From Candidatus Raymondbacteria bacterium RIFOXYA2_FULL_49_16 (lineage in GTDB: Bacteria > Fibrobacterota > OXYB2-FULL-49-7 > XYB2-FULL-49-35), in NCBI GenBank assembly GCA_001789205.1, contig MFYT01000073.1:47452-111451 (forward strand): 64,000 nucleotides of DNA, written 5' to 3'. Positions 1 to 64,000 of this stretch are shown here, piece after piece. The notes under the pieces are model-generated. The model searched no databases. It was not told the origin of the DNA and saw nothing but the letters and a program-made list of their open reading frames with translations. Made by a program: the position numbers and the translations under genes. The number at the start of each line of letters is the position of its first letter. The stretch's first letter is position 1.

Positions 1-474
1 GAATCTGTTCGACCCCATAACGATCGGAATAACCTTTGTAGCATCATCTCCTGGCTGCAGCTTTATGAATCCCCGCAGGGTCCCAGGCAGGGCAAGGGTG
101 TCGGTGGGCACTTCTGTTGTGTCGCCGTCAAACACCACGGAATCCAGATAACCCAGGCTGTCATCAACGCCCTCGGCAAAGACATTGTAGGTGTCCGCGG
201 GCAGATCGTCTGTGCCATACCAGCCCGTACTATCTGTGTAGACGGAATCAGCGATGGCAAACCGCTTCCCAATGGCATAAGGGTTGTGGTCAACAGTTAC
301 AAAGCGGACTTTAGCGTGTTTGGCAGGCGTGCCGTCTGAGTTGTAGATATACCCTGATGTCAGCGCGTTTCCCTGGCTGCTGCCGCCGCCCGCAACATCA
401 GTTGGGCCTGAACTGCAGGAGAGAAAAAGCGTGGTTGGGAGGAGAAGAAGGGTGAGGAGAAGTAAGAGTTTCAT
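1..474 (-). CDS. Lipoprotein with carboxypeptidase-regulatory-like domain, C-terminus cut by window edge
   Basis: The frame starts at an ATG (474-472) and stays open to base 1, giving 158 residues without a stop. The N-terminus is a long Leu-rich signal segment followed by a lipobox (Leu-Phe-Leu-Ser-Cys, Cys about residue 20) and a Gly/Ser-rich linker, so it is probably a lipoprotein. After the linker the pattern of a SGYIYNSDGTPAKHA stretch, a DSTGWYG stretch and a LPADTYNV stretch resembles carboxypeptidase-regulatory-like or SpaA-type beta-sandwich repeats, which often decorate surface lipoproteins. Function is unknown. It lies 67 nt downstream of the TIGR02147 gene on the same strand; TIGR02147 genes are often seen next to secreted or lipoprotein genes, so it may be its target or partner (inference). 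Confidence 0.75.
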   Translation of the reverse strand, partial: MKLLLLLTLLLLPTTLFLSCSSGPTDVAGGGSSQGNALTSGYIYNSDGTPAKHAKVRFVTVDHNPYAIGKRFAIADSVYTDSTGWYGTDDLPADTYNVFAEGVDDSLGYLDSVVFDGDTTEVPTDTLALPGTLRGFIKLQPGDDATKVIPIVMGSNRF

Positions 475-490
475 GTGGGCCTCTGTTGTT

Positions 491-525
491 GCCACGGCCC
501 TTCGACTACGCTCAGGGGCCGTGGC
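491..525. repeat. Perfect 10-bp inverted repeat, REP-like hairpin
   Basis: The arms GCCACGGCCC (491-500) and GGGCCGTGGC (516-525) are perfectly complementary around a 15-nt loop that reads TTCGACTACGCTCAG. It sits between the lipoprotein start and the TIGR02147 stop. No T-run follows on the minus strand, so it is a poor intrinsic terminator for the minus-strand genes; the short TTTT lies on the plus side. The loop resembles dispersed short palindromic elements common in many environmental bacterial genomes. Confidence 0.6.
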
Positions 526-541
526 TTTTGGAAATATTATT

Positions 542-1387
542 TTAACCTTTTATATTATCAATCTTACATTTTTTAGAACCAGGAAAGAACTGAACATTCA
601 CAATATATGCCTGGTTGGATTCCTTGTCATCCACCGCAATTTCCATAAGCCGCTGCTTGAATTTCTGTATCTCGCGTTTTACCAGGCCAAACCCCTTGTC
701 CGAAATCCCAATGACCAGGCTTGACACATCCCGCTGGTTGGGCAGGTAGTCTTCAATGGCTTCGCACCCCAGTTCCGCATACTGGCCGTTCATTTTCCGC
801 ACAGCCGGTGAAACAACCTCAGGATCTGTGGTAATAACCGGGTCTCTTTGAATATAGGTGCCGTTTTTTGTGCGCTTGATGAATCCCAGCGAAACAAGCA
901 GCGCCACGCTCTCTTTGGCCTGGGTGGTTGTGATAAAAGGCCTGACACAACTCGCAAGGGCTGTAAAATCGTCTTTCCACTTGCCAGTGCACGCCAATTC
1001 GCGCATAATGGGATTGTACCAGTTGGAGTAATACGCGAAAAGATCTGCTGGAACAATTACCGGTTTTACCCGGGGAATGGCGCCGCGAAGCAATGCCAGA
1101 AATTCGGCCCGCGCCTTGTGGGTTTTTGCCTGGTTGAAGTTGACCAGGGCCGTAAAATATTTCTTTTCAGCGTCGTCCGTGAGGCAAAGGCCCCGTATAA
1201 AGGCCGGAATGGTTGACAAGGAAAGATTGCGTCTGCCATGTATGACCTCAAGGACAAGCGAGTGTGTCTTGAGCCCCGCGATTTTGACAAAGGTCCGGTA
1301 TGAATACAGTGTATTGTTTTTTTTCTCGTTTTCGTAGAAATCACGGATATACTGGCGGTAGTCCATGTAGTGGAAGAGGTGCTTCAT
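542..1387 (-). CDS. TIGR02147 family protein (putative transcriptional regulator)
   Basis: This 281-residue protein begins with the family hallmark region (a Tyr-Arg-Gln-Tyr-Ile-Arg-Asp-Phe-Tyr segment near residue 10, then an HTH-like stretch about residues 25-60 containing TFVKIAGLKTHSLVLEVI) and continues into a DUF4423-like C-terminal half. The family was first defined from paralogues in Fibrobacter succinogenes and is abundant in Fibrobacterota; its members are thought to be regulators, but no member is well characterised to my knowledge. Length fits the family (about 270-290). It is the best single taxonomic pointer in the window. No partner other than the adjacent lipoprotein is obvious. 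Confidence 0.85.
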   Translation of the reverse strand: MKHLFHYMDYRQYIRDFYENEKKNNTLYSYRTFVKIAGLKTHSLVLEVIHGRRNLSLSTIPAFIRGLCLTDDAEKKYFTALVNFNQAKTHKARAEFLALLRGAIPRVKPVIVPADLFAYYSNWYNPIMRELACTGKWKDDFTALASCVRPFITTTQAKESVALLVSLGFIKRTKNGTYIQRDPVITTDPEVVSPAVRKMNGQYAELGCEAIEDYLPNQRDVSSLVIGISDKGFGLVKREIQKFKQRLMEIAVDDKESNQAYIVNVQFFPGSKKCKIDNIKG

Positions 1388-1501
1388 ACTCAGTAATATA
1401 AGCGTCTATGGGCGGGAAATCAACGGATGAAAGATCTTTTTGGACTCATTTGAGACCAGGGTCTGGCAACGGGGGAGTTCGTTCAGAGACTGAGTCGCGG
1501 A

Positions 1502-1738
1502 TCAGACAGCAACGGCGATATATTCGGCAAATGAAGAAGACGGGGGAATTGGCAAATGGTCTTCCTTCAAACCCTCAACATGCATCCGGATTGCCTCATA
1601 CATGTTTTGTTCTGTTTCGCCCTGCGTATCGCCGGTTGCGATACACCCTGGCAGATCAGGCGAATACGCGGAGAAATTGTTGCCAATTTTTTCGATTACA
1701 ACCAGAAAACGGTTAACTTCTCGCACTTTTTTCAGCAT
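1502..1738 (-). CDS. hicB: HicB-like antitoxin, orphan
   Basis: The 78-residue product has the compact HicB fold signature: a beta strand with FLVVIEK, then SAYSPDLPGCIATGDT, then a helix with the Glu-Thr-Glu-Gln-Asn pattern and an Ala-Ile-Arg-Met-His-Val-Glu-Gly-Leu stretch. HicB proteins neutralise the RNase HicA. There is no room for a hicA (about 60 codons) on either side: only 114 nt separate it from the TIGR02147 start and 32 nt from the IspH-UbiA stop. The start ATG follows an AT-rich leader. It lacks an obvious C-terminal DNA-binding domain. Likely an orphan antitoxin or a HicB-fold protein with another role. Confidence 0.75.
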   Translation of the reverse strand: MLKKVREVNRFLVVIEKIGNNFSAYSPDLPGCIATGDTQGETEQNMYEAIRMHVEGLKEDHLPIPPSSSFAEYIAVAV

Positions 1739-1770
1739 AATTAAAATATAAATTTAAAATGTATGATTTG

Positions 1771-3525
1771 CTACAAACCAGGAACCAGGCCTGCGGTTGC
1801 CGCCAGAATAAGCAGAAAGGGCGCGTAAAAGGTGAAGTCGAGTACCAGACTGAACACTGCCCAGCCCGCAAGCTTGTTCTTTATGAACAGGTGATAGACC
1901 AGTAAAAGATACGCAGGGCATACCAGAAGCAGAAGGCTGTTTGCGGGAATGAGGCTGGTGAAAAAGCCTGCGATGGGAACCAATGCGCACAGAACAAGGA
2001 GGGGATAGGGAAAAAGAAGCGATAGTTTTTTACCCAATACAATAGGCAGGGTTTCTCGGCCTACTATGTTGTCGCGCTGAATGTCGTACAAATCGCGGAA
2101 TATGGTCCGGATAAAAACCAAAATGAAAATAAAAAGAAAGGCCACTATCTCGCCGGAAGAAGGCAATGAAGTGAACAGGCTGACGCCCGCATTGGGCAGC
2201 ACTGCGCAGATTACCGCCCATGCCATGGCAATGCCGATGTCTTTTGACAGCGTAATGTCTTTCAGGCGCCTGTTGCGGAGAAAGGGCAGGTTGTTTTTCG
2301 GCAGCAGTTTCATGTGGTACAATATGCCGGCAAAACTGGCCACCAGAAGCAGGATGAATTCGCTCAATCCCGACTGGTAGGCAAGCGCAATGGACAGCAA
2401 ACCCGTGAGCATGCAGAGCAGAATGGAAATTTTACGGTGACGGTAGATATAATCTGTCTTGAATATCTCCTGGTACTGGTTTTCCGTGATATTGGTCAGA
2501 TGGTTCAGAATGTACATTGAATTGATGTAGAGCCAGGCAATGGCCATGTGCAGGTAATTCGCGGACATGCCCTGGATGTACGATGCGGTCCACGCGGCAA
2601 GCGCCGCGCCAAAGGCAAGGTAGATATTGAAACTCACGGCTATTTTTACCGACTCGATGAATATCCTCTGGTACAGGGGTCGCTGATGGTCCGCGATTTC
2701 ACTCAGCCGTTCGTAAACCCGGTTAAGCAGCCATGACGGAGTGGAGGCGCCGGACGCTATGGCCACACTCCTGGTTCCCGTGAAATCAGCAGGATTCAGC
2801 TCCGCCTCGGTCTCGATGTGGAACACATGCGTACATGAGGCGCGCGCAAGGTCGGCAAGCCGTGTTGAATTGGCGCTGTTTTTCCCGCCCACAACCACGA
2901 CCGCGTCAGAGCTTTTTGACAGTGCAACCACCTCGGCTTGGCGCTGGTCAGTGGCGCGGCAGATGGTGTCGAAGATTGCCGCGTCCGCATATTGCGCACG
3001 GATGCGTTCCTTGATCCGTTCGTATTCACTGAGATTCTGTGTTGTCTGTGCGACCAGGCAGACCTTGCCGAGGCCAGGCAGTTTTCCAATCTGGTCCGGC
3101 GTCTGGATCAGGTATCCCTTGCCCTTTGCGCAACCAAGCAGGCCCACCACCTCGGCGTGGCCTTTGTCGCCGAAAATGACAATGGCGTATCCCTTGGCGT
3201 AATACTGTCCGATGATTTTGTGGATACGTTTTACATGGGGGCATGTGGCGTCAACGATGCGCACAGGCCGGGCCTCCATCTGGCCGCGGATGTCCGGAGG
3301 TACGCCATGAGTCCTGATGACAACCGTGGATGCGGTTACTTCGGCCGGTGTTTTCACTGTGGTGACGTTTTTTTTCCGGAGCAGCTCCATGGTCTGGGGA
3401 TTGTGGATAAGGGGGCCCAGGGTCTCAATGGGTTCATCTGATTCGTGCGCGTGTTTGAGAATGGTGTTCATGGCCATACGCACGCCCATGCAGAAACCCG
3501 ATGCCTGCGCAATGGTTATCCTCAT
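1771..3525 (-). CDS. ispH: Fusion of IspH (HMBPP reductase) and UbiA-family prenyltransferase
   Basis: Residues 1-285 are a full IspH, the [4Fe-4S] enzyme that makes IPP and DMAPP in the MEP pathway: Fe-S cysteines at about C12, C95 and C189, a Thr-His-Gly at 72-74, a His-Ala-Glu at 123-125, a Ser-Ala-Asn at 217-219 and the Ala-Ser-Gly-Ala-Ser-Thr-Pro motif near 258. Residues 290-584 form a multi-helix membrane domain. It carries the second UbiA motif, RDLYDIQRDNIVG followed by Arg-Glu-Thr-Leu-Pro (about 477-494). The first UbiA Asp motif (NDxxD) is not evident; the equivalent loop near 341-350 reads NHLTNITEN. Length (584) equals IspH plus one UbiA domain. It is the last gene of an operon with glycerol-1-phosphate dehydrogenase, overlapping the gene before it by 4 nt. 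UbiA could act as a DGGGP-synthase-like or quinone prenyltransferase; the operon favours the former (inference). Confidence 0.9.
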   Translation of the reverse strand: MRITIAQASGFCMGVRMAMNTILKHAHESDEPIETLGPLIHNPQTMELLRKKNVTTVKTPAEVTASTVVIRTHGVPPDIRGQMEARPVRIVDATCPHVKRIHKIIGQYYAKGYAIVIFGDKGHAEVVGLLGCAKGKGYLIQTPDQIGKLPGLGKVCLVAQTTQNLSEYERIKERIRAQYADAAIFDTICRATDQRQAEVVALSKSSDAVVVVGGKNSANSTRLADLARASCTHVFHIETEAELNPADFTGTRSVAIASGASTPSWLLNRVYERLSEIADHQRPLYQRIFIESVKIAVSFNIYLAFGAALAAWTASYIQGMSANYLHMAIAWLYINSMYILNHLTNITENQYQEIFKTDYIYRHRKISILLCMLTGLLSIALAYQSGLSEFILLLVASFAGILYHMKLLPKNNLPFLRNRRLKDITLSKDIGIAMAWAVICAVLPNAGVSLFTSLPSSGEIVAFLFIFILVFIRTIFRDLYDIQRDNIVGRETLPIVLGKKLSLLFPYPLLVLCALVPIAGFFTSLIPANSLLLLVCPAYLLLVYHLFIKNKLAGWAVFSLVLDFTFYAPFLLILAATAGLVPGL

Positions 3526-5372
3526 GGCAGCAGTCCCTTCAATTCGGAAATAATGACTTTCAGAATAGCCGGGTTGTATCCCGCGATCTTAAAGGTATTA
3601 TTCACCAGGAATGAAACGGTAGGCTCTGTATTAAACACGGAATCTGAAAGGGCGACGGCCGCGGAAAAGAGCGTCTCTCCCTCCTTGCTGTGGGAACAGG
3701 CCCTGATTCTTACGGTATCGATATCGAGCTGGTGCGCGCACGCGTGCCATTCATCCGCGGGTTCTGGCGTCCTGGTTTCAAACCGCTGCTGCACATCAAA
3801 TCCGCGGCACAGTGCGTAGTCATAGGCTTTTCGCTTGGGATAGAGGGCAAAGACACACAACTGACGGCTGCTTTCGCGGATTTCACCCGGTCCATTGAGA
3901 CTCTGGAAAGCGTTGGTCCATTCTCCTTCCCGGGTTTTTTTTTGCGCGCGGTACGCATAGGGATGCAAGACTACGAGTGTCGCGGGAAGAGAATCAAAGA
4001 TTACGGTTTCGAATGAACGCAGCATTTCAACAAAAGGAGGATCCTGGAAAGAACCCATGATCTCGAGGCGGCCGGGCATGCGTATTCTGCTGAGCAAGTG
4101 GTATGATTTCACGACACTCTGGTTGATGCGGAGCTTGTTGCCAGCGGGGGTAAACGTAGCGCTGATTTCCGCGAACCGGGGATCGGCCGTTACAGCGCTA
4201 TCAAACAGAAAGGCCGGATATGCGGCAAGACCGTAGTGCGCAATGGTCTCTTTGCCGCGGGTGGCGTTGATATCGATAAAATCGAAACGCGCCTCGGGAA
4301 AACGGCGCCGTATTTCCATAATAATGTTCCCGGTATGGCAAGTGGGGCACGATTCGTCGTTGACCACGGTCACGGTAAAGGAGCGGGCTTTGGTAAAGAC
4401 GCACCGCGCCTTTTTTGTCATGGGATCGCGGCACACGCCGCTTTTACCCGCTTGCCTGCAGTCAGTGTCGTATCCGCACTCGGGGAACGCTACGCACGGC
4501 CCTGTCCGGGGTGCGTTGTCGCAGAAGAAGCGCTCCACCGGATAGGCGGTTATCGCTCCTTCGTATTCCACGCCATTGATGAAAAGCGTGGGTGAGCCGT
4601 TTACCTTGCGTTTTTTCGCCTCGCGTATGTTCAGGGTAAACAGGGAATCGCCTTTGCGCGAATCGACATATGCGGCAATGGCGGATATCGCCGGGGCGGA
4701 AAAACCCGCGGTGCGCGCGGCTTTTCTCCAGTCAGAGTCAATGTCCTGGTTCCTTTTCCGCAGATAATCGAGCAGCTTGTCAGGATAGAAGGCGGCTATC
4801 ACGGTTTGCCGCATGTCTTCGAGCACTTCATTGAGCCCGTGCAGGCTCACAAAGCGATCCGTGCCCTCCATGTTGCCCGAGGCCTGGCATTTGCTATCAA
4901 CTGAGGCGCCTTCGGGCAGGGGTTGGCCGGGTTCTTCAGCCTCTTGCTCGCCATCGCGCGCATGGGCGATGAAATAGAGGTTGAAGACGATGTTTTTTTT
5001 CCACGCACGCAGGAGGGGCAGCAGTTCATTGACCGCGGCAATGCCATAAGGACAGTAGCTCATGATAAAGAGGTCGAGGGTGACAATGCCGTTTTTCTTG
5101 CGTACAGGCGCATTCTTTGGTCCATGGCTGAAAAGGGCGTCGGATATCCGGGTGATATTCGCGGGAGTTGGCGCAAGCACGTGGCGCACGCCATTACCAT
5201 GACACGTTTCGCACGATTGGTGTGCGGGGTTGTTGCTCCATTCGGCATAGATGTCCTCGTGGCAGCGCTGGCATTGACCGCTGCCCGCCTGCACAGGCTT
5301 TTCCTGCACTGCGTTTCCCATACACCAGAAAAAAAGGACAAGTGCGGCAAGGGGAGCGGGGGCCATGCTCAT
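3522..5372 (-). CDS. Secreted protein with CxxCH motifs and thioredoxin-fold domains
   Basis: A 616-residue protein with an N-terminal signal or anchor segment (about 5-22). CxxCH haem-type motifs stand at about 34-38 (CQRCH) and 54-58 (CETCH), a third at 343-347 (CPTCH, more likely a thioredoxin-type active site). Residues about 95-290 look like a DsbA/GILT-type thioredoxin fold: a beta strand ending in MSYCPYG, with only one Cys at the active site (C107), and a cis-Pro loop GSPTLFING near 260-268. A Cys-rich linker (285-325) leads to a second thioredoxin-like domain (330-430). The last 180 residues are unassigned. It overlaps both neighbours by 4 nt (ATGA), so it is co-translated with glycerol-1-phosphate dehydrogenase and IspH-UbiA. 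A periplasmic redox role is inferred; I know no characterised protein with this layout. Confidence 0.7.
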   Translation of the reverse strand: MSMAPAPLAALVLFFWCMGNAVQEKPVQAGSGQCQRCHEDIYAEWSNNPAHQSCETCHGNGVRHVLAPTPANITRISDALFSHGPKNAPVRKKNGIVTLDLFIMSYCPYGIAAVNELLPLLRAWKKNIVFNLYFIAHARDGEQEAEEPGQPLPEGASVDSKCQASGNMEGTDRFVSLHGLNEVLEDMRQTVIAAFYPDKLLDYLRKRNQDIDSDWRKAARTAGFSAPAISAIAAYVDSRKGDSLFTLNIREAKKRKVNGSPTLFINGVEYEGAITAYPVERFFCDNAPRTGPCVAFPECGYDTDCRQAGKSGVCRDPMTKKARCVFTKARSFTVTVVNDESCPTCHTGNIIMEIRRRFPEARFDFIDINATRGKETIAHYGLAAYPAFLFDSAVTADPRFAEISATFTPAGNKLRINQSVVKSYHLLSRIRMPGRLEIMGSFQDPPFVEMLRSFETVIFDSLPATLVVLHPYAYRAQKKTREGEWTNAFQSLNGPGEIRESSRQLCVFALYPKRKAYDYALCRGFDVQQRFETRTPEPADEWHACAHQLDIDTVRIRACSHSKEGETLFSAAVALSDSVFNTEPTVSFLVNNTFKIAGYNPAILKVIISELKGLLP

Positions 5373-6406
5373 GGGAAAACCGCGTGGTAGGCTTTTTCAA
5401 TGGTTTTGACATCAGTCTCATCAAGAATCGAGTAGCGGCCGCGCCGCATTTCAGGCGCTTTGCGTACCGAGCACAGGAATTCCTTGCGCGAAAGCCCCAG
5501 GGCTGCGGGTGTCGCGGCCATGGAAAACCGGGTGAACATTCTGCGGACAGCGTCGGTTTTTATATGGTGAAGGTGCAAGGTAAAAAGCGTCGCAACCCCC
5601 ACCTGCTCACCGTGGCTTGAGCCTCTGTGATAGAGCAGGTCAATGGCATGGCTGATCATATGTTCGGCGCCCGAGCTGGGCCTGCTGCTGCCAGTAATGC
5701 CCATGGCAATGCCACTCATGATAAGGCCCTCAATGAGGGTCTTCAGGAGTGCGGATCCATTGAGCGCCGCAGAGCGGTGCTCAATGAGCTGAATGGCCGC
5801 GTTACGGGAAATTGTTTCGGCAAAATCGTCGATGCGGTCCTTGCCTTTGTGCCAGGCAAGACGCCAGTCCGCGCAAGCGGAGAGGTTGGAGACCAGATCG
5901 CCCATGCCGCTCCTAATGGTGCGTACCGGTGATTTTTGTATGACATCGAGGTCCGCGATGACGGCCATGGGCATGTGGGCGTTGAGGCTGCGCGTACGGC
6001 CCTTGCATTTGATCACCGCGATGGGTGAGGAGATGCCATCATTTGATACGGCCGTGGGTATGCTGATGAATCCAACCGCTTTTTCCGACGCGGCGTATTT
6101 TGCCACGTCAATGGCCACTCCTCCTCCCACGCCAATGACCGCGTCAGGCGCGCCGCGGTCGATCGCCTTTTGGACCACGGCGGTTTCAGCCAGGGTACTG
6201 TCGCGTACAATGAGGATGTCGCTGGGACATCCGATTTCCCGCGCCACGGAGCGGGCAATGGAATGGAGCGGTTCGTCGCCGGTGACAATGAGGCATTTCT
6301 TGAGAAAGACGTTGCGTTCTGACAAAAGCGGCCTGATGCGGGTGAGCGCGCCGTGATCCACGCACATGAACACGGGGAGCGGGACGTCTCTGCGGAGGAT
6401 GGCCAT
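5369..6406 (-). CDS. egsA: sn-glycerol-1-phosphate dehydrogenase
   Basis: The 345-residue protein belongs to the iron-containing alcohol dehydrogenase superfamily, G1PDH (EgsA/AraM) branch, which reduces DHAP to sn-glycerol-1-phosphate, the archaeal-type lipid backbone. Visible: the nucleotide-binding loop GVGGGVAIDVAK (92-103), the substrate loop SIPTAVSNDGISSP (115-128), and metal ligands Asp170 (GMGDLVSN), His249 (GAEHMISHAID) and His265 (SSHGEQVG). The length fits. It is the first gene of a three-gene overlapping operon with the CxxCH protein and IspH-UbiA. The ATG directly abuts the T-tract of the terminator of the upstream SWIB gene and has no Shine-Dalgarno sequence, so initiation is unusual or the mRNA is leaderless. 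Bacterial AraM enzymes also exist, so archaeal origin is not proven. Confidence 0.88.
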   Translation of the reverse strand: MAILRRDVPLPVFMCVDHGALTRIRPLLSERNVFLKKCLIVTGDEPLHSIARSVAREIGCPSDILIVRDSTLAETAVVQKAIDRGAPDAVIGVGGGVAIDVAKYAASEKAVGFISIPTAVSNDGISSPIAVIKCKGRTRSLNAHMPMAVIADLDVIQKSPVRTIRSGMGDLVSNLSACADWRLAWHKGKDRIDDFAETISRNAAIQLIEHRSAALNGSALLKTLIEGLIMSGIAMGITGSSRPSSGAEHMISHAIDLLYHRGSSHGEQVGVATLFTLHLHHIKTDAVRRMFTRFSMAATPAALGLSRKEFLCSVRKAPEMRRGRYSILDETDVKTIEKAYHAVFP

Positions 6407-6442
6407 AAAAAAGAATGCCCCGCTGCAGTGAACAGCGGGGCA
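6407..6442 (-). terminator. Intrinsic terminator of the SWIB gene
   Basis: On the minus strand a perfect 10-bp stem (TGCCCCGCTG / CAGCGGGGCA, 7-nt loop) is followed by a TTC and then six T residues. It lies 25 nt after the SWIB stop codon. The T-tract ends one base before the egsA start codon. Confidence 0.85.
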
Positions 6443-6467
6443 CCAAATACGGTTTTATCCGTTTCCG

Positions 6468-6737
6468 TTATTTTTTCAGGTTCTTGTTGACCAGTTTGGT
6501 CATCTCGAACATGTTGACGGATTTCTTGCCGCCGAACACTGCCTTGAGGGCTTCGTCAGCGTTGATCATACGTCTGTTTTTGGCGTCCTGCAGTTTGTTC
6601 TTCTTGATGTAGACCCACAGCTTTTTGGTGAGTTCGGTGCGGGGAAGGGGCTTGCTGCCGACGACTTCAGCGAGCTTTTCATTGGGCTGGACCGGAGCCA
6701 TGAACTTCGCGTTGGGTTTGCGCTTTTTCGCTGCCAT
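6468..6737 (-). CDS. SWIB/MDM2-domain protein
   Basis: The 89-residue protein is a stand-alone SWIB domain: a basic Lys/Arg-rich N-terminus, then the core LPRTELTKKLWVYIKKNKLQD, the AspAlaLysAsnArgArgMetIleAsn strand, and a C-terminal helix VNMFEMTKLVNKNLKK. SWIB domains are typical of eukaryotic chromatin remodellers, and small bacterial versions occur in chlamydiae, planctomycetes and some FCB bacteria, where a nucleoid or DNA-related role is suspected. The start has a good ribosome site (GGAGGAAAG before ATG). It is a monocistronic unit closed by a strong terminator at 6407-6442. Confidence 0.85.
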   Translation of the reverse strand: MAAKKRKPNAKFMAPVQPNEKLAEVVGSKPLPRTELTKKLWVYIKKNKLQDAKNRRMINADEALKAVFGGKKSVNMFEMTKLVNKNLKK

Positions 6738-6849
6738 AACACTTTCCTCCTGGATAGGTTTGTTTTTTGTTAAGAAACCCTCTATGGAATTTCTTCTTTT
6801 TCACTGGTAATATCACATTTCTGACAGGAAGAAAGCAATACAAATTTTT

Positions 6850-7200
6850 TCAGGCCGTTTCAGCCTGGAAGGCGTCCCGTTTGTATTCATTGCGGTGCAG
6901 GGGGCAGAATTTCGGGTAAATGTACTGCTTGGGGAATATTTTTACCTTATATTTGTTCTGGCAATTTTCCAACTGGCAGGTGAGTTCAAGCTCGGTGACC
7001 TCGGTGAAACCGTGCTTGAAAACGAAGTTCTTGACGTCCACGGCCTCGTACTGTTTGATCTTACGCGTCCGATTGGCTATGTTGCGGTGAAATTCGCAGT
7101 ATTTTGCGATGGGGTGGCCGATGAATTCTTTGCCGCACCCCGGTTCCTGGCATACCTTGTGCTTGAGGCGTTTCTTTTTCTTATAGCGTGGTAGTTGCAT
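6850..7200 (-). CDS. Small zinc-binding protein with two C-x4-C / C-x2-H modules
   Basis: I start it at the ATG 7200-7198, preceded by AGGAGA at good spacing; an upstream in-frame extension to 7323 is rich in Arg and overlaps the neighbouring small gene, so it is rejected. The 116-residue product is basic, with a run PRYKKKKRLKHK at the start, and carries two similar modules: CQEPGCGKEF...YCEFH and CQLENCQNKY...FCPLH. Each gives four potential zinc ligands. That pattern suggests a nucleic-acid-binding or structural zinc protein. I do not recognise a named family. It follows the 56-residue acidic Cys protein by 23 nt and probably shares its transcript. Confidence 0.65.
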   Translation of the reverse strand: MQLPRYKKKKRLKHKVCQEPGCGKEFIGHPIAKYCEFHRNIANRTRKIKQYEAVDVKNFVFKHGFTEVTELELTCQLENCQNKYKVKIFPKQYIYPKFCPLHRNEYKRDAFQAETA

Positions 7201-7223
7201 GTGATGGTCTCCTGTATGGTTCT

Positions 7224-7394
7224 TTAGACGATAGTGAGGTCGTTTTCGTCGTAGCTCTCGTCGCTTTCCATGTCGTCGTAGGAATCGTACAGGATCATCT
7301 GGCAACCATCGAAATCGGGGCAATCGACACAGTTAAAGTCGTCGGCGCCCTCTATTTCGCACAGTTTTTGGGAAACCCGTGCCTGTCCTTCCAT
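7224..7394 (-). CDS. 56-residue acidic, Cys-containing small protein
   Basis: This ORF begins at ATG 7394-7392 after a GAAAGGAAG ribosome site and ends with TAA at 7226-7224. The product is strongly acidic in its second half (many Asp/Glu between residues 34 and 52) and has four Cys: one near residue 12 and a cluster NCVDCPDFDGC (about 21-31), so it may bind zinc. The basic zinc protein downstream and this acidic one could interact by charge (inference). Upstream, the HTH-receiver protein ends 21 nt away on the same strand, suggesting one transcript of three genes. No family recognised. Confidence 0.6.
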   Translation of the reverse strand: MEGQARVSQKLCEIEGADDFNCVDCPDFDGCQMILYDSYDDMESDESYDENDLTIV

Positions 7395-7415
7395 TGTCTT
7401 CCTTTCATCCTCCCG

Positions 7416-7997
7416 CTAATTTTCTGAGGGATGCAGCAGGGTGAATATCTTCTGCTTGAGCTCAACGATTGAAAAGGGTTTTACAAGGTATTCGTCCGCG
7501 CCTAGCGTGAACATTTTTCTGATTTTACGGGTGTCACAGATGGCCGAGATGACCATGATCTTGGTGCTTGCCGTTTCAGCTGATTTTTTAATAAAGTTGC
7601 AGATTTTGTACCCATCGAAATCGGGCAGCATGATGTCGAGGAGGACCAGATCAGGCTTGAAGTCGATGGCGATGCCCGCGGCAAAACCCGAATAGGACTT
7701 TTTTATATCGTAGTTTTCCTTTTCCAGGATGCTCGAATAGAGGTTCATGGCGTCGATATCGTCCTCGACAATGAGGATTTTGCGGGAAGCGCTCTGGCTG
7801 ACGCAGGTTTCGAGCTTGTTTTCCTTGATAAACTTAAGCAGGTCTTCCTTCAAAATCCGGCGATGGCCGCCGGGGGTCCGGTAGCCATTGAGCTTGCCGT
7901 TGTTCATCCAGTAGATGACGGTATTGGTAAATACGTTGAGGGCTTTGGCGACCTCATGCGTCGTAAATACGGATTTATTCAGTTCCAGTTTTTTCAT
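7416..7997 (-). CDS. HTH (MerR/excisionase type) plus response-regulator receiver protein
   Basis: Residues 9-60 are a MerR/BldC-like winged helix: FTTHEVAKALNVFTNTVIYW, then NGYRTPGGHRRI and a helix. Residues 73-190 are a CheY-like receiver with acidic pocket Asp79/Asp80, phosphorylation site Asp121 (LLDIMLPD), Ser151 and Lys173 (KPF). The order DNA-binding domain first, receiver last is the reverse of most response regulators. No histidine kinase is adjacent, so it is an orphan regulator. It heads a probable minus-strand unit with the two small Cys proteins. The start has a Met-Lys-Lys-Leu N-terminus; an AT-rich TATATATTC box lies about 35 nt upstream. Confidence 0.85.
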   Translation of the reverse strand: MKKLELNKSVFTTHEVAKALNVFTNTVIYWMNNGKLNGYRTPGGHRRILKEDLLKFIKENKLETCVSQSASRKILIVEDDIDAMNLYSSILEKENYDIKKSYSGFAAGIAIDFKPDLVLLDIMLPDFDGYKICNFIKKSAETASTKIMVISAICDTRKIRKMFTLGADEYLVKPFSIVELKQKIFTLLHPSEN

Positions 7998-8131
7998 ACC
8001 CGATTTTGTAGGAATTGTAGTTTTTCTGGGAATATATACATTAATTTCATGGTGTTTGTCAATACCTTTTATCCTCTTTCTTCTCGGGCCGGTTATTTGC
8101 TATTTTTTTGAGCATACAGAAGGAGCATTCC

Positions 8132-8350
8132 ATGAAAGAACAGGTTCTGGCGGCAATCAAGAAGATACGCCCCGCGCTCATGGCTGACGGCGGCGATATA
8201 GAGCTGGTGGGTATTGAGGGGGGGGTGGTGAAGGTACGGCTTACGGGCGCGTGCCACGGATGCCCCCACGCCGCAATCACGCTTAAAGAGGGCGTGGAAC
8301 GGATCATTAAAAGCGAAGTACCTGAAGTGCAGAGCGTTGAATCGGTGTAG
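8132..8350 (+). CDS. NifU C-terminal (NFU) domain Fe-S scaffold protein
   Basis: Starting at ATG 8132, preceded by AGAAGGAG, the product has 72 residues and is a stand-alone NFU domain: KKIRPALMADGGDIELV, then VKVRLTGACHGCPHA with the Cys pair C41/C44 that holds an Fe-S cluster between two subunits, and a final VERIIKSEVPEV helix. NFU proteins pass [4Fe-4S] clusters to apo-enzymes. IspH, QueE and the ferredoxin in this window are the kind of client it could serve (inference). Transcribed divergently from the HTH-receiver gene. Confidence 0.9.
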   Translation: MKEQVLAAIKKIRPALMADGGDIELVGIEGGVVKVRLTGACHGCPHAAITLKEGVERIIKSEVPEVQSVESV

Positions 8351-8368
8351 CGAGCGGGCAACGAATGG

Positions 8369-9598
8369 CTATGCCACCCGCACCCGGTGGTAGGTCTTTT
8401 TACCTTTTCTCAGGACAATTATGCCTTGGCTGTCGGCAAGGTCTTTTGTCGCGGCCAGAATGGGTGATGTAATTACGCTGTCGTTTATCGATAATCCACC
8501 CTGTTCAATCAGTTTCCTGCCTTCGGATTTTGACAAAATAAGTCCTGACGCGAGAAAAAGGTCGAGGACGGTCATTTTTTCAGTCAGAGCCACATCTGTT
8601 GTGGGTATTGCGGCTGCGTTGGCCTGGCCGCCCTGTTCAAAAAGCGCGGCGCTTGCATCGCGCGCCTGGACCGCGGCCTTTTCGCCGTGGACAATTTTTG
8701 TCGCCTCAAAGGCCAGGGTCTTTTTCACCTCGTTTATGGCGGACTCCTTTTCAGCATTGAGCAGGACGATAGTCTCGTCAGTAATGAAGGTGAAGAAATT
8801 GATGAATTTCATCACATCAGCGTCGTGCGTATTACGCCAGTACTGGTAATATTCAAAAGGCGATGTGCGTTCAGCGTCGAGCCATACCGCGCCTTTTTCG
8901 GTTTTCCCCATCTTTTTTCCCGACGAGGTCTCGATGAGCTGCGCGGTGATTCCATACGTCTCTTTCTTTTCTTCCCTGCGGACAAGATCGATGCCCGCGA
9001 GGATATTGGACCATTGGTCGTCCCCGCCAATCTGGAAGGTGCAGTTGCGTGTTCGGTTGAGGTGCAGGAAATCGTAGGCCTGCAGGAGCATGTAGTTGAA
9101 TTCGAGGAACGAGAGCCCTTTCTGGAGCCGCTGCTTGAAACACTCGGCAGTGAGCATGCGATTGACTGAAAAGTGCCTGCCCACGGAACGGAGAAAGTCA
9201 ACATAGTTGAGGGGACGGATCCATTCGGCGTTGTTGACCATGATCGCCTTGTTTGCGCCCGTGAAATCGAGAAACCGTTCCAGTTGTTTCTTGATGCCAG
9301 CGGCGTTCGTGTCAATGGCTTCGATTGGCAGCATTTGGCGCATGTCGTCCTTGCCCGTGGGGTCGCCCACCATTGCCGTGCCGCCGCCGACAAGGATGAT
9401 GGGGGTGTGGCCTGCCCGCTGCATATGCGACATGACCATGACGGGGAGCAGATGACCCGCGTGCAGACTGTTGGCCGTGGGGTCGAAGCCCGCGTAGAAG
9501 ACGATTTTTTCGTCCCTGAGAATACGCTTGATCTCGTCCTCGTGGGTGAGCTGGGCTATGTAGCCGCGTGCATGCAGGGTTTCGAATGCGGTTTTCAT
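8369..9598 (-). CDS. tyrS: Tyrosyl-tRNA synthetase
   Basis: The 409-residue protein is a complete class I TyrRS. The HIGH motif is HAGH (46-49), the tyrosine and tRNA-site motif GGDDQWSN is at 191-198, and the KMSKS loop is KKMGKT (228-233). The C-terminal S4 RNA-binding domain is seen in LSKSEGRKLIEQGGLSIND (from about 350). Start is the ATG at 9598, only about 10 nt after a consensus-like -10 box, so the mRNA may be leaderless or nearly so. It converges with the NFU gene. Confidence 0.97.
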   Translation of the reverse strand: MKTAFETLHARGYIAQLTHEDEIKRILRDEKIVFYAGFDPTANSLHAGHLLPVMVMSHMQRAGHTPIILVGGGTAMVGDPTGKDDMRQMLPIEAIDTNAAGIKKQLERFLDFTGANKAIMVNNAEWIRPLNYVDFLRSVGRHFSVNRMLTAECFKQRLQKGLSFLEFNYMLLQAYDFLHLNRTRNCTFQIGGDDQWSNILAGIDLVRREEKKETYGITAQLIETSSGKKMGKTEKGAVWLDAERTSPFEYYQYWRNTHDADVMKFINFFTFITDETIVLLNAEKESAINEVKKTLAFEATKIVHGEKAAVQARDASAALFEQGGQANAAAIPTTDVALTEKMTVLDLFLASGLILSKSEGRKLIEQGGLSINDSVITSPILAATKDLADSQGIIVLRKGKKTYHRVRVA

Positions 9599-9608
9599 AG
9601 GGAATCAA

Positions 9609-9636
9609 GATACAACACTTAAAAGGGCAATGTCAA
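9609..9636 (-). promoter_or_regulatory. Sigma-70-type promoter of tyrS
   Basis: On the minus strand TTGACA (9636-9631) and TGTATC (9614-9609) are separated by 16 nt. The -10 box ends about 10 nt before the tyrS ATG, implying a very short leader. Confidence 0.6.
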
Positions 9637-9652
9637 TGCGTTGCTGTAATTT

Positions 9653-10837
9653 TCATTTGAACAGCTTGATCGCTTCGAGGATGAGCGCGGGCTGGTTTTT
9701 CACCGTGAGTTTCAGCAGGTCGATATATTTGAGTTTCGACGGGTCTTTGTTGATAAGTACCTCGGCCGCGGCCTCGATTGTGCTGTCGTTTACCTTGAGC
9801 ACCGCGCGCTTGAGCAGATACGAGCGTTCCTGCTGTTTGCCCACGCCGTTTTTCCAGCGCTTCTCGAACACGGACAAACGTTTTTCCGATACATCGCCTT
9901 CTGACAATGCCTCACAGGCGATGGAGGCGGCGAGCTTTGCTGAATTCATGGCAAAGGTAATGCCTCCGCCGTCGAGACAGTTGGCCATGCGCGCGGCATC
10001 GCCCACGACCATGAACCCGCCTGCCACTAATTTTTTGAGATAGAGGCCCAGGGGTACTGAGCCCACGGTGAGCGCGAGCGGTTTGGCCTTGGGAAAGCGG
10101 AGCGTCATGAAGCGGTTGAGTATCTGGACGGGCGATTCCTTCCCCGCAGCTTTTGCCGTGATGCCCAGGCCCAGGTTGGCTGTGCCGTCGCCCTTGGGAA
10201 ACATCCAGGCATAGCAGTCGGGAACGATGTTTTTGCCAAAATGGAGTTCGGGAAACCCCTCGGGCGATTCAACGTTCGTGACCCGGTATTGCGCGCAGAT
10301 GCCGATATCGTTCAGGTCGGTGATGGTGGAATTGAGACCCGCCAATTTGGCCATGCGCGATTCAATACCATCAGCGGCAATGACAATGCGGCACCCCACA
10401 TCGATCGCCATGTCGTGATGGAGCACCTTGACCCCGCAAATGGCGTCCTTTTTCCTGAGAAGCCCCACTGCCACGGTGCCGACACGTATGTCAGCGTTGT
10501 ATTTCGCCGCCATCTGGACAATGGATTTCTCCATCACAGGACGGTTGAGCATGTACGCCGGCTCCGGACAGGGCACGTTTACGCGCACCCCCTTGGGAGA
10601 TACAAAGGTAACACCGTTGACCGTATGGGTTATCCAGGAGGGATCCGGATTGATGGCAAGGGTAAGCCCGCGCTTTCCCACAAGCTCGCCGCATCGGACT
10701 GGAAGGCCGATCTCCCGGTCCTTTTCGAGCAGGAGCGTGGAAAAGCCGTTTTCGGCGAAAGTTTTTGCGGCAATGGCGCCTGCAGGCCCCGCGCCCACAA
10801 CAATGGCGTCGTAAAATTGTTCAAGGGGCAGTTTCAT
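9653..10837 (-). CDS. Geranylgeranyl reductase family flavoprotein
   Basis: From ATG 10837 the product has 394 residues. It shows the FAD-binding VVGAGPAGAIAAKTFAE motif (13-29), a Cys in VRCGE (C49) typical of archaeal geranylgeranyl reductases, the family motif YAWMFPKGDG (209-218), and a second FAD motif GDAARMANCLDGGGI (279-293). Family members saturate geranylgeranyl chains of archaeal lipids, or of chlorophyll and quinones. The ATG overlaps the TGA of the upstream ferredoxin gene, so the reductase and its likely electron donor are co-translated. In methanogens such as Methanosarcina the reductase of lipids also works with an adjacent ferredoxin. With egsA and IspH-UbiA 3 kb away, a role in reducing ether-lipid chains is plausible; menaquinone side-chain reduction is the main alternative. 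Confidence 0.85.
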   Translation of the reverse strand: MKLPLEQFYDAIVVGAGPAGAIAAKTFAENGFSTLLLEKDREIGLPVRCGELVGKRGLTLAINPDPSWITHTVNGVTFVSPKGVRVNVPCPEPAYMLNRPVMEKSIVQMAAKYNADIRVGTVAVGLLRKKDAICGVKVLHHDMAIDVGCRIVIAADGIESRMAKLAGLNSTITDLNDIGICAQYRVTNVESPEGFPELHFGKNIVPDCYAWMFPKGDGTANLGLGITAKAAGKESPVQILNRFMTLRFPKAKPLALTVGSVPLGLYLKKLVAGGFMVVGDAARMANCLDGGGITFAMNSAKLAASIACEALSEGDVSEKRLSVFEKRWKNGVGKQQERSYLLKRAVLKVNDSTIEAAAEVLINKDPSKLKYIDLLKLTVKNQPALILEAIKLFK

Positions 10838-11025
10838 GCGTCCTCGAGGGTGAGTGCCCGGAAAGGGCAGATAATGACGCAGCGGCCGCACGCGGTGCAC
10901 TGGTCCTGCTCAATTTGCATGGACGTTTCGAGAAGGATAAGCGCGTCGGTTTTGCACACGGCAACGCATGAACCGCAGAAATCGCACTTTTGGATATCGA
11001 AAGTGATGGTTTTCTTTTTCTTCAT
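10834..11025 (-). CDS. 2[4Fe-4S] ferredoxin, partner of the reductase
   Basis: The 63-residue protein carries two clostridial-type cluster motifs, CDFCGSCVAVCKTDA (about 14-28) and CTACGRCVIICPFRA (about 44-58). The spacing and compact size are those of bacterial low-potential ferredoxins. Its TGA overlaps the ATG of the geranylgeranyl-reductase gene, so it is probably the dedicated electron donor. The divergent lptF promoter lies upstream. Several Lys residues precede the first cluster. Confidence 0.92.
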   Translation of the reverse strand: MKKKKTITFDIQKCDFCGSCVAVCKTDALILLETSMQIEQDQCTACGRCVIICPFRALTLEDA

Positions 11026-11090
11026 GGTTTTCCCGGGACCTTTTTAATATACTATTTATTTTTGATACGGGCAACGTACGCGGGATTTAT

Positions 11091-11100
11091 GTATATTTCT
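11091..11100 (+). promoter_or_regulatory. Candidate -10 region of lptF
   Basis: The 10-mer GTATATTTCT ends 8 nt before the lptF start codon. The same 10-mer stands 7 nt before the start at 17098. It contains a TATATT box; no clear -35 was seen. No Shine-Dalgarno sequence precedes the ATG. Confidence 0.4.
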
Positions 11101-11108
11101 AAAATAAC

Positions 11109-12500
11109 ATGATCCTCTATAGGTATATAATCAGGGAACATATCTATCCCTTTATCTACGCCCTATTTGTCATAACTTTCCTGTTTATCATGGATTTCAT
11201 TGTCCAGATGATCGACAATATCCTGTCCAAGGGACTCGATCCACGGCTGGTGCTCGAGATGTTCATCCTCAACCTGGCCTGGATGTTCGCGCTCTCCATC
11301 CCCATGTCCGTGCTTATTGCCGCGCTCATGGCCTACGGACGTCTCTCCTCGGACAATGAGATCACGGCAATGCGCGCCGCGGGCATGAACCTCTACCGCA
11401 TCATTTTTCCCTCGTTTATCGCTGCTCTGGTTTTGGGCGGTGGCCTGGTCTATTTCAACAACAATGTGCTGCCCGAGGCGAACCACCGCGCGGCCATGCT
11501 CTACCGGGACGTTGCGCGCAAGCGGCCCTCGGCCTTTATCCGCGAGGGTTTTATCATCGAGGATTTCAAGGGATACCGGATCATTGTGGGCAAGGTTGAC
11601 GCCAAACAGGGGATTATGTACGATGTAAAAATTTTCCAGGAGGAGGGAAAAAACACCACCCTCACCTTTGCCCGTAGGGGCGCCATTGAGTACATTAACC
11701 ACGGCGAGGTGATACGGTTTGTCCTGTACGATGGCGAGATCCACAAGGAGGACATCGAGAAAAAAGGCAATTATTTCAGGGGAAACTTTTCCAAACAGGT
11801 CATCTACATCGACAATATCGACGATTCGTTCAAACGGTCGAGCGACAAGAGCCGCGGCGACCGTGAGATGAGCTCACAAATGATGCTCAAGGAGATACGG
11901 AAATACAAGGCGGAAAAGGCCGCGGTGACGCGGGAACTTGACACTCTCTTTGGCGGCAACATGAAGCAGACGCTTGCGCGCGTCGATTCCTCCGTGCCGG
12001 CCGTTTCCCTTGATTTCACAAAAGTGCAGAACACGGCCTTTAGGAGGGTCTTTGAGGAGGAAAAGCGGAGATACCGCAACCTGCAGCGCCGGGAAAACAT
12101 GATTTTAAGCAAGGATGAGCTCATTAACAAATACAAGGTCGAGGTCCATAAAAAATACTCCATTCCCGCGGCATGCCCGGTTTTTATCCTCATTGGAGCG
12201 CCCTTGGGGGTCATGGCCCGGAGCAGCGGCATTGGCGTGGGCGTTGCCTACAGCATCGCTTTTTTCATCATCTACTGGATATTCCTGATCGGCGGCGAAT
12301 CCTTGGCGGACCGGCTGATTATTCCCGCCTGGGCAGCCATGTGGGCGCCCAATATTCTCATCGGTTCCGTGGGCGCCGCACTCATCGTGCGCATGGCCAA
12401 GGAGGCGCGCTTCATCTCCTATGCATGGGCCAAGCGGCTCTTCCGCCGTTTTTTCCGGAGACCGGGCAGCGCCACAGACTTGTCGGAGACGCGCCCATGA
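11109..12500 (+). CDS. lptF: LPS export permease, LptF (YjgP/YjgQ family)
   Basis: The 463-residue protein has the LptF/LptG topology: three membrane helices in the first 130 residues (from IIREHIYPFIYALFV), the motif DNEITAMRAAGMN near residue 80, a large periplasmic beta-jellyroll domain, and three C-terminal helices (from SIPAACPVFILIG). LptF and LptG form the inner-membrane channel that, with LptB2 and LptC, moves lipopolysaccharide toward the outer membrane. It is longer than E. coli LptF (366 aa), with an extra charged insert between about residues 235 and 345. Its TGA overlaps the ATG of the next gene. Presence implies an LPS-bearing outer membrane. Confidence 0.9.
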   Translation: MILYRYIIREHIYPFIYALFVITFLFIMDFIVQMIDNILSKGLDPRLVLEMFILNLAWMFALSIPMSVLIAALMAYGRLSSDNEITAMRAAGMNLYRIIFPSFIAALVLGGGLVYFNNNVLPEANHRAAMLYRDVARKRPSAFIREGFIIEDFKGYRIIVGKVDAKQGIMYDVKIFQEEGKNTTLTFARRGAIEYINHGEVIRFVLYDGEIHKEDIEKKGNYFRGNFSKQVIYIDNIDDSFKRSSDKSRGDREMSSQMMLKEIRKYKAEKAAVTRELDTLFGGNMKQTLARVDSSVPAVSLDFTKVQNTAFRRVFEEEKRRYRNLQRRENMILSKDELINKYKVEVHKKYSIPAACPVFILIGAPLGVMARSSGIGVGVAYSIAFFIIYWIFLIGGESLADRLIIPAWAAMWAPNILIGSVGAALIVRMAKEARFISYAWAKRLFRRFFRRPGSATDLSETRP

Positions 12501-13597
12501 GGTTCAGGATCATTTATCTGTATATCTTCAAGCGTTTCTGCATAAACCTGGCCATGTGTCTTGTATCGAGTCTTGTGCTCTATATTGTCGTTGATTACGT
12601 GGGTAACATCAGGAAGTTTTCCGAGGTTTCTCTCCTCACTGTGGCCCGTTATTATCTGTTTCAGGTCCCTTTTATAGTCAACCTCATTTTCTCCATAGCC
12701 ATGCTGCTTGCTTCCATGTTCACCATGGGCATGCTCGCGAAAAACAGCGAGATCACGGCCATGCGCGCTGCGGGCATCAGCATTTTTTCCATTACGCGGC
12801 CCATTGTCTATCTTGCCATTGTTTGCACCTTGTGCAACATCGCCTTCAACGAAACGCTTATGCCGCGGATCAACCAGGCCCGGCAGCGCATGTACACGGT
12901 CTTCGTTAAAAAGCAGGAGCTCACGAACGAAATCTCGCGGAGGAATTTTTTCTATATCGGAAAGAAAAATGTTATTTTTCACTTCAAGGGCAGTTATGAC
13001 GCGGTGCGCAAGCGCGGCGACGATGTCGAGATCGAATTCTATCGCGCGGGCAGGCTCTGGACGCGCGTGTCGTGCCGGATCCTTGCGTGGGAAAACAAGG
13101 CGTGGACAGCCGTTGATGGCACTGTGCGCACCTTTTTTGACGACAGTCTGAGCACCGAATATTTTTCGCGGCTCACGGTTTTTCCCGCGGCCATAGAGGC
13201 GCGGCCCGAAGAGATCCTGAAGGAGCGGAAACAGCCCGATGAAATGAATTTCGTGGAATTGAAAGACTATATCGACAGCATGAAGCGGACCGGCGAGGAC
13301 CCAATGAAAATAGAAAGCCTGCGCGCGGACCTCCATTTCAAGGTATCGCTCCCATTCATCACCATCATCGTGGTGATGTTCGGAGTATCGCTTACTGTAA
13401 AGGTTGGCAAGAACGGCGTGGCCAGGGTGTTCGGCGTGGGACTCCTGGTCGGTTTTGTCTATTACTTTTTCATGAAATTGGGCCTGGGATTCGGCAAGAG
13501 CGGAGCTTTGCACCCGGTCATTGGCGCCTGGCTGGGAAACATCATCTTTTTCCCCTTGAGCGCCGGATACTTTTTCAGGGTCTCGAAACTGGAATGA
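12497..13597 (+). CDS. lptG: LPS export permease, LptG (YjgP/YjgQ family)
   Basis: I start it at ATG 12497, which overlaps the lptF stop (ATGA), giving 366 residues, the usual length. N-terminal helices include FCINLAMCLVSSLVLYIVVDYV; the family motif KNSEITAMRAAGIS follows at about 75-90. The periplasmic part is followed by C-terminal helices from FKVSLPFITIIVVMFGVS. The pair lptF-lptG in this order is standard. Its own TGA overlaps the ATG of a diguanylate cyclase, which is less standard and suggests coupling of envelope export and c-di-GMP signalling. Confidence 0.9.
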   Translation: MRFRIIYLYIFKRFCINLAMCLVSSLVLYIVVDYVGNIRKFSEVSLLTVARYYLFQVPFIVNLIFSIAMLLASMFTMGMLAKNSEITAMRAAGISIFSITRPIVYLAIVCTLCNIAFNETLMPRINQARQRMYTVFVKKQELTNEISRRNFFYIGKKNVIFHFKGSYDAVRKRGDDVEIEFYRAGRLWTRVSCRILAWENKAWTAVDGTVRTFFDDSLSTEYFSRLTVFPAAIEARPEEILKERKQPDEMNFVELKDYIDSMKRTGEDPMKIESLRADLHFKVSLPFITIIVVMFGVSLTVKVGKNGVARVFGVGLLVGFVYYFFMKLGLGFGKSGALHPVIGAWLGNIIFFPLSAGYFFRVSKLE

Positions 13598-15345
13598 TCA
13601 CACATAAACTCTTCGCCGCAGTGGCGATTTTCATGTTCCTCTCCGGCCTTTTCCTGGGAAAGGCCGCGGTGCTGGCTTTCATCATTTTCGGCGTGCTTGC
13701 CGGAGCGGGCGCCTGGTTCCTCTGGCAGGAGCTCAAGGACTGCGGGGCAAAACTTGAAAAGAAGGAGAAGAGCGACGACGATCCCCCGCCGTTTGTGAAA
13801 GAGGAGGTCCTTGACGGTGTCACTGATACATCCATGAAATGCCTGACGCCCGAATACAAGAAAAAGATACGAGCGGGCATTGAGGAGGCGATCGTAGAGA
13901 CCCTGGGGTCTCTTCTTGAGGTGCTTAAGGCCGCGGTACCGTATCATACCGCCGCCCTGTTCAGGCGCGGCAAGACTGATGTGCTCTATCTTTTCCTGTA
14001 CAACTCTGAAAGCAGAAGCGTGGCCCTTGGCGAAACCATCGGGTATGGCGTGGGCCTGGTGGGTCAGATAGCGCGTGAAAAAGAGGGCAAAGTTATTTAT
14101 GAGGGTGATGTACGGACTCCCGCCACAACGCTTGCCTATTATACCGAGGACGAAGAGATCCGCACCTTCATGGGCGCCCCCATCACCATTGACGGCGTGT
14201 GCCGCGGCGCGGTGGTGGTGGACTCCAAGAAAGAGAACGCTTTTTCCGAGCACGACCGTGAAATTATCAAGATATTCGCGCGTATTGCCGGGACCGTGCA
14301 ATATTATTCCTACCTCCAGCTCGAAAACCGCATTGACCGCAACAAGGTGACCGCGCTTTCTTCGTTCCAGCGCAAATTTTTCAAACTGGGCAGCGAACCG
14401 GAGATAATCGCGCTGCTGGGCGAAATTCTCAAGACGCTCATCCAGGCGAGCAGGATCAGCGTTTCGCTCGAATCGGACAAGGGCGGCTTTGGTGAAATCC
14501 GGTTTATCGACGGGCCTGACGCTGATTTTTTCACAGACTACTCCTTCCCTTTCAGCGAGAAGGGGCTTGTCAGCCTTGTCTTTGAAAAGAACGCGGTGGT
14601 CAAGCGCAGGTTCGACCCGGGCAGATATGTGCCGCGTTTTTCGGTCAGGGAAAAGGTGAACCACGATATTAAATCCGTTATCGCCGTGCCCATTCCTTCA
14701 TCGAACAATGACCGGTGCATAGGCGTCATTGCGCTCGAGAGCGCAGTGACGAACCATTTCACCGAGATTGATACTGAAAATATCCAGAACCTGGCCCTTT
14801 CCACTGGGCTTGCGCTCGAAAAAATCAAGATGCTCACCACCCAGACCCAGCTTGCCACCATTGACGGGCTCACGGGCCTGCCCAATCACCGTGAGTTTCA
14901 GAACTGGCTTGAGTCCAGGTTCAAGCGGGCCAAGCGTCAGAATTCAGAGCTGGGGCTTATCATTTGCGATATCGACCATTTCAAGAAAGTGAATGACACG
15001 TACGGCCATCCGGCAGGCGATCAGATCCTCAAGGCTGTTGCGTCCATACTCAGGGGTTCAATCAGAAAGGATGTGGATTTTGCGGCCCGGTACGGTGGCG
15101 AAGAGTTTGCCTGCGTGGTTGAATCAGGGGAAAACATGACCCTTGAGACCGCAGAGCGGATACGGCAGCAGATCAAAAAAACGCCGTTTGACTTGGGCAA
15201 TGGAAGCCAACTCAATATCACCATGAGCCTGGGGGTTGCGGTTTTTCCCATTCACGCCTCCAGGAAACAGGAACTCATCGATCGGGCGGACAAGGCATTG
15301 TACGAGGCCAAAAGAAGCGGCCGTAATTGCGTTAAAAAATATTAA
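13594..15345 (+). CDS. Membrane diguanylate cyclase with GAF-like domains
   Basis: The 583-residue protein has two N-terminal membrane helices (about 5-50), two GAF-like sensor regions (about 100-250 and 265-415) and a C-terminal GGDEF domain (about 420-583). The active-site loop is GGEEF (501-505) preceded by Arg-Tyr, and the metal-binding DIDHFKKVNDTYGH motif is present, so it should make c-di-GMP. The inhibitory I-site position (RxxD in PleD) reads LysAspValAsp, so product inhibition may be weakened. The ATG overlaps the lptG stop codon. The cytosolic GAF regions suggest control by a small molecule or redox signal. Confidence 0.9.
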   Translation: MITHKLFAAVAIFMFLSGLFLGKAAVLAFIIFGVLAGAGAWFLWQELKDCGAKLEKKEKSDDDPPPFVKEEVLDGVTDTSMKCLTPEYKKKIRAGIEEAIVETLGSLLEVLKAAVPYHTAALFRRGKTDVLYLFLYNSESRSVALGETIGYGVGLVGQIAREKEGKVIYEGDVRTPATTLAYYTEDEEIRTFMGAPITIDGVCRGAVVVDSKKENAFSEHDREIIKIFARIAGTVQYYSYLQLENRIDRNKVTALSSFQRKFFKLGSEPEIIALLGEILKTLIQASRISVSLESDKGGFGEIRFIDGPDADFFTDYSFPFSEKGLVSLVFEKNAVVKRRFDPGRYVPRFSVREKVNHDIKSVIAVPIPSSNNDRCIGVIALESAVTNHFTEIDTENIQNLALSTGLALEKIKMLTTQTQLATIDGLTGLPNHREFQNWLESRFKRAKRQNSELGLIICDIDHFKKVNDTYGHPAGDQILKAVASILRGSIRKDVDFAARYGGEEFACVVESGENMTLETAERIRQQIKKTPFDLGNGSQLNITMSLGVAVFPIHASRKQELIDRADKALYEAKRSGRNCVKKY

Positions 15346-15412
15346 GTTTCTATGCGGAGGGATGTATATATTATCTTGTTTTTATTAAGTTCGTTAACCG
15401 AATAAATGGCAT

Positions 15413-16057
15413 ATGGCTGGCATACGACCACATTTCTTGCTGATACTTGCCGTTTTTCTTGTCCTGGGAAACGCGGCCTTTTCCTTTGACAAATTCAAGA
15501 GCGAGGAGGAGGCGCAAAAGGAATTTGACGCAATGTACGGCGCGGACGGCAATGCCATTGACGAAAACGCCTATAAGATCACCACCGCGTTCAAGGAGGA
15601 CGAGTCTAATTCCATTCGGAAGTTCATCGAATACCTCATCAAGCATCCCAATGAGATCGTCTATGTCGTATGCGGATCGGGTGGCGCGCAGGAAGACGCG
15701 GCCTCGCTCATCAAGTCGTACATTGGCCGCATGCGCGGGTATACGGTTACGGGCGCAGAGACCGACGAGACCGGCATCTCCATTGTCCAGGACTACAAGA
15801 TGAAGATGAGCATGCTGCTCAATTACAAGTGCATCATATTCGGCAGTTCATCGAACAATAGTTTTATCAAAACCATGCAGGACCGTAAAGAAGTCCAGAT
15901 ATCAGACAATAAGGCCCAGTTCAAGCTTCTCAATAATCCCAACTCGCTCGTTATTGCCTGCACCAGGGACGACATGTTCGTGGAACTGGTGCGTGTACTC
16001 CTCCGGTCGTACGACACCTTTGACGACGACGTGTATAGCTATTTTTTCATCAATTAA
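15413..16057 (+). CDS. Secreted protein of unknown function
   Basis: The 214-residue product starts with a signal peptide (HFLLILAVFLVLGNAAFS, cleavage near residue 25). The mature part is mixed alpha/beta and well structured, with a stretch IVYVVCGSGGAQEDAASL that resembles a nucleotide-fold strand-loop-helix and another strand KCIIFGSSSNNS. No family recognised. Its stop overlaps the start of the glycosyltransferase by one base (TAATG), so the two are probably co-translated. It may be an envelope or periplasmic factor linked to glycan assembly (inference). The first Met gives the complete signal sequence. Confidence 0.7.
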   Translation: MAGIRPHFLLILAVFLVLGNAAFSFDKFKSEEEAQKEFDAMYGADGNAIDENAYKITTAFKEDESNSIRKFIEYLIKHPNEIVYVVCGSGGAQEDAASLIKSYIGRMRGYTVTGAETDETGISIVQDYKMKMSMLLNYKCIIFGSSSNNSFIKTMQDRKEVQISDNKAQFKLLNNPNSLVIACTRDDMFVELVRVLLRSYDTFDDDVYSYFFIN

Positions 16058-17052
16058 TGCCTCTGCCCCTTGTTTCAGTCGTCATGCCCGTTTTTAACGG
16101 CGCACCATTCCTGTCCCAGGCTGTTCTGAGCGTTCTGGCGCAAACAATACAGGACCTCGAATTGATTGTGGTTAATGACGGATCCATGGATACAAGCCTC
16201 GCTATTGCCCGGGATTTCACGGATTCCCGTGTACGCGTCATTGACCAGGTCCACCAGGGCGTGGACGCTGCCATGAACGCGGGGCTGGCCGCTGCGCAGG
16301 GCGGGTTTTTCGCGCGTATGGACTGCGATGATATCTCCGTGCCGGAACGGCTGTCCTCCCAGATTGAGTACTTCAGCAATTACCCTGTTGATCTCATCGG
16401 CGGCTGCGTACAAATGTTTTCAGAAACTAAAGAACTGGAGGAAGGCTTTTTAAAATACGCCTCGTGGCTCAATGGTTTACAGACGCATGATGAGATGGCG
16501 CAATCAATGTTCGTCGAAAACCCGTTGCCGTCGCCCACGCTTTTTATGCGAACGGAAACCGTACGCGGGCTCGGAGGATATGACGTGGGTGTGTATCCCG
16601 ATGATTATAACTTCACGTTGAAATGTTTCAGGGCGGGCCTCAGATTCGGCAAGGTCAATCAGACAGTTCTGCAATGGCGCGACCATGCGCAACGGCTTTC
16701 ACGCACAGCACCGGAATTGCGCGACCAGCGCTTTTTTAATCTCAAGGCGCGGTATTTTTTTGATATGAACGCGCATCAAAACAGGCCTCTTGTTATCTGG
16801 GGCATTGGGAGAAACGGCAAAAACCTGTGCAGAGTGTTCGGGAAAGCGGGGCGCAATATTGCGGGTTTTACCGCGCCGCCGGAGTATATAAAGGAAAAGA
16901 GCCTTTATGACCTTCCTGTACGGCCTTTTCATGAATATCCCGGGGCTTTTTTTATCATAGCAACTGCAGCAAAAGGCGCGCGGGAAGAGGCCATGGCCAT
17001 GCTCTCGGCGCGCGGTTTGGCAAAGACGCGGGATTTTATGGCGTTTTGTTGA
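16057..17052 (+). CDS. GT2 glycosyltransferase with C-terminal Rossmann-like domain
   Basis: The 331-residue protein has a family 2 glycosyltransferase A-fold at residues 1-230: SVVMPVFNGAPFL, VVNDGSMD (38-45) and the metal/nucleotide motif MDCDD (88-92), then the acceptor-side GGYDVGVYPDDYNF. The last 90 residues form a small Rossmann-like domain starting with LVIWGIGRNGKNLCR. Such tails are seen in some surface-polysaccharide transferases. It uses a nucleotide sugar to build a cell-surface glycan; substrate unknown. It directly follows the secreted protein with a one-base overlap. Confidence 0.88.
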   Translation: MPLPLVSVVMPVFNGAPFLSQAVLSVLAQTIQDLELIVVNDGSMDTSLAIARDFTDSRVRVIDQVHQGVDAAMNAGLAAAQGGFFARMDCDDISVPERLSSQIEYFSNYPVDLIGGCVQMFSETKELEEGFLKYASWLNGLQTHDEMAQSMFVENPLPSPTLFMRTETVRGLGGYDVGVYPDDYNFTLKCFRAGLRFGKVNQTVLQWRDHAQRLSRTAPELRDQRFFNLKARYFFDMNAHQNRPLVIWGIGRNGKNLCRVFGKAGRNIAGFTAPPEYIKEKSLYDLPVRPFHEYPGAFFIIATAAKGAREEAMAMLSARGLAKTRDFMAFC

Positions 17053-17080
17053 ATACTTTTATTCTTCTTGGTCCAAAATA

Positions 17081-17090
17081 GTATATTTCT
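17081..17090 (+). promoter_or_regulatory. Candidate -10 region of the CsgG-like operon
   Basis: The 10-mer GTATATTTCT is identical to the one before lptF and ends 7 nt before the start codon at 17098. No Shine-Dalgarno sequence intervenes, so the transcript may be leaderless. Confidence 0.4.
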
Positions 17091-17097
17091 TTGAGTA

Positions 17098-17772
17098 ATG
17101 AATGCGTTTATTCCTGTAGTGCTTTTCCCTCTTTTTGTCTTTGCGCAACAACTCACCGTCGGCGTCATGCCCTTTGCCAACAACAGCCTTGCCGACCGCG
17201 AGGCCATGCAGCCCTTGTGCAAGGGGCTTGCTGATATGATGACCACGGAGATGGGAAAAATAAAAAGCATCACGGTGATCGAGCGCGCCAACCTGGAGAA
17301 GGTGATAGCTGAAATGGGCCTGGCCCAGGCAGGACTGGTCGACGAGGCCAGCGCTGCCCAGGCGGGCAAGCTGCTGGGGGCCGACATCCTGTTGCTGGGA
17401 GGGTTCAACAACAGCTTCGGGGGTGAAATCCGCATAGACGCCCGGCTTGTCAAAGTCGAGACCGGCGAGATGGTAAAAGCCGAAGAGATCACGGGCAGCA
17501 CGAAAAAGCTTTTCAAGCTCCTGAAAAAATTGTCGTTTAAAATGGCCGGGAATCTTGATCTCAAACTTACCAAAGACGAAAAAAAGGCGCTCGACAACCT
17601 GGACAACGAGGACTTTGAGGCGTTGATGTGCTATTCAAAAGGCCTTGAGGCTGAAGACGCGGCTGATTATGCTCTTGCTGCGCAGATGTACCGCAAGGCG
17701 CTTTCACTGAACAGTTCGTACGCAAAGGCCGCTGAGCGCCTTGCCATTGTTGAACGGAAAAAACTGAAATGA
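17098..17772 (+). CDS. CsgG/FlgO-like secreted protein with TPR tail
   Basis: The 224-residue protein has a short signal peptide ending near FAQ (17-18), then a CsgG/FlgO/TolB-N-like fold: VGVMPFANNSLAD, a helix LADMMTTEMGKIKSITVIER, and the typical KLLGADILLLGGF strand. These domains occur in curli-type secretion proteins and flagellar FlgO. The C-terminal 50 residues look like one TPR (ALMCYSKGLEAEDAADY.. to AAERLAIVER). No lipobox Cys is seen at the cleavage site, unlike CsgG itself. It is first in a plus-strand set of four envelope genes. Confidence 0.75.
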   Translation: MNAFIPVVLFPLFVFAQQLTVGVMPFANNSLADREAMQPLCKGLADMMTTEMGKIKSITVIERANLEKVIAEMGLAQAGLVDEASAAQAGKLLGADILLLGGFNNSFGGEIRIDARLVKVETGEMVKAEEITGSTKKLFKLLKKLSFKMAGNLDLKLTKDEKKALDNLDNEDFEALMCYSKGLEAEDAADYALAAQMYRKALSLNSSYAKAAERLAIVERKKLK

Positions 17773-17789
17773 TCATAAGGAGTCTTATC

Positions 17790-19373
17790 ATGAAGCATTT
17801 TTTTATTACCGCGTCGTTCCTCCTCCTGGCATGTCCGTTAATGGCTCAGGATGTCCAGGATATCGACGATCAGACGCCGGTAACGGTCCAGGAACCAGAG
17901 GCCGCGCCCGATGACGAGGGCCAGGCGCCTGCGGGGGAAACGTCAGCGCCCGCGACGGTGCCAGCGCCTAAGACCGGAAACGCGCAACCTGGTGCGCAAA
18001 CTGAGGCGGACATCATGCCGCTTATGAAAACAGTCAAGTCAAATTTCGCCAAGGGCGCCTACGAAGCCGCGGACAAGGCGGTTGCCATGGCGCTGGGGAT
18101 AAAATCTGACGATTTCGAGGCCGTGAAGTACAAGGCCATGATCGCTTTTAAGACCGGCAATCTCGACGTTTCACGGCAGTATTGCGACTTGGCCCAGACC
18201 GCAAAGGTCTCTGACGCTGAGTTGAATTTTTACCACGGCGCCCTGCTCGAGAAAATGGGCGATTATATGGGAGCCGAGGAAAAATTTCTCACCTATGGCG
18301 AATTTAACGCCTTCAATCCATATCGGAAGCGGTTGGAACAGGCAGCGGACTATGTGCACGAAAAGGCGGCCCGCCAGCGCGCCCAGAAGTCCCTGACCAA
18401 CGAACAGGTCTTTACCCTCACACCCGAGGATTCCCTGAATGTGGCTGTGGTCAATTTCGCCAACATCGGCACGGCCAAGGACCTTGATCCATTGCAAAAG
18501 GGCCTGGCTGAAATGATCGCCACAGACCTTTCGCAGGTGGAGCGCCTTACGGTCATTGAACGGTCGCAGATGCAGGCGCTTGTCGATGAAATGGGCCTTT
18601 CCATGACCGGTCTTTTGGAACAGCAGAACGCTGACCGCATGGGCAAGCTGCTGCGCGCTTCCAAGGTGGTTAATGGTTCATTCACTAGCGTCGACGGCGT
18701 GGCGCTCAGGGTTGACGCGGCTGTTGCGGATGCTAAGAACGGCGGCGTGGAACCAGTGCAGGGCGTTGAAGGAACGCTCAAAGATTTTTTCAAATTAGAG
18801 AAAGACATTGTCTTCAAAATCGTGAAGGAGCTGGGCATTGTGGTTACGGACAAGGAGCGCAAGAAGATCGAAGTGGTGCCTACTGAGAACGTACTGGCTT
18901 TTCTCGCTTATTGCAGGGGAATCGACGCGGAAGACCGGGGCGATTTTTCAGCTGCCATGGGGTTTTACGCCCAAGCGTTGCAGGCTGACCCCAAGTTCAG
19001 AGGCGCCCAGACTGCGCAGGCTCAGGCAACTTCCAATGCCGAATACCAGAAGGCAGCGGACCTTACCCTGGCCGGTTCAGGACAGCGTATGACCGCTAGC
19101 GAATTTACCACCCCGGTATTTACCGTTGGCGCTGTCACGTTTTCCGCGCGGGGCGTGACCTCGCTGTATACCATCAATTCAGTCAACGCGTCCTTTATGC
19201 CCGAGGCTGTTGTGGCAGTATCAACCGCGCAGCAGGCAATCAAGAGCTTTACCATGCCGCAAAGCAGCGGAACAATCGAACGCAGCTCCTTTGTCGAGAT
19301 CTTCAACTTCGGATTCGGCGGCGGGGGTAAGAGCGTTGAGGTGCGCGCTCCCATTCCCGATGACGTCCACTAG
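17790..19373 (+). CDS. Larger CsgG/FlgO-like protein with TPR segments
   Basis: The start is ATG 17790, behind ATAAGGAG; an earlier in-frame ATG at 17769 lacks this. The product has 527 residues: a signal peptide (to about AQD, residue 20), a Pro/Ala/Glu-rich low-complexity linker (25-70), TPR-like helices (75-190), then a CsgG/FlgO-like domain (about 215-330) that parallels the upstream gene: VAVVNFANIGTAKD, ATDLSQVERLTVIERSQMQ, EMGLSMTGLLEQ. After it another TPR (AYCRGIDAEDRGDFSAAMG) and a beta-rich C-terminal 110 residues. The two genes look like tandem paralogues. Probably periplasmic or outer-membrane associated. Confidence 0.75.
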   Translation: MKHFFITASFLLLACPLMAQDVQDIDDQTPVTVQEPEAAPDDEGQAPAGETSAPATVPAPKTGNAQPGAQTEADIMPLMKTVKSNFAKGAYEAADKAVAMALGIKSDDFEAVKYKAMIAFKTGNLDVSRQYCDLAQTAKVSDAELNFYHGALLEKMGDYMGAEEKFLTYGEFNAFNPYRKRLEQAADYVHEKAARQRAQKSLTNEQVFTLTPEDSLNVAVVNFANIGTAKDLDPLQKGLAEMIATDLSQVERLTVIERSQMQALVDEMGLSMTGLLEQQNADRMGKLLRASKVVNGSFTSVDGVALRVDAAVADAKNGGVEPVQGVEGTLKDFFKLEKDIVFKIVKELGIVVTDKERKKIEVVPTENVLAFLAYCRGIDAEDRGDFSAAMGFYAQALQADPKFRGAQTAQAQATSNAEYQKAADLTLAGSGQRMTASEFTTPVFTVGAVTFSARGVTSLYTINSVNASFMPEAVVAVSTAQQAIKSFTMPQSSGTIERSSFVEIFNFGFGGGGKSVEVRAPIPDDVH

Positions 19374-19383
19374 GAGAACACCG

Positions 19384-20484
19384 ATGAAAAAAAACACGAC
19401 TATTATTTTATTTCTGATCGCCGTAACCTGCGGAAGCGTTGTCGCGCAACGTACTGATTTTATCCGCGACCGTAACTTCGAAGGCGGGCTGTATGCGAAA
19501 ACCGCGTGGGTGGGCGGCGGCAATGCCACGCTCATCGCGCTGCCCATGGTCTATTCCATGGCCTATACCGAGGACCTTTCATTCGACGCGGTTACTATTC
19601 CGGCCTTTGCGTTTTCGAGCCCCAGCAATTCGAGCGTTCTGCGGCTGTCCAATACCAAGCTCAGGGCAACCTATGTCTGGAACAACATCCTGATCGCCAC
19701 GTTTGGAGCAAAGGTGCCCACGGGCCTCAATGGGTTCGATGAATCGCAGTTGGGAACAGCCGGAAGCATTGCCACGCGCCAGCTGGGGTTCAGGAACGCC
19801 AATCTGTTCAATACCTGCGACATTATGGCGGGTGTTTCATCGAGCCTGCCTTTCAAAGACGCGGGTCCGGGCGACCTTTCGCTGGGCCTGGGCCTCTCAT
19901 ATTTGTATAAGATACCCTACCAGCCTGTTGCAGGGGCTGATGTCTGGTTTAGCCCAGCCAGCGAGTTCAATATCTCCCTTGCGGGTGAATATGTCTTCCT
20001 CGCGGCAGCACGCCAGATTACTTTGCTTGCTGACCTTGGCTTTACGGTGTATGGGGCGGACGAGTATGGCGAAACCGACCCGGTTGAAGTGGGGGCCAAA
20101 TTCAATTGGGCGCTGTTTGGTGCCACGGAAATGGTTCCCGGACTGCCGGCCAGCGTGCGTCTGGCCAATTACAAGAAGGGCGCAAACACACAGGGTCGCA
20201 TTGGGGAAACCAACAAAGAGGCAAGTGATCTGATAATTACTCTGAAGCACGGTCTGCCTCTTTTAATTAACAGCGCGCCCTATGGCATGCTGTCGCTGGG
20301 GACCTATTCGGGCGGTGGTAATAATTTCGGAGACGCGTTGGTCACCACAATTGGGGGCGGCGTGTCTCCGCGATTGTCCGAGCATCTGTTTGCCAATGGT
20401 GAAGTTGGTATTGACCTTGGCGAACTCGGAGGAGACTTTGTCTTTGGCATGGAAGTGTACGGAAAAATCCAGTACAAGTTCTAA
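19384..20484 (+). CDS. Outer-membrane beta-barrel-like protein
   Basis: From ATG 19384 (short GAGAACACCG leader) the product has 366 residues, with a signal peptide ending near VVAQ (residue 20) and then repeated amphipathic beta strands with aromatic ends and Gly-rich turns, finishing with Lys-Ile-Gln-Tyr-Lys-Phe, a terminal Phe typical of outer-membrane barrels. No named family recognised. It follows the two CsgG-like genes by 10 nt and precedes a lipoprotein by 16 nt, so the four are likely co-expressed as an outer-membrane assembly. Confidence 0.7.
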   Translation: MKKNTTIILFLIAVTCGSVVAQRTDFIRDRNFEGGLYAKTAWVGGGNATLIALPMVYSMAYTEDLSFDAVTIPAFAFSSPSNSSVLRLSNTKLRATYVWNNILIATFGAKVPTGLNGFDESQLGTAGSIATRQLGFRNANLFNTCDIMAGVSSSLPFKDAGPGDLSLGLGLSYLYKIPYQPVAGADVWFSPASEFNISLAGEYVFLAAARQITLLADLGFTVYGADEYGETDPVEVGAKFNWALFGATEMVPGLPASVRLANYKKGANTQGRIGETNKEASDLIITLKHGLPLLINSAPYGMLSLGTYSGGGNNFGDALVTTIGGGVSPRLSEHLFANGEVGIDLGELGGDFVFGMEVYGKIQYKF

Positions 20485-20500
20485 GGAACAGGAGAAAAAC

Positions 20501-21319
20501 ATGAAATATATCATACCTGTGCTGTGTGTTGCTGCTGTCACGCTGTTTTATTGTTCAAAAAGTCCGGTCAATCCGGAGCAGAGTGCGGCCCAGGGAACAA
20601 AACGGATATCGATCAATTCCAACCAATTGTTTTCGGGCCATGCAAGCGTGATTCCGGAAATGCGGCAATTCGATTCGCTGAAAGCCCTGTTTTCAAAAAC
20701 GCCTGATACAACGCCTTCTGCCAGGAAAGCCCAGGCACTCATCAATTTTTCCGAAGCAAAGGTTATCGTTTTTCGATATGATTATGATTATTTTCATACT
20801 GCCGCATGGTATACGCCGTGTGATTTTACCAGGGCCACGGTGGAGGCTTTTCAGGGGGTGGATCCAACGAATTGGGACGAGGTTATCGGGGCAATACGGC
20901 AGGTGTGTGTTGGTAGTATCATGGATGTTGTGTATACCGGTGATATGGCAAAAGACGGTAATTATGTAACCGGGAATGTCGAGGTCAGACCCGGCGCCAA
21001 TCTGGTGGTGGTGGGATTTATCCAGGACAATAAACTGATCTGGACCCAGCAGAGGGAGTATTACTATTTCCCCGATGAATGGAAAGACATGATGGAACCC
21101 TACTGCCACGGAGATTGTGTGCTCGATGGATGGATGTACGATTGGTCAGATGAACAATATATAACTAGGCAAGTGACTGATATGTACAATCCCATGACGC
21201 CGTCTTTCCCTCCATTTGATACATATCAATTTCCCGGGGTATTCGGGCCATTCAAAACAAATATGACGCAGGCTTTTTCTGACGCTGTCTGTTCGGGATT
21301 GGCCTTTATCTGGTTTTAG
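20501..21319 (+). CDS. Lipoprotein of unknown function
   Basis: The start ATG 20501 follows AGGAACAGGAG. The 272-residue product has a signal with a lipobox Leu-Phe-Tyr-Cys (Cys near residue 18). The mature part is rich in aromatic residues and ends in a Trp-Phe pair. A region DNKLIWTQQREYYYFPDEW suggests a beta-sheet binding surface. I recognise no domain. As the last gene of the CsgG-like set it could be the lipid-anchored member of that assembly. Confidence 0.7.
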   Translation: MKYIIPVLCVAAVTLFYCSKSPVNPEQSAAQGTKRISINSNQLFSGHASVIPEMRQFDSLKALFSKTPDTTPSARKAQALINFSEAKVIVFRYDYDYFHTAAWYTPCDFTRATVEAFQGVDPTNWDEVIGAIRQVCVGSIMDVVYTGDMAKDGNYVTGNVEVRPGANLVVVGFIQDNKLIWTQQREYYYFPDEWKDMMEPYCHGDCVLDGWMYDWSDEQYITRQVTDMYNPMTPSFPPFDTYQFPGVFGPFKTNMTQAFSDAVCSGLAFIWF

Positions 21320-21328
21320 ACAATATGA

Positions 21329-21499
21329 TCAGACTCTGACCATTGCCGATTCTCTGTCATTGTAGGTCAGCACCACTTCAATGTCCGCGTCTGGCCGTTC
21401 CCTCACCATATTCCTCATGGCTGCATGAGCGATTTTACTCAGAGCTTTTTTTTTCAATAAATGCGCCCGTTCGCGAATGCGTTGTTTGCAAATCTTGTA
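21329..21499 (-). pseudogene. Decayed 3' fragment of an MBL-fold hydrolase gene
   Basis: Read on the minus strand, 57 codons ending in TGA at 21331-21329 give a peptide whose first part (KQRIRERAHL) matches the region near residue 185 of the intact MBL-fold gene at 22993-23784, and whose end (EVVLTYNDRES) matches that protein's C-terminus (EITLTYRDKES). About 30 residues in between are missing, and an in-frame TAA lies four codons upstream, so only a remnant survives. It indicates a past duplication, with the regulator/nucleotidyltransferase pair now between the two copies. Confidence 0.75.
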
Positions 21500-21660
21500 T
21501 TTATCGGATTAGGCTTATAGCTTTCTCAAGCTGGGCATCTATTCTATTACTAATCGCAACTGAACCATATGGAACAGGGATATCAGGGGAAAATCCGATT
21601 TTTTAATAGATTTTGCCATTTCGAATTGATGAAAATGTGTATGCGGTCTAACCTTCAACT

Positions 21661-22380
21661 TCATACAGGCAGCGCAGCGAGAAACAGCCTGCTCTTTTCC
21701 GTTAATGAAAGCACATTCACATGGCCTATACGCTCGCATGCCACAAGGCCATTCCGTGTCAAACGAAGCGCTTCGGCATAAACAGGCTGGTATGAGAGAT
21801 TTATCGCCTGCGCGGCTGCGCGAATACTTGTATGCGCATGCTGAGAGAGCCAGAACAGAAGATCTGAACGTATTGAGGGGCCAAACGCTGCCCGAAATGC
21901 GAGATTTTTGTTTCTCTGAAGCACTGTCTTGGACGTCTCAATCGCATCGTCCATTAATCTGATCGTTGAAGAGAATAGCCCCCAAGCCTTAAAGTCGTCG
22001 AGAGCATTGTCCTTTTCATGCTGCGCTGTGACATTCATGGCAGCCATGGAATGGAAGAGAATTTCCGGTTCGGGCTTTGGCTTGCATTTTTTTATGATAT
22101 TGTTCAGCTTTTTGTCAGCGTTGTTTTTAATTGCAATGGAAAGCACAGCACCTAACACTGCGATATCCGCTTCAGGAAGCATGCGAACCAGGCGTGCGCT
22201 GTTCAAGAGGTCCGCGAATTGAACAATCCAGGTAAGCATGGCCCATAGAAGACGGGTCTCGTTGCGTCCTGCATACGTAGTCTCAACAATGAGCTTTTCC
22301 GGATCAACGTCTTCCGGATATGGTTCAGTGCCAAACCTGATACCGAGTTTGCACCAAGAGGCGCGAAGAATGTCAGACAA
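21661..22380 (-). CDS. Unknown protein paired with a nucleotidyltransferase-like gene
   Basis: The 239-residue protein is mostly alpha-helical. Its C-terminal part (from about 170: RSDLLFWLSQHAHTSIRAAAQAINLSYQPVYAEALRL) reads as a winged helix-turn-helix, so it may bind DNA. The start overlaps the end of the upstream gene by 8 nt. The pair of a winged-helix protein and a nucleotidyltransferase-fold protein resembles AbiE-type or DUF6036-type toxin-antitoxin modules, but I cannot assign the family with certainty. Base composition is somewhat more AT-rich than the neighbouring housekeeping genes, consistent with transfer. Confidence 0.6.
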   Translation of the reverse strand: MSDILRASWCKLGIRFGTEPYPEDVDPEKLIVETTYAGRNETRLLWAMLTWIVQFADLLNSARLVRMLPEADIAVLGAVLSIAIKNNADKKLNNIIKKCKPKPEPEILFHSMAAMNVTAQHEKDNALDDFKAWGLFSSTIRLMDDAIETSKTVLQRNKNLAFRAAFGPSIRSDLLFWLSQHAHTSIRAAAQAINLSYQPVYAEALRLTRNGLVACERIGHVNVLSLTEKSRLFLAALPV

Positions 22381-22897
22381 GGCCTTTCTCCTTTAAATAC
22401 AGTTCTATTCTATGGGCTGTCTTTGCATCAAACCTGGAGATCTTGTCTATGGCACTTGTAATGGTGGGGATGTCCTTGGTTTCAGGTTTCAGAAATACAA
22501 TGTCTTCGATATCTTCGGGTCTGAAGGCAGCAAGTTTCATTATGATGAGGTCTACCCTGGATAATGCATACACTTTGATATGCTTAAAAGTGGCCTTCAG
22601 CCGGATCAGACGATCTCTGAAATCGTCAGGGAGATAATCGATGTATCCTTTTGCGCCATCGTTAATCCATTTTTCCGGAAGCCCGTGTTTATTTGCAAGC
22701 GATATAATGTGTTTTGAGAGTTGGGCAACAGGCGGTTCTCCGGCAAGAATATTTATATCCAAAGTGTCACGTTCAAGGCCATGTACTAGAATGCCAGCAG
22801 CGCCACCGCAAACAATAATTTGGGTTTGTATGGAAAGAGTCTGATCCAGTTCTCTAAGCAGAGAGACTATGCCTTCTTTTCCAAACTTTGTGTTCAT
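22373..22897 (-). CDS. Nucleotidyltransferase-fold (DUF6036-like) protein
   Basis: From ATG 22897 the product has 174 residues. A GTG start 75 nt upstream would add an implausible Leu/Ile-rich membrane segment encoded by the AT-rich leader. The protein begins with a helix, then IQTQIIVCGGAAGILVHGLERDTLDINIL: a GG motif and an Asp-x-Asn pair in place of the DxD of classic nucleotidyltransferases. The rest (DLIIMKLAAFRPEDIEDIVFL) matches the DUF6036/AbiEii-like family, where a Lys-Leu-x-Ala and Asp-x-x-Asp pattern is typical. It overlaps the helical partner gene by 8 nt. An 8-bp palindrome at 22929-22946 could be its operator. Confidence 0.65.
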   Translation of the reverse strand: MNTKFGKEGIVSLLRELDQTLSIQTQIIVCGGAAGILVHGLERDTLDINILAGEPPVAQLSKHIISLANKHGLPEKWINDGAKGYIDYLPDDFRDRLIRLKATFKHIKVYALSRVDLIIMKLAAFRPEDIEDIVFLKPETKDIPTITSAIDKISRFDAKTAHRIELYLKEKGLV

Positions 22898-22928
22898 GGT
22901 ATATAAAATATAAATAAATAATGAATAA

Positions 22929-22946
22929 AGCAATATCAATATTGCT
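22929..22946. promoter_or_regulatory. Perfect 8-bp palindrome upstream of the nucleotidyltransferase pair
   Basis: AGCAATAT and ATATTGCT are perfect inverted arms around a 2-nt centre (CA). The palindrome sits 31 nt before the ATG at 22897 in the AT-rich gap after the MBL-fold gene, as expected of an autoregulatory operator. Function inferred from position only. Confidence 0.4.
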
Positions 22947-22992
22947 ATAAGCAATAATAATATGCCAAGCACTCACTCATTCGCAGCTAGGA

Positions 22993-23784
22993 TTACAATG
23001 CTATTTTCTTCGATTCTTTATCTCTATAGGTCAGGGTAATCTCAATTTCATCCCGCATGCAGAGTTTTAACGTTTCCTTCATTTCTTTTTGCGCCAATTC
23101 AGGTTTGTTACATTCTGTGCTGATATGCGCCAGCACAATGGCGCGCGGCATGCGGCTGCTTAACGACAGCACGGTCCGTATGAAATCACAGCTTTTTTCA
23201 TTGGATAAATGCGCGCGTTCGCGTATGCGCTGTTTGAGATAATACGGCCGTCCGCTGTTTTCGAGCATGATTGGATCGTGGTTTGATTCAATGACAATCA
23301 GGTCAGAATCGCGGAACCTCTCGGCCATGGCATGGGGCGCCTCGACCAGGTCAGTCGCGTAGGCGATTTTTTTGTTTCCGCACTGCACGGTAAACCCATA
23401 ACAACCGCCTTCTGAATCATGGGAAACTTCAAAGGGCGCAATTCTGAAAGGGCCTGCTTCAAAGGGCTGGGTCATAAAAAGCCGGACAGTGGCATTGCCT
23501 TTGGCCATTGCGGGCAGGGAAGCTTCGTAATACCCGGCGATTGCCGCGTTGCCGAACAGCAGGGGAACGCCGTTGGAGCGGAAAAAATTGCAGCAGGCAT
23601 TGGAAAGGTGGTCTCTGTGGCCGTGGGTAATAAGCGCCGCGTCAAGTGTCAGATCATTTTTCTCAAGGTGCTGCTTTAAAAGGCCCACGGGTATGCCCGC
23701 GTCAATGACCAGGCAGCCAGTCGCGTTCCAGAGCAGCGTGCAATTCCCGGCACTGGAGGAGCGGACAACCTGAAGGTACAGCAT
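22993..23784 (-). CDS. MBL-fold metallo-hydrolase, YycJ/WalJ-like
   Basis: The 263-residue protein is a metallo-beta-lactamase-fold hydrolase. It has SSSAGNCTLL, the Asp of VIDAG, the zinc motif ITHGHRDH (53-60), a second His region FEVSHDSEG and the AYATDLVE motif, with a late His in VLAHIST. This order matches the YycJ/WalJ group, proposed exonuclease or RNase-Z-like enzymes. A decayed copy of its 3' end is at 21329-21499. The following gene on the same strand starts after 95 nt of AT-rich sequence, so it is probably separate. Confidence 0.85.
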   Translation of the reverse strand: MLYLQVVRSSSAGNCTLLWNATGCLVIDAGIPVGLLKQHLEKNDLTLDAALITHGHRDHLSNACCNFFRSNGVPLLFGNAAIAGYYEASLPAMAKGNATVRLFMTQPFEAGPFRIAPFEVSHDSEGGCYGFTVQCGNKKIAYATDLVEAPHAMAERFRDSDLIVIESNHDPIMLENSGRPYYLKQRIRERAHLSNEKSCDFIRTVLSLSSRMPRAIVLAHISTECNKPELAQKEMKETLKLCMRDEIEITLTYRDKESKKIAL

Positions 23785-23802
23785 GAAGAGTGGGCCGCTG
23801 TT

Positions 23803-24303
23803 TTATTCCGGCCTATTGATAATAAGATCAAAGGCGCGTTGGTTTTTCAGGTCAATGGAAATTGACCAGAAGTCGGGCACTGCATCGGGGAACATGACGG
23901 GTTCGCGCGTCCAATCGGGAAGGTCGTTCTGGTTTTTTGTCCAAAAGAGGTTCACGAACACGCAGCTGTCTCCCTCGTGGACAAAGCCGAAATACTGGCG
24001 CCTATATTTTTTCAGCGCCTGCTTGGGTCCCTGTTTGGGCGGGCATTTTTTCAGGGTGTCGGCAAGGAGCGATTCAGCGATGAAAATATCAGCGCACGAA
24101 GGAAACCATTTTGTCTTGAAATGGTGAAAGTCAAAGGTCCCGGCGGTTGTTGTATCCAAGATGACGCCTTGGAACCCGGGCGCCTTCACTAACATAGTTG
24201 TGGTAGAATCAGATACTGGTCCGCAGACGGTCTTTTGGACAGGGGCCGCGAAACATGCGGCGCAGACGCATGCGAACAACAGAGAGGTTTTTTTAAGAAT
24301 CAT
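23803..24303 (-). CDS. Secreted protein of unknown function
   Basis: I start it at ATG 24303; an upstream TTG adds only three residues. The 166-residue product begins with a signal peptide (KKTSLLFACVCAACFAAP). One or two Cys near the cleavage region could make it a lipoprotein, but the lipobox is not clear-cut. The mature part has mixed beta content with a segment FGFVHEGDSCVFVNLFW, which resembles a small NTF2-like or cystatin-like sheet. No family recognised. It ends 18 nt before the MBL-fold gene and may be co-transcribed with it. Confidence 0.65.
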   Translation of the reverse strand: MILKKTSLLFACVCAACFAAPVQKTVCGPVSDSTTTMLVKAPGFQGVILDTTTAGTFDFHHFKTKWFPSCADIFIAESLLADTLKKCPPKQGPKQALKKYRRQYFGFVHEGDSCVFVNLFWTKNQNDLPDWTREPVMFPDAVPDFWSISIDLKNQRAFDLIINRPE

Positions 24304-24417
24304 ACAGCACAAAAATATGCAATTGTCCCATAGATGTGGTCAAGAGATATAGACCCACTCCAAGAAACATGCTTCTTTTCCTCATCAAGACGCCATTAAT
24401 TATATTCTGTGCATACC

Positions 24418-25563
24418 ATGAATCCCCTGTTGATTGTTGTTATTGTCCTGGCGGTGTTTGTCTGCGTTCTGGCCATTGTCGTGTTTGTCAGGCGTCCGCG
24501 CACTGACGCCACTTCGATGCTCATGCTGCAGCAGCAGTTCGATGCGCTCAAGACGCAGATTGGTGAAAATTCTCAGAACTCAGGCCGCTTCTTCACTGAA
24601 TCAATGCTGAAACTCCAGGATTCGATAGGCACCAATCTAAAAACAATTACCGAGAGCATTGGCGTGCGCCTGGGCGAGAGCCGCGAATCCATGGACAATA
24701 CCAACAAGCGGCTCGATGTTGCGGCAAAATACATGCAGGAGCTTGAGCGCAGGCTTGGCATGCTCGGTGAAAAAACAGACCAGCTTTCCGCTATCGGCAA
24801 AGACCTCAACCAGCTATCCGCGCTTTTTCAATCGCCAAAGCTGCGCGGAAACATCAGCGAAATGTGGCTTGGCAACCTGCTCAAAGAGGTGCTTCCTGAC
24901 GCCCACTATACACTCCAGTACCAGTTTAAAACAGCCGGTACCCAAGTCGACGCTGTGGTGCGCATTGAAGGCCGCCTGGTGCCAATTGACGCCAAGTTTC
25001 CCTATGAGAATTTCAAGCGTTTTTCATCAGCAGAGATACCCGAGGCTGACAAGGCAAAATTGCGCAAGGAATTCATGAACGATGTTAAAAAGCACATTGA
25101 CGCCATTGCTGAGAAATACATACGGCCCGACGAAGGCACCTATGATTTCGCGCTCATGTATATTCCGGCTGAGGCGGTGTATTACGAGATTATTATACGC
25201 GACGAGAAAATGGCTGACGGCAATTCGCTGCTCGACTATGCTAACCGGAAGCGGGTGATACCTGTTTCGCCCAACTCGTTCTACGCGTATCTGCAGGTCA
25301 TTATTTTTGGCCTCAAAGGCCTTGAGATAGAGAAGAGCGCTGAGCAGATGCGCGAATGGCTCAAGCGCGTGCAGGTCGATTTTGGCAAGTTCTTCGACAA
25401 TTTCACAAAGGTCGGGACTAAAATCGACGCGGCGAAGAAGGAATACGACGATGCTGCAAAACGGTTCGACCTTCTGAATCAGCGTATGGGCCGCATTACC
25501 GGACAGGACGCTTTTTTATCAGGGGATCAGGAACCCCCGCCTCCCGGAAGCCTTTTGCTCTGA
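24418..25563 (+). CDS. rmuC: DNA recombination protein RmuC
   Basis: Start at ATG 24418 gives 381 residues; a GTG three codons earlier is also possible. The N-terminus is a membrane anchor (LLIVVIVLAVFVCVLAIVVFV), followed by a long coiled coil (about 40-145) and the RmuC nuclease-like domain (about 150-330): KLRGNISEMWLGNLLKEVLP, VDAVVRIEGRLVPIDAKFPYENF, and the ADGNSLLDYANRKRVIPVSP block. RmuC limits inversions at short repeats in E. coli. Its 3' end overlaps the convergent queC by 68 nt. Confidence 0.93.
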   Translation: MNPLLIVVIVLAVFVCVLAIVVFVRRPRTDATSMLMLQQQFDALKTQIGENSQNSGRFFTESMLKLQDSIGTNLKTITESIGVRLGESRESMDNTNKRLDVAAKYMQELERRLGMLGEKTDQLSAIGKDLNQLSALFQSPKLRGNISEMWLGNLLKEVLPDAHYTLQYQFKTAGTQVDAVVRIEGRLVPIDAKFPYENFKRFSSAEIPEADKAKLRKEFMNDVKKHIDAIAEKYIRPDEGTYDFALMYIPAEAVYYEIIIRDEKMADGNSLLDYANRKRVIPVSPNSFYAYLQVIIFGLKGLEIEKSAEQMREWLKRVQVDFGKFFDNFTKVGTKIDAAKKEYDDAAKRFDLLNQRMGRITGQDAFLSGDQEPPPPGSLLL

Positions 25564-26198
25564 GTTTGCACGCCATGCATTTGCCGCAGGGCGGAAAGAC
25601 GCCCGTATAACAGGTGTGGCTGTGCGCGAGCGCGGGCAATGCCCCGATTTTTTCCGCAAGCCCGATTGACGCGGCCTTTGTCAAATGTATCAGGGGCGTG
25701 TGGATTTTAATCCGATGATCAAGTCCCAGGCACAGGGTCTTTTCCAATGACCGTATGGTACGCAAACGGCAGTCAGGATATCCTGAATAATCAGTCTCAC
25801 AGACCCCAGTGATCAGATGGCCTATGTTGTGCGCATACGCGTATGCCGCGGCAAAGGTCAGGAAGATGATATTTCTCCCAGGCACAAACGTGTTGGGCAG
25901 TTTTCCTTTTTGGGCCTTGTTTCCGATGCGCATGTTCCCGGTGAGCGCGTTGTTGCCAAGCTGCGCAAAGGTGTCTATCCGCAGCCTGACCAGGGGTATG
26001 CCTGCCATGCGGGCAATGGTGCGCGCGCACGCGGTTTCGCGCGCATGCCGCTGTCCATACGAGAAGGTGATCGCGATAACCGCGTCCTTGCCGAATTTCC
26101 TGATGGCCCAATAGAGGCAGGTGGTTGAGTCCTGGCCGCCGGAAAAGACAACAAGGGCCTTTTTTTTCAGAAGAGTGGTGATAAATAATTCCTTTCAA
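25496..26198 (-). CDS. queC: 7-cyano-7-deazaguanine synthase QueC, with a frame problem near the start
   Basis: The body is a clear QueC, which converts 7-carboxy-7-deazaguanine to preQ0 using ATP and ammonia: PP-loop VVFSGGQDSTTC, FVPGRNIIFLT, GVCETDYSGYPDC and the zinc site CGKCMACKLRAKG. The body's frame has no ATG, GTG or TTG after the preceding stop. A TTG at 26198 that overlaps the upstream gene's TGA, behind no better start, would give an excellent N-terminus but needs a one-base shift in a run of eight A (26167-26160 on the minus strand). With seven A the protein would have 233 residues, the normal size. Alternatives are a rare ATC start (spaced 7 nt after AAAGGA) or a sequencing indel. 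It follows the decarboxylase-like gene and queE in one operon. Confidence 0.85.
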
Positions 26199-27310
26199 TA
26201 CGCGCCATATTGATGGGCAGCATCAATGAAACGCAGGTAATTTTCCTCTGTTTTTTTATCTAGAGGCGAATTTATGGGCGCTGCAGTGGGCATAATGACA
26301 TATCCATAGCCTTCTTTTGCCTCGTCCATGCATGTTTTGACTGCCTTTTGCACATCTTCATTGCTGCCGTGTTCGAGCAGCTTCAGCTGTATATTCCCAA
26401 AAAGGCACATCTGCTTTCCCACGGCCTTTTTCACATCTTTAAGAGATATATCGCCGTCGGGCGGCGCTTCGCAGGGATCAAGCGCATCAGCGCCTGTGTC
26501 CAAAATAAGGTCGAGTACGGTGTTTATTTTTCCGTGGCTGTGTACCCTGGCTATGGCGCCTTTTTCGTGGATAAGGGTTACCATGTCCCTGACGCAGGGA
26601 AACACGAAGCGCTCGAACATTTCACGCGGCATATAGGGCGGGGTCGCGTATTCGGGCCCTACGATGCGGTAGAGGTCCACAACCTGTGTGTCGAGCATGT
26701 GGCGCAGGTTTTCCATGATGCGCTCGTGCATGATTGCAATAGTGCGCTCAAAATGGTCTGTTTCCATAAGTGCCCACACTGTTGCCTCCCCGAATTCCAT
26801 AAGGGGAACCGTGGCGCAGACCGCATCGCTGAGCGACGTCATTATGACACCGTTCTCGCTAACCTCGTTTCTGACCTGTTTATAATCGGAAAAATCAAAG
26901 GAGACTGGTTCGTAGGGAACAGACAGGGCCTTGTCCACGTCCGCAATGGTCTTGCACGGGTGCTCAACCTCCCAAACAGTATGGATGTTTTTGGTGATTT
27001 TGGTTGTTCTTGTAAGATCGCCCTTTGGCGTATGCAAGATGTTTTTGCTGACCGTGATATCGCCGTTGATGTTTTTCGATACATCTGTATCAATGTGATA
27101 CGCTGATTCAAACGCGGTTGCATTTGAACCAGGGTCCCACATGCAGATACAGTCGGTTGATGCGCGTATATAGTCCATCAGTTTTTTGTAGGAAGGGTCG
27201 TTGTTCTCGAACGCTTTAGTGTTATACCCAACCAGTTCGTACGTAGATATGGGCACGCGGTCAGTGGGCATGCGTTTCAGTGCGGCAAAGATGCGTTCGC
27301 GTGGAGTCAT
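26195..27310 (-). CDS. Uroporphyrinogen decarboxylase (URO-D) family protein
   Basis: The 371-residue protein starts with MTPRERIFAALKRMPTDRVP, the usual N-terminus of the URO-D/methyltransferase superfamily, and has the family's TIM-barrel signatures: IVGPEYATPPYMP, a His-Ser-His-Gly-Lys pair (ARVHSHGKI), DALDPCEAPPDGDISL and LFGNIQ. The family includes HemE and corrinoid-dependent methyltransferases; the latter type, with a His/Cys metal site, fits better than HemE because the Arg-rich porphyrin-binding N-terminus is missing (inference). It lies between queE and queC, overlapping the likely queC start. No known queuosine step needs such an enzyme, so its role here is unexplained. Confidence 0.85.
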   Translation of the reverse strand: MTPRERIFAALKRMPTDRVPISTYELVGYNTKAFENNDPSYKKLMDYIRASTDCICMWDPGSNATAFESAYHIDTDVSKNINGDITVSKNILHTPKGDLTRTTKITKNIHTVWEVEHPCKTIADVDKALSVPYEPVSFDFSDYKQVRNEVSENGVIMTSLSDAVCATVPLMEFGEATVWALMETDHFERTIAIMHERIMENLRHMLDTQVVDLYRIVGPEYATPPYMPREMFERFVFPCVRDMVTLIHEKGAIARVHSHGKINTVLDLILDTGADALDPCEAPPDGDISLKDVKKAVGKQMCLFGNIQLKLLEHGSNEDVQKAVKTCMDEAKEGYGYVIMPTAAPINSPLDKKTEENYLRFIDAAHQYGAY

Positions 27311-27324
27311 GGTTTGGTCCTCTG

Positions 27325-27966
27325 TCAGATCCCTTTTTTTCTGCCTGGCCAGACTATTTTATGCAGTTGCAGGTTGAGGCGCACGTTCAGTTTGTCGTTG
27401 AGTATCCACTGGGCAAGGTGTTGGGCGCTGCCTTGGGTTTGCTCGGGCGACAGCAGCACCCTGCATTTTTTATCAAGCTTGTATTTTTTTATTATTTGCC
27501 TGGAAAAAGAATAGTCACGTTTGTCTGTAATAACAAATTTAATCTCATCTGTTCTTTTTAAAAGCCGGATGTTTGACAGCATATTATACTGTGTCATATT
27601 ACTCGAAGGGGTTTTTATGTCCATGATTATTTTGATCCTGCGCGGTACAGGGGAAAGGTCGCACGAACCATTGGTTTCGAGCAATACCTCATGGCCTTTT
27701 TTTAACAACGCCTTCATGAGGTCCACGCTTTTTGGCTGATGCAGGGGTTCGCCGCCCGTGACTTCGACCAGGGGGCAGTTCAGTTTTTCTACCGCGGTTA
27801 TGACCTGTGCCAGTGTCATTTTTTTGCCGCCAGTGCGCGCGTAACGCGTGTCGCAATAGGCGCAGTCAAGATTGCAGCCTGCCAGCCTTACAAAGGCGCA
27901 GCGGCGGCCAGCTTCGCTGGATTCTCCCTGCAGGGAGACGAATATTTCAGAAACAACAAGATCCAT
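27325..27966 (-). CDS. queE: 7-carboxy-7-deazaguanine synthase QueE (radical SAM)
   Basis: The 213-residue protein has the QueE N-terminus VSEIFVSLQGESSEAGRRCAF, the radical-SAM cluster motif CNLDCAYCDTRYA (about 31-43, Cys-x3-Cys-x2-Cys), and VEVTGGEPLHQ. It makes 7-carboxy-7-deazaguanine from carboxy-tetrahydropterin. A later segment, VLLSPEQTQGS, is also typical. First gene of the queE / URO-D-like / queC operon, 14 nt before the second gene. queD, queF and tgt are not in the window. Confidence 0.93.
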   Translation of the reverse strand: MDLVVSEIFVSLQGESSEAGRRCAFVRLAGCNLDCAYCDTRYARTGGKKMTLAQVITAVEKLNCPLVEVTGGEPLHQPKSVDLMKALLKKGHEVLLETNGSCDLSPVPRRIKIIMDIKTPSSNMTQYNMLSNIRLLKRTDEIKFVITDKRDYSFSRQIIKKYKLDKKCRVLLSPEQTQGSAQHLAQWILNDKLNVRLNLQLHKIVWPGRKKGI

Positions 27967-28035
27967 AGCAAATGCAAAATACGATTGTCGTATTGCCGTT
28001 TCAAATGAAAAATAATTATATAGAACAGGAAGCGT

Positions 28036-28221
28036 TCAGTGCTCTGGATGGACCCGGTTGCGTTTGATCTTAAGAATGCGGGTGGGGGAGCGGGAACGCC
28101 AGGTGGAATTGCAGTCATGGCACACCCACCGATTGTCCCCGGTAAGGAATCGGTAGAGTTTTTTAAGGCCCTTGTCGAGTATTCGGATGCGCTCGCTCTT
28201 GCAGACAGGACAAACTCGCAT
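28036..28221 (-). CDS. Small zinc-ribbon protein
   Basis: From ATG 28221 the product has 61 residues. Two CxxC knuckles, CPVC (about 4-7) and CHDC (about 34-37), frame a basic stretch (RIRILDKGLKKLYRFLTGDNRW), the layout of a treble-clef or zinc-ribbon fold. The remainder is very basic (SRSPTRILKIKRNRV), so nucleic-acid binding is likely. No family assignment. It lies alone between queE and the divergent apt. Confidence 0.6.
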   Translation of the reverse strand: MRVCPVCKSERIRILDKGLKKLYRFLTGDNRWVCHDCNSTWRSRSPTRILKIKRNRVHPEH

Positions 28222-28376
28222 AGTATGGGTTATATATAAAAATGCACAGCCACGATTCAATAACAAAAGGGGAAGGGCCCATTATATTCTACGTGGAATC
28301 GGTCGATGTCAGCGCGGCTGTCCACGATCCCTCAGTCCTCTCGTTTAAAATAAAATATTATTAAAAGGAGCGTTTT

Positions 28377-28901
28377 ATGGATTTAAAGAAAACAATCAGG
28401 ACGGTCATGGATTTTCCAAAAAAGGGCATAGGATTCAAGGATATCACAACACTGCTTGTCAATGGGCCCGCGCTGCACCAGGCGATCCGGGACATGGCAG
28501 AGCCCTTCAGGAAGAGCAACGCGGCCAAAATCGTCAGTATCGAATCACGCGGTTTTATTTTCGGCATGCCCATGGCCTATGAACTGGGGCTTGGTTTTGT
28601 GCCTGTGCGTAAACCCAAGAAGCTGCCTGCGGCAACTGTCGCAGAAACGTATGCGCTTGAATATGGGACCGATTCCATTGAAATCCACAAGGACGCCATT
28701 GTTCCTGGCGAAAAGGTGCTTTTGGTCGACGATCTTCTGGCAACCGGCGGCACCATGGAAGCCGCAGTCAGGCTGGTGAAAAAACTGGGCGGCGAGCCTG
28801 TGGCGGCCGCGTTCCTTATAGAGCTTGATTTCTTAAAAGGCCGTGAGAAGCTACCGGGCATTCCAGTACATTCATTGATTCATTATGACTCAGAAGCATA
28901 A
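28377..28901 (+). CDS. apt: Adenine phosphoribosyltransferase
   Basis: The 174-residue protein is a type I phosphoribosyltransferase that converts adenine and PRPP to AMP. It has the APRT N-terminus TVMDFPKKGIGFKDITTLL, the substrate region ESRGFIFGMPMAYELGLGFVPVRKPKKLP and the PRPP loop VLLVDDLLATGGTM (about 117-130). An AAAAGGAG ribosome site precedes the ATG. The next gene starts inside its last codons (17-nt overlap). Confidence 0.96.
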   Translation: MDLKKTIRTVMDFPKKGIGFKDITTLLVNGPALHQAIRDMAEPFRKSNAAKIVSIESRGFIFGMPMAYELGLGFVPVRKPKKLPAATVAETYALEYGTDSIEIHKDAIVPGEKVLLVDDLLATGGTMEAAVRLVKKLGGEPVAAAFLIELDFLKGREKLPGIPVHSLIHYDSEA

Positions 28902-29769
28902 GAGTCTTGTTGCAGCGGCCGCAGTACTGGCCGTTGTTGTCCCCGACTTGGTCTTTTCCCTGTCAAACGCCTATCTTCCCGGCAGCGCTGCGCCGCCGCA
29001 GGCGTGGTTTCCTTTACGCACTGCTGATTTCTCCCCTGCCCGCGCGCTTGCGGATTCATTGCTCGGCGCGTATATCAGGTCAGGCAAAGCGGAAAAGAAC
29101 GAGGCGCAAAACAGGCTTGACGGCGACACCTGGATCGATAAACGCCTTGCCGAGAGTGTGTGCGGAAACAGGGTGGGGGAGGCGGGCGTGGTTTTTCTTG
29201 AAGGGAAAAAGCTGGGCGAAGTGGCGCTTGCGGGTTTCCATGTGAATTGGTGCGATTTCTATGGCGCGCTTCTCGAAACCGAATATATTCCATCAAAAAA
29301 ATTCGACCTGAAAAAATATATGTCTGGCGCGCTTCTGGCAATGGGTCCAAAAAGCAAAACCGTGAGACCCTGCGTTTTTTCCCGTTTGCCCGGGATGGAT
29401 AAAAAAATCGCTTTTTATTACCGGTCAATGGACCCGCAGCCGTTCGAATATATACAGGACATGTCAGTGGACGCGTATGAATATGTGAGAAAAAAACAAG
29501 TGTGCGCGATTGTTAATTTCACAACAGGTACGGGTTTCTCTCCGGGCATTGTCTGTCTTCTTGAGGAGAGCGCAGACACGTTCATGCTCAAGGCGCAGTA
29601 TTTTATCGGAGAAAAGGCCGCGTTGGTCCAGGCGGTATGCGAGGAAGGCGAGAAAGACCCGGTCATCGAGGTGCACACGTCGGGAAGCGGGACAGAGTAT
29701 ATTGTTCTTCAATATAACGGCGAAGAATTCAAGGAAATATACAAGAGAAAAGAGAACGAATTTCCGTGA
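28885..29769 (+). CDS. Secreted protein of unknown function
   Basis: The 294-residue protein starts with a hydrophobic segment (SLVAAAAVLAVVVPDLVFSLS) that reads as a signal peptide or anchor. The mature part has alternating strands with Cys residues and the motif VGEAGVVFLEGKKLGEVALAGFHV. I recognise no domain. Its ATG lies within the last codons of apt (17-nt overlap, different frame), suggesting translational coupling. It converges with the flagellin gene, whose stop is 6 nt away. Confidence 0.65.
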   Translation: MTQKHKSLVAAAAVLAVVVPDLVFSLSNAYLPGSAAPPQAWFPLRTADFSPARALADSLLGAYIRSGKAEKNEAQNRLDGDTWIDKRLAESVCGNRVGEAGVVFLEGKKLGEVALAGFHVNWCDFYGALLETEYIPSKKFDLKKYMSGALLAMGPKSKTVRPCVFSRLPGMDKKIAFYYRSMDPQPFEYIQDMSVDAYEYVRKKQVCAIVNFTTGTGFSPGIVCLLEESADTFMLKAQYFIGEKAALVQAVCEEGEKDPVIEVHTSGSGTEYIVLQYNGEEFKEIYKRKENEFP

Positions 29770-29775
29770 AGGACT

Positions 29776-30594
29776 TTACGCCAGCAATGCCATCATGCTG
29801 TTTTTATTCACGTCCCTGAAATTTTTCATCGCGGCCATGGCTGTCTGGTTCAGCAGCCGCTGCTTAGCTTCTTCCACAATGCCAGCGGCGAAATCCTGGT
29901 CCCGTATGCGCGATTCCGCGTCCTGGGTCATTGCCGCCTGGTTGTCGTTCAGATCGCGCGCATAGCCCAGCCGGTTGATGTTTGCGCCAAGATTGGTCCG
30001 CTGGCCCGAGACATTCTGAATTGCCGTGTCAATGGCGTTGATGGCGTTTGACGCGTTTGCGGGCGATGAAATATCGGTCGCGGCAACTCCCAGGTTCGCG
30101 GCCGTGAAATCAGCGCCTTCAACAGGCAGGTCGCTGCCTGGGTTGGGGCCTGCCAGCACAGTGCCGCCAGCGGCCAATCCAGTGCCATTGGTCAAGTCCT
30201 GCATATTGAATTGGGTGGCGTTTGCCTGGCGGGTGAGTTCCTGGTTTATCTGCTGGTATTCTACATTGAGCGCCTCACGGTCGCGTGCTGTCAGCGTACC
30301 GTTCGATGATTGCACCGCAAGTTCGCGCTGGCGCTGAAGCATGGATGCAGTCTCGTTTCCCTCGCCTTCGGCAATGTATTGGGCAGCTTCAGCATACTCA
30401 ACATTCACATTTGCCATCTGAAAGCCGCGGATTTGCGTGCGCATTTGTTCGGAGATGCTTAGGCCTGCGGCATCGTCACTTGCCCTATTTATTCGCAGGG
30501 CAGTGGCAAGCCGTTCCTGGATTTTTGAAAGGTTTTTGTTTGATTTCTGGGCCGCACCGATGAGCCCGATTGTTTGGGCTTTATCTATCTGCAT
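29776..30594 (-). CDS. Flagellin
   Basis: The 272-residue protein has both conserved D0/D1 flagellin ends: an N-terminal part with LSKIQERLATALRINRASDDAAGLSISEQMRTQIRG, and a C-terminal part with the pattern NLGANINRLGYARDLNDNQAA and ESRIRDQDFAAGIVEEAKQ. The central variable region is very short, so this is a minimal flagellin. No chaperone or hook genes are adjacent; it is a single-gene unit. Transcription from a perfect sigma-28 promoter (30694-30720) is expected. Ribosome site AGGAGGAT precedes the ATG. Presence separates this organism from the non-flagellate F. succinogenes. Confidence 0.95.
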   Translation of the reverse strand: MQIDKAQTIGLIGAAQKSNKNLSKIQERLATALRINRASDDAAGLSISEQMRTQIRGFQMANVNVEYAEAAQYIAEGEGNETASMLQRQRELAVQSSNGTLTARDREALNVEYQQINQELTRQANATQFNMQDLTNGTGLAAGGTVLAGPNPGSDLPVEGADFTAANLGVAATDISSPANASNAINAIDTAIQNVSGQRTNLGANINRLGYARDLNDNQAAMTQDAESRIRDQDFAAGIVEEAKQRLLNQTAMAAMKNFRDVNKNSMMALLA

Positions 30595-30693
30595 AAGATC
30601 CTCCTGATTAACGAGTTACAAGAGTTACGCAGATGTCCTTATCTTTGTCTTCCGTGCGTCCCTGCAAGGAAGGGATAGAATACTCCATTTCTA

Positions 30694-30720
30694 TTATCGG
30701 CAAAAACAGGGAAAACTTTA
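30694..30720 (-). promoter_or_regulatory. Sigma-28 (FliA) promoter of flagellin
   Basis: On the minus strand TAAA (30720-30717), 15 nt, then GCCGATAA (30701-30694), an exact match to the FliA consensus, lies about 100 nt upstream of the flagellin start. Confidence 0.88.
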
Positions 30721-30745
30721 ATTAAAAAATGACTCACCAGCGGGC

Positions 30746-30774
30746 TTTGTCCCGTTGAGAGGTCTTGGGACAAA
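30746..30774 (-). terminator. Terminator-like hairpin after the 276-residue protein gene
   Basis: Perfect 8-bp arms TTTGTCCC (30746-30753) and GGGACAAA (30767-30774) with a 13-nt loop. The T-run on the minus strand comes about 15 nt later (near 30727-30722), so it is not a classic intrinsic terminator, but it lies between the end of the operon and the flagellin promoter. Confidence 0.35.
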
Positions 30775-30812
30775 CACCGTTTTTTCCAGACACTACTGAC
30801 AAAAAGGGCGCC

Positions 30813-31643
30813 TTAGAATTTCTTGATATACACGACTCGCACCTCCCGGCTGGTACCGGGTTCGGCATACACATATTCATCGATGGGTGACGGGTAGGCG
30901 CGTTTGTTTTCCAGAAGATCTTTAAGGTCGAGTTCGATGATAAAGGTCTCGATAATGGCCCAGCGCACGCCAATGTTGAGGTAGCCGTCAAGCAGGTTGT
31001 GCGAATAGTTGTCGTCCAGGGCCGCGTCGTATTCGGCCATGAGGCTGAGTTCCTCGTTTATGCTTTTGTCTATTCCCACGGCCATGTTCATGAACTTATT
31101 TGACGGATGGAGGTCTGATTCTTTTTCCGATTCAGCCTGGTTGTTGTCGACCGCGCTGTAGTTGCATTCAAAATGGAGCCCCAGGGGATACCCGAGCAGG
31201 AGATAGCTCTTACTGATTGCGACAAAAGCGCCTTTTGATTTGAAATAGAACCTGCCGGCTGTTTCGCCGAATTTTTCAAAATCACCCGACCCCTGCGAGT
31301 CGAATCCCAAGGCCAGCGCGGGCAGGTAATAACTCTCTTCCATGAGACGGTATTTGATGAGGCCGCCGGGATATGTCTGGCCGATGATGTCCCTGGTGCC
31401 AATGACATGCATGGCCTGGTAGGCGATGCCTATGGAGAGGCGGTTGGTAAGCCCCACGTTGACAGCGGTACTGATGCCACCCTCGTTGAAGAACTTCAGG
31501 TCGAGGTCGAAATACCCCCTGGGAAGCGAGCCCGCGGTATGGCAGTCAATGAGTTTGCGCGGCTGGATTTCAGTCCCGGTTTCGGCCATGCACAAGAGCG
31601 CACAGCCCGCTAGGAAAAGGGCGAACGCAGTGCGGATTACCAT
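30813..31643 (-). CDS. Outer-membrane-like protein, YjbH-type
   Basis: The 276-residue protein has a signal peptide with Cys residues (ALFLAGCALLCMAE), then a beta-rich mature part. The segment HTAGSLPRGYFDLDLKFFNEGGISTAVNVGLTNRLSIGIAYQ resembles YjbH-like outer-membrane proteins linked to exopolysaccharide. It ends with a Lys-Lys-Phe, a C-terminal Phe as in barrels. Family assignment is tentative. It is the last of four genes on the minus strand, one base after the Cys-rich lipoprotein's stop. Confidence 0.65.
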   Translation of the reverse strand: MVIRTAFALFLAGCALLCMAETGTEIQPRKLIDCHTAGSLPRGYFDLDLKFFNEGGISTAVNVGLTNRLSIGIAYQAMHVIGTRDIIGQTYPGGLIKYRLMEESYYLPALALGFDSQGSGDFEKFGETAGRFYFKSKGAFVAISKSYLLLGYPLGLHFECNYSAVDNNQAESEKESDLHPSNKFMNMAVGIDKSINEELSLMAEYDAALDDNYSHNLLDGYLNIGVRWAIIETFIIELDLKDLLENKRAYPSPIDEYVYAEPGTSREVRVVYIKKF

Positions 31644-31644
31644 G

Positions 31645-32010
31645 TTACTGGCCTCCTTTTGGTTCCGGTTTCAATGGGATATATTTCCCGGTTCCCTTGC
31701 ACAAGAAACATTTTCCAGTGCCTTCGCAATAATGGCATTTTCCCGTGCCATTACAGAACTGGCAGGGCGCTTCGTACCAGGCGTCCTTGGTCCCCAGGAG
31801 CCGTTTGCCTTTGCCGTCGCAGAAGGTGCAGACGGCGGTCCCTTTGCAGATGAAGCACTTTCCCGCGTCTTCGGCGTGGCCCCAATGGCTGCACAGAAGG
31901 CAGGCGTCCGCGTCGTAGCGCGGGCTGGGATCTTGTTTTTTTACGCATGCGGGGAGCATGGCCATGCAAGCGCACAGCGTGATGAAGATGATGGATCTGT
32001 TTTTTAGCAT
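31645..32010 (-). CDS. Cys-rich lipoprotein with DnaJ-like CxxCxGxG repeats
   Basis: The 121-residue product has a lipoprotein signal (lipobox Leu-Pro-Ala-Cys near residue 22). The mature part contains repeated CxxC motifs: CLLC, CFICKG, CTFCDGKG, CQFCNGTG, CHYCEGTG and CFLCKGTG. These match the zinc-binding repeats of DnaJ. Unlike DnaJ it has no J domain and is exported, so it might bind metal or handle disulfides in the periplasm (inference). Overlaps aspC-like gene by 7 nt. Confidence 0.75.
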   Translation of the reverse strand: MLKNRSIIFITLCACMAMLPACVKKQDPSPRYDADACLLCSHWGHAEDAGKCFICKGTAVCTFCDGKGKRLLGTKDAWYEAPCQFCNGTGKCHYCEGTGKCFLCKGTGKYIPLKPEPKGGQ

Positions 32011-33200
32011 AGGCTGGTGAGTCCTTCCTTTATCCTCTGCATTCCTTTTGAGATATTTTCCATGCTAGTGGCGTACGAGACCCTGATGCACGCGTCGTTG
32101 CCGAACGCGCTTCCGGGTATTGCGGCGACCAGCTTTTCCTCGAGCAGGTAGTGGGCCATGTCGGACGAGTTGGCAATGGCGCGGGCGCCCGCCTTTTTTC
32201 CATAGAAGGCGGAGACGTCGGCAAAGACATAGAAGGCGCCGTCGGGATCAGTGCTGATAACCCCCGGGATTTCGTTAAGGTTTGTCAGTACGAATTGGCG
32301 CCGTTTGTTGAACTCCTCGACCATCCGGGTGATGCAGGTTGCGTTGTTGCGCAGCGCGGATGCTGAGGCGGTCATGGAGATGGTGGAGGGATGGTGCGTT
32401 GTCTGGCTTTGGATGGCAGCGATGGCCTTTGCAATGGGTTCGGGAGCGCCCAGATAGCCAATACGCCAACCGGTCATGGCAAAGGACTTGGAGACGCCGT
32501 TGACTGTGACCGTTTGTTCAAAGATCTCAGGGCCCAGTGAGGCAATTGAAATGTGGCGCGCGTTGTTGTAAATTATTTTTTCGTACACTTCATCGGCGAT
32601 ACAATAGAGATCTTTTTTAACCACGACCGCGGCAATGTCCTTGAGTTCGTTTTCACCGTATACCGCTCCCGAGGGATTGTTCGGGGAATTGAGGATGAGC
32701 GCCTTGGTTTTCGGCGTGATTGCCGCTGCGAGCTGCGCGCCGGTGATTTTGAATTTGTTTTCACGGACACCCTGGACAAAGACGGGCGTGGCACCCAGGA
32801 ACTTCACCAGTTCAGGATAGGTGACCCAGTAGGGAACTGGTACAATGACTTCGTCGCCGGGGTTGACCAGGGCCAGCAATGCGTTGAAAATGGAGTGCTT
32901 GGCGCCCGATGAGACCACGATTTGGTTTTGCGCGTATTTGAGACCATTGTCTTTCCGGAACTTGTCCGCGACTGCCTGCACAATGTCCTGCGAGCCAGCG
33001 GTAAAGGTGTATTTGGTGAGGCCCGAGCGTATGGCGTAGATGCCGGCGTTTTTAATGTGCTCCGGGGTGTCGAAGTCTGGTTCGCCCGCTCCCAGGTTGA
33101 CCACGTCGCGGCCGTCGATCTTCATCTGCTTTGCTTGTGAGGTGATGGCGATGGAAAGGGAAGGGGAGATGCAGGAGACCCGCGAAGCCAGCTGTTTCAT
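32004..33200 (-). CDS. aspC: PLP-dependent aspartate aminotransferase
   Basis: The ATG at 33200 overlaps the stop of the upstream gene (ATGA) and gives 398 residues, the usual length. It belongs to class I aminotransferases, subgroup Ib: NLGAGEPDFDTPEHI, KYTFTAGSQDI, LNSPNNPSGAVY, ADEVYEKIIY, the PLP lysine in SKSFAMTGWRIGY, and a C-terminal AIPGSAFG ... IRVSYA with the substrate Arg. It should exchange amino groups between aspartate and 2-oxoglutarate, though related enzymes accept other substrates. It sits in the middle of an operon of envelope proteins. Confidence 0.93.
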   Translation of the reverse strand: MKQLASRVSCISPSLSIAITSQAKQMKIDGRDVVNLGAGEPDFDTPEHIKNAGIYAIRSGLTKYTFTAGSQDIVQAVADKFRKDNGLKYAQNQIVVSSGAKHSIFNALLALVNPGDEVIVPVPYWVTYPELVKFLGATPVFVQGVRENKFKITGAQLAAAITPKTKALILNSPNNPSGAVYGENELKDIAAVVVKKDLYCIADEVYEKIIYNNARHISIASLGPEIFEQTVTVNGVSKSFAMTGWRIGYLGAPEPIAKAIAAIQSQTTHHPSTISMTASASALRNNATCITRMVEEFNKRRQFVLTNLNEIPGVISTDPDGAFYVFADVSAFYGKKAGARAIANSSDMAHYLLEEKLVAAIPGSAFGNDACIRVSYATSMENISKGMQRIKEGLTSLC

Positions 33201-33946
33201 TGCGCTTCTTCCTGGTGCACGGTCTCGAGTATGGCGTTGTCGTAGACAATGTTTCCGCCCGCGAGGCTCTGGCCTTTGGTTGATATCCAAATGCCCGGGA
33301 CCAGGCGCGCGACCGAGAAAAACCCGTGCGGGCCCGAGAAGAGGGGTTCGGTGTCTATGATGAGCGATACATTTTTCTGGTCGATATTGAGCACTATGTC
33401 GCGCACCTTGCCCGATACAACCGCCGCGTTACGGCCCCAAATGAGCCGGGGAGCGCTGTTTTTTTCCTTTACCTCGAGGAATTCCATCTGCGACCGTTTG
33501 AAGAACCGGATGTACGAGGCCGGGTGTCCCAGACTGTCGAAGGAATCGGGCGTTGCCGTGAAGAAGATGGAGGAGACCAGCGACTGGTTGTCCAAGGGAA
33601 TGGTTTGTGAAATGCGGAAGTCGACTGACGCGGATTCGGCGCTGACCTGTTTGTCGAGTGTCAGCGAACCCTCCTTGGGAAGGCGCTTGCGCGACCGGAC
33701 CGGGACATTCAAATTACCCGCGCTCTCGTAAAATTCTATGCTGCCATGGGGTTTCCAGGCCGTGTGTAATTCGTTGTTGTCAAAGGCGTCGAAGAAGATG
33801 AGTTGCGCTCCTTGGCGCGCCTCGTATGACTCGGCGGTCTTGTATCCCATTTTGATGCCAATGAAGCTCCGCTTGCCTTCGCCGGCAAAGACGGCGCAGC
33901 AAAGCAGCAACAGGACCAGTGTGAGACGAAGCGTTGTGGCAACCAT
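33197..33946 (-). CDS. Secreted beta-rich protein of unknown function
   Basis: The 249-residue protein begins with a clear signal peptide (LRLTLVLLLLCCAVFAGEG). The mature part is rich in beta strands and Phe, with the pattern FDAFDNNELHTAW near the start and RDIVLNIDQKNVSLIIDTEPLFSGPHGFF near the end. This resembles a concanavalin-like (LamG-type) jellyroll, a guess from pattern only. First gene of the four-gene operon. It is divergent from the glycosyltransferase cluster. Confidence 0.6.
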   Translation of the reverse strand: MVATTLRLTLVLLLLCCAVFAGEGKRSFIGIKMGYKTAESYEARQGAQLIFFDAFDNNELHTAWKPHGSIEFYESAGNLNVPVRSRKRLPKEGSLTLDKQVSAESASVDFRISQTIPLDNQSLVSSIFFTATPDSFDSLGHPASYIRFFKRSQMEFLEVKEKNSAPRLIWGRNAAVVSGKVRDIVLNIDQKNVSLIIDTEPLFSGPHGFFSVARLVPGIWISTKGQSLAGGNIVYDNAILETVHQEEAQ

Positions 33947-34045
33947 TTCGATAATTTATACTTCCGTGAATAATATACAATATATATTTTTTATCAAACA
34001 ACCAAAAACCTTGCGCGGGAGTGATACGCTAACCTATTTTACTTT

Positions 34046-35404
34046 ATGGTTCTTTCAGCCGTTCTTATCGTAAAAAACGAAGAAGCCAGGCTGCGCGCCT
34101 GCCTTGGGTCGCTTGCGGGGCTTGTTGACGAGACCGTGGTGGTTGACACCGGCTCCTCGGACGCCACCATGGATGTGGCGCGCGACCTGGGTGCGCGTCT
34201 CTTTTCCGAGCCGTGGCAGGGCGATTTTTCCGCTGCGCGCAATCGGTCCATTGCCGAGGCGCGCGGCGAATGGATCCTCTGGATCGACGCGGACGACTTG
34301 GTCCCGGCCCATGGACACGCGGCAATCCGCGCATTGTGCGCTGGTCCGCGCGACCGAGCCTTCTCGTTTATAATAGAAAATCTCTATGATAACCGGCCTG
34401 GCCAGGTGTTCAGGCAGACGCGCCTTTTTCCCGCGCGTCGCGCCATATGTTTCGATGGCAGGATCCACGAGACCCTCTCGTATTCGCTGGCTCGTGCGGG
34501 CCTTGCCGTGGTCCCGGCCGATGTGCGTATTATCCATACCGGATACAATACCGCGGCCGAACGCAGCGCCAAAATTGAGCGAAACCACGCGCTCCTCCTG
34601 CGCGAGCGCACGCGCTGTCCCAACGATCCCGCGGTTCTTATGGAGTTGGGAAACTCTTATTTTCAGCAGGGGCGATTTGCCGAGGCTGTGGCGCAGTACC
34701 GGGCCATCGCGGACCTGCCTGGCGTGGAACGTGCCCAGCCCGATATTTTTCGCTCTATTCCCTCCCTTGTAGGAAACGCCTATCTTGCGGCCGGAGACCG
34801 TTGTTTGGCGCAGGAATGGTTTGAACGCGGGGTGCGCGATTTTCCCGAACGCATGACCCCGCGCTATTTTCTGGGAAAAATCGCCCTCGACAACAATGAC
34901 GCGGACGCGGCCCTGGCCCATTTCCTCGCTGTCACCGGAATGACGGCCGCGGTCACTACCGTGGCGGTAGACATTTCAGGCATGCAGGCCAACGCCTTTG
35001 CCTATGCCGCCAACATTCTTCTGGGCAGGGGCGACCATGCGCGTGCGCTTGCGCTTTTTTCCGAGGCTGACCGCCGGTTTCCGGTCGCGGCCTTTTCATA
35101 TGGCGCCGCGGCCCAGGCCGCGCTGCGCGCGGGTGATGGCGCGGCAGCGCTCTCATTTTTCCGCAAAGGTGAGGCGCGGGGCGACCTGTCGGCGCAGGAG
35201 TATTCGGATTACGGGGTGCTGGTCTGGGAGACGGGCGAACAGGAGCGCGCGCTCGGTCTTTTTGAACGGGCCCTTGACAAAGATCCTGGGTGCGCTGTCG
35301 CGGCCGAGAACTACGCTGACGCCGCGGGCGCGGCGCATCAGGGCGCTCGCGCGTCCGCCTTTATCGCCGGTCTTGGCGCGCGCATTGCTCAGGGGGGGGG
35401 CTGA
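34046..35404 (+). CDS. GT2 glycosyltransferase with TPR repeats (1 of 3)
   Basis: The 452-residue protein has a GT2 domain (1-190) with LIVKNEEARLRACLGSL, VVDTGSSDATMDVA, PWQGDFSAARNRSIAEARG and the WILWIDADDL motif (DADD is the metal/nucleotide site). The rest is TPR-like helical repeats (about 190-450). The family is often annotated as TPR-domain glycosyltransferase and is linked to surface glycans or to glycosylation of proteins. The motif series is nearly the same in the next two genes, so the three are tandem paralogues. Next start 1 nt after its stop. Confidence 0.85.
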   Translation: MVLSAVLIVKNEEARLRACLGSLAGLVDETVVVDTGSSDATMDVARDLGARLFSEPWQGDFSAARNRSIAEARGEWILWIDADDLVPAHGHAAIRALCAGPRDRAFSFIIENLYDNRPGQVFRQTRLFPARRAICFDGRIHETLSYSLARAGLAVVPADVRIIHTGYNTAAERSAKIERNHALLLRERTRCPNDPAVLMELGNSYFQQGRFAEAVAQYRAIADLPGVERAQPDIFRSIPSLVGNAYLAAGDRCLAQEWFERGVRDFPERMTPRYFLGKIALDNNDADAALAHFLAVTGMTAAVTTVAVDISGMQANAFAYAANILLGRGDHARALALFSEADRRFPVAAFSYGAAAQAALRAGDGAAALSFFRKGEARGDLSAQEYSDYGVLVWETGEQERALGLFERALDKDPGCAVAAENYADAAGAAHQGARASAFIAGLGARIAQGGG

Positions 35405-35405
35405 T

Positions 35406-36827
35406 ATGGCGCAGGTGCAAAAGCTTCTTCTGCCGGGCAACCTTCCCTCGGTCTTTCCGCCGCATACGCTGTCGCTCTGCATGATCGTGAAGAACGAGGA
35501 AAAGGCCCTGCCCGAGTGTCTTGCCGCGCTGCGTTCCGTGGCCGACGAGATCGTGATTGTTGACACTGGGTCAACGGACCGCACCAAGGAAATCGCCCGT
35601 TCGTTCAAGGCGAAGATACTCGACGATCCCTGGCAGGGGGATTTCAGCAGGGCGCGCAACTGTTCCATTGACCATGCCTCGTGTTCGTGGATACTTTGGC
35701 TCGACGCTGATGACCGGGTCGAACCGTCCTCACTGCACCACATCAGCCGCATCAAAAAAGAGGCGCTGCATCTTGATACTGCCTTTGGGTTCAAGGTCAA
35801 GAACCTCAAGGCAGGCGGCCTGGGCGATGTGTTTATGCAGATCCGCATGTTTCCCAACGATCCGCGCGTGCGGTTCGAGAAAAAGATCCACGAACAGGTC
35901 TCGCCCGCGCTTGCCCGCGCCGGCTACACTTTCATGTATCTCAACGACACCGAGATTGTCCATACCGGATACGCGCACGAAGGGCTCAAGCACGAAAAGG
36001 CGTTGCGCAACCGGACGATACTCGAGGACGACATGAAGAACTATCCCGGCGATATCAACTACGTTGCCGCCTATGCTGACACGTTTTTCATCACCAACGA
36101 GTGGGAGCGGGGAATTGAAGTGTACAAGGAGGTCATGGCGATCCCCGGTGCGCGGGAAAAACAACCCGACCTCTACAACCGGTGCCCGGTACTCATTGCC
36201 CTTGGCTACCAGCAGCTCAAGCGGTTCCCCTCCGCCTTGCAATGGGTGGAAAATGGGCTCTCGATCTGTCCAGGCCGCGCCGACCTGTTCCTTATCGGCG
36301 GCGAGGTCTCCTTTGAGATGCGGGAGTTTGCCAAGGCCCGCGGCATGCTGGACCAGGCGCTTGCCGCGCCCGAGGAACTATCGTCCGTGCCCATTGACTA
36401 CCAGGCCATACGGGCCAAGGCGGCCATTATGCAGGCGCGTATCTGCAGGGAGGAAAAAGACTTTGCCGGCGCCGAGAAATGGTACCAAAAGGTCATGGAG
36501 ACGCACTCCTATTTTTTCGATATGCCCGCGAACATCGGCGAGGTCGTGCTCGCACAGGGCCGTTTTCTCGACGCCATGCGGTTCTTCAGCGATTCGGTGA
36601 TCCGTTTTCCGGGCGCGGACGTGCGCGCCTATCGCCACTTGGGCCGCATCAGCGCGTCTGTGGGCAAAATCGACGAGGCTATTGACATGTACAGCAAGGG
36701 TTTGAGTTTTTTCCCCGCTGATCGCGCCATGCTCGAGGCAATACGCGATCTTTACCGCATGCGCGACGACACGGAGAAATATCTCGAAATCAGCCAGCGT
36801 CTCAGCGAACTGAACCAGACAGTCTGA
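35406..36827 (+). CDS. GT2 glycosyltransferase with TPR repeats (2 of 3)
   Basis: I start it at ATG 35406, one base after the previous stop, giving 473 residues; frames further upstream lie inside the first gene. It repeats the layout: MIVKNEEKALPECLAAL, IVDTGSTDRTKEIA, PWQGDFSRARNCSIDHA, WILWLDADDRV, then a HTGYAHEGLKHEKALRNRTILEDD linker and TPR repeats to the end. About 25 residues precede the GT2 core. Paralogue of its neighbours. The acceptor may be a glycan or a protein; neither is shown by the sequence. Confidence 0.85.
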   Translation: MAQVQKLLLPGNLPSVFPPHTLSLCMIVKNEEKALPECLAALRSVADEIVIVDTGSTDRTKEIARSFKAKILDDPWQGDFSRARNCSIDHASCSWILWLDADDRVEPSSLHHISRIKKEALHLDTAFGFKVKNLKAGGLGDVFMQIRMFPNDPRVRFEKKIHEQVSPALARAGYTFMYLNDTEIVHTGYAHEGLKHEKALRNRTILEDDMKNYPGDINYVAAYADTFFITNEWERGIEVYKEVMAIPGAREKQPDLYNRCPVLIALGYQQLKRFPSALQWVENGLSICPGRADLFLIGGEVSFEMREFAKARGMLDQALAAPEELSSVPIDYQAIRAKAAIMQARICREEKDFAGAEKWYQKVMETHSYFFDMPANIGEVVLAQGRFLDAMRFFSDSVIRFPGADVRAYRHLGRISASVGKIDEAIDMYSKGLSFFPADRAMLEAIRDLYRMRDDTEKYLEISQRLSELNQTV

Positions 36828-36843
36828 AAGGACCGCGCCTGCC

Positions 36844-38142
36844 ATGCGCAGAACCATCTCTCTCTGCATTATAGTCAAGGACGAGGCGGTCTTTCTCGAC
36901 CGGTGCCTGGCGTCGTATGCGGGTCTTGCCGACGAAACCATTGTTGTTGATACCGGATCAGCGGACGGCAGCGATACTGTGGCTGCCCGGCACGGGGCGC
37001 GGGTCTTTCACGAACCTTGGGAGGGCGATTTTTCCAAGGCGCGGAACCAGTCGCTTGCACGCGCAACGGGCGATTGGATTGTATGGACCGACGCGGACGA
37101 CATCGTCACCCCGGAAAACCGGGAAAAGATTGTCCAGTTTCGGGATGCACATGCGCTCAATGTCTGTTTCAGTTTTCTCATTAAAAATTCGCAGGACGGC
37201 GTCTTGGGGTCTGTGTTCAACCAAGTGCGCATGTTCCCGCGCCACAACGCCATCAGGTTCAGAAACCGGGTGCACGAACAGGTGCTGCCTTCCATACAGG
37301 AATTAGGGTTTTCCACGGTCTATACGGACATCATGGTTGTCCATACCGGGTACAGCTCGCCCGAGGTGGTGGAGAAGAAGCAGGTGCGCAACCTGGCAAT
37401 ACTTGAGGATGAAATGCGAAAACACCCGGACCATCCGGTGATCCTCTTTTCGTACGCCGGAACCCTGGTCGACCTGAAGCGTCACAAAGAAGCGGTCCCC
37501 TGGTATCTCAAGGCCATGGAGCTTGCGGAAAAGCAACAGAGTGAGCGGCATATCTACGAGGGCGTGCCTGTGGCGCTTGGCGCGCTCTATGGCAGGCTCA
37601 AGGAGTACGGCAAGGCGCGGCCCTGGGTGGACAAGGCCTATGCGCTCGATCCCTCTCATCCTCAGACCAATTCCATGCTGGGAGAACTTGCCGAGTTGGC
37701 CGGTGACAGCGAGGCCGCGATACGGCATTTTGAGTTCGTGCTTACCTGTGAGGAAAAACCCACGTTTATTCCGGTCGACGTAAATATGCTCAAAATCAAC
37801 GCCTGTGCGCACCTCGGCGGACTGTATATGAAAAAGGGCGACAAGAAGAAGATGGTGGCCATACTCGACAAAGCGCTCGAGATAAAAACCGGGAAAAAAA
37901 CCAGGCCGTCGGACCGGGGACGCGTATTTTTTGACCGGGGCGACTTTTTGCAGGCGGGAAAAGAATATCTGATCGCGGTAAACGATCCCGCGTCCGATGA
38001 TTGGGCCTCGTTTCTGGGGCTTGCGCAGGTTTTCCTCGCGGACAATTCCCCCGCTGATGCCGTGGCCATTCTGACCATGGGACTTGAGCGTTTTCCCGGA
38101 AATATGGATCTCGTTGCGCTTCGCGGCCGCCTGAAGGCCTGA
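36844..38142 (+). CDS. GT2 glycosyltransferase with TPR repeats (3 of 3)
   Basis: The 432-residue protein has the same domain order: IIVKDEAVFLDRCLASYAGL, VVDTGSADGSDTVA, PWEGDFSKARNQSLARA, WIVWTDADDIV, a HTGYSSPEVVEKKQVRNLAILEDE linker and TPR helices. It starts 16 nt after the preceding stop. The three genes differ enough at the residue level that they are old paralogues, not recent copies. They likely act on related substrates in one pathway, with the nucleotide-sugar dehydrogenase downstream. Confidence 0.85.
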   Translation: MRRTISLCIIVKDEAVFLDRCLASYAGLADETIVVDTGSADGSDTVAARHGARVFHEPWEGDFSKARNQSLARATGDWIVWTDADDIVTPENREKIVQFRDAHALNVCFSFLIKNSQDGVLGSVFNQVRMFPRHNAIRFRNRVHEQVLPSIQELGFSTVYTDIMVVHTGYSSPEVVEKKQVRNLAILEDEMRKHPDHPVILFSYAGTLVDLKRHKEAVPWYLKAMELAEKQQSERHIYEGVPVALGALYGRLKEYGKARPWVDKAYALDPSHPQTNSMLGELAELAGDSEAAIRHFEFVLTCEEKPTFIPVDVNMLKINACAHLGGLYMKKGDKKKMVAILDKALEIKTGKKTRPSDRGRVFFDRGDFLQAGKEYLIAVNDPASDDWASFLGLAQVFLADNSPADAVAILTMGLERFPGNMDLVALRGRLKA

Positions 38143-38148
38143 CTTGTG

Positions 38149-38170
38149 AACAGCGGCGGCTGTTTGTTAT
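38149..38170 (+). terminator. Weak terminator candidate after the GT2-TPR genes
   Basis: AACAGC (38149-38154) and GCTGTT (38159-38164) make a 6-bp stem with a GC-rich 4-nt loop, followed by T-rich sequence (TGTTATTTT). It stands 6 nt after the stop of the third glycosyltransferase. Confidence 0.35.
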
Positions 38171-38207
38171 TTTACCCATACGACAATTCACTATAAGGAG
38201 CGAGCGC

Positions 38208-39026
38208 ATGGCAAAACTGGGCATTATCGGGTTTGGCATTGTAGGCAAAGCCGTTGAATACGGGTTCAGGGGCAGTGGAAATATCATTACCGCATACGAC
38301 AAATACAAGGACCTTGCCACGCTCCAAACCGTGGTGACATCTTCGGAATTTATTTTTGTCTGCCTGCCCACTCCCTACAAGAACGAACGGATCGACCTTT
38401 CCATCATGGACGAGAATATTGAACAGGCGGCGAAATTCGCCTCGGGCACTGATAAAATCATCATTATCAAGTCCACGGTTGTCCCGGGCGTCACGCGCGC
38501 GTACGTGAAAAAATATCCCGGCGTTAAATTCTGCTTTAATCCCGAGTTTCTCACTGAAGCGAATTTTCTCGAGGATTTTGTAAAAGGCGACCGTATTGTT
38601 ATCGGCGCTGACGATGACAAGGTGTCGCTGCGTGTCACAGACCTCTACCGCGAGCGCTTTCCCCTTATGCCGCTCTATCGCACGGACCTTACCACCGCTG
38701 AGATGGTCAAGTACATGGCAAACTGCTATCTGGCGACCAAGGTCATTTTTGCCAACGAGATATTCGAGCTGTGCGAAAAGCTGGGCATTAAATACGAAGA
38801 GGTGAAATCAATGGTTGTCGCGGACAAGCGCATTGGCAACACACATCTCGACGTTACCACGGTAAAAGGATTTGGCGGCAAGTGCTTTCCCAAGGACATG
38901 GTGGCGCTCATGGGACTATACAGGGAGCTTGGCTTGGACTGTTCCCTTATGGAAGCTGCCTGGAAAAAGAACCTGCGGATCAGGAAGATAAAGGATTGGG
39001 AAGAGATTCCATTCGTAAAAACGTAA
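38208..39026 (+). CDS. Short UDP-glucose/GDP-mannose dehydrogenase-family protein
   Basis: The 272-residue protein has an N-terminal Rossmann fold (GIIGFGIVGKAVE, 5-17), the CLPTPYK loop, IIIKSTVVPGVTR, FCFNPEFLTEANFLEDF and the catalytic Cys in GFGGKCFPKDM (C226), with EMVKYMANCYLATKVIF between. Family members oxidise sugar nucleotides to uronates and are usually 390-460 residues long; this one stops right after the central domain and lacks the C-terminal UDP-binding domain. No continuation of that domain is visible downstream, so it is natural or the result of an old truncation. Ribosome site ATAAGGAG. It follows the glycosyltransferase trio. Confidence 0.8.
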   Translation: MAKLGIIGFGIVGKAVEYGFRGSGNIITAYDKYKDLATLQTVVTSSEFIFVCLPTPYKNERIDLSIMDENIEQAAKFASGTDKIIIIKSTVVPGVTRAYVKKYPGVKFCFNPEFLTEANFLEDFVKGDRIVIGADDDKVSLRVTDLYRERFPLMPLYRTDLTTAEMVKYMANCYLATKVIFANEIFELCEKLGIKYEEVKSMVVADKRIGNTHLDVTTVKGFGGKCFPKDMVALMGLYRELGLDCSLMEAAWKKNLRIRKIKDWEEIPFVKT

Positions 39027-39031
39027 GAAAA

Positions 39032-39075
39032 ACGGCGGCTACCGCTGGTATGGATACCAGACAAGTCTCCGCCGT
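39032..39075. other. Nested hairpin in the gap after the dehydrogenase gene
   Basis: An outer stem ACGGCGG (39032-39038) / CCGCCGT (39069-39075) encloses an inner 7-bp hairpin CTGGTAT (39045-39051) / ATACCAG (39054-39060). No T-run follows, only a C-rich stretch. Could be a terminator variant, an RNA element or a processing site. Confidence 0.45.
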
Positions 39076-39202
39076 CCCCACTCCCCCCTTTAATGAGGCA
39101 GAGAAAAAGACAGCATATTTTGTTCCAAAACGGATAAAAATTGATAAAATATTAAGTTTCCAGCATATATAACTATTTAAGTTTTAATAATTTATGATAC
39201 TA

Positions 39203-39253
39203 TTGGCGAATTTTTCACCAGTTTCTCTTAACTGGTGGTGAAATAATCGCCAA
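39203..39253 (+). promoter_or_regulatory. Long hairpin in the trmJ leader
   Basis: Arms TTGGCGA (39203-39209) and TCGCCAA (39247-39253) enclose a perfect 8-bp inner stem CACCAGTT (39216-39223) / AACTGGTG (39230-39237) with a 6-nt loop. It ends 32 nt before the trmJ ATG, so it could act as an attenuator or RNA-stability element. Confidence 0.45.
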
Positions 39254-39285
39254 AATTTGGTTATTCGATAAAACTGGATTTTTTT

Positions 39286-39966
39286 ATGCGTCTTCATTTC
39301 ATTCTTGTAGAACCTGAAGTTCCTGAGAATATCGGCTCGTGTGCCAGGGCCCTGAACACAATGGGATTCGGATCGCTCAGGCTTGTGAATCCAGCATGCG
39401 ACCATCTCGATGCCCGTGCCTGTGCGCTTGCGCATGGCTCTGAATCGGTCTTGAAAAAGGCGAAAGTGTTCAAGTCGCTTGGAGCGGCATTGGAAGATCT
39501 GGATTTTATCATTGGTGCCACAAACCGGACAAGAACGCTCAGGCACGAATACTATTCCAGCACCCAGGTAGCGCGTATTCTCGAGGATAAAGGAGAGAGC
39601 GTTAATGACGCGGGCATTGTCTTTGGCCCTGAGCAACGCGGGCTTTCAAACGAGGATTTACGGGAGTGCGACCTGTTGTCGCGAATACCTTTGTTCAGGC
39701 GGCAACCGTCGCTTAACCTTGCCCAGGCAGTGCTGCTCTATGCATATGAATTTTCCCGTTTCACCATAGGCAGAAAAGAACGGCGGATGCGGCAGGCAGA
39801 CCCTGATGAATTGAAGATGTTTATGCAAAAAACAGATGAATTGTTCCGGGGGCTTGGTATTGAACCTTCGGGTAATCTTTATCGCCGAGCCATGGAACGT
39901 CTTGCAGCTCTCACGCACTATGACATGAGAATTGCCTATAGTATTATATCATTCATTAAAAGATAA
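39286..39966 (+). CDS. trmJ: tRNA (cytidine/uridine-2'-O-)-methyltransferase TrmJ
   Basis: The 226-residue protein is a SPOUT methyltransferase of the TrmJ/TrmH type. It has the N-terminal FILVEPEVPENIGSCARALNTMGF, RTLRHEYYS, the SAM-knot motif VFGPEQRGLSNEDL, and PSLNLAQAVLLYAYE. TrmJ methylates the ribose at position 32 of some tRNAs. Length fits. The start follows a long hairpin in the leader. It stands at the left border of the AT-richer segment. Confidence 0.93.
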   Translation: MRLHFILVEPEVPENIGSCARALNTMGFGSLRLVNPACDHLDARACALAHGSESVLKKAKVFKSLGAALEDLDFIIGATNRTRTLRHEYYSSTQVARILEDKGESVNDAGIVFGPEQRGLSNEDLRECDLLSRIPLFRRQPSLNLAQAVLLYAYEFSRFTIGRKERRMRQADPDELKMFMQKTDELFRGLGIEPSGNLYRRAMERLAALTHYDMRIAYSIISFIKR

Positions 39967-39974
39967 CGATACCT

Positions 39975-40181
39975 CTATAAGGGGCAGCGAGTATGTATCA
40001 TAATGTCGAGCATCGAGTGCTGGCCAATATATATGCTGTTGTCGGACAACGACTCGGATAGCGCTGGCTTCAGAAAATAGGTCCCGGCAGCCAGGGAAAC
40101 AACATACAGAGTATCTGAGCTTGTTCCGGTTTGTGCTTTAATGTTTAAAACAATGAACAATAATAGAAGGCACGTTTTCAA
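39975..40181 (-). CDS. Small secreted peptide or gene remnant, uncertain
   Basis: An open frame of 68 codons begins with TTG (40181) and codes for a signal-peptide-like start (KTCLLLLFIVLNIKAQ) and about 50 residues of mature sequence with a SLAAGTYFLKPALSES segment. The AGTYFLKP part resembles the last strands of T9SS-type sorting domains, so it may be a decayed end of a secreted protein. No Shine-Dalgarno sequence precedes the TTG. It follows the propeller gene by 22 nt. Confidence 0.3.
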   Translation of the reverse strand: MKTCLLLLFIVLNIKAQTGTSSDTLYVVSLAAGTYFLKPALSESLSDNSIYIGQHSMLDIMIHTRCPL

Positions 40182-40203
40182 TCTGGTCTCTCTGGGAGGT
40201 AGT

Positions 40204-41424
40204 TTACCTGAGCAAGACCATCTTTTTGGTAAGCATTTTGTTTCCTGCTTTCAAACTCAGGATGTACGTTCCACTTGGCAGGCCATGACCGTCAAAATTG
40301 AATGTATATATCCCACTCTTTAAGGTGCGATCAATGATTTGCGATACCATTTGGCCTTGAATATTATATACCGCCAGTTTGATTTTGCCAGATGACGGAT
40401 TTTCCAAAACAATCTGGGCCGTTGGGTTGAAGGGGTTAGGTTTTATATTTAAATTCAACTCTTTTCTGGCTGTGCCGGATTTTTCTGTGGCAATGGCACC
40501 GCCATTATTTGTTTTCAATACTGTGAAAGCATCTCCAGAAACCCAACCGTGCATAGTGTCGGAAAAAGAAACTGAATATAAATTAAGAGTTGTTCCACTA
40601 TTTTGAACCTGCCATGTCTGGCCGTTAAAATACAGAATTGTTCCACTATCTCCAACAGCCCAACCATGCATCTTATCGACAAAGAAAACCTTATTTAAAT
40701 GATGATTTGTTGGGCTTGCAAATGGATGCCATGATCCGCCTTCAAGTTTCAGAATTGTTCCACTTCCTCCAACAATCCAGGCAGTTGCTGAATCAATTGC
40801 ATAAACCGACAGCAAGGGGACTTTTTGATTAATAGCAACAATTTGCCAGGCACCATAATTGTACGTAAAGACATAAAATAGGGTATCTTCGGGAATTGCC
40901 GGACTTCCAACTGCCCAACCATGGTTTTTATCTGAAAATGAAATGTCATTAAATGCATAAGGATGCGGTGAATAAACGGTTGTATCCACAACCCAATTAT
41001 TTACAGGATTATAATGGAAAATAACACTCATTTCTCCTGCAGCTTCCAGGCTGTTTGAGTCTTGGTTCGTTATGGCACGGATATTTGAGTATGGCTGCAG
41101 GTTAGCCTGAGTGAATGTATTATCAGTGAATTTAAGAAATATACTACCCGCGCATCCTATCCAGCCTTCCCTTGTATCTTTAAAATTAATTGACATCAGG
41201 GAAAAAGGGCCGCCGGGACTTTTTTCTGACCACGTACTGTCTTGATATCGGTATAAATTATTATGTGTTATGGCCCATGCATTAGCGGGGTCGATTATTT
41301 GGATGGCTCGGACCAGCATAAGCTCATCAGTATGTTTTGCAACATTGATGAATGTATTGTCGATATTCCAAGCGCCAATGATCAATTGAGATAAAAAGAA
41401 TGTAAATGCCACGATAAGTTTCAT
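40204..41424 (-). CDS. Secreted YCF48-like beta-propeller protein with T9SS sorting domain
   Basis: The 406-residue protein has a signal peptide (MKLIVAFTFFLSQLIIGA), then repeated blades with the pattern HGWAVGDSGTILYFNGQTW / TAWIVGGSGTILKLEGGSW / HGWVSGDAFTVLKT, typical of YCF48/WG-type propellers. The C-terminal 80 residues carry the type A sorting domain: LNLNIKPNPFNPTAQIVL (from about 325), KLAVYNIQGQMV and SGTYILSLKAG. It is therefore likely secreted and attached to the cell surface by T9SS. Codon use is more AT-rich than in the flanking housekeeping genes. It follows the S8 protease gene by 15 nt. Confidence 0.85.
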   Translation of the reverse strand: MKLIVAFTFFLSQLIIGAWNIDNTFINVAKHTDELMLVRAIQIIDPANAWAITHNNLYRYQDSTWSEKSPGGPFSLMSINFKDTREGWIGCAGSIFLKFTDNTFTQANLQPYSNIRAITNQDSNSLEAAGEMSVIFHYNPVNNWVVDTTVYSPHPYAFNDISFSDKNHGWAVGSPAIPEDTLFYVFTYNYGAWQIVAINQKVPLLSVYAIDSATAWIVGGSGTILKLEGGSWHPFASPTNHHLNKVFFVDKMHGWAVGDSGTILYFNGQTWQVQNSGTTLNLYSVSFSDTMHGWVSGDAFTVLKTNNGGAIATEKSGTARKELNLNIKPNPFNPTAQIVLENPSSGKIKLAVYNIQGQMVSQIIDRTLKSGIYTFNFDGHGLPSGTYILSLKAGNKMLTKKMVLLR

Positions 41425-41439
41425 ATTCGTTCCTTTTTT

Positions 41440-43305
41440 TTAATTCGCTTGATCAACTACCCAAGACCAGCCGACGGCGTAGTAAGTTAAACTACCGACT
41501 GGTATCCGGTTTGTAGTATTTATTACCTTTATTCTGAAGATTTGACCTGAAACTAAATTTGCATCATTAGAAGCAATATTAATAATTTCATTATTCGAAT
41601 TTTTACTCACGCAAACTTTTAAATGATTATTTGGAAAAGCGACTAAATCCATGTCTGTCAAATCATTAGTATTCGTTGAGGTATTTGCATTGCTGTTCCA
41701 TGTTAATACAATTCTTAAATGTTTTCCTGCAGGCTTGGTTGTGGGCACCAAACACCAGAAAGAATGGTTGCTGGCACCGGACTGGTACCAACTACCACCG
41801 TAAATCCCAGAAACACAGCTAGTCGTTGCGGAATCGCCATCCTGATTTACATGCGTTGCATTGCGGACAAACAATTCAGCATCATACCCTGAAATAACAC
41901 CTGCTCCGTCCCTTCCGTCAACAAACTGGCTCCATTCCCCTCCATCAACATTCTGTGCTGAAACTAATAAAGCTACCCTAACCCTTTCAGGCCATTCCCA
42001 CCAATAAGAACTATGGCTCTTTAAATTAGCAACAATTCCACTCGTGATTGGAGCGCTGTAACTAGTACCACAATACAAAGCTTCTACACAAGACGCCTCC
42101 ATGCCGATCCCTGTTACAGGAGTGATTCCTGGCGCTACAATATATGGCATCTCTCTGTCTGTATACGAACTCGAATATCTGTTTGCGGGATTTGTGGTTT
42201 CAGTACATAAATCGGAAGGAAAACAATAATGATGATCTGTGTCACAACGTACGTTTCCTATGCTCAAACCATTATATGCCCCCCAGCCCGAGACATAATT
42301 AAACCCATGATTACCAGTACAATTACAAAACATTGTGTATGGATATTGGTTGACAAACCAATCCATGAGAACCTGTTCTGCATCTGTCGGTAAACTATAA
42401 TCCCTGTGATAACTTAAACTGACCGAAGCAATCAGATGATCCTGCATCCATTGGATTCCCGCAGTATTGTAATAAGGCGTATAGAGACCATAATTATAAT
42501 GATGTGTGTAGCAATTTGGAGAAGTCCATTTCATAAAGTGAAAACACCCTTCCGAATGCAGATCTGCGCTTGCCGGTGCGACACCATGGTCCGCTGTAAT
42601 TCGAGTTAATTCAATACATGACAGATACGCATTAGACAATCCGCGTTCATAGGTTGCGCAACAAACACCTGACCCTAATAATGTCATAGTTCCGGTATTA
42701 TACGATTCGGTGACTAAATCATATTGAGGATAACTAGCTGGTTCTGAAACTCTAAATTCGTTAATATGAACAACATCTGAATCGAATGCCAATGCCGATA
42801 ATTTAGCCCAACTATCGTTTACTCTTACAACATAATTATTTGTATCAATTTTATCAAAAGGTACTAATTGTTTATCTCTGATATATTTTAAAATATCAAC
42901 TTGTGGTGCTAACAGATTAATATAATTACGATGTTTATAATCTTCGGATAAATGCGGCAAAGTCTTATCAATGAGAGGGACATCATTATGTCTGAGCACG
43001 ATTTCAACTTTTATGGGATCTTTTAGTAGACCATTTTTATGCTTATATACCATTTCATGGGAAAGAGCGCCATATCTTTTCCTGAATTCCGCCTCATTCT
43101 GTCTTTCAAGCGCCACAACGTCTTCTCCCGTGCTGGTTTTCAGAGCTATTGTTCCTTTCGCCTCATCGTATTCTTTTTCGATGGTTATCGTCTTGTTGAG
43201 ATATTCAAAGGTAGCCGTCTCTGGACTGGTGATTTGTACGGCTTCCGAGACCAGAAAAACGGACAAGACAACAAATAAGACGAACTTCACTTTTCCCTCC
43301 TTCAC
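41440..43305 (-). CDS. Subtilisin-like (S8) protease with altered catalytic Asp
   Basis: The 621-residue protein has a signal peptide (FVLFVVLSVFLVSEA), an I9-like pro-region (about 25-190) and an S8 domain from about 205. The Ser motif GTSYSAPITSG (S417) and the oxyanion Asn in CTGNHG (N332) are clear. At the catalytic Asp position the sequence reads CCATYERGL, with Glu220 in place of Asp, and the His motif is LHSEGC (H250) in place of HGTHVAG. The C-terminal 150 residues are a beta-sandwich (MRIVLTWN-like, DMDLVAFPNNHLKVC). No T9SS sorting domain is seen. The gene is probably in one transcript with the propeller gene downstream. Either an active protease with a Glu/His/Ser triad or a pseudo-enzyme. 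Confidence 0.75.
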   Translation of the reverse strand: MKEGKVKFVLFVVLSVFLVSEAVQITSPETATFEYLNKTITIEKEYDEAKGTIALKTSTGEDVVALERQNEAEFRKRYGALSHEMVYKHKNGLLKDPIKVEIVLRHNDVPLIDKTLPHLSEDYKHRNYINLLAPQVDILKYIRDKQLVPFDKIDTNNYVVRVNDSWAKLSALAFDSDVVHINEFRVSEPASYPQYDLVTESYNTGTMTLLGSGVCCATYERGLSNAYLSCIELTRITADHGVAPASADLHSEGCFHFMKWTSPNCYTHHYNYGLYTPYYNTAGIQWMQDHLIASVSLSYHRDYSLPTDAEQVLMDWFVNQYPYTMFCNCTGNHGFNYVSGWGAYNGLSIGNVRCDTDHHYCFPSDLCTETTNPANRYSSSYTDREMPYIVAPGITPVTGIGMEASCVEALYCGTSYSAPITSGIVANLKSHSSYWWEWPERVRVALLVSAQNVDGGEWSQFVDGRDGAGVISGYDAELFVRNATHVNQDGDSATTSCVSGIYGGSWYQSGASNHSFWCLVPTTKPAGKHLRIVLTWNSNANTSTNTNDLTDMDLVAFPNNHLKVCVSKNSNNEIINIASNDANLVSGQIFRIKVINTTNRIPVGSLTYYAVGWSWVVDQAN

Positions 43306-43440
43306 TTTTTATCAGTTCTGTTTATGCAAAACAGATTTTCACCATGTAAAATATATTTTAATTTGTCGTATGTCAAGATATAGAATGACATTTATATGTT
43401 TTTTTATCACTTAGTTTTTGTAAAAAAACGCAATTTTTCT

Positions 43441-43728
43441 TTATGATATATCTGATTTGTATCGAATTTGGTGTTTGTTTGATGAACGACAATTATAATT
43501 GAGGTTCTTGAAAATAGTCTCCCATTTTGAAAACGACAGATTGCTGGTAATCATCACACTGCCCCGTTCATATCTGGCGGCGAGCAGTGTGAATAACACT
43601 TCCATTTCTTCACGGCTCTGCTGCACATAGCCGATGTCGTCTATCATGATGACCTCAAAGCGTTTGTTTTTGAGAACGAACCAGATTCTTGCGAAAATAT
43701 ACGCTAGTGTGTGTCCAGAGAAGCTTTC
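43441..43728 (-). pseudogene. Remnant of IS21 helper gene istB
   Basis: Reading on the minus strand from an in-frame stop near 43731, the frame gives KRFEVIMIDDIGYVQQSREEMEVLFTLLAARYERGSV and MITSNLSFSKWETIF. These are the Walker B and C-terminal parts of IstB, the ATP-binding helper of IS21-family transposition. The N-terminal part with Walker A is missing, and after FSKWETIFKN the sequence no longer follows the family. No istA was found nearby. So this is a fragment of an old IS21 insertion in the AT-rich stretch. Confidence 0.8.
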
Positions 43729-44119
43729 TTAGAGATTTTACAAATTTTTCCCATTTCGGCAAATTATATCATAGTTATTTTACAGCGCATTAACCTTTTA
43801 ACTTAAAGTTTAAGCAAAACTTAGTTAACTTTTTAAATTGTGGTATAAATGTTGCTTCAAGGTAAATGGAGATGGTCTTTTTACGGGTAAAGTCTATTTT
43901 TATCCTAGGAGGAATTTATCTGTTACAAATGTGACACAGGTTACAGATATATAACTATAATTTATTTAAAATTAAGTGGTAATATATGTATTTCATAAAT
44001 ATCTTGACAGCAAATAGGATTTTAGGTTATTTATCCAGAAACAAGACCTATTTTTTGAATGGTTTAATGGTCGGTTTTGTGGATAGCCTAATTTAATGAA
44101 ATATAGGAGGTTAAGGGTT
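43729..44119. other. AT-rich intergenic region with a promoter candidate
   Basis: No convincing coding frame was seen. A TTGACA (44004-44009) followed after 17 nt by TTATTT (44027-44032) is a candidate promoter for the HTH gene at 44120. The rest is low-complexity A/T-rich sequence, probably IS21-derived border material. Confidence 0.5.
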
Positions 44120-44353
44120 ATGGAAAAGTATTTAACAACAGGACAGGTTGCAAAAAACCTCAGGGTCTCCATCTCAACGGTAAAGAGATGGATTGGTTCC
44201 GAGAAGATCCTCTCGGATCGGGTCAACAATTCTAACGGTTGGCGGCTTTTCACTGAAAAGGACCTTGAAAAGCTGAAAGTATACAAGCGGGAAAAACGTA
44301 GAAATGGGAAAAAATTCAATTCCCATACGCTGACACCAGTGGGCAGAGGCTAG
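44120..44353 (+). CDS. MerR/excisionase-type helix-turn-helix protein
   Basis: The ATG at 44120 follows AGGAGG at 44105-44110. The 77-residue product has an excisionase-like winged helix: YLTTGQVAKNLRVSISTVKRWIG, then NGWRLFTEKDLEKLKVYKREKRR. It is similar in style to the HTH domain of the receiver protein at 7416. It is 25 nt upstream of the envelope-machine cluster start and could regulate it, or be a remainder of the mobile region before it. Basic C-terminal tail. Confidence 0.75.
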   Translation: MEKYLTTGQVAKNLRVSISTVKRWIGSEKILSDRVNNSNGWRLFTEKDLEKLKVYKREKRRNGKKFNSHTLTPVGRG

Positions 44354-44378
44354 GATCCTGGCTCCAAAAAGGGACAGT

Positions 44379-45518
44379 ATGAAACAAAGATCCATTAAGA
44401 TGCTTGGGCTGCTCTGCCTGCTTGTACTGCAGCTCCACGGCCAGATAAAACGGTCGCGTGCAGAGGCAATGCCAGGCATTGAAGCATCGAACACCATGGG
44501 CTTCGGCAACATTTACTGCGAGTCCGCGCTTATGTTCCATTACCGGAGCAATGGCGCCTCCCTTTTTGAACCCTACCAGACCATTGGGTTGGGCCTTTCA
44601 CCTTACCTCGACATTTTTGCGGGCGTGGTGCCCTTTGAAAAGAGCATAAAACAGGTTGTGGGAAAGGCTGACGCGCATCTCAAGGCAACGCTTCCGGGCA
44701 ATGATAACCTCCGTATGTTCGGTATTGCCGTGCAGGGCGACCTTGTGCTTTCTTCGGAACAGGACACGGTAAGCGAGGGCCAGAACAAGGAACGGCCCGC
44801 GTTCAAACCGCGGGTTGGCATGACAATAATAGCGGACGCTGATCTCATCAAGAAATACAACAGGTTCCCGTTAAAAATTTACCTGAACTGGTCCTTGTTC
44901 GACAATGACAGGCTGCTGCAGTTCTACACGCAGCAGAGCATACGCGCGGGCGTTGAATACAAGGGGCCAGGCAACACCTATTTCGCGTCGTTCAGGTATG
45001 GTCTCTACAAACGGATTTTCCCGGGAACCGGCGCTGTTGCGGAAACATACGGTGAACGCACCCTCCATTTTATGCCCGGCGTCAGGTTCCGTGTCTTCAA
45101 CTGGCTCGCTGTAAATGCGGCGCTCACCATTGGCCTGACAGCCGCAAAAGCGGCGGGGTCGCCTTTGTATTACGAGAAAATAGGCGTGCGGTTTGGGGCC
45201 GAGTTTCCCCTGTATCACCGGGAGACCAATGCCGAGGCCATCCGCGCCATGATATACCTTGACCAGAAAAAAAGCGAGCTCGAAAAACAGCAGGCAGCGG
45301 CCAGCGGCAATGGAACACCGGCGGGTGGATCGCCTGACTCTGTCGCGGTTGAGAGCGGCCTGCTTGATGATGGGGGCGGGGACGCGGCCGCGGTCCAGGA
45401 CATCAAGAACATACTGGGTAATGACGCCACGCTTTTCGAGCGGCAGAAGAAGATAAAAGAAAAGCGCAAGGAGATCCAGAAGGAACTTGGCAAGATCGAA
45501 GGCCTTCTTGAGGAATAA
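44379..45518 (+). CDS. Outer-membrane beta-barrel-like protein A with coiled-coil tail
   Basis: The 379-residue protein has a signal peptide (MLGLLCLLVLQLHGQ) and a barrel-like mature region (about 30-295) with many alternating strands such as GNTYFASFRYGLYKR and LHFMPGVRFRVFNWLAVNAALTIGL. The last 80 residues are a low-complexity linker followed by a charged helix (FERQKKIKEKRKEIQKELGKI) that could reach into the periplasm. It is a paralogue of the next gene. First gene of the plus-strand cluster that ends with TonB/AgmX. The analogue in the myxobacterial machine would be the GltA/GltB outer-membrane barrel pair (inference). Confidence 0.7.
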   Translation: MKQRSIKMLGLLCLLVLQLHGQIKRSRAEAMPGIEASNTMGFGNIYCESALMFHYRSNGASLFEPYQTIGLGLSPYLDIFAGVVPFEKSIKQVVGKADAHLKATLPGNDNLRMFGIAVQGDLVLSSEQDTVSEGQNKERPAFKPRVGMTIIADADLIKKYNRFPLKIYLNWSLFDNDRLLQFYTQQSIRAGVEYKGPGNTYFASFRYGLYKRIFPGTGAVAETYGERTLHFMPGVRFRVFNWLAVNAALTIGLTAAKAAGSPLYYEKIGVRFGAEFPLYHRETNAEAIRAMIYLDQKKSELEKQQAAASGNGTPAGGSPDSVAVESGLLDDGGGDAAAVQDIKNILGNDATLFERQKKIKEKRKEIQKELGKIEGLLEE

Positions 45519-45529
45519 AGGGGTGACGT

Positions 45530-46681
45530 ATGAACTACCGTAATTTTGTTTCCATTCTGGCGTTGTGCGCGGCTTTTTCCACAGGCATGGCGCAGAAACT
45601 CGATCGGGGCGAAGGGCTCTATTTCACCGAAAACTCCGATACGTATGGGGCCGGCAACATTTGGGTCAACGGCCATGGCAGGGCCTTTTATTGGGACAAT
45701 CCCAATGTCGAAACCGGCTTTCCCCTCAAGATTTTTCCCTGTCTGGGTATTGATGCGGGCATACTCCCGTTCATGGACGCGGGTATTTCCGCTGAACTGC
45801 TCAGCTATGGTTTCGCGGTGCCCGGCAATGTGAAGGTGCGCACAAAGTTCACCCTGCCTACCAATACCAAACTGCGGCTTTGGGGCGCGGCGCTTTCCCT
45901 GGCCTACAAAAAGAATTTCCTTGAGACCCCGCCGTCCATAGGCTTCCGCAACCAGGGGGTCGCCTTCTATGCCGAAGGGCTCATGTATCTGGGGAACTCG
46001 CTTGAAATCAAACTGATCGGCGATGCTGATCTTATTGCCTGGAAATCGTTCCTGCCGCTCAAGGCCTTCCTGAATATCGGCTATGCCATGCCTCTTGACC
46101 GGGACTACGCCTTTTTCGACCAGTACACCTTTTCCGCAGGCCTGGCCTATAAAGGGCTGAACACTGATTTTTTTGTCGAATACTCCATGGAAATCCTCAA
46201 TAGTTTTACCAGTCCGCTTAAAGTCGAGTTCACTGACTGGACCTCGACCAAGGTTTTTGAGCACTATTTTTCCGAAAACCCCCTGTACGTTACCCCGGGT
46301 GTGCGCATCCGCTACGACAACGGTCTCACCCTGTTCGCGGCAGCGCCCCTTACGGTAAGCAAGGAGGTGGCGCCTCCTGCGGGTTCGCTCAACAGTGTTA
46401 CGAGAAAACCGGGATACACGGACGGCTTTTCGCCCTTCTACACCAACTGGAAACTTGCGGGGAAAATGAGCTTTCCCATCCGGTTTGTCATGCCAGGATC
46501 GGAGATGATGCGCAAGTTCATGCTTATGAAGAACAAGAAGGAAAAACAGACAATGGACATTGACGAGGAGATAAACCGGAAGCCTGGTCCCGAAGGGCCG
46601 CAGCCCAGCGAGGACGAACAACGGATGCAGGACCTGCAGAAGGAAAAGGAAAATATCACCAAGGACGGGTCGCTCGAATAA
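45530..46681 (+). CDS. Outer-membrane beta-barrel-like protein B with charged tail
   Basis: The 383-residue protein has a signal peptide (FVSILALCAAFSTGMAQ) and a barrel-like region that parallels protein A: an early GLYFTENSDTYGAGNIWV segment corresponds to its SNTMGFGNIY segment, then PCLGIDAGILPFMDAGIS and later VTPGVRIRYDNGLTLFAA. A charged C-terminal helix (about 345-383) with DDEEINRK-like and Pro-rich parts follows. Start follows GGGGTGACGT, 12 nt after the stop of protein A. The two barrels are likely partners in the outer membrane. Confidence 0.7.
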   Translation: MNYRNFVSILALCAAFSTGMAQKLDRGEGLYFTENSDTYGAGNIWVNGHGRAFYWDNPNVETGFPLKIFPCLGIDAGILPFMDAGISAELLSYGFAVPGNVKVRTKFTLPTNTKLRLWGAALSLAYKKNFLETPPSIGFRNQGVAFYAEGLMYLGNSLEIKLIGDADLIAWKSFLPLKAFLNIGYAMPLDRDYAFFDQYTFSAGLAYKGLNTDFFVEYSMEILNSFTSPLKVEFTDWTSTKVFEHYFSENPLYVTPGVRIRYDNGLTLFAAAPLTVSKEVAPPAGSLNSVTRKPGYTDGFSPFYTNWKLAGKMSFPIRFVMPGSEMMRKFMLMKNKKEKQTMDIDEEINRKPGPEGPQPSEDEQRMQDLQKEKENITKDGSLE

Positions 46682-46699
46682 CGGGCGCGGAACATATAC

Positions 46700-49600
46700 A
46701 TGACGCGTGTTGCCATACTCATATTTCTGACGGTTCTTCCGCTGCCTTCGTTGGCAGCCTGGGGAAAGAGCGCGCCTCCCTCCGAGGAACTCAAATGGTT
46801 TGAGCTCAAGGGACTCCAGGGCCGTCTCGAGCAGGAATATGACAGGCTTGAAATCGTGGAACGCGAGGTTGACCGCCTCAGGAGCACGGTTGAGGACATT
46901 GGCGCGCTCCGACTCTATCCGGCTTCGTGCACAAACCTCTCCAAGGAGCGCATCCTTTCCCTCGACAAGTCGCTCAAGGAATACCGCAGGCAGGTCACCC
47001 GCTTCAACGATGCGGTGGCAGCGCTTACCAGCGAATTGGGCGACGCCATCGGCATTTTCAAGGAGCTGGTCTACGAAGACCAGGAGCGTACCATGCTCCA
47101 GACTCTTGATGCCGAGAGCAAGGAGCGGGTCAAACGGGTGATTTTGCTCAAGCGGGAGATCAACAACTTGTGGAAAACCTTTAACGTGACGCTCGACAGC
47201 CTTTCCATTGCGGCCGGCATGGCCCTGCCGGAGCGGCAGCGGCAGCAAGAGGGCGATTTTGATTCCGAGTTCTTCGAGGTCCTTTATTCGAACCTGGGCA
47301 TGTCGTCCGACCTCTTTTTCAAGCGGCTCTCGGCGTATAAGGACCATATGCTTTCACGGGCTGATTCAAACGCCATGGCCTTTATGGCGACCGTTGACCT
47401 GAAAAACGCGCGGATCAAGTTCGACCAAGGCAATTTCATTGCCGTGCGGCGCGAGCTCTCCACACTGGTCATCCGTTTCGAAGGCAAGATCAAGCTGTCA
47501 GGCATCTATTTTTACCTGGGCCAGGCGACCCAGGCCCTTGGCAAGTACGCGGACGCGCTATTGGCCTACGCGCAGGTGCGCCCCACCAGCCAGTATTATG
47601 CCAAGGCGCTTCTGAACATTCTCCAGTGCCATCTTGCCCTGCAAAACCACCTTCAAGTCATCTCACTGTTCGAAAAAGAGCAGGAAGTGATCGATAAAAT
47701 CGGCACTCCCAACGAGGCCCTATTTGTCGCCTGCCAAGCCTATTACGCGCTCAAAAATGAGAAGGCGATTGTCGAGGTCTCGGCGCGCGCGCGGAAAAAC
47801 ACCCCACTTTACGAGGGTATTCTCTATGTGCTGGGCCAGTCATACCTTGCGCGGGGAGACCGGGAGACCGCGCAGACCATTTTCGAAAAAATCATTGAGA
47901 TCGCCAGGTCGTACAAGGCGGACCGCCTTTTTGTCGATCGTGCGGCAATGGCCCTGGCGCATCTCGATTTTGAGGCGGGCAACTACCGCCAGGCGCTCAA
48001 ACAATATCTGGTGTTGCTCGACCGCGAGAAGCTCTTTGCCGAAGCGCTTGAAGGCATTGCCTGGTGTTATCTCTACCTGGGTAACTATGAAAAGGCAGAG
48101 ATCGCGCTAAAGAAACTGGTGAATCAGGCGCCGCAGAGCCCCTCGGGTTGCGATGCCCTGCTCACACTCGCCAAGAGCTATCTGAAACAGGCCACCCTGG
48201 AATGGGAAAACCGGAAGGACCTCAAGGCCGACGCTGACCATATCGGCAGGCTGCGGCGTCTCCTCGATAAGCGGCGCGCGTCCGGCGAGGTTGATTCCGC
48301 CAGATACGCGGTCGCCTGCCAGCGGCTGGACCAGATAGAGGTGGAGAGCAAAAAACGCGACGTTTTATCATACGATGACATTAATGCGCTTTATGTCAGG
48401 GCGAACGACATCGGCGCCATGCTGGTACGCAGTTACCGCACTGGTGAATTCATCAAGAGCGCCTCGCAAAACCAGCAGCAGGAGCTTCTGATAAAGTTGC
48501 GCGACCTTTACCTGCGCGTTACAGCGGCCAAAACAGGCATGCTGCAGAAGGATGTCTTCAGGGAGCGCGAGGAACAGTCGCGCGCCCGCGAAACCATCGC
48601 CGCCACTGTTGTCCAGACGCGGCTTTTCCTGGTAAAGACCTTTCTTGAGCGCAGGGAATGGGAAAACGAATACCTCCAGTTTTACATAGGCGAGACCGAC
48701 TCCCGCATCGCCGCCATGCAACGCGACAGCACGCTTTCCGATTCCGCGCGCATCAGCGGGATTGAAAACCTCGTGCGGAGAAAAACCGCCGCTATTGCCG
48801 GCCGCGCGGCTCTCGACGCGTCAGACCGTACGGCCATGATCACTGAGCTGACCGCACTCTCCGGCGAAAACCTGACGGACAAGGAGGAGCAGTTCGTACT
48901 CTACTACCTGGGAGAGCTTTCGTACCAGGCCGCTGACGAAAGTTATGGCAAAAAAGTGACCACCTACGAACAGGCCATGTCCGATTTTAGGAATGGAACG
49001 GTGGCGGAACGGCCCGCGGCGCCGGTCATGGACTATAGCATGGTAAAAGCGTATCTCACAAAACTGATTGAAAAATACCCGGGGTCAGAATTCGGCGACG
49101 GCGCTCTATACTCGCTCACCTTCTGCCACCGGTGGGAGGACAGTACGGCAACGGCCATCTGGTACGCTGAACAACTCGTGAAAAAATATCCGCAGAGCCA
49201 GTACGCGCCCCAGACGTATATGATTATCGGCGAGTATTATTTCGACGAGAACAAGCTGGAAATGGCACTTGCCGCCTATCAGAAAGTGCTCCAGTTCCCC
49301 GAGAGTAAATGGTTTGACAAGGCGCTATATAAGATAGGGTGGGCCTATTACCGGCTCTCAAACTTCGAGAAGACCATCAGCTCATTGTTTTATATAGTCA
49401 ACGAACAGGACGAACTTGCCGAGGGCGGTCTCAACCTCGACGTTTTTGCCAAGAGCCTGCTCACCAAGGAGTCCATCGATTATATCGCCATCAGTTTCGC
49501 CGAGGGCGATACCACGGGCGAGGAGATGGCCGGGCTCAAGCGCGCCCGGCGCTTCGTCGACAAAATCAACAACGAATATATCGGCTCCAAGATCCTGCAT

Positions 49601-50200
49601 AAACTGGGGGACGTCTATCGCGAGCAGCTCAAATATGAGAACGCCATTGCCACCTACAAGGCGCTCCGCGACAAGTATTCCAATTACCGTGAAATGCCGC
49701 GGGTCATGTACAACATAATTGAATGCTACGAACAGCGGGGCGGCGAGAAGGACTTCCAGGCCGCTCTGACGGGCAGGCAGCAGCTGTTCAAGAAATACAA
49801 CCACACCGCCGAATGGAACAAGGCCGTAGGCGATAGCGTCGCTGCTGTGCTGGGCGATAGTTTGGCGGAACAGGCGCTCATTGAGGCGTCGAGTTCGCTG
49901 TATTCGCGGGCGCTTGAAAAGAACAGCAAGGACTTGTATCGTCAGGTGATCGATATGTACTGGGACTATATCAAGACCTATCCGTACAGGGAAAAGGCGG
50001 GGGAGTATCATTACTATATTGCCGAAATCCTTTTTGGCACGGGTGATTATTCTGAGGCCGCGAACCAATATATCACGGTTTCGCGCACCTACCGCGCTTC
50101 CAAGTATTGCGAGACCGCGGCGTGGAACGCGATTGTGGCCGCGCGCCGGCTGCTTGAGGTAGAGGAAAAAGAGGCAAACGGAGGAAACAAGAGCCAGTGA
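46700..50200 (+). CDS. Giant periplasmic TPR protein
   Basis: The 1166-residue protein has a signal peptide (VAILIFLTVLPLPSLAAWG), an N-terminal coiled-coil region (about 30-180) and then many TPR-like repeats, recognisable by patterns such as GKYADALLAYAQVRP, GNYRQALKQYLVLLDREKLF, NYEKAEIALKKLVNQAP, DENKLEMALAAYQKVLQFPESKW and GDYSEAANQYITVSRTYRAS. Such proteins act as scaffolds. It overlaps the next gene, a TPR lipoprotein, by 4 nt. In the Agl-Glt comparison it would stand in the place of the periplasmic TPR scaffold proteins; orthology is not shown. Confidence 0.8.
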   Translation: MTRVAILIFLTVLPLPSLAAWGKSAPPSEELKWFELKGLQGRLEQEYDRLEIVEREVDRLRSTVEDIGALRLYPASCTNLSKERILSLDKSLKEYRRQVTRFNDAVAALTSELGDAIGIFKELVYEDQERTMLQTLDAESKERVKRVILLKREINNLWKTFNVTLDSLSIAAGMALPERQRQQEGDFDSEFFEVLYSNLGMSSDLFFKRLSAYKDHMLSRADSNAMAFMATVDLKNARIKFDQGNFIAVRRELSTLVIRFEGKIKLSGIYFYLGQATQALGKYADALLAYAQVRPTSQYYAKALLNILQCHLALQNHLQVISLFEKEQEVIDKIGTPNEALFVACQAYYALKNEKAIVEVSARARKNTPLYEGILYVLGQSYLARGDRETAQTIFEKIIEIARSYKADRLFVDRAAMALAHLDFEAGNYRQALKQYLVLLDREKLFAEALEGIAWCYLYLGNYEKAEIALKKLVNQAPQSPSGCDALLTLAKSYLKQATLEWENRKDLKADADHIGRLRRLLDKRRASGEVDSARYAVACQRLDQIEVESKKRDVLSYDDINALYVRANDIGAMLVRSYRTGEFIKSASQNQQQELLIKLRDLYLRVTAAKTGMLQKDVFREREEQSRARETIAATVVQTRLFLVKTFLERREWENEYLQFYIGETDSRIAAMQRDSTLSDSARISGIENLVRRKTAAIAGRAALDASDRTAMITELTALSGENLTDKEEQFVLYYLGELSYQAADESYGKKVTTYEQAMSDFRNGTVAERPAAPVMDYSMVKAYLTKLIEKYPGSEFGDGALYSLTFCHRWEDSTATAIWYAEQLVKKYPQSQYAPQTYMIIGEYYFDENKLEMALAAYQKVLQFPESKWFDKALYKIGWAYYRLSNFEKTISSLFYIVNEQDELAEGGLNLDVFAKSLLTKESIDYIAISFAEGDTTGEEMAGLKRARRFVDKINNEYIGSKILHKLGDVYREQLKYENAIATYKALRDKYSNYREMPRVMYNIIECYEQRGGEKDFQAALTGRQQLFKKYNHTAEWNKAVGDSVAAVLGDSLAEQALIEASSSLYSRALEKNSKDLYRQVIDMYWDYIKTYPYREKAGEYHYYIAEILFGTGDYSEAANQYITVSRTYRASKYCETAAWNAIVAARRLLEVEEKEANGGNKSQ

Positions 50201-53172
50201 AACGGCCTTTCGGGAAGACCTATGCCCTCATTGGGGCGCTTCTGATTGCCGCGCTGTTTGCGCTTTCCTGCGCAGGCGCCGGGAAAAAGGGTGAGGCGCA
50301 GCCTGCCGCGTCCCAGGCGCCGGCACCCCAGGCGAAGACCGTTGCCGGCGACTCCCTGGGCATTGATTCTTTGACAATTGGGAAATTGAGCAAGGCAACG
50401 CAGCTCTTGCTCCGGGCCGTGGACAACTATGTGGAGATACTGCCCAATTCCAAACGCTCTTCTGAAGTGATCATGCTAAAAGGGCATACCTTTTATAACA
50501 ACAAACTTTTTCCGTATGCGCGCGCCGCGTACCAGCGCGTGGTACGCGACTACAAGGCGTCCATCGACGTTCCCGAGGCCATAAAGATGACGGCCCAGAC
50601 CTATTACGAGGAGAGCAAGTTCGACGAGGCTGAAGTGTGGTACAAGAAACTCAAGGATGTGGCCGTGACCGGTGAGGACAAGGAAGAGGCTGACCTCAGA
50701 CTTTCCGAATCCTATTACCGGATTGCCGAACGGCACCGCGACGGCGGGCAGATCGATATGGCCATAAGCGAATTCGAGCGCGTTGTGCGAGAATATCCCT
50801 CCTGTAAACTAGCGGACGTGGCGCTCTTCAATGTTGGCCAGCTGTACGACGGCAAGAAGTCGTGGTCAAACGCCATTCTTTCTTTCAATAAGCTGATCGC
50901 CTCGTATCCGCAGTCCGAATATATCGAACAGGCGCTTTTCAACACGGCCAAATGTTACGAGGAAATGGGCAATTGGTCCAAGGCGGCCCTCACGTATATC
51001 GAGGTTTTCAAGCGCTTTCCCAATTCCAAGCACGTCAAAGAAGCGCTTTACAATGCGGGGCTCGCCTACGAGAAAGAGGAGAATTGGACCCTGGCCGCCA
51101 GCGTTTTCGAGAAATACGCCACGGTCTGGCCCAATGAAAAGGACGCGCCCGATGTTCTCTTCCGCGCGGGCGAGCTTTTCGGAAAACTCGAAGACTGGAA
51201 GAAGGTCGAGGAAATCAACACGCTTTTCAGCAAACGGTATGGCCAGGACAAGGACCGCATTATCATGGTGCTTTGCATGACCGGCGTGGCTTCGTATATG
51301 CAGAAGAAGTATGAACGGGCCCTGCAAGAATTTGAAAAGGCGATCAAGGCGGGCGCGGACGTGGGTCTGGATAAACAGGTCAACGCCTTCTACGCAGCCA
51401 AATCGCAGTTCACCATCGGCCAAATCAACCAGGAGCGCGCCGCGGCCATAGAACTCACCCTGCCCGAGAACGAGTATAAGCGCAAACTCAAGGACAAGGT
51501 GGCCTATACCGAGGCCGCGGTCAATGCCTATACCCGTGTCAGCACCTACAAACTCATCGAATGGACCACCCAGTCCATCTTCAAGATCGGCGAGACCTAC
51601 GAACAGTTCGGCATTGCCATGTACCGTCGCGAGCGGCCCATGACCATTTCGTTCGACAAAATGGTGGCGCTCGAGGAAGGCATTGCCAAGGTGGTCGAGG
51701 AATACCTGGTTGATAAGGCGCTTGCCACCCATGAGCAAAACGTGAAATTCGGCATCAAATACCAGATAGAGGACGAATGGATCAAGCGGTCGCGGCAACA
51801 GCTTACCAAATTGCCGTATCTTTCCGCCGAGAACTACACCAAACTGGTCGAGATCGTGACGGTTTCGGGCGACAAGCGCGCGGCCTCTGACCCTATGAAG
51901 ATCATCCAGGAAAAACTCGAGGCGCTGCAGAACATCGCGCCGTTCCAGGACAAGGCGATCAAGCTTTTCCTGAAAACACTCGAGGTCGCGGCCCGGTATG
52001 GCGTGGAGGACAAGTACAAGCAGCAGGCGTCGTCCGCCATCACCAAGATCTCGTATGACGTGGGCAACACGTATGCTGAGGTTGTCAATGTGGCCCGGAG
52101 CGCGCCAGTACCGCCGGCCTACGACGGGTACCAGAAGTTTTTCTACAAGGTGACCCTGCTCACCGAGGTCCTGGGCGAATACGAGGAAAAGGCCATCCAG
52201 GCCTTTTTCAAGAATATCAAGATCGCCGAGGCCTACGAAATCAAGGACGAATGGGTGGTTCGCTCCAAAGAGATGATCACAGAAATTCTTTTTACCCGCA
52301 GCTTTTGCTATGAAATATTGGCCGCCGAGGCGCTCAAATATCCGCCCATACCCGTTGGTGCATCCGAAGAAGAAGCCGAGGAGTATAAACTCCAGTTCGA
52401 GGAATTGGGATTTAAGCTGCAAGACGAGGCATTCGGCATGTACCGCGACATCCTCGAAAAGAACAAGCAGGGCATAACAACGGGGAAAAACGTGGACCTC
52501 TGCTATGTCAGGCTCTATAAGAATTTTCCCAACGAGGTGGGCGAGCGGGTCCAGCGCGACACCCTGGTTACTCTTGCCACGGGCAAGGAATGGCTTTTCA
52601 TGGATTCAGCCTATGCCGGATGGGAGACCGCCGGGTACGACGATGGCGAATGGAAAAACGTGAAAAAGGCGCAGAAGCCCGACTCAGTGGACCTCTTGGG
52701 CTTTTCCGAGCCGGTGTCCGGGGTCTGGGGCGGCGCGATACGGGAAGGCGCTTTTGTCCAAGAACAGGAGCTTTGGCTCAGGCGCTCCTTTCCTGTCCGG
52801 GAGAAGCCCTCGTCGGTGTCCCTTGAATTCGCGGCCACCGGCGCCTATGATTTATATGTCAACGGCGTGCCGGTCAAAAGCGACTCGCTCGAACGTACGC
52901 GCGCATGGTTCAGGTGCCGTCAGCGGAACGACCTGACCAACTACTTTTTGAAAGGGAAGAACGTGATAGCGGCGCATGTGGTGAACAAGGAACATTCGGC
53001 ATTTGGCTTTTATCTGCTCTGCAGGTACACGGACAAGATCGATGAGGTGAAACCGAAACTTCCCATGGAACAGAAGCTGCTTTCAAACGACGAATTCTAC
53101 CAACTCAAGGTTGAGTACCCCGTGGTCCCCAATTTCGATTACGACGAAGCGATCTTCAATGCAAAGAGGTGA
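50197..53172 (+). CDS. Giant TPR lipoprotein with C-terminal galactose-binding-like domain
   Basis: The 991-residue protein has a lipoprotein signal (lipobox Ala-Leu-Ser-Cys near residue 25). TPR repeats run to about 420 (for example SKFDEAEVWYKKLKDVA, KKSWSNAILSFNKLIASYPQSEYIEQALFNTAKCYEEMGNWSKAALTY cut into units), then helical repeats to about 780. Near 790-960 is a beta domain with WLFMDSAYAGWETAGYDDGEWK, ending LRRSFPVREKPSSVSLEFAATGAYDLYVNGVPVK, typical of a galactose-binding-like (discoidin/sialate-esterase type) jellyroll. This jellyroll could contact glycan or the cell wall. It starts inside the previous gene's stop. Confidence 0.8.
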   Translation: MKRPFGKTYALIGALLIAALFALSCAGAGKKGEAQPAASQAPAPQAKTVAGDSLGIDSLTIGKLSKATQLLLRAVDNYVEILPNSKRSSEVIMLKGHTFYNNKLFPYARAAYQRVVRDYKASIDVPEAIKMTAQTYYEESKFDEAEVWYKKLKDVAVTGEDKEEADLRLSESYYRIAERHRDGGQIDMAISEFERVVREYPSCKLADVALFNVGQLYDGKKSWSNAILSFNKLIASYPQSEYIEQALFNTAKCYEEMGNWSKAALTYIEVFKRFPNSKHVKEALYNAGLAYEKEENWTLAASVFEKYATVWPNEKDAPDVLFRAGELFGKLEDWKKVEEINTLFSKRYGQDKDRIIMVLCMTGVASYMQKKYERALQEFEKAIKAGADVGLDKQVNAFYAAKSQFTIGQINQERAAAIELTLPENEYKRKLKDKVAYTEAAVNAYTRVSTYKLIEWTTQSIFKIGETYEQFGIAMYRRERPMTISFDKMVALEEGIAKVVEEYLVDKALATHEQNVKFGIKYQIEDEWIKRSRQQLTKLPYLSAENYTKLVEIVTVSGDKRAASDPMKIIQEKLEALQNIAPFQDKAIKLFLKTLEVAARYGVEDKYKQQASSAITKISYDVGNTYAEVVNVARSAPVPPAYDGYQKFFYKVTLLTEVLGEYEEKAIQAFFKNIKIAEAYEIKDEWVVRSKEMITEILFTRSFCYEILAAEALKYPPIPVGASEEEAEEYKLQFEELGFKLQDEAFGMYRDILEKNKQGITTGKNVDLCYVRLYKNFPNEVGERVQRDTLVTLATGKEWLFMDSAYAGWETAGYDDGEWKNVKKAQKPDSVDLLGFSEPVSGVWGGAIREGAFVQEQELWLRRSFPVREKPSSVSLEFAATGAYDLYVNGVPVKSDSLERTRAWFRCRQRNDLTNYFLKGKNVIAAHVVNKEHSAFGFYLLCRYTDKIDEVKPKLPMEQKLLSNDEFYQLKVEYPVVPNFDYDEAIFNAKR

Positions 53173-53175
53173 GGT

Positions 53176-53508
53176 ATGAGGATTCTAACGCTTTTTGCCC
53201 TGTGTTTCGCGTTCGCTTCAGGAAGCGCCGAAGCGCAGAAACCGGCCAAGCTGGCCGCAGTGCCAGCAACGCCTGCGCAGGATGAATTCGTTATTCGCAA
53301 GCCGGGTGAAATCACCTTTACCACAGGCATTGTTATCGAGGGCCGCGTTGAAAAACCCCAGGTCATGCTCATCCTTACAAAAGAGCGGCTAAAACTGCAG
53401 TCCATCAGGTTCGAACGGTCGTTTGTCAATCGTATTACCGAACCGGTCGCCTACTCCACATTTGAACTCTCACGCGACAAGGGAACCTCGGATGACCTTA
53501 TACGATAA
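53176..53508 (+). CDS. Small secreted protein in the envelope cluster
   Basis: The 110-residue protein has a signal peptide (ILTLFALCFAFASGSAEAQ) and a mature part beginning with a Pro/Ala linker. The remainder, FVIRKPGEITFTTGIVIEGRVEKPQVMLILTKERL, looks like a short beta-strand plug followed by a helix. It resembles a small TonB-dependent or energised-machine adaptor but no family is recognised. It starts 3 nt after the TPR lipoprotein gene. The spacing to exbB is 131 nt, so a promoter for the second half of the cluster may lie there. Confidence 0.65.
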   Translation: MRILTLFALCFAFASGSAEAQKPAKLAAVPATPAQDEFVIRKPGEITFTTGIVIEGRVEKPQVMLILTKERLKLQSIRFERSFVNRITEPVAYSTFELSRDKGTSDDLIR

Positions 53509-53639
53509 CGCGTGCGCAGGGATTTCAATTGACACTCGCTTTCAACCTTAGTATATTTAAATGTTTTAGAGGATAACATTCTAAAATATAATGTGATACA
53601 TGGTGTTCCATCAGTTGCGCAGAAAAGGAGAAATACGGT

Positions 53640-54287
53640 ATGAGTCAGATGATCACCTTCATTGCAAAATTCTTTCAGGAGGGCGGACCGTTCATGTTTG
53701 TCATCCTCGGGGTGCTTGCCTTTGGTGTTGCCATAATGATTGAACGGGCCTACTACCTTATCATTCGGTGCCGTATCAACGCAAAGACCCTGCTCTCCCA
53801 GATCACAAAGCTGGTGAGAAGTGATAAGGTAAGCGATGCGCGCAAACTGTGCGTGCAGTCCAAGGCGCCGCTCGCCATTATCCTGGAATCGGCTTTGTGG
53901 CACTATGAACAGGGTCTTTCCAACGAGGAGATCCAGAACGCGGTCGACGAAACCGCGCTGCGCGAACTCCCCAAGGTCCAGCGCCGGACCCACTATCTTT
54001 CGCTCAGCAGCAATGTCTCAACCCTTTTAGGTCTTCTGGGTACCATCACGGGTCTCATGGCAGCCTTTGGCGCCCTTGCCGCTGCCGATCCTTCGCAGAA
54101 AGCAGTGCTTCTGGCCCTGGGTATTGCACAGGCAATGAACACTACCGCATGGGGCCTTATCGTCGCCATTCCCTGCATGGTTGCCTTTTCCGTGCTTTCG
54201 GCGCGCGCGAACGATATTATTGAAGAAATCGACGAAAGTTCAGTGCGTCTTCTGAATTTCCTTTTCATCCAGAGGAGCGGCAGATAA
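53640..54287 (+). CDS. ExbB/TolQ/MotA-family proton channel
   Basis: The 215-residue protein has three membrane helices (about 17-40, 120-150, 165-190) and the family signature LLGLLGTITGLMAAFGALA in the second helix with the proton-path Thr, and AMNTTAWGLIVAIPCMVAFSVL in the third. It forms the stator channel that converts proton flow to force. It is followed by two ExbD/TolR genes separated by a STAS gene. The ribosome site AGGAGAAATACGGT fits. In the Agl system the equivalent is AglR. Confidence 0.93.
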   Translation: MSQMITFIAKFFQEGGPFMFVILGVLAFGVAIMIERAYYLIIRCRINAKTLLSQITKLVRSDKVSDARKLCVQSKAPLAIILESALWHYEQGLSNEEIQNAVDETALRELPKVQRRTHYLSLSSNVSTLLGLLGTITGLMAAFGALAAADPSQKAVLLALGIAQAMNTTAWGLIVAIPCMVAFSVLSARANDIIEEIDESSVRLLNFLFIQRSGR

Positions 54288-54294
54288 GCGTCGC

Positions 54295-54783
54295 ATGGCA
54301 TTCCAACCCTCAAAGCGTAAGGACAAGGCGTTGAGCACGCTGGTCGGCGACGTCGATATCGACATTACGCCGGTCATGAATTTTTTAGTCATATTGCTGC
54401 CCTTCCTTGTGTCCATGGCTGTCTTTACCCAAATCGCGGTCATTAATTTTTCATTGCCGCCAGCGACCGAGGAGGGCGAGGGGGAGGCGGGGGCGCAAAA
54501 TCCTGAAAACCAGACCCTCGACATCTCCATTGCATTGACCGACAAGGGCATCACAGTCACCGGCACAGGCCAGGTCATGCCTCTTATTCCCAAACGCGAC
54601 GGTCAATACGACCTTATTGCACTCGACCGGATTCTCCGCGCCATCAAAATGCAGTATCCGCGCCAGGAAGACCTGGTGCTTATCATTGAACCCGAAGTCT
54701 TCTACGACGATGTGGTGCATGTCATGGATATCTGCAGGGACGCCCAGTTTCCCAACATCGGCCTGTCCGGGGGCTTCCAGTGA
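54295..54783 (+). CDS. ExbD/TolR-like protein lacking the transmembrane Asp
   Basis: The 162-residue protein has an N-terminal cytoplasmic stretch, one membrane helix (about 22-45) and a periplasmic domain. The helix entry reads DIDITPVMNFLVILLPFLVSM; in ExbD/TolR the residue after the TPxx turn is the essential Asp (as in LVDVMLV), here it is Asn (MNF). The periplasmic part ends with VVHVMDICRDAQFPNIGLSGG, the usual ExbD end. It follows ExbB by 7 nt. Confidence 0.85.
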   Translation: MAFQPSKRKDKALSTLVGDVDIDITPVMNFLVILLPFLVSMAVFTQIAVINFSLPPATEEGEGEAGAQNPENQTLDISIALTDKGITVTGTGQVMPLIPKRDGQYDLIALDRILRAIKMQYPRQEDLVLIIEPEVFYDDVVHVMDICRDAQFPNIGLSGGFQ

Positions 54784-55100
54784 AAATGAAGGTCAAAATC
54801 AGCGATACCCGCGCTGTGATTTTCCTGCCGCAAAAGCTTTTACGGGAGAGTACAATGTTTTTTACGGACGCGGTGCAGGAAGCGGTCAAAAAAGGGGCCA
54901 CCACCATAGTACTCGACATGAGCGGCACCACCATGCTCGATTCATCGGCTCTGGGCGCTTTTATCTACGCGCGCAAGCTCTATCCCCGCGACAAAGTCGA
55001 AATCATTATCCACAAACCTCAGGGGTATATCCGGACGCTCATTGAAAACGCGCGCATCAACGTGCTTTTTCCGATTTCCGGAAACGGGGAGGCGGCATGA
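54780..55100 (+). CDS. STAS-domain protein inside the ExbB-ExbD cluster
   Basis: The 106-residue protein is a stand-alone STAS domain: VKISDTRAVIFLPQKLL, the helix FTDAVQEAVKKG, then TIVLDMSGTTMLDSSALGAFIYA, where SS next to the ALG is the phospho-Ser position of anti-anti-sigma factors. The GTG at 54780 overlaps the TGA of the ExbD-like gene; an ATG at 54786 is the alternative. STAS proteins relay signals by binding kinases, or stabilise transporters (as MlaB does). Placing one between two TolR genes is unusual. Confidence 0.85.
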   Translation: MKMKVKISDTRAVIFLPQKLLRESTMFFTDAVQEAVKKGATTIVLDMSGTTMLDSSALGAFIYARKLYPRDKVEIIIHKPQGYIRTLIENARINVLFPISGNGEAA

Positions 55101-55609
55101 GTTTTCCCGCGTCAAAAACCAGCAGAAAAAAAGTAAAGAAAAATCATCGGTCCGAAGTAAAGACCGCCAAGCCGCAGCTTACGTCGCTGGTCGATATCAT
55201 GACCATTCTGCTGGTGTTTCTTCTGAAGAGCTTCTCCGCCGAGGGCGACATCATGACCCCGGCCGAAGGACTCAAACTTCCCGAATCAACGGCCAAAAAG
55301 AAACCCGAACAGGCGCTGCGCATCTCGCTGGCCCAGGACCATCTCATGGTCGAAGGACAGATTGTGCTCAGCATGGCGCAACTCGCGGCAAACGAGGACC
55401 AGCTTATTCCCGAGCTCGAACAGGTGCTCCAACAACGGCGGAATACCACCGAGAAAATCGCCGAGCAGTCCACCAAAGTCGAGTTCAAGGGCGAGGTGAT
55501 CATTGAGGCGGACAGAAAAATCCACTTCAGCGTACTGCAAAAGATCATGTACACCTGCGGCCAGGTCGGGTTCAGCAATTTTTCACTTTTAGTTCTTAAA
55601 AAGGAATGA
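55097..55609 (+). CDS. ExbD/TolR-like protein with the transmembrane Asp
   Basis: The 170-residue protein has a longer basic cytoplasmic start (SRKKVKKNHRS), the membrane helix with the intact Asp (PQLTSLVDIMTILLVFLLKSF, D near residue 33) and a larger periplasmic domain than the first copy. The final KIMYTCGQVGFSNFSLLVL is the ExbD end. Starts by ATGA overlap with the STAS gene and overlaps the following TonB-like gene the same way. It is probably the proton-responsive partner. Confidence 0.88.
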   Translation: MSFPASKTSRKKVKKNHRSEVKTAKPQLTSLVDIMTILLVFLLKSFSAEGDIMTPAEGLKLPESTAKKKPEQALRISLAQDHLMVEGQIVLSMAQLAANEDQLIPELEQVLQQRRNTTEKIAEQSTKVEFKGEVIIEADRKIHFSVLQKIMYTCGQVGFSNFSLLVLKKE

Positions 55610-56619
55610 GAGCGGGAATGGAATACGCGGGCCACGCGCCCCTCCAGCAGCGGAATGACGGCGTTGTCCGGCCGTCAACAAACGACGCCGAATGGAAATA
55701 CCGCGCTATTATCGCGGCCTCGTTCCTGATCCATATCATTTTTGCCGTGATCATGATGCGGACCGACATAACCATGCTTAAGCCGCCGACGGTAGAGGAA
55801 CTGCCGCAGCGGTTGATCAAGATCATCATGGACAAGCCCAAAAAGCCCGAGGTAAAGGTCGCGGAAAAGGCCGCGGCCAAAGAAGAGGCGCTGGCGCCTG
55901 AAGTCAAGGCCGAGAAAAAGGAGCAGGAAAAGCAGGTGCGCCGCCAGGAGGCGCAGAAAAACGTGGCCGCAAAGGCGCAGCGCGTGCAGCAACAGATGCG
56001 GACCACAGGCATGCTCGCCCTGCTCGCGGGCAAGGGACCCACGCGATCGCGCAGCAGGGCCGTGGTCGACGTCCTGGGTGGCCAGGGCGTGCAGACCGCG
56101 GACCTCGACGATGCGCTCAAAAATGTCACAGGCCTGCGCAAGGCGGGCAATGCTTCGGACATGGAAATGAAACTCTCCACCAAGGTGGTCTCGACCAAGG
56201 AAAACATCTCCATAGCCGACATGGTGAAGGGCCTTGATGGCGGTTCCATGAAAAGCCTCGAGAAGCTGGGTAGTATCGAGATCGCAAAGCCCAAGACTGT
56301 GGGACAGGCAAGTTCCAGCTCCCTGCGCGATGATAAGTCTATTTCTGACGTTGTGAAAAAGAACATGAAGAGCGTCACACTCGCTTACAACCGTGCGCTC
56401 AAGGCAAATCCGAGCCTGGGCGGCAAGATCGTGGTCAAATTCACCATCCAGCCCGACGGCAGCGTTACTGACGTTGAAATCGCCCAGTCAACCATGAACG
56501 ATTCCTCGTTCGAGCAGGATGTGCTCCGAAGGGTGAAAAACTGGACCTTTCCGGCCATAGCCGAGAGCGAGGGCAGCGTCACGGTCAACTTCCCCTTTAT
56601 ATTCCAGTCACAGGGTTAG
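55606..56619 (+). CDS. TonB-like protein with AgmX/PglI C-terminal domain
   Basis: The 337-residue protein has one membrane helix (about 32-52), a long Lys/Ala/Glu-rich periplasmic linker with coiled-coil character (about 75-130), and a C-terminal domain (about 245-337) with KKNMKSVTLAYNRALKANPSL, IVVKFTIQPDGSVTDVEI and VLRRVKNWTFPAI. That pattern is the TonB-type domain annotated as AgmX/PglI C-terminal, known from adventurous gliding proteins of Myxococcus. It starts by ATGA overlap with the second ExbD gene and closes the cluster. It should carry force from the ExbB/ExbD stator across the periplasm. Confidence 0.85.
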   Translation: MRAGMEYAGHAPLQQRNDGVVRPSTNDAEWKYRAIIAASFLIHIIFAVIMMRTDITMLKPPTVEELPQRLIKIIMDKPKKPEVKVAEKAAAKEEALAPEVKAEKKEQEKQVRRQEAQKNVAAKAQRVQQQMRTTGMLALLAGKGPTRSRSRAVVDVLGGQGVQTADLDDALKNVTGLRKAGNASDMEMKLSTKVVSTKENISIADMVKGLDGGSMKSLEKLGSIEIAKPKTVGQASSSSLRDDKSISDVVKKNMKSVTLAYNRALKANPSLGGKIVVKFTIQPDGSVTDVEIAQSTMNDSSFEQDVLRRVKNWTFPAIAESEGSVTVNFPFIFQSQG

Positions 56620-56720
56620 AAATCCTAGTTGATACGAAGGTGTTTTCCTGCATCCTGTGCCAGTAAGGAGATCCCCCTGTCTGTGCGCTTCAGCGCGCAA
56701 TATTATTGTCATGCATAAAA

Positions 56721-57062
56721 TTATCTTACGACAGCAAATTTCGCAAATATCTTCTGATTGTTACTCTTTATTCCAAGACAGAAGACTCCTGCGGGAAGGG
56801 TGCCTGTGGTGATCCACACTTCTCCCGAAGCGATGGAAATAATATTGGTATAAAGTCTTTTACCAGTTATACTGAAGATGGTAACTGTTGCTCTTGACGA
56901 ATGTAATGCTTGCGGTACTGTTATGTGCAAAGCATTGGGGATGAGATACTTTACAAATAAGGGAGCAGTGTGTATTGTGGAAAAATGATTTTCTTCAATT
57001 GATACGCCGACAGCTGGTGAAGTAATAATAGCACCGCCGTTACCTATAGCAACAAATGGTCT
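56721..57062 (-). pseudogene. C-terminal remnant of a T9SS-type secreted propeller protein
   Basis: On the minus strand the frame is open from 57062 to the stop at 56721. It begins with FVAIGNGGAIITSPAVGVS, a propeller-blade end followed by the linker, and continues with a sorting-domain-like part: VTIFSITGKRLYTN, GEVWITTGTLPAGVFCLGIK and a C-terminal FAKFAVVR. An in-frame TGA at 57065-57063 and the transposase-like gene right upstream show that the 5' part was cut off. It has no start codon of its own with a signal peptide. Confidence 0.7.
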
Positions 57063-57525
57063 TCAGCACTGCCTGGGTCAGCGCCTGGAAACCCGTTTTT
57101 ATGGTTCCGGTTGCTTCCTGATACAGCTTTGCAAGCCAAGGAGTCACTGTATTCTTAATCTGGCTTACTGCGCGGAGTATGACTCGCAGGGAAAGGCTCC
57201 ACTGATACTTCGCTATCCGATAGGCGGACATCCCGTCTGCCAGGGCATCGGCAATGCCTATAAGACCGTCCAGAAAAAACCGGCAGTAGGGCAAGACATT
57301 CTCCGGCAATACTGAGAAGGTATGCTCGCACGGTGGATTCAGGCACAGATAGCGCTGAATCGCTACTGTTCCGTGCTGGTGCTCCGATTTGGGCCGATGA
57401 AAGCCTTTGCGCTCGTAGGTGGCGTGTTTCCAGCACCGGCTAAACCCGCAATACGGGCAGTCTGGGCGTGATAAATTTCCTTTGCTTCCAGGCTTGCTGT
57501 TTGGTAATTTATACTTGGGTGACAT
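57040..57525 (-). mobile_element. Transposase-like zinc-ribbon protein, IS fragment
   Basis: From ATG 57525 the frame codes for 161 residues. The N-terminus has a zinc ribbon (CPYCGFSRCWKH) and the pattern VAIQRYLCLNPPCEHTFSVLPENVLPYCRF, as in IS-type (DUF6431-like or IS1595-like) transposases that recognise their ends through a zinc finger. A middle helix AYRIAKYQWSLSLRVILRAV follows. The DDE catalytic part is not seen and the last residues (TICCYR) are read from the disrupted host gene. It is therefore a truncated element or a helper gene. A palindrome at its start (57517-57597) may be part of the element's border. Confidence 0.6.
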
Positions 57526-57597
57526 GATGAATGTATCCTTTCTTCTCAAACCACCGGTCAAAGTAGTAATGAGAAGAAAGAAACTAAAATGTCACCC
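57517..57597. repeat. Nested inverted repeats at the 5' end of the IS fragment
   Basis: Outer arms GGGTGACAT (57517-57525) and ATGTCACCC (57589-57597) and inner arms CTTTCTTCTCA (57538-57548) and TGAGAAGAAAG (57570-57580) are each perfect and nested. The outer arm covers the transposase-like start codon. On the plus side a short T-run follows. Confidence 0.6.
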
Positions 57598-57846
57598 GCT
57601 TTTTTCTCTACATCTTTTACATCAATGTTCCCGGATGAAGAAAATAGCGCGGAATTAATCAGCAGATTTCAGAGAAACTTAGGTGGGATTCAACAGCAGC
57701 ACCCACCGCGCATAAAGATAGCTTTTGAATTGACTTTTATAAATTAAGAAAGTATAATTAAGAAGGGGTGTTACGACGATTATTTGGAAAAATATTGTTT
57801 TAAACAATAAATACGGAGTTATAAATATCAAGAAAGGATCGTTAAT

Positions 57847-58686
57847 ATGAGCACCAAGATAATGTTATTAATCTTTGTCTGTTTGCCAATAACTAATTTC
57901 GCTGACATTTCTTATTGTCCCCTTAATGCGGGAGATACCTGGACATATCATAGAGTACAAGAAGCGTCACCGTGGGGTGGAGGCGAGGCGTATGATGATT
58001 CCGTTATATACGCAATAATCGATACATCCTATAAAAGCGATTCATTAACCATTAATTTTAGTACGTATAGTACACAAGATACCATATCAGACACTCTTAA
58101 ATATATTATTGTTAATAATATATCTAATTTCAGATCCCAAGGTCAGGGAAGCATATTTTTGCCCGTATATGCACTTGGAGAGACAGCAAGTACGTGTAAC
58201 AAAATATTTTACAATGCCGAATCACTATACCTATGTACATATAACAATAACCCACTATGCCAAGCTGAAACCATTAATCAACTTGAGCATTACGGGTTGT
58301 ATCAATATTATCTCATGTCATCTTGCCCTGGGCCTGGGCCCTTCACACTGAATTTAATATCCTTCAATGGCACAAAAATAACAGTGGATGTAGAATCCAT
58401 CAAGGATAAAGAAACGAGCAAAGAGACTTGTCCAAATGTTCTTAAGCTAGACCAAAACACGCCTAACCCGTTTAATTCAACAACTAATATTATTTATAAT
58501 ACTGGCAATAATTTATTTGGCACAATCTGCATTTTTAATGTATCAGGGAGACTTGTCCATTTAGAACAAGTGATGGGTAGGGGATCAATCACCTGGAATG
58601 CAGGAAAGAACCCAAGCGGGATTTACGTGTGCAAGCTTAATATTGGAAAACAGGCGCAATCAATAAAGATGATGTTGATGAAATGA
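57847..58686 (+). CDS. Secreted protein with T9SS sorting domain
   Basis: The 279-residue protein has a signal peptide (IMLLIFVCLPITNFA) and a mature beta-rich part of unknown family beginning with PLNAGDTWTYHR, a pattern also seen in other Fibrobacterota/Bacteroidota surface proteins. The C-terminal 80 residues form a T9SS domain: LDQNTPNPFNSTTNIIY, ICIFNVSGRLVHLE and PSGIYVCKLNIGKQ, ending IKMMLMK. A GAAAGGATC region precedes the ATG by a few bases. It is AT-rich. Confidence 0.8.
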   Translation: MSTKIMLLIFVCLPITNFADISYCPLNAGDTWTYHRVQEASPWGGGEAYDDSVIYAIIDTSYKSDSLTINFSTYSTQDTISDTLKYIIVNNISNFRSQGQGSIFLPVYALGETASTCNKIFYNAESLYLCTYNNNPLCQAETINQLEHYGLYQYYLMSSCPGPGPFTLNLISFNGTKITVDVESIKDKETSKETCPNVLKLDQNTPNPFNSTTNIIYNTGNNLFGTICIFNVSGRLVHLEQVMGRGSITWNAGKNPSGIYVCKLNIGKQAQSIKMMLMK

Positions 58687-58690
58687 CAAA

Positions 58691-58826
58691 CCCAACTATT
58701 TTTCAATAAATATTTATGATGTTGCCGGTAGACCCCTAAATTGTGTACGGTAAATTGATTTTATCAAAGGAAGATATTGACAATCACAAAGAAGGTGTAT
58801 ATATTTATAATTACTTAAGCGATTAA
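58691..58826 (+). pseudogene. Frameshifted remnant of a T9SS sorting domain
   Basis: In one frame 58700-58740 reads FSINIYDVAGRPLNCV, the typical strand of a sorting domain. Continuing in the +1 frame from 58743 it reads VYGKLILSKEDIDNHKEGVYIYN and stops at TAA 58824-58826. Joined by one base shift, the two halves make the end of a T9SS domain. It stands after the intact T9SS gene and must come from another, lost protein. Confidence 0.6.
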
Positions 58827-58943
58827 TGAATATGGGGTAAGTAGAATCTGTGCGTTGAGAAGGAAATGTAATACAATTTATTCGCATAAGGTATAAATAT
58901 TTAAGAAGGATTAACCGCAATAAATAAATTTCTAGGGGTGGCC

Positions 58944-59816
58944 ATGAAAAATAGAGTATTTAATACAATTATTTTACTATTAGGCATCGATGTTTTTTGT
59001 TGCACATGCCCTTTACCGCTTGTTTCTGTTGACACCTTGTCGCAGGATACGGTTGTTGCTACGTATTGTGATTATTTTGAAGCCAACTGTCGCGTAGATA
59101 CGAACATTCTCACAGAAATGATGAATGTCTTAATTAGTAGATATGGTTATAGTGAAAATGTAATAATTGGGCATTATGATTCGGTAATAAGAACAGTGCA
59201 TCCAACTCTAAGGTTGGGCGATTCGGTAAGGGTTATAATAGATACGGCCTTAAAGATATCTGCAATAGAGGATACCTTCTGGGCGTTCAATAGAATAGCT
59301 GATGATTGCATTGAAGGGTTGCATAATCTGAAACACCGACAGTTTATCGCTTTTTTTAATAATCAATATATAATGGGAGATGGGATAGGGTTCAAAGAAT
59401 ATTTTTGTGATCTTATAAGTGATAGCGTAAAATTATTGGATGGGTTTTATTTAAAGAACAACATGATCGTGAATGATCGATATGTGGGTATTGGCATTCC
59501 TTTGGAATCATTTTTATCGGAAATATCTGTTATATCTTCCGAAAATAAAGTTAGAGATGTATGTTCGGCGGAGCGAAATTTTCTATTATTTCCAAATCCA
59601 TGCAATTCTATGCCGGTAATTGTATCGAAAGAAAGAGTTTCTTTTGTTCTGGATATTTTTGATGTTAAGGGAAAAAAAGTATTTAGCAACTATTATTTCA
59701 ATAGAAAAAAGCTTGATTTGAGAACGATATTGCCAAGAGGAATTTATATGATTCGGATTAGCTATAGTTCAAACCAAAATATATTACGTGAGGTTTTTCA
59801 ATATATAAGATATTAA
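58944..59816 (+). CDS. Secreted protein with degenerate T9SS sorting domain
   Basis: The ATG at 58944 follows AGGGGTGG. The 290-residue protein has a signal peptide (FNTIILLLGIDVFCC), then a Cys-containing region with no recognised family. The last 80 residues resemble a sorting domain: LLFPNPCNSMPVIV, VLDIFDVKGKKVFSN and LPRGIYMIRISYSSN. The usual PNPFNP is PNPCNS here. It is 10 nt upstream of the large metalloprotease gene and shares its AT-rich base use. The two may form a unit. Confidence 0.7.
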   Translation: MKNRVFNTIILLLGIDVFCCTCPLPLVSVDTLSQDTVVATYCDYFEANCRVDTNILTEMMNVLISRYGYSENVIIGHYDSVIRTVHPTLRLGDSVRVIIDTALKISAIEDTFWAFNRIADDCIEGLHNLKHRQFIAFFNNQYIMGDGIGFKEYFCDLISDSVKLLDGFYLKNNMIVNDRYVGIGIPLESFLSEISVISSENKVRDVCSAERNFLLFPNPCNSMPVIVSKERVSFVLDIFDVKGKKVFSNYYFNRKKLDLRTILPRGIYMIRISYSSNQNILREVFQYIRY

Positions 59817-59826
59817 TGGAGGAAGT

Positions 59827-62800
59827 ATGCGTTTCTTGTTAGCCATGTTGATAATTGTTTCTTGTATTAGCGCAAAGGATAAATCTATTTACTATTTGGA
59901 TAGTTTGTATGCGGCGGGAAGAATTAATAAAAAAAAGCTAATTAAGTATAAATTATACTTGTTAACGAATAAGGCCAAGCGTATCCCTATCTCAGGTAAT
60001 TGGAATAAAATAACATGCGCTGAGGAATTGATTTGGCAGGTAAGGCAGAATATAAACTTACTTGACGATAAAGACAAGGAGATGTATTTTGATTATTTTG
60101 ATCGACCAGATGAACCTGGTGATGCGAGCACACATTACAGTCCGGGTTCAATTCTTTATTACTTCGCAGACACAGTGAAAAGCGCAGAATATGGTGAAGC
60201 ATATGCTGATAGAATAATTTGGGTTAAATATGTCACGAACGATCCAAATCATTCGCTGGCCACTCTTACAGATTCGGACACTCATGAACAATCTGAATTT
60301 AATCAACATAACGCCCCTGACGTTATCGAAGCTTTGGCGGATAATTATTGTAAAGCATATGATTTTATTGTAGGAGACCAAAATGGTAAATTGGGGTTTC
60401 TTGCGCCTGCTGATGATGAAGATGGAAATATTGATGTATATGTCGGTCATTGGGGTACCGCTGGGGGTTCAATTAATGGCGATGAAGTGCCACCTAATAG
60501 AATTTCTGGATTTAACAAGGTGAGTATTATAACCTTTTTTGGTACAGAGAAATATCAAAGGTCTATAGCACTACACGAATTATTCCATTTGACAACTTAT
60601 GGATATGGTGCACATGGCGGCGCTAAGTACATAAATGAAGCCTCAGCAGTGTGGGCAGAGTATCGTGGAACCGAGTATAACTCAAATGATTATGAGATTG
60701 GATACTATGGCTATGACAACATGGTTTATTGTGATAAATCAATTTATTTGGGAACATATGGAAACGGGAGTTGGCTGGCATATTTAGAAGAGAGCTTATC
60801 TCCGGATAAATACTTTGTAAGGGGCATGTGGGAAACTATATGGGAAAACGTTCTTCTTGATCCAAATTATTTTTGGTCAATTTGGACGAACCCAAATGCA
60901 GTATTTGATCTTTACTCGGAACAGCTAACATCAAAAGGAATGGGGTCGATTGAAAATGCATTTAAAGGCTATACTACTTGGAGTTTGCTGACGGCTGGAT
61001 TTCAGCAGGATGTCGTTTTCCCAAGTTACAATGTTAAAATGGCGATTGGGGTATATAATTGGGGAGGGCCTACGGGACTTGAACACGTTCCTTATCTTCA
61101 TGAAGGATACCGAATGGATGAAGGTCTTCAACGGCAACTACCAATCCCGCTTAATATTAACAATGGCATATTAATTGTTGGTTCAGACCAGAATAATTAT
61201 AATTCTGCGAAACCTATTCGACTGCCTGCATTTTCTCAAAGTAATATATTTATTGATGTTGGATCGAATTCGACTGGAGCAATTTCCATAGGGGTATATT
61301 TTAATGATGATTTGGACTGGAAATGCAGGATGTATATATTTAATAATGTTTCAGCGGATTTCACAAAATACGATCTGCTAAACATCGTTGACAACCCGGT
61401 TATAAAGAATATGGAAAATGGAAATGAGGGGTATTGGTATCTGCATGGAGGCGATGTTGAAGAGATGAGAAATAAAAGGGTAATACTCCAAGTGTTGAAT
61501 GCTTCAAGTAATTATGATTACGCTACAGATGGTATCTCACCAAGAGAATATAATTATAACTACTTTATATATAATGATCAGATTGATTACCCAAAAGTAT
61601 TTATTCCTCATAATTCAGCCACACTAAATCAAGCTTTCGTACATTACCCTTGTTCTGATGACCGTGAGTTTGTTGTTTTATCCCATATTAATACACTTTC
61701 AGATAATATTGAATGTTTTTTATCGAGTATGATCTCTCTCAAGAACGATTGCGAATTGAATATTAATGGTTATAATTTGTATTTGCCAAATGGCCAACTA
61801 GTGCTTGGCGGCCTTAATGTACTCTCGAATAATGGGCAAAGTGTATATTTATTGAAAAAAGAAGATGGAAAAATAATTGGTGTTTTTCCGTCATTGGCAG
61901 ATGCTGCAATGAAATTAACATCCAATTCTGAAGATATCATTGAAAGGTTCCCGCCAACGCCGAAAGCGTTTGTGGATGTCTCTCAAAATGTTAGAGTTGC
62001 GAACTACGATAATTCTCTTTTAGATCAAAGATTATGGACAAATACAGCGATTACGGGTAATTTTACTTATAAGCATGGCACCAGTGTTTGGGATAATTAT
62101 TTATTTTTAGCTAATGGGAGGGTCGGACGCCCCGTCGATAATAATAACTTGAATGTTCTGTATAATTTTGGATTTATAGGCCCCGACAAATACTATTTCA
62201 CAAGTTTAAACAAAGATATGTTCATTGCGGATAATTTCGATTGGAAATTTATGGAAGAAAAATATCAAACTGTCGGTGTGTTAAAAGTGGATTATAATGA
62301 TGATGGATACGACGATCTTTTATTATGCAACACATCTGGTCTTATAGAGGAACAAGAAGGTTACCCATTTGCACCAAATAGGCTATATACAAACAAACAA
62401 GAGGGTAGGGGATTTGCGCCCTGGATTGATCCTAATGAGGATACGCCCGATTTTACAAGTCTATTGGGTCAAACAAAATCTGCGGCAGCGTGGGATATTG
62501 ATGGATGTGGATACCCTGAAATATTTCTTGGCCACGACAATGTTCGTACGCAAACAAATATGGAGGGGGCCATTAGTGTTTATAAATATGCAATACCTGA
62601 AGGCAAAGAAGAATATGAATTTATTAACATTACTGACAATATTATTAATCCGGCGTTCAATTTTCCAGTAAAGGCTATCAAGTTATATGACACTGATTTA
62701 TTAAATGGACCCGAACTTTGGATGATTTCAGGTGGATCGTCAATGGGGATGGGATTGTATAAGCTGGAACGAATTGGAGGTGTTGGTCAATTTACATTAA

Positions 62801-64000
62801 TAGATGCGACACCTGGCATTGGCTTTTTCCCTTTAATGGAAGCTTTGGAAGATTTTGAATTCGGAGATATTGATGGGACTGTCGACGGTGATGTTGAATT
62901 GTTTGTTGGATTCAATGTATGGAAAAGAATTGGAAATGTATGGTCAGTCGTATATACATTGGAGAATAAGGACAGCTGGGGGCAAGTGTGGGGGTGTAAG
63001 TTGATCTCGATAGATGCGGATAAAAGACTGGACTTGTATGTGACTACTAGTAAAGGGTTAGACCTCTTTTATTTGAATAATACAAGCACGGATATAAGTT
63101 TTTCATTGGAGGATTTTATTTCTTCCCCACCCACGTATTCGACGGGGGCCGCATTAGGTGATTTTAATTGGAGTTCCGCAAGTTCAAAAATTGATGTGTT
63201 TAAATGTTCGGCCATTCCATCTCGTTCGCCAAACAGGTTGTTTGAGAACACTTATTCTGGTACTGCGTATTACAATGTCTTTTTAGTTGGAAAAGCAAAT
63301 ATATATGGGGCTGGGTACAGCAACAATAAGTGTATTGGTGGAAGAGTATTGTTATATCAAAACGGACATGCTGGAGATAATGATTACCTTGTCGCTAGTC
63401 GGATGATTACAGAAAATCAATCAGGGAATATTGGTTTTAACAGATGTTTTGCGGCCTTTGTCTTTCAGCAAGAAAACGTATTCGATGTTAAAGCTATGTT
63501 CCCTTCAGGGAAGATTGAGTATCTGTATAACATTAACGCAGGCACATATGTAATCGAAGAACCGGGCCCAAAGAAAAGGTTCGTTTCTGTTGGTAGCGCA
63601 TCCGATTATTCCACAGGGGCTATCAGTATTACTGCCGGTAAGAAAGAAATTACCGGAACAAGTACTGCGTGGCTGGCGGCAAATAGGGGCAAGGGTGATA
63701 GCATTATTATTAACCAGGTCGGTTACACAATAGATTCTGTTCCATCAGAAACACGTCTTGTACTTTCAACTTATCCCTCGCAGACCTTCTCAGGATCATA
63801 TGTCATTAAACGTAAATATCCCACCTTACAGATATGGGCAAGCACACACCGGGACCTTGTTGCTACCCAACAAAGCGAAGTTGCCGTACTGTACAACGAC
63901 GGCGTGGAATTCACCGTCAACTGGCAATCTCACATAGACGACGGCTGGAAGACCGATTCCCTGTACAGACTTACCATAACCGCCAATGAAAGAAACCGTC
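59827..64000 (+). CDS. Large secreted zinc metalloprotease with FG-GAP/VCBS repeats, cut by the right edge
   Basis: From ATG 59827 (GGAGGAAGT ribosome site) the frame is open to the window end, at least 1391 residues. A signal peptide (RFLLAMLIIVSCISA) is followed by a catalytic domain with the zinc motif HELFH (H250, E251, H254) and a downstream Glu in KYINEASAVWAEY (E271 or E278), the gluzincin arrangement. From about residue 820 several calcium-binding-like stretches occur: DYNDDGYDDLLL (822), DIDGCGYPEIFLG (890), DIDGTVDGDVELFVG (1014) and DADKRLDLYV (1063), as in FG-GAP/VCBS propellers. A T9SS domain may follow beyond the edge. It is likely a surface or secreted enzyme; substrate unknown. 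Confidence 0.8.
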   Translation, partial: MRFLLAMLIIVSCISAKDKSIYYLDSLYAAGRINKKKLIKYKLYLLTNKAKRIPISGNWNKITCAEELIWQVRQNINLLDDKDKEMYFDYFDRPDEPGDASTHYSPGSILYYFADTVKSAEYGEAYADRIIWVKYVTNDPNHSLATLTDSDTHEQSEFNQHNAPDVIEALADNYCKAYDFIVGDQNGKLGFLAPADDEDGNIDVYVGHWGTAGGSINGDEVPPNRISGFNKVSIITFFGTEKYQRSIALHELFHLTTYGYGAHGGAKYINEASAVWAEYRGTEYNSNDYEIGYYGYDNMVYCDKSIYLGTYGNGSWLAYLEESLSPDKYFVRGMWETIWENVLLDPNYFWSIWTNPNAVFDLYSEQLTSKGMGSIENAFKGYTTWSLLTAGFQQDVVFPSYNVKMAIGVYNWGGPTGLEHVPYLHEGYRMDEGLQRQLPIPLNINNGILIVGSDQNNYNSAKPIRLPAFSQSNIFIDVGSNSTGAISIGVYFNDDLDWKCRMYIFNNVSADFTKYDLLNIVDNPVIKNMENGNEGYWYLHGGDVEEMRNKRVILQVLNASSNYDYATDGISPREYNYNYFIYNDQIDYPKVFIPHNSATLNQAFVHYPCSDDREFVVLSHINTLSDNIECFLSSMISLKNDCELNINGYNLYLPNGQLVLGGLNVLSNNGQSVYLLKKEDGKIIGVFPSLADAAMKLTSNSEDIIERFPPTPKAFVDVSQNVRVANYDNSLLDQRLWTNTAITGNFTYKHGTSVWDNYLFLANGRVGRPVDNNNLNVLYNFGFIGPDKYYFTSLNKDMFIADNFDWKFMEEKYQTVGVLKVDYNDDGYDDLLLCNTSGLIEEQEGYPFAPNRLYTNKQEGRGFAPWIDPNEDTPDFTSLLGQTKSAAAWDIDGCGYPEIFLGHDNVRTQTNMEGAISVYKYAIPEGKEEYEFINITDNIINPAFNFPVKAIKLYDTDLLNGPELWMISGGSSMGMGLYKLERIGGVGQFTLIDATPGIGFFPLMEALEDFEFGDIDGTVDGDVELFVGFNVWKRIGNVWSVVYTLENKDSWGQVWGCKLISIDADKRLDLYVTTSKGLDLFYLNNTSTDISFSLEDFISSPPTYSTGAALGDFNWSSASSKIDVFKCSAIPSRSPNRLFENTYSGTAYYNVFLVGKANIYGAGYSNNKCIGGRVLLYQNGHAGDNDYLVASRMITENQSGNIGFNRCFAAFVFQQENVFDVKAMFPSGKIEYLYNINAGTYVIEEPGPKKRFVSVGSASDYSTGAISITAGKKEITGTSTAWLAANRGKGDSIIINQVGYTIDSVPSETRLVLSTYPSQTFSGSYVIKRKYPTLQIWASTHRDLVATQQSEVAVLYNDGVEFTVNWQSHIDDGWKTDSLYRLTITANERNR

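What the first reader, a model, noticed from the sequence alone, without database searches (positions are those of the whole stretch)
1771..11025. Candidate archaeal-type ether-lipid pathway in a bacterium
Within 9.3 kb lie a glycerol-1-phosphate dehydrogenase (archaeal backbone stereochemistry), an IspH fused to a UbiA prenyltransferase (the family of DGGGP synthase), and a geranylgeranyl-reductase-like flavoprotein with an overlapping ferredoxin. These match three of the steps that give saturated archaeal ether lipids, plus isoprenoid supply. Some FCB-group genomes are known to encode such enzymes, so the idea is not wholly new, but this operon layout with IspH-UbiA and a redox protein looks undescribed. 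GGGP synthase is missing from the window.
Basis: partly seen in the sequence, partly recalled or inferred. Interest (0 to 1): 0.85.

Follow-up and report, generated by a model that had tools for sequence, protein, structure and literature searches.

The report
Archaeal-type lipid genes in a bacterium
This bacterium carries, beside its ordinary bacterial lipid genes, relatives of all four core enzymes that archaea use to build their ether lipids, so it would likely make a mixed membrane; the fused protein first taken for the second-tail enzyme belongs to a different branch, and the likely real one sits elsewhere in its genome.

Summary
The genes are real. The window (very likely a Fibrobacterota genome) holds a glycerol-1-phosphate dehydrogenase (G1PDH) in a tight three-gene operon with a CxxCH/DsbA-like protein and an IspH-UbiA fusion. 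A separate ferredoxin-geranylgeranyl reductase (Fd-GGR) pair lies 3.2 kb away. The missing step is not missing: the same genome has a GGGP synthase beside alaS. The IspH-UbiA fusion forms its own clade, lacks the full first Asp-rich motif (0 of 122 fusions), and is a published fusion type. GpsA, PlsY and a CdsA-family protein are present, so a mixed membrane is likely. In 167 genomes of the phylum, 144 show both GGGPS and DGGGPS matches, but only 15 a convincing G1PDH, in two separate clades. The idea is not new: Coleman 2019 reported Fibrobacteres genera with all three core genes. New here: the G1PDH operon (equal contig lengths in ten relatives support it), the second G1PDH clade, and the Fd-GGR pair in 28 of the 30 best GGR loci. 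No lipids were measured.

The parts
1771..3525 (-). IspH-UbiA fusion, 584 aa (IspH about residues 1-280; UbiA about 285-584, window 1774-2673). Only IspH found in this genome. UbiA half lacks the first Asp-rich motif (NHLTNITEN) but keeps the second.
   Evidence: Pfam LYTB 4.4e-86 and UbiA 4.9e-12; one match in own genome; alignment, motif count and tree; model resembles IspH 3dnf and UbiA 4tq4/6m31
3522..5372 (-). 616-aa protein with an N-terminal hydrophobic stretch, two N-terminal CxxCH motifs, a DsbA-like region and a second thioredoxin-like region with a third CxxCH (CPTCH); overlaps its neighbours by ATGA
   Evidence: Pfam DSBA 1e-6; conserved Cys in 14 aligned sequences; CxxCH positions; model closest to GILT/DsbA
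5369..6406 (-). Glycerol-1-phosphate dehydrogenase (EgsA/AraM type), 345 aa
   Evidence: NCBIfam PRK00843 279 bits (cut-off 413) against 64 for glycerol dehydrogenase; aligned metal-ligand positions D/H/H as in PDB G1PDH 4rgq; own clade of 18
6404..6444 (-). 13-pair GC-rich hairpin with T-rich tail directly abutting the G1PDH ATG (terminator or attenuator-like)
   Evidence: folding z-score -5.77
9653..10837 (-). Geranylgeranyl reductase-family flavoprotein, 394 aa
   Evidence: TIGR02032 209.7 bits over cut-off 158.8; best by E-value DGGPL_Thplmales 223.9 bits, under its cut-off of 780
10834..11025 (-). 63-aa 2[4Fe-4S] ferredoxin, ATGA overlap with GGR
   Evidence: Pfam Fer4; sequence; ferredoxin ORF beside GGR in 28 of the 30 best GGR loci of the phylum, own included

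Best explanation
The genome encodes homologues of the four core enzymes of the archaeal ether-lipid pathway next to a bacterial G3P/acyl pathway, and would likely make G1P-based isoprenoid ether lipids as a minority or mixed membrane. Inferred route: G1PDH (window) makes G1P from DHAP. GGGPS (contig C28) adds the first C20 chain, and the UbiA protein on C68 adds the second. The ferredoxin-fed GGR (window) would then saturate the chains. No CarS was found; the CDP-diacylglycerol synthase homologue would have to activate the product, as reported for the bacterial enzyme. The G1PDH operon would supply precursors. Its IspH half is the only IspH found in this genome and would make the C5 units, while G1PDH makes the backbone, so both halves of the lipid would be co-expressed. 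The fused UbiA domain most likely anchors IspH to the membrane or does an unknown prenyl transfer, and is not the DGGGP synthase. Shown by sequence: presence, family, gene order, motifs. Inferred: activities, substrates, lipids.
For: GGGPS on C28: PcrB 4.7e-42, TIGR01769 205.4 over cut-off 161.55, 4jej 8.4e-48 against 3.8e-7 for the best heptaprenyl enzyme. UbiA on C68: DGGGPS model PRK12882 180.7 bits; DGGGPS 6m31 9.5e-36 as best PDB chain; groups with it in the tree (83/88). G1PDH. Ferredoxin ORF beside GGR in 28 of 30 loci, the arrangement that Methanosarcina acetivorans GGR needs in E. coli (passage in PMC4244643). Bacterial side: GpsA 425.1 over 423 and PlsY 183.2 over 137.2, CdsA-family PF01148. 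Polyprenyl synthase beside dxs (800.3 over 465.95). Operon: two ATGA overlaps. Of 12 Dsb-protein homologues at 38-49% identity, 10 lie on contigs of the same length as a G1PDH homologue's, and 2 of these also match a fusion. Bacterial neighbours (alaS, TrkH family, tyrS, LptF/G family) and 0.63% contamination argue against an archaeal stray contig.
Against: No lipid data. CarS (PF01864) not found. G1PDH and DGGGPS stay under NCBIfam equivalog cut-offs (279 of 413; 180.7 of 296), and the top model of the C68 protein is a plain 'prenyltransferase' (PRK12884, 184.6). The window G1PDH's best PDB chain, 3ce9, is deposited as a glycerol dehydrogenase (4.7e-52), ahead of the G1PDH 4rgq (1.8e-44). DGGGPS grouping support is only moderate (83/88) with long branches. 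No GGPP synthase passes a cut-off: one polyprenyl synthase passes the farnesyl model (336.9 over 275), the other passes none listed. GGR could saturate menaquinone or another prenyl chain; a second GGR-like gene exists. The fusion occurs in many bacteria without G1PDH nearby (0 of 80 loci), so its job does not depend on G1P. Sharing of contigs in relatives is inferred from equal contig lengths, not read directly.
Confidence: 0.68

Rival explanations
1. One reading: the IspH-UbiA fusion itself is the DGGGP synthase and the pathway is one locus.
For: Best NCBIfam hit of the UbiA half is a DGGGPS model, but at only 32 bits. It sits in the G1PDH operon. The model's UbiA half resembles 6m31 among other UbiA folds. 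Some fusions outside this phylum keep parts of the first motif (D at +8 in 59 of 78, both DxxxD in L151 and P0015).
Against: Own clade, 100/99. Full NDxxDxxxD in 0 of 122 aligned fusions and in 23 of 24 DGGGPS-group rows; the motif alone does not decide, since two other UbiA genes of this genome (C20, C61) also miss that pattern. A far better DGGGPS candidate is in the same genome. No G1PDH or GGR match in the 80 fusion loci held from other genomes.
Confidence: 0.06
2. G1PDH and GGGPS make a minor single-chain prenyl-glycerol lipid (as in Bacillus), not diether membrane lipids.
For: Bacillus AraM/PcrB precedent (recalled; AraM also in the passages of PMC13400652). No CarS.
Against: GGGPS matches C20-type enzymes, not heptaprenyl ones. 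DGGGPS candidate and Fd-GGR are present. GGGPS and DGGGPS matches co-occur in 144 of 167 genomes.
Confidence: 0.15
3. G1P from the G1PDH is used by PlsY/PlsC to make mirror-image fatty-acid phospholipids, and the operon has nothing to do with isoprenoid ethers.
For: PlsY present. PlsY and PlsC accept both glycerol-phosphate forms (passages of PMC13400652).
Against: All 15 genomes with a convincing G1PDH also have a GGGPS match and 14 of 15 a DGGGPS match, though both are near-universal here. Operon with IspH points to isoprenoids.
Confidence: 0.08
4. The operon is a redox or quinone module: the Dsb-like protein and IspH-UbiA act together, and G1PDH is a passenger or has another alcohol substrate.
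For: Relatives of the Dsb-like protein and full fusions have nearly the same family distribution in the phylum (34 and 32 of 167). The fusion's function is unknown. Best PDB chain of the G1PDH is deposited as glycerol dehydrogenase.
Against: For 10 of 12 close relatives the Dsb protein shares a contig length with a G1PDH. Wider relatives of the Dsb protein have another N-terminal half and no CxxCH (29 of 29). PRK00843 leads glycerol dehydrogenase by more than 200 bits.
Confidence: 0.12

Closest known systems
Archaeal-type ether-lipid genes of FCB bacteria (Villanueva et al. 2020, Ca. Cloacimonetes, PMC7852524; abstract, passages and sections 23 and 25 read)
   Same: GGGPS + DGGGPS + GGR beside a full bacterial lipid pathway; no CarS; MEP supply
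   Different: Those Cloacimonetes MAGs lack egsA/araM and have GGGPS and DGGGPS side by side; here a G1PDH is present and GGGPS and DGGGPS are on different contigs
Fibrobacteres with all three core genes (Coleman et al. 2019, PMC6431249; passages read)
   Same: G1PDH, GGGPS and DGGGPS in one genome of the same phylum (Chitinispirillum, Chitinivibrio)
   Different: Window G1PDH is in a different clade from the 14 other convincing Fibrobacterota G1PDHs found here; operon and Fd-GGR pair not mentioned in the passages I read
IspH-UbiA 'Rosetta stone' fusion, PT_UbiA_5 (Rao et al. 2015, PMC4746011; passages read)
   Same: Same domain order; function of the UbiA part unknown
   Different: Reported from sulfate-reducing anaerobes; here in Fibrobacterota, in an operon with G1PDH. 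That paper mentions two DXXXD repeats; here the first is lost in the window protein and in 29 of 29 other Fibrobacterota fusions, and kept whole in only 2 of the 122 aligned
Methanosarcina acetivorans ferredoxin-GGR pair (Isobe et al. 2014, as cited in PMC4244643; passage read)
   Same: Ferredoxin gene directly upstream of GGR
   Different: Bacterial; ATGA-overlapping in the window; electron donation not tested

Membership tests
Archaeal-type ether-lipid pathway | G1PDH homologue | tested here: met
   PRK00843 279 bits (under its cut-off of 413), Asp/His/His conserved; best PDB chain labelled glycerol dehydrogenase
Archaeal-type ether-lipid pathway | GGGP synthase in the genome | tested here: met
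   over TIGR01769 cut-off; 4jej
Archaeal-type ether-lipid pathway | DGGGP synthase homologue in the genome | tested here: met
   C68 UbiA: 6m31 9.5e-36, motif NDIQDTAIDAVN, groups with 6m31 at 83/88; below NCBIfam cut-off
Archaeal-type ether-lipid pathway | Geranylgeranyl reductase homologue | tested here: met
   TIGR02032 over cut-off; ferredoxin partner
Archaeal-type ether-lipid pathway | CDP-archaeol synthase CarS | tested here: not met
   PF01864: 0 of 1; only CdsA-family PF01148. It is also missing in the published FCB case
Archaeal-type ether-lipid pathway | Dedicated GGPP (C20) synthase | tested here: inconclusive
   two polyprenyl synthases; one passes the farnesyl-PP subfamily cut-off, neither passes a GGPP one
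Archaeal-type ether-lipid pathway | Isoprenoid ether lipids in the cell | not testable with these tools
   needs lipid extraction and LC-MS
DGGGP synthase (applied to the fusion's UbiA half) | NDxxDxxxD first motif and place in the DGGGPS clade | tested here: not met
   full motif in 0 of 122 fusions; own clade 100/99
IspH-UbiA fusion (PT_UbiA_5 type) | IspH N-terminal, UbiA C-terminal, homologous to the sulfate-reducer fusions | tested here: met
   78 of the 80 kept loci found from its UbiA profile are full fusions, by record title mostly Desulfobacterales and other deltaproteobacteria
IspH | Three Fe-S cysteines and IspH fold | tested here: met
   C12, C95 and C189 in the sequence (ligand identity recalled); C95 and C189 invariant in A4, C12 not listed as invariant, some rows starting later; model matches 3dnf

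The most novel reading that the evidence does not exclude
Fibrobacterota is a phylum of mixed-membrane bacteria: its GGGPS-DGGGPS core is ancestral and near-universal, probably including the rumen genus Fibrobacter. G1P supply was added at least twice. In this lineage it was wired into a translationally coupled operon in which membrane-anchored IspH-UbiA channels C5 units, and G1PDH channels the backbone, into archaeal lipid synthesis.
Probability: 0.25. Interest if true: 0.78.

Novelty: new variant of a known kind. Interest (0 to 1): 0.52.

Why it matters
Whether any living bacterium makes a mixed G1P-isoprenoid/G3P-acyl membrane bears directly on the 'lipid divide' and on what the last common ancestor's membrane could have been. 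Many FCB bacteria with GGGPS and DGGGPS lack a known G1P source. A genome with G1PDH tied in one operon to isoprenoid supply removes that objection for this lineage and gives a clear order of enzymes to assay. The phylum-wide GGGPS/DGGGPS pattern reaches what are probably cultured Fibrobacter relatives, where lipids could be checked at once.

Tried and rejected
Considered and rejected: one nine-kilobase operon (a + strand nifU-type gene and tyrS lie between the two units); the fusion as DGGGPS (see rivals); an archaeal contaminant contig (neighbours are alaS, tyrS and LptF/G- and TrkH-family genes; contamination 0.63%). The three weaker G1PDH hits in families f7 and f8 were set aside: they fall far out in the tree (branch 3.12), leaving 15 of 167. 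The tree used 81 of the 139 rows aligned (I dropped part of the lower-ranked database proteins by rank), and those were themselves from the best 120 listed of 962. P0051, labelled f1_operon by rank before the tree was built, fell outside that clade, which has 18 rows.

Led nowhere: sigma-70 promoter scan (7 found, 6.6 expected); neighbours within 1.5 kb of the 17 other G1PDH loci showed none of the ten pathway queries apart from G1PDH itself; genome-contig scan with the fusion's UbiA gave no locus with G1PDH, the Dsb protein or GGR nearby (0 of 80; 231 relatives were found, 80 kept); Pfam on three longer Dsb-protein relatives (no family); paper searches for Fibrobacter lipids showed no report of isoprenoid ethers in the listings.
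Full report
What is there. In the 64-kb window, five genes matter, all on the - strand. G1PDH (5369-6406), a 616-aa Dsb-like protein (3522-5372) and an IspH-UbiA fusion (1771-3525) overlap each other by ATGA. About 3.2 kb upstream, a 63-aa ferredoxin and a geranylgeranyl reductase (GGR) overlap in the same way (10834-11025 and 9653-10837). tyrS, a + strand nifU-type gene, an HTH-receiver gene, a small ORF and a SWIB gene lie between, so there are two units, not one operon. A 13-pair hairpin with a T-rich tail abuts the G1PDH start codon. It folds better than all 200 shuffles (z -5.77); terminator-like sites in the region number 18 against 12.7 expected. That start (M.IL.R) is shared by 12 of the 19 relatives P0035-P0053, but the database's own gene call for this protein (P0034, 332 aa) starts 13 residues later, so the start is not certain.

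Which organism. The nearest named homologues are Fibrobacterota/Fibrobacteres MAGs (P0024, P0028, P0039), and the window carries a TIGR02147 'Fsuc_second' protein at 260 bits over a cut-off of 50. I read it as Fibrobacterota. The genome has 5.43 Mb in 112 contigs, 100% complete, 0.63% contamination. Organism names of PDB chains below are recalled, not from a call.

The missing step is elsewhere. GGGPS: contig C28:11987-12664, 4.7e-42, directly after alaS. It passes TIGR01769 (205.4 over 161.55) and is nearest to 4jej and 5nf1/4mm1 (8.4e-48 and 1.2e-46), not to heptaprenyl enzymes (3.8e-7 at best). DGGGPS: the genome has five UbiA-family genes. The one on C68 scores 180.7 bits to the DGGGPS model PRK12882 (under its cut-off of 296) and 184.6 to PRK12884 'prenyltransferase'. 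Its best PDB chain is the DGGGP synthase 6m31 (M. jannaschii, 9.5e-36), and it carries NDIQDTAIDAVN. The others look like a MenA-type enzyme (C20; best model 103.4 bits, below its cut-off), a decaprenyl-phosphate phosphoribosyltransferase (C107, above cut-off), an unassigned UbiA (C61) and the fusion.

The fusion is not DGGGPS. Its UbiA half reaches only 32 bits to any DGGGPS model. In a 43-row tree the 15 fusion rows form one clade (100/99), while the 24 DGGGPS-group rows, including C68 and 6m31, group at 83/88 (the program warned of long branches). The full NDxxDxxxD pattern is in 23 of 24 DGGGPS-group rows and in 0 of 122 fusions aligned. Both middle Asp are lost in the window protein and in 29 of 29 other Fibrobacterota fusions; elsewhere the last Asp is often kept (59 of 78 from named genomes) and two fusions keep DxxxD (L151, P0015). 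The pattern is also missing in this genome's C20 and C61 genes, so it is not decisive alone. The second motif is kept in the Fibrobacterota alignment. The fusion is published: Rao et al. 2015 listed 47 from sulfate reducers, function unknown (passages). A scan of named genomes found 231 relatives and kept the best 80, by title mostly Desulfobacterales and other deltaproteobacteria, with some Nitrospinota, Nitrospirota, Deferribacteres, a Zixibacteria and one 'Fibrobacter sp.'; 78 of 80 are full fusions, and none has a G1PDH, Dsb-protein or GGR match in the DNA held. It is the only IspH found in this genome. Its model has an IspH and a UbiA fold (pLDDT 84.8).

G1PDH. PRK00843 leads glycerol dehydrogenase by 279 to 64 bits but is under its cut-off of 413. 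The best PDB chain is 3ce9, deposited as glycerol dehydrogenase (4.7e-52), then G1PDH 4rgq (1.8e-44). The positions aligned with three metal-ligand residues of 4rgq (identity of the ligands recalled) are Asp, His, His; across the 139-row alignment they are D in 137 (E in 2), H in 139 and H in 139. In an 81-row tree the window protein sits in a clade of 18 (100/99), apart from the 14 G1PDHs of families f3 and f4, which group with 3ce9 (99/99). Only two PDB references, as fragments, were in that tree, one of them archaeal, so it does not say where either clade came from.

Operon conservation. Equal contig lengths link 10 of 12 Dsb-protein homologues (38-49% identity) to a G1PDH homologue; the other two lie on contigs of 2,411 and 3,885 bases. 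Two of the ten also match a fusion; the other five near fusions (P0002, P0003, P0005, P0006, P0008) match neither by length. This is inference from lengths. The contigs could not be fetched.

Phylum survey (167 genomes each). GGGPS: 156 match, 155 over cut-off. DGGGPS: 151. Both: 144, by the listed misses, counting two weak GGGPS matches at about 1e-4 (G048, G050). G1PDH: 18, of which three are distant in the tree, leaving 15. Fusion reaching residue 500 or beyond: 32, my count of the listed rows. Dsb-protein relatives: 34. GGR: 153 at 1e-20. alaS lies within the locus of GGGPS in 22 of 30 loci, and a ferredoxin ORF beside GGR in 28 of the 30 best loci, own included. I scanned four DGGGPS-type proteins and two GGGPS from other families: for all four the top model is PRK12884 'prenyltransferase' with DGGGPS models next (below cut-offs), and both GGGPS pass TIGR01769.

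Bacterial side. GpsA (425.1 over 423) and PlsY (183.2 over 137.2) are adjacent on C8. A CdsA-family protein is on C26 (PRK11624 89.7 bits, under its cut-off). dxs stands beside a polyprenyl synthase that passes the farnesyl-PP model (336.9 over 275), not a GGPP one; the second polyprenyl synthase passes none listed. CarS was not found.

The 616-aa protein. Two N-terminal CxxCH motifs, a DsbA/GILT-like domain and a second thioredoxin-like region with CPTCH are invariant or nearly so in 14 aligned sequences. The model is good outside the N-terminus (pLDDT 78.7, with 1-93 mostly below 50), and its best matches are GILT and DsbA. Wider relatives have open frames of 334-832 aa and no CxxCH in the 29 examined; the one scanned has an UshA-like N-terminal half (129.7 bits, under its cut-off of 275), and three gave no Pfam family. 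I have no firm role for it; a periplasmic thiol-redox protein is likely.

What is known. Coleman et al. 2019 reported Chitinispirillum and Chitinivibrio (Fibrobacteres) with G1PDH, GGGPS and DGGGPS (passage). Villanueva et al. 2020 showed activity of Cloacimonetes GGGPS in vitro and of GGGPS with DGGGPS in E. coli, without a G1PDH gene in those MAGs, and cite a bacterial CDP-diacylglycerol synthase standing in for CarS (passages and sections). So the kind is known. The operon with G1PDH, the second G1PDH clade and the Fd-GGR pair did not appear in my paper searches, which cover open-licence papers only and did not ask for operons.

Noticed in passing
window 6404-6444 (-): Strong hairpin plus T-rich tail whose tail runs straight into the likely G1PDH ATG; if that start is right there is little room for a promoter or usual ribosome-binding site. 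It may end the SWIB transcript or control G1PDH.
   Followed up: partly
L120-L148 (genome-search loci): Wider relatives of the 616-aa Dsb-like protein carry a different N-terminal half (UshA-like in the one scanned) and no CxxCH; their family distribution nearly matches that of the IspH-UbiA fusion (34 and 32 of 167 genomes).
   Followed up: partly
G043, G045-G056: Thirteen genomes of one family (genera g26, g28) have no GGR match at 1e-20 although all have GGGPS and DGGGPS matches (two of the GGGPS weak); their chains might stay unsaturated.
   Followed up: no
window 6468-6737 (-): Small stand-alone SWIB-domain protein in a bacterium.
   Followed up: no
window 542-1387 (-): TIGR02147 'Fsuc_second' paralogue family protein, which fits Fibrobacterota.
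   Followed up: yes
window 46700-53172 (+): Two adjacent large proteins (1166 and 991 aa) with YbgF/BamD-like repeat matches.
   Followed up: no
own genome C61 (L007): A further UbiA-family protein without a clear NCBIfam assignment.
   Followed up: no
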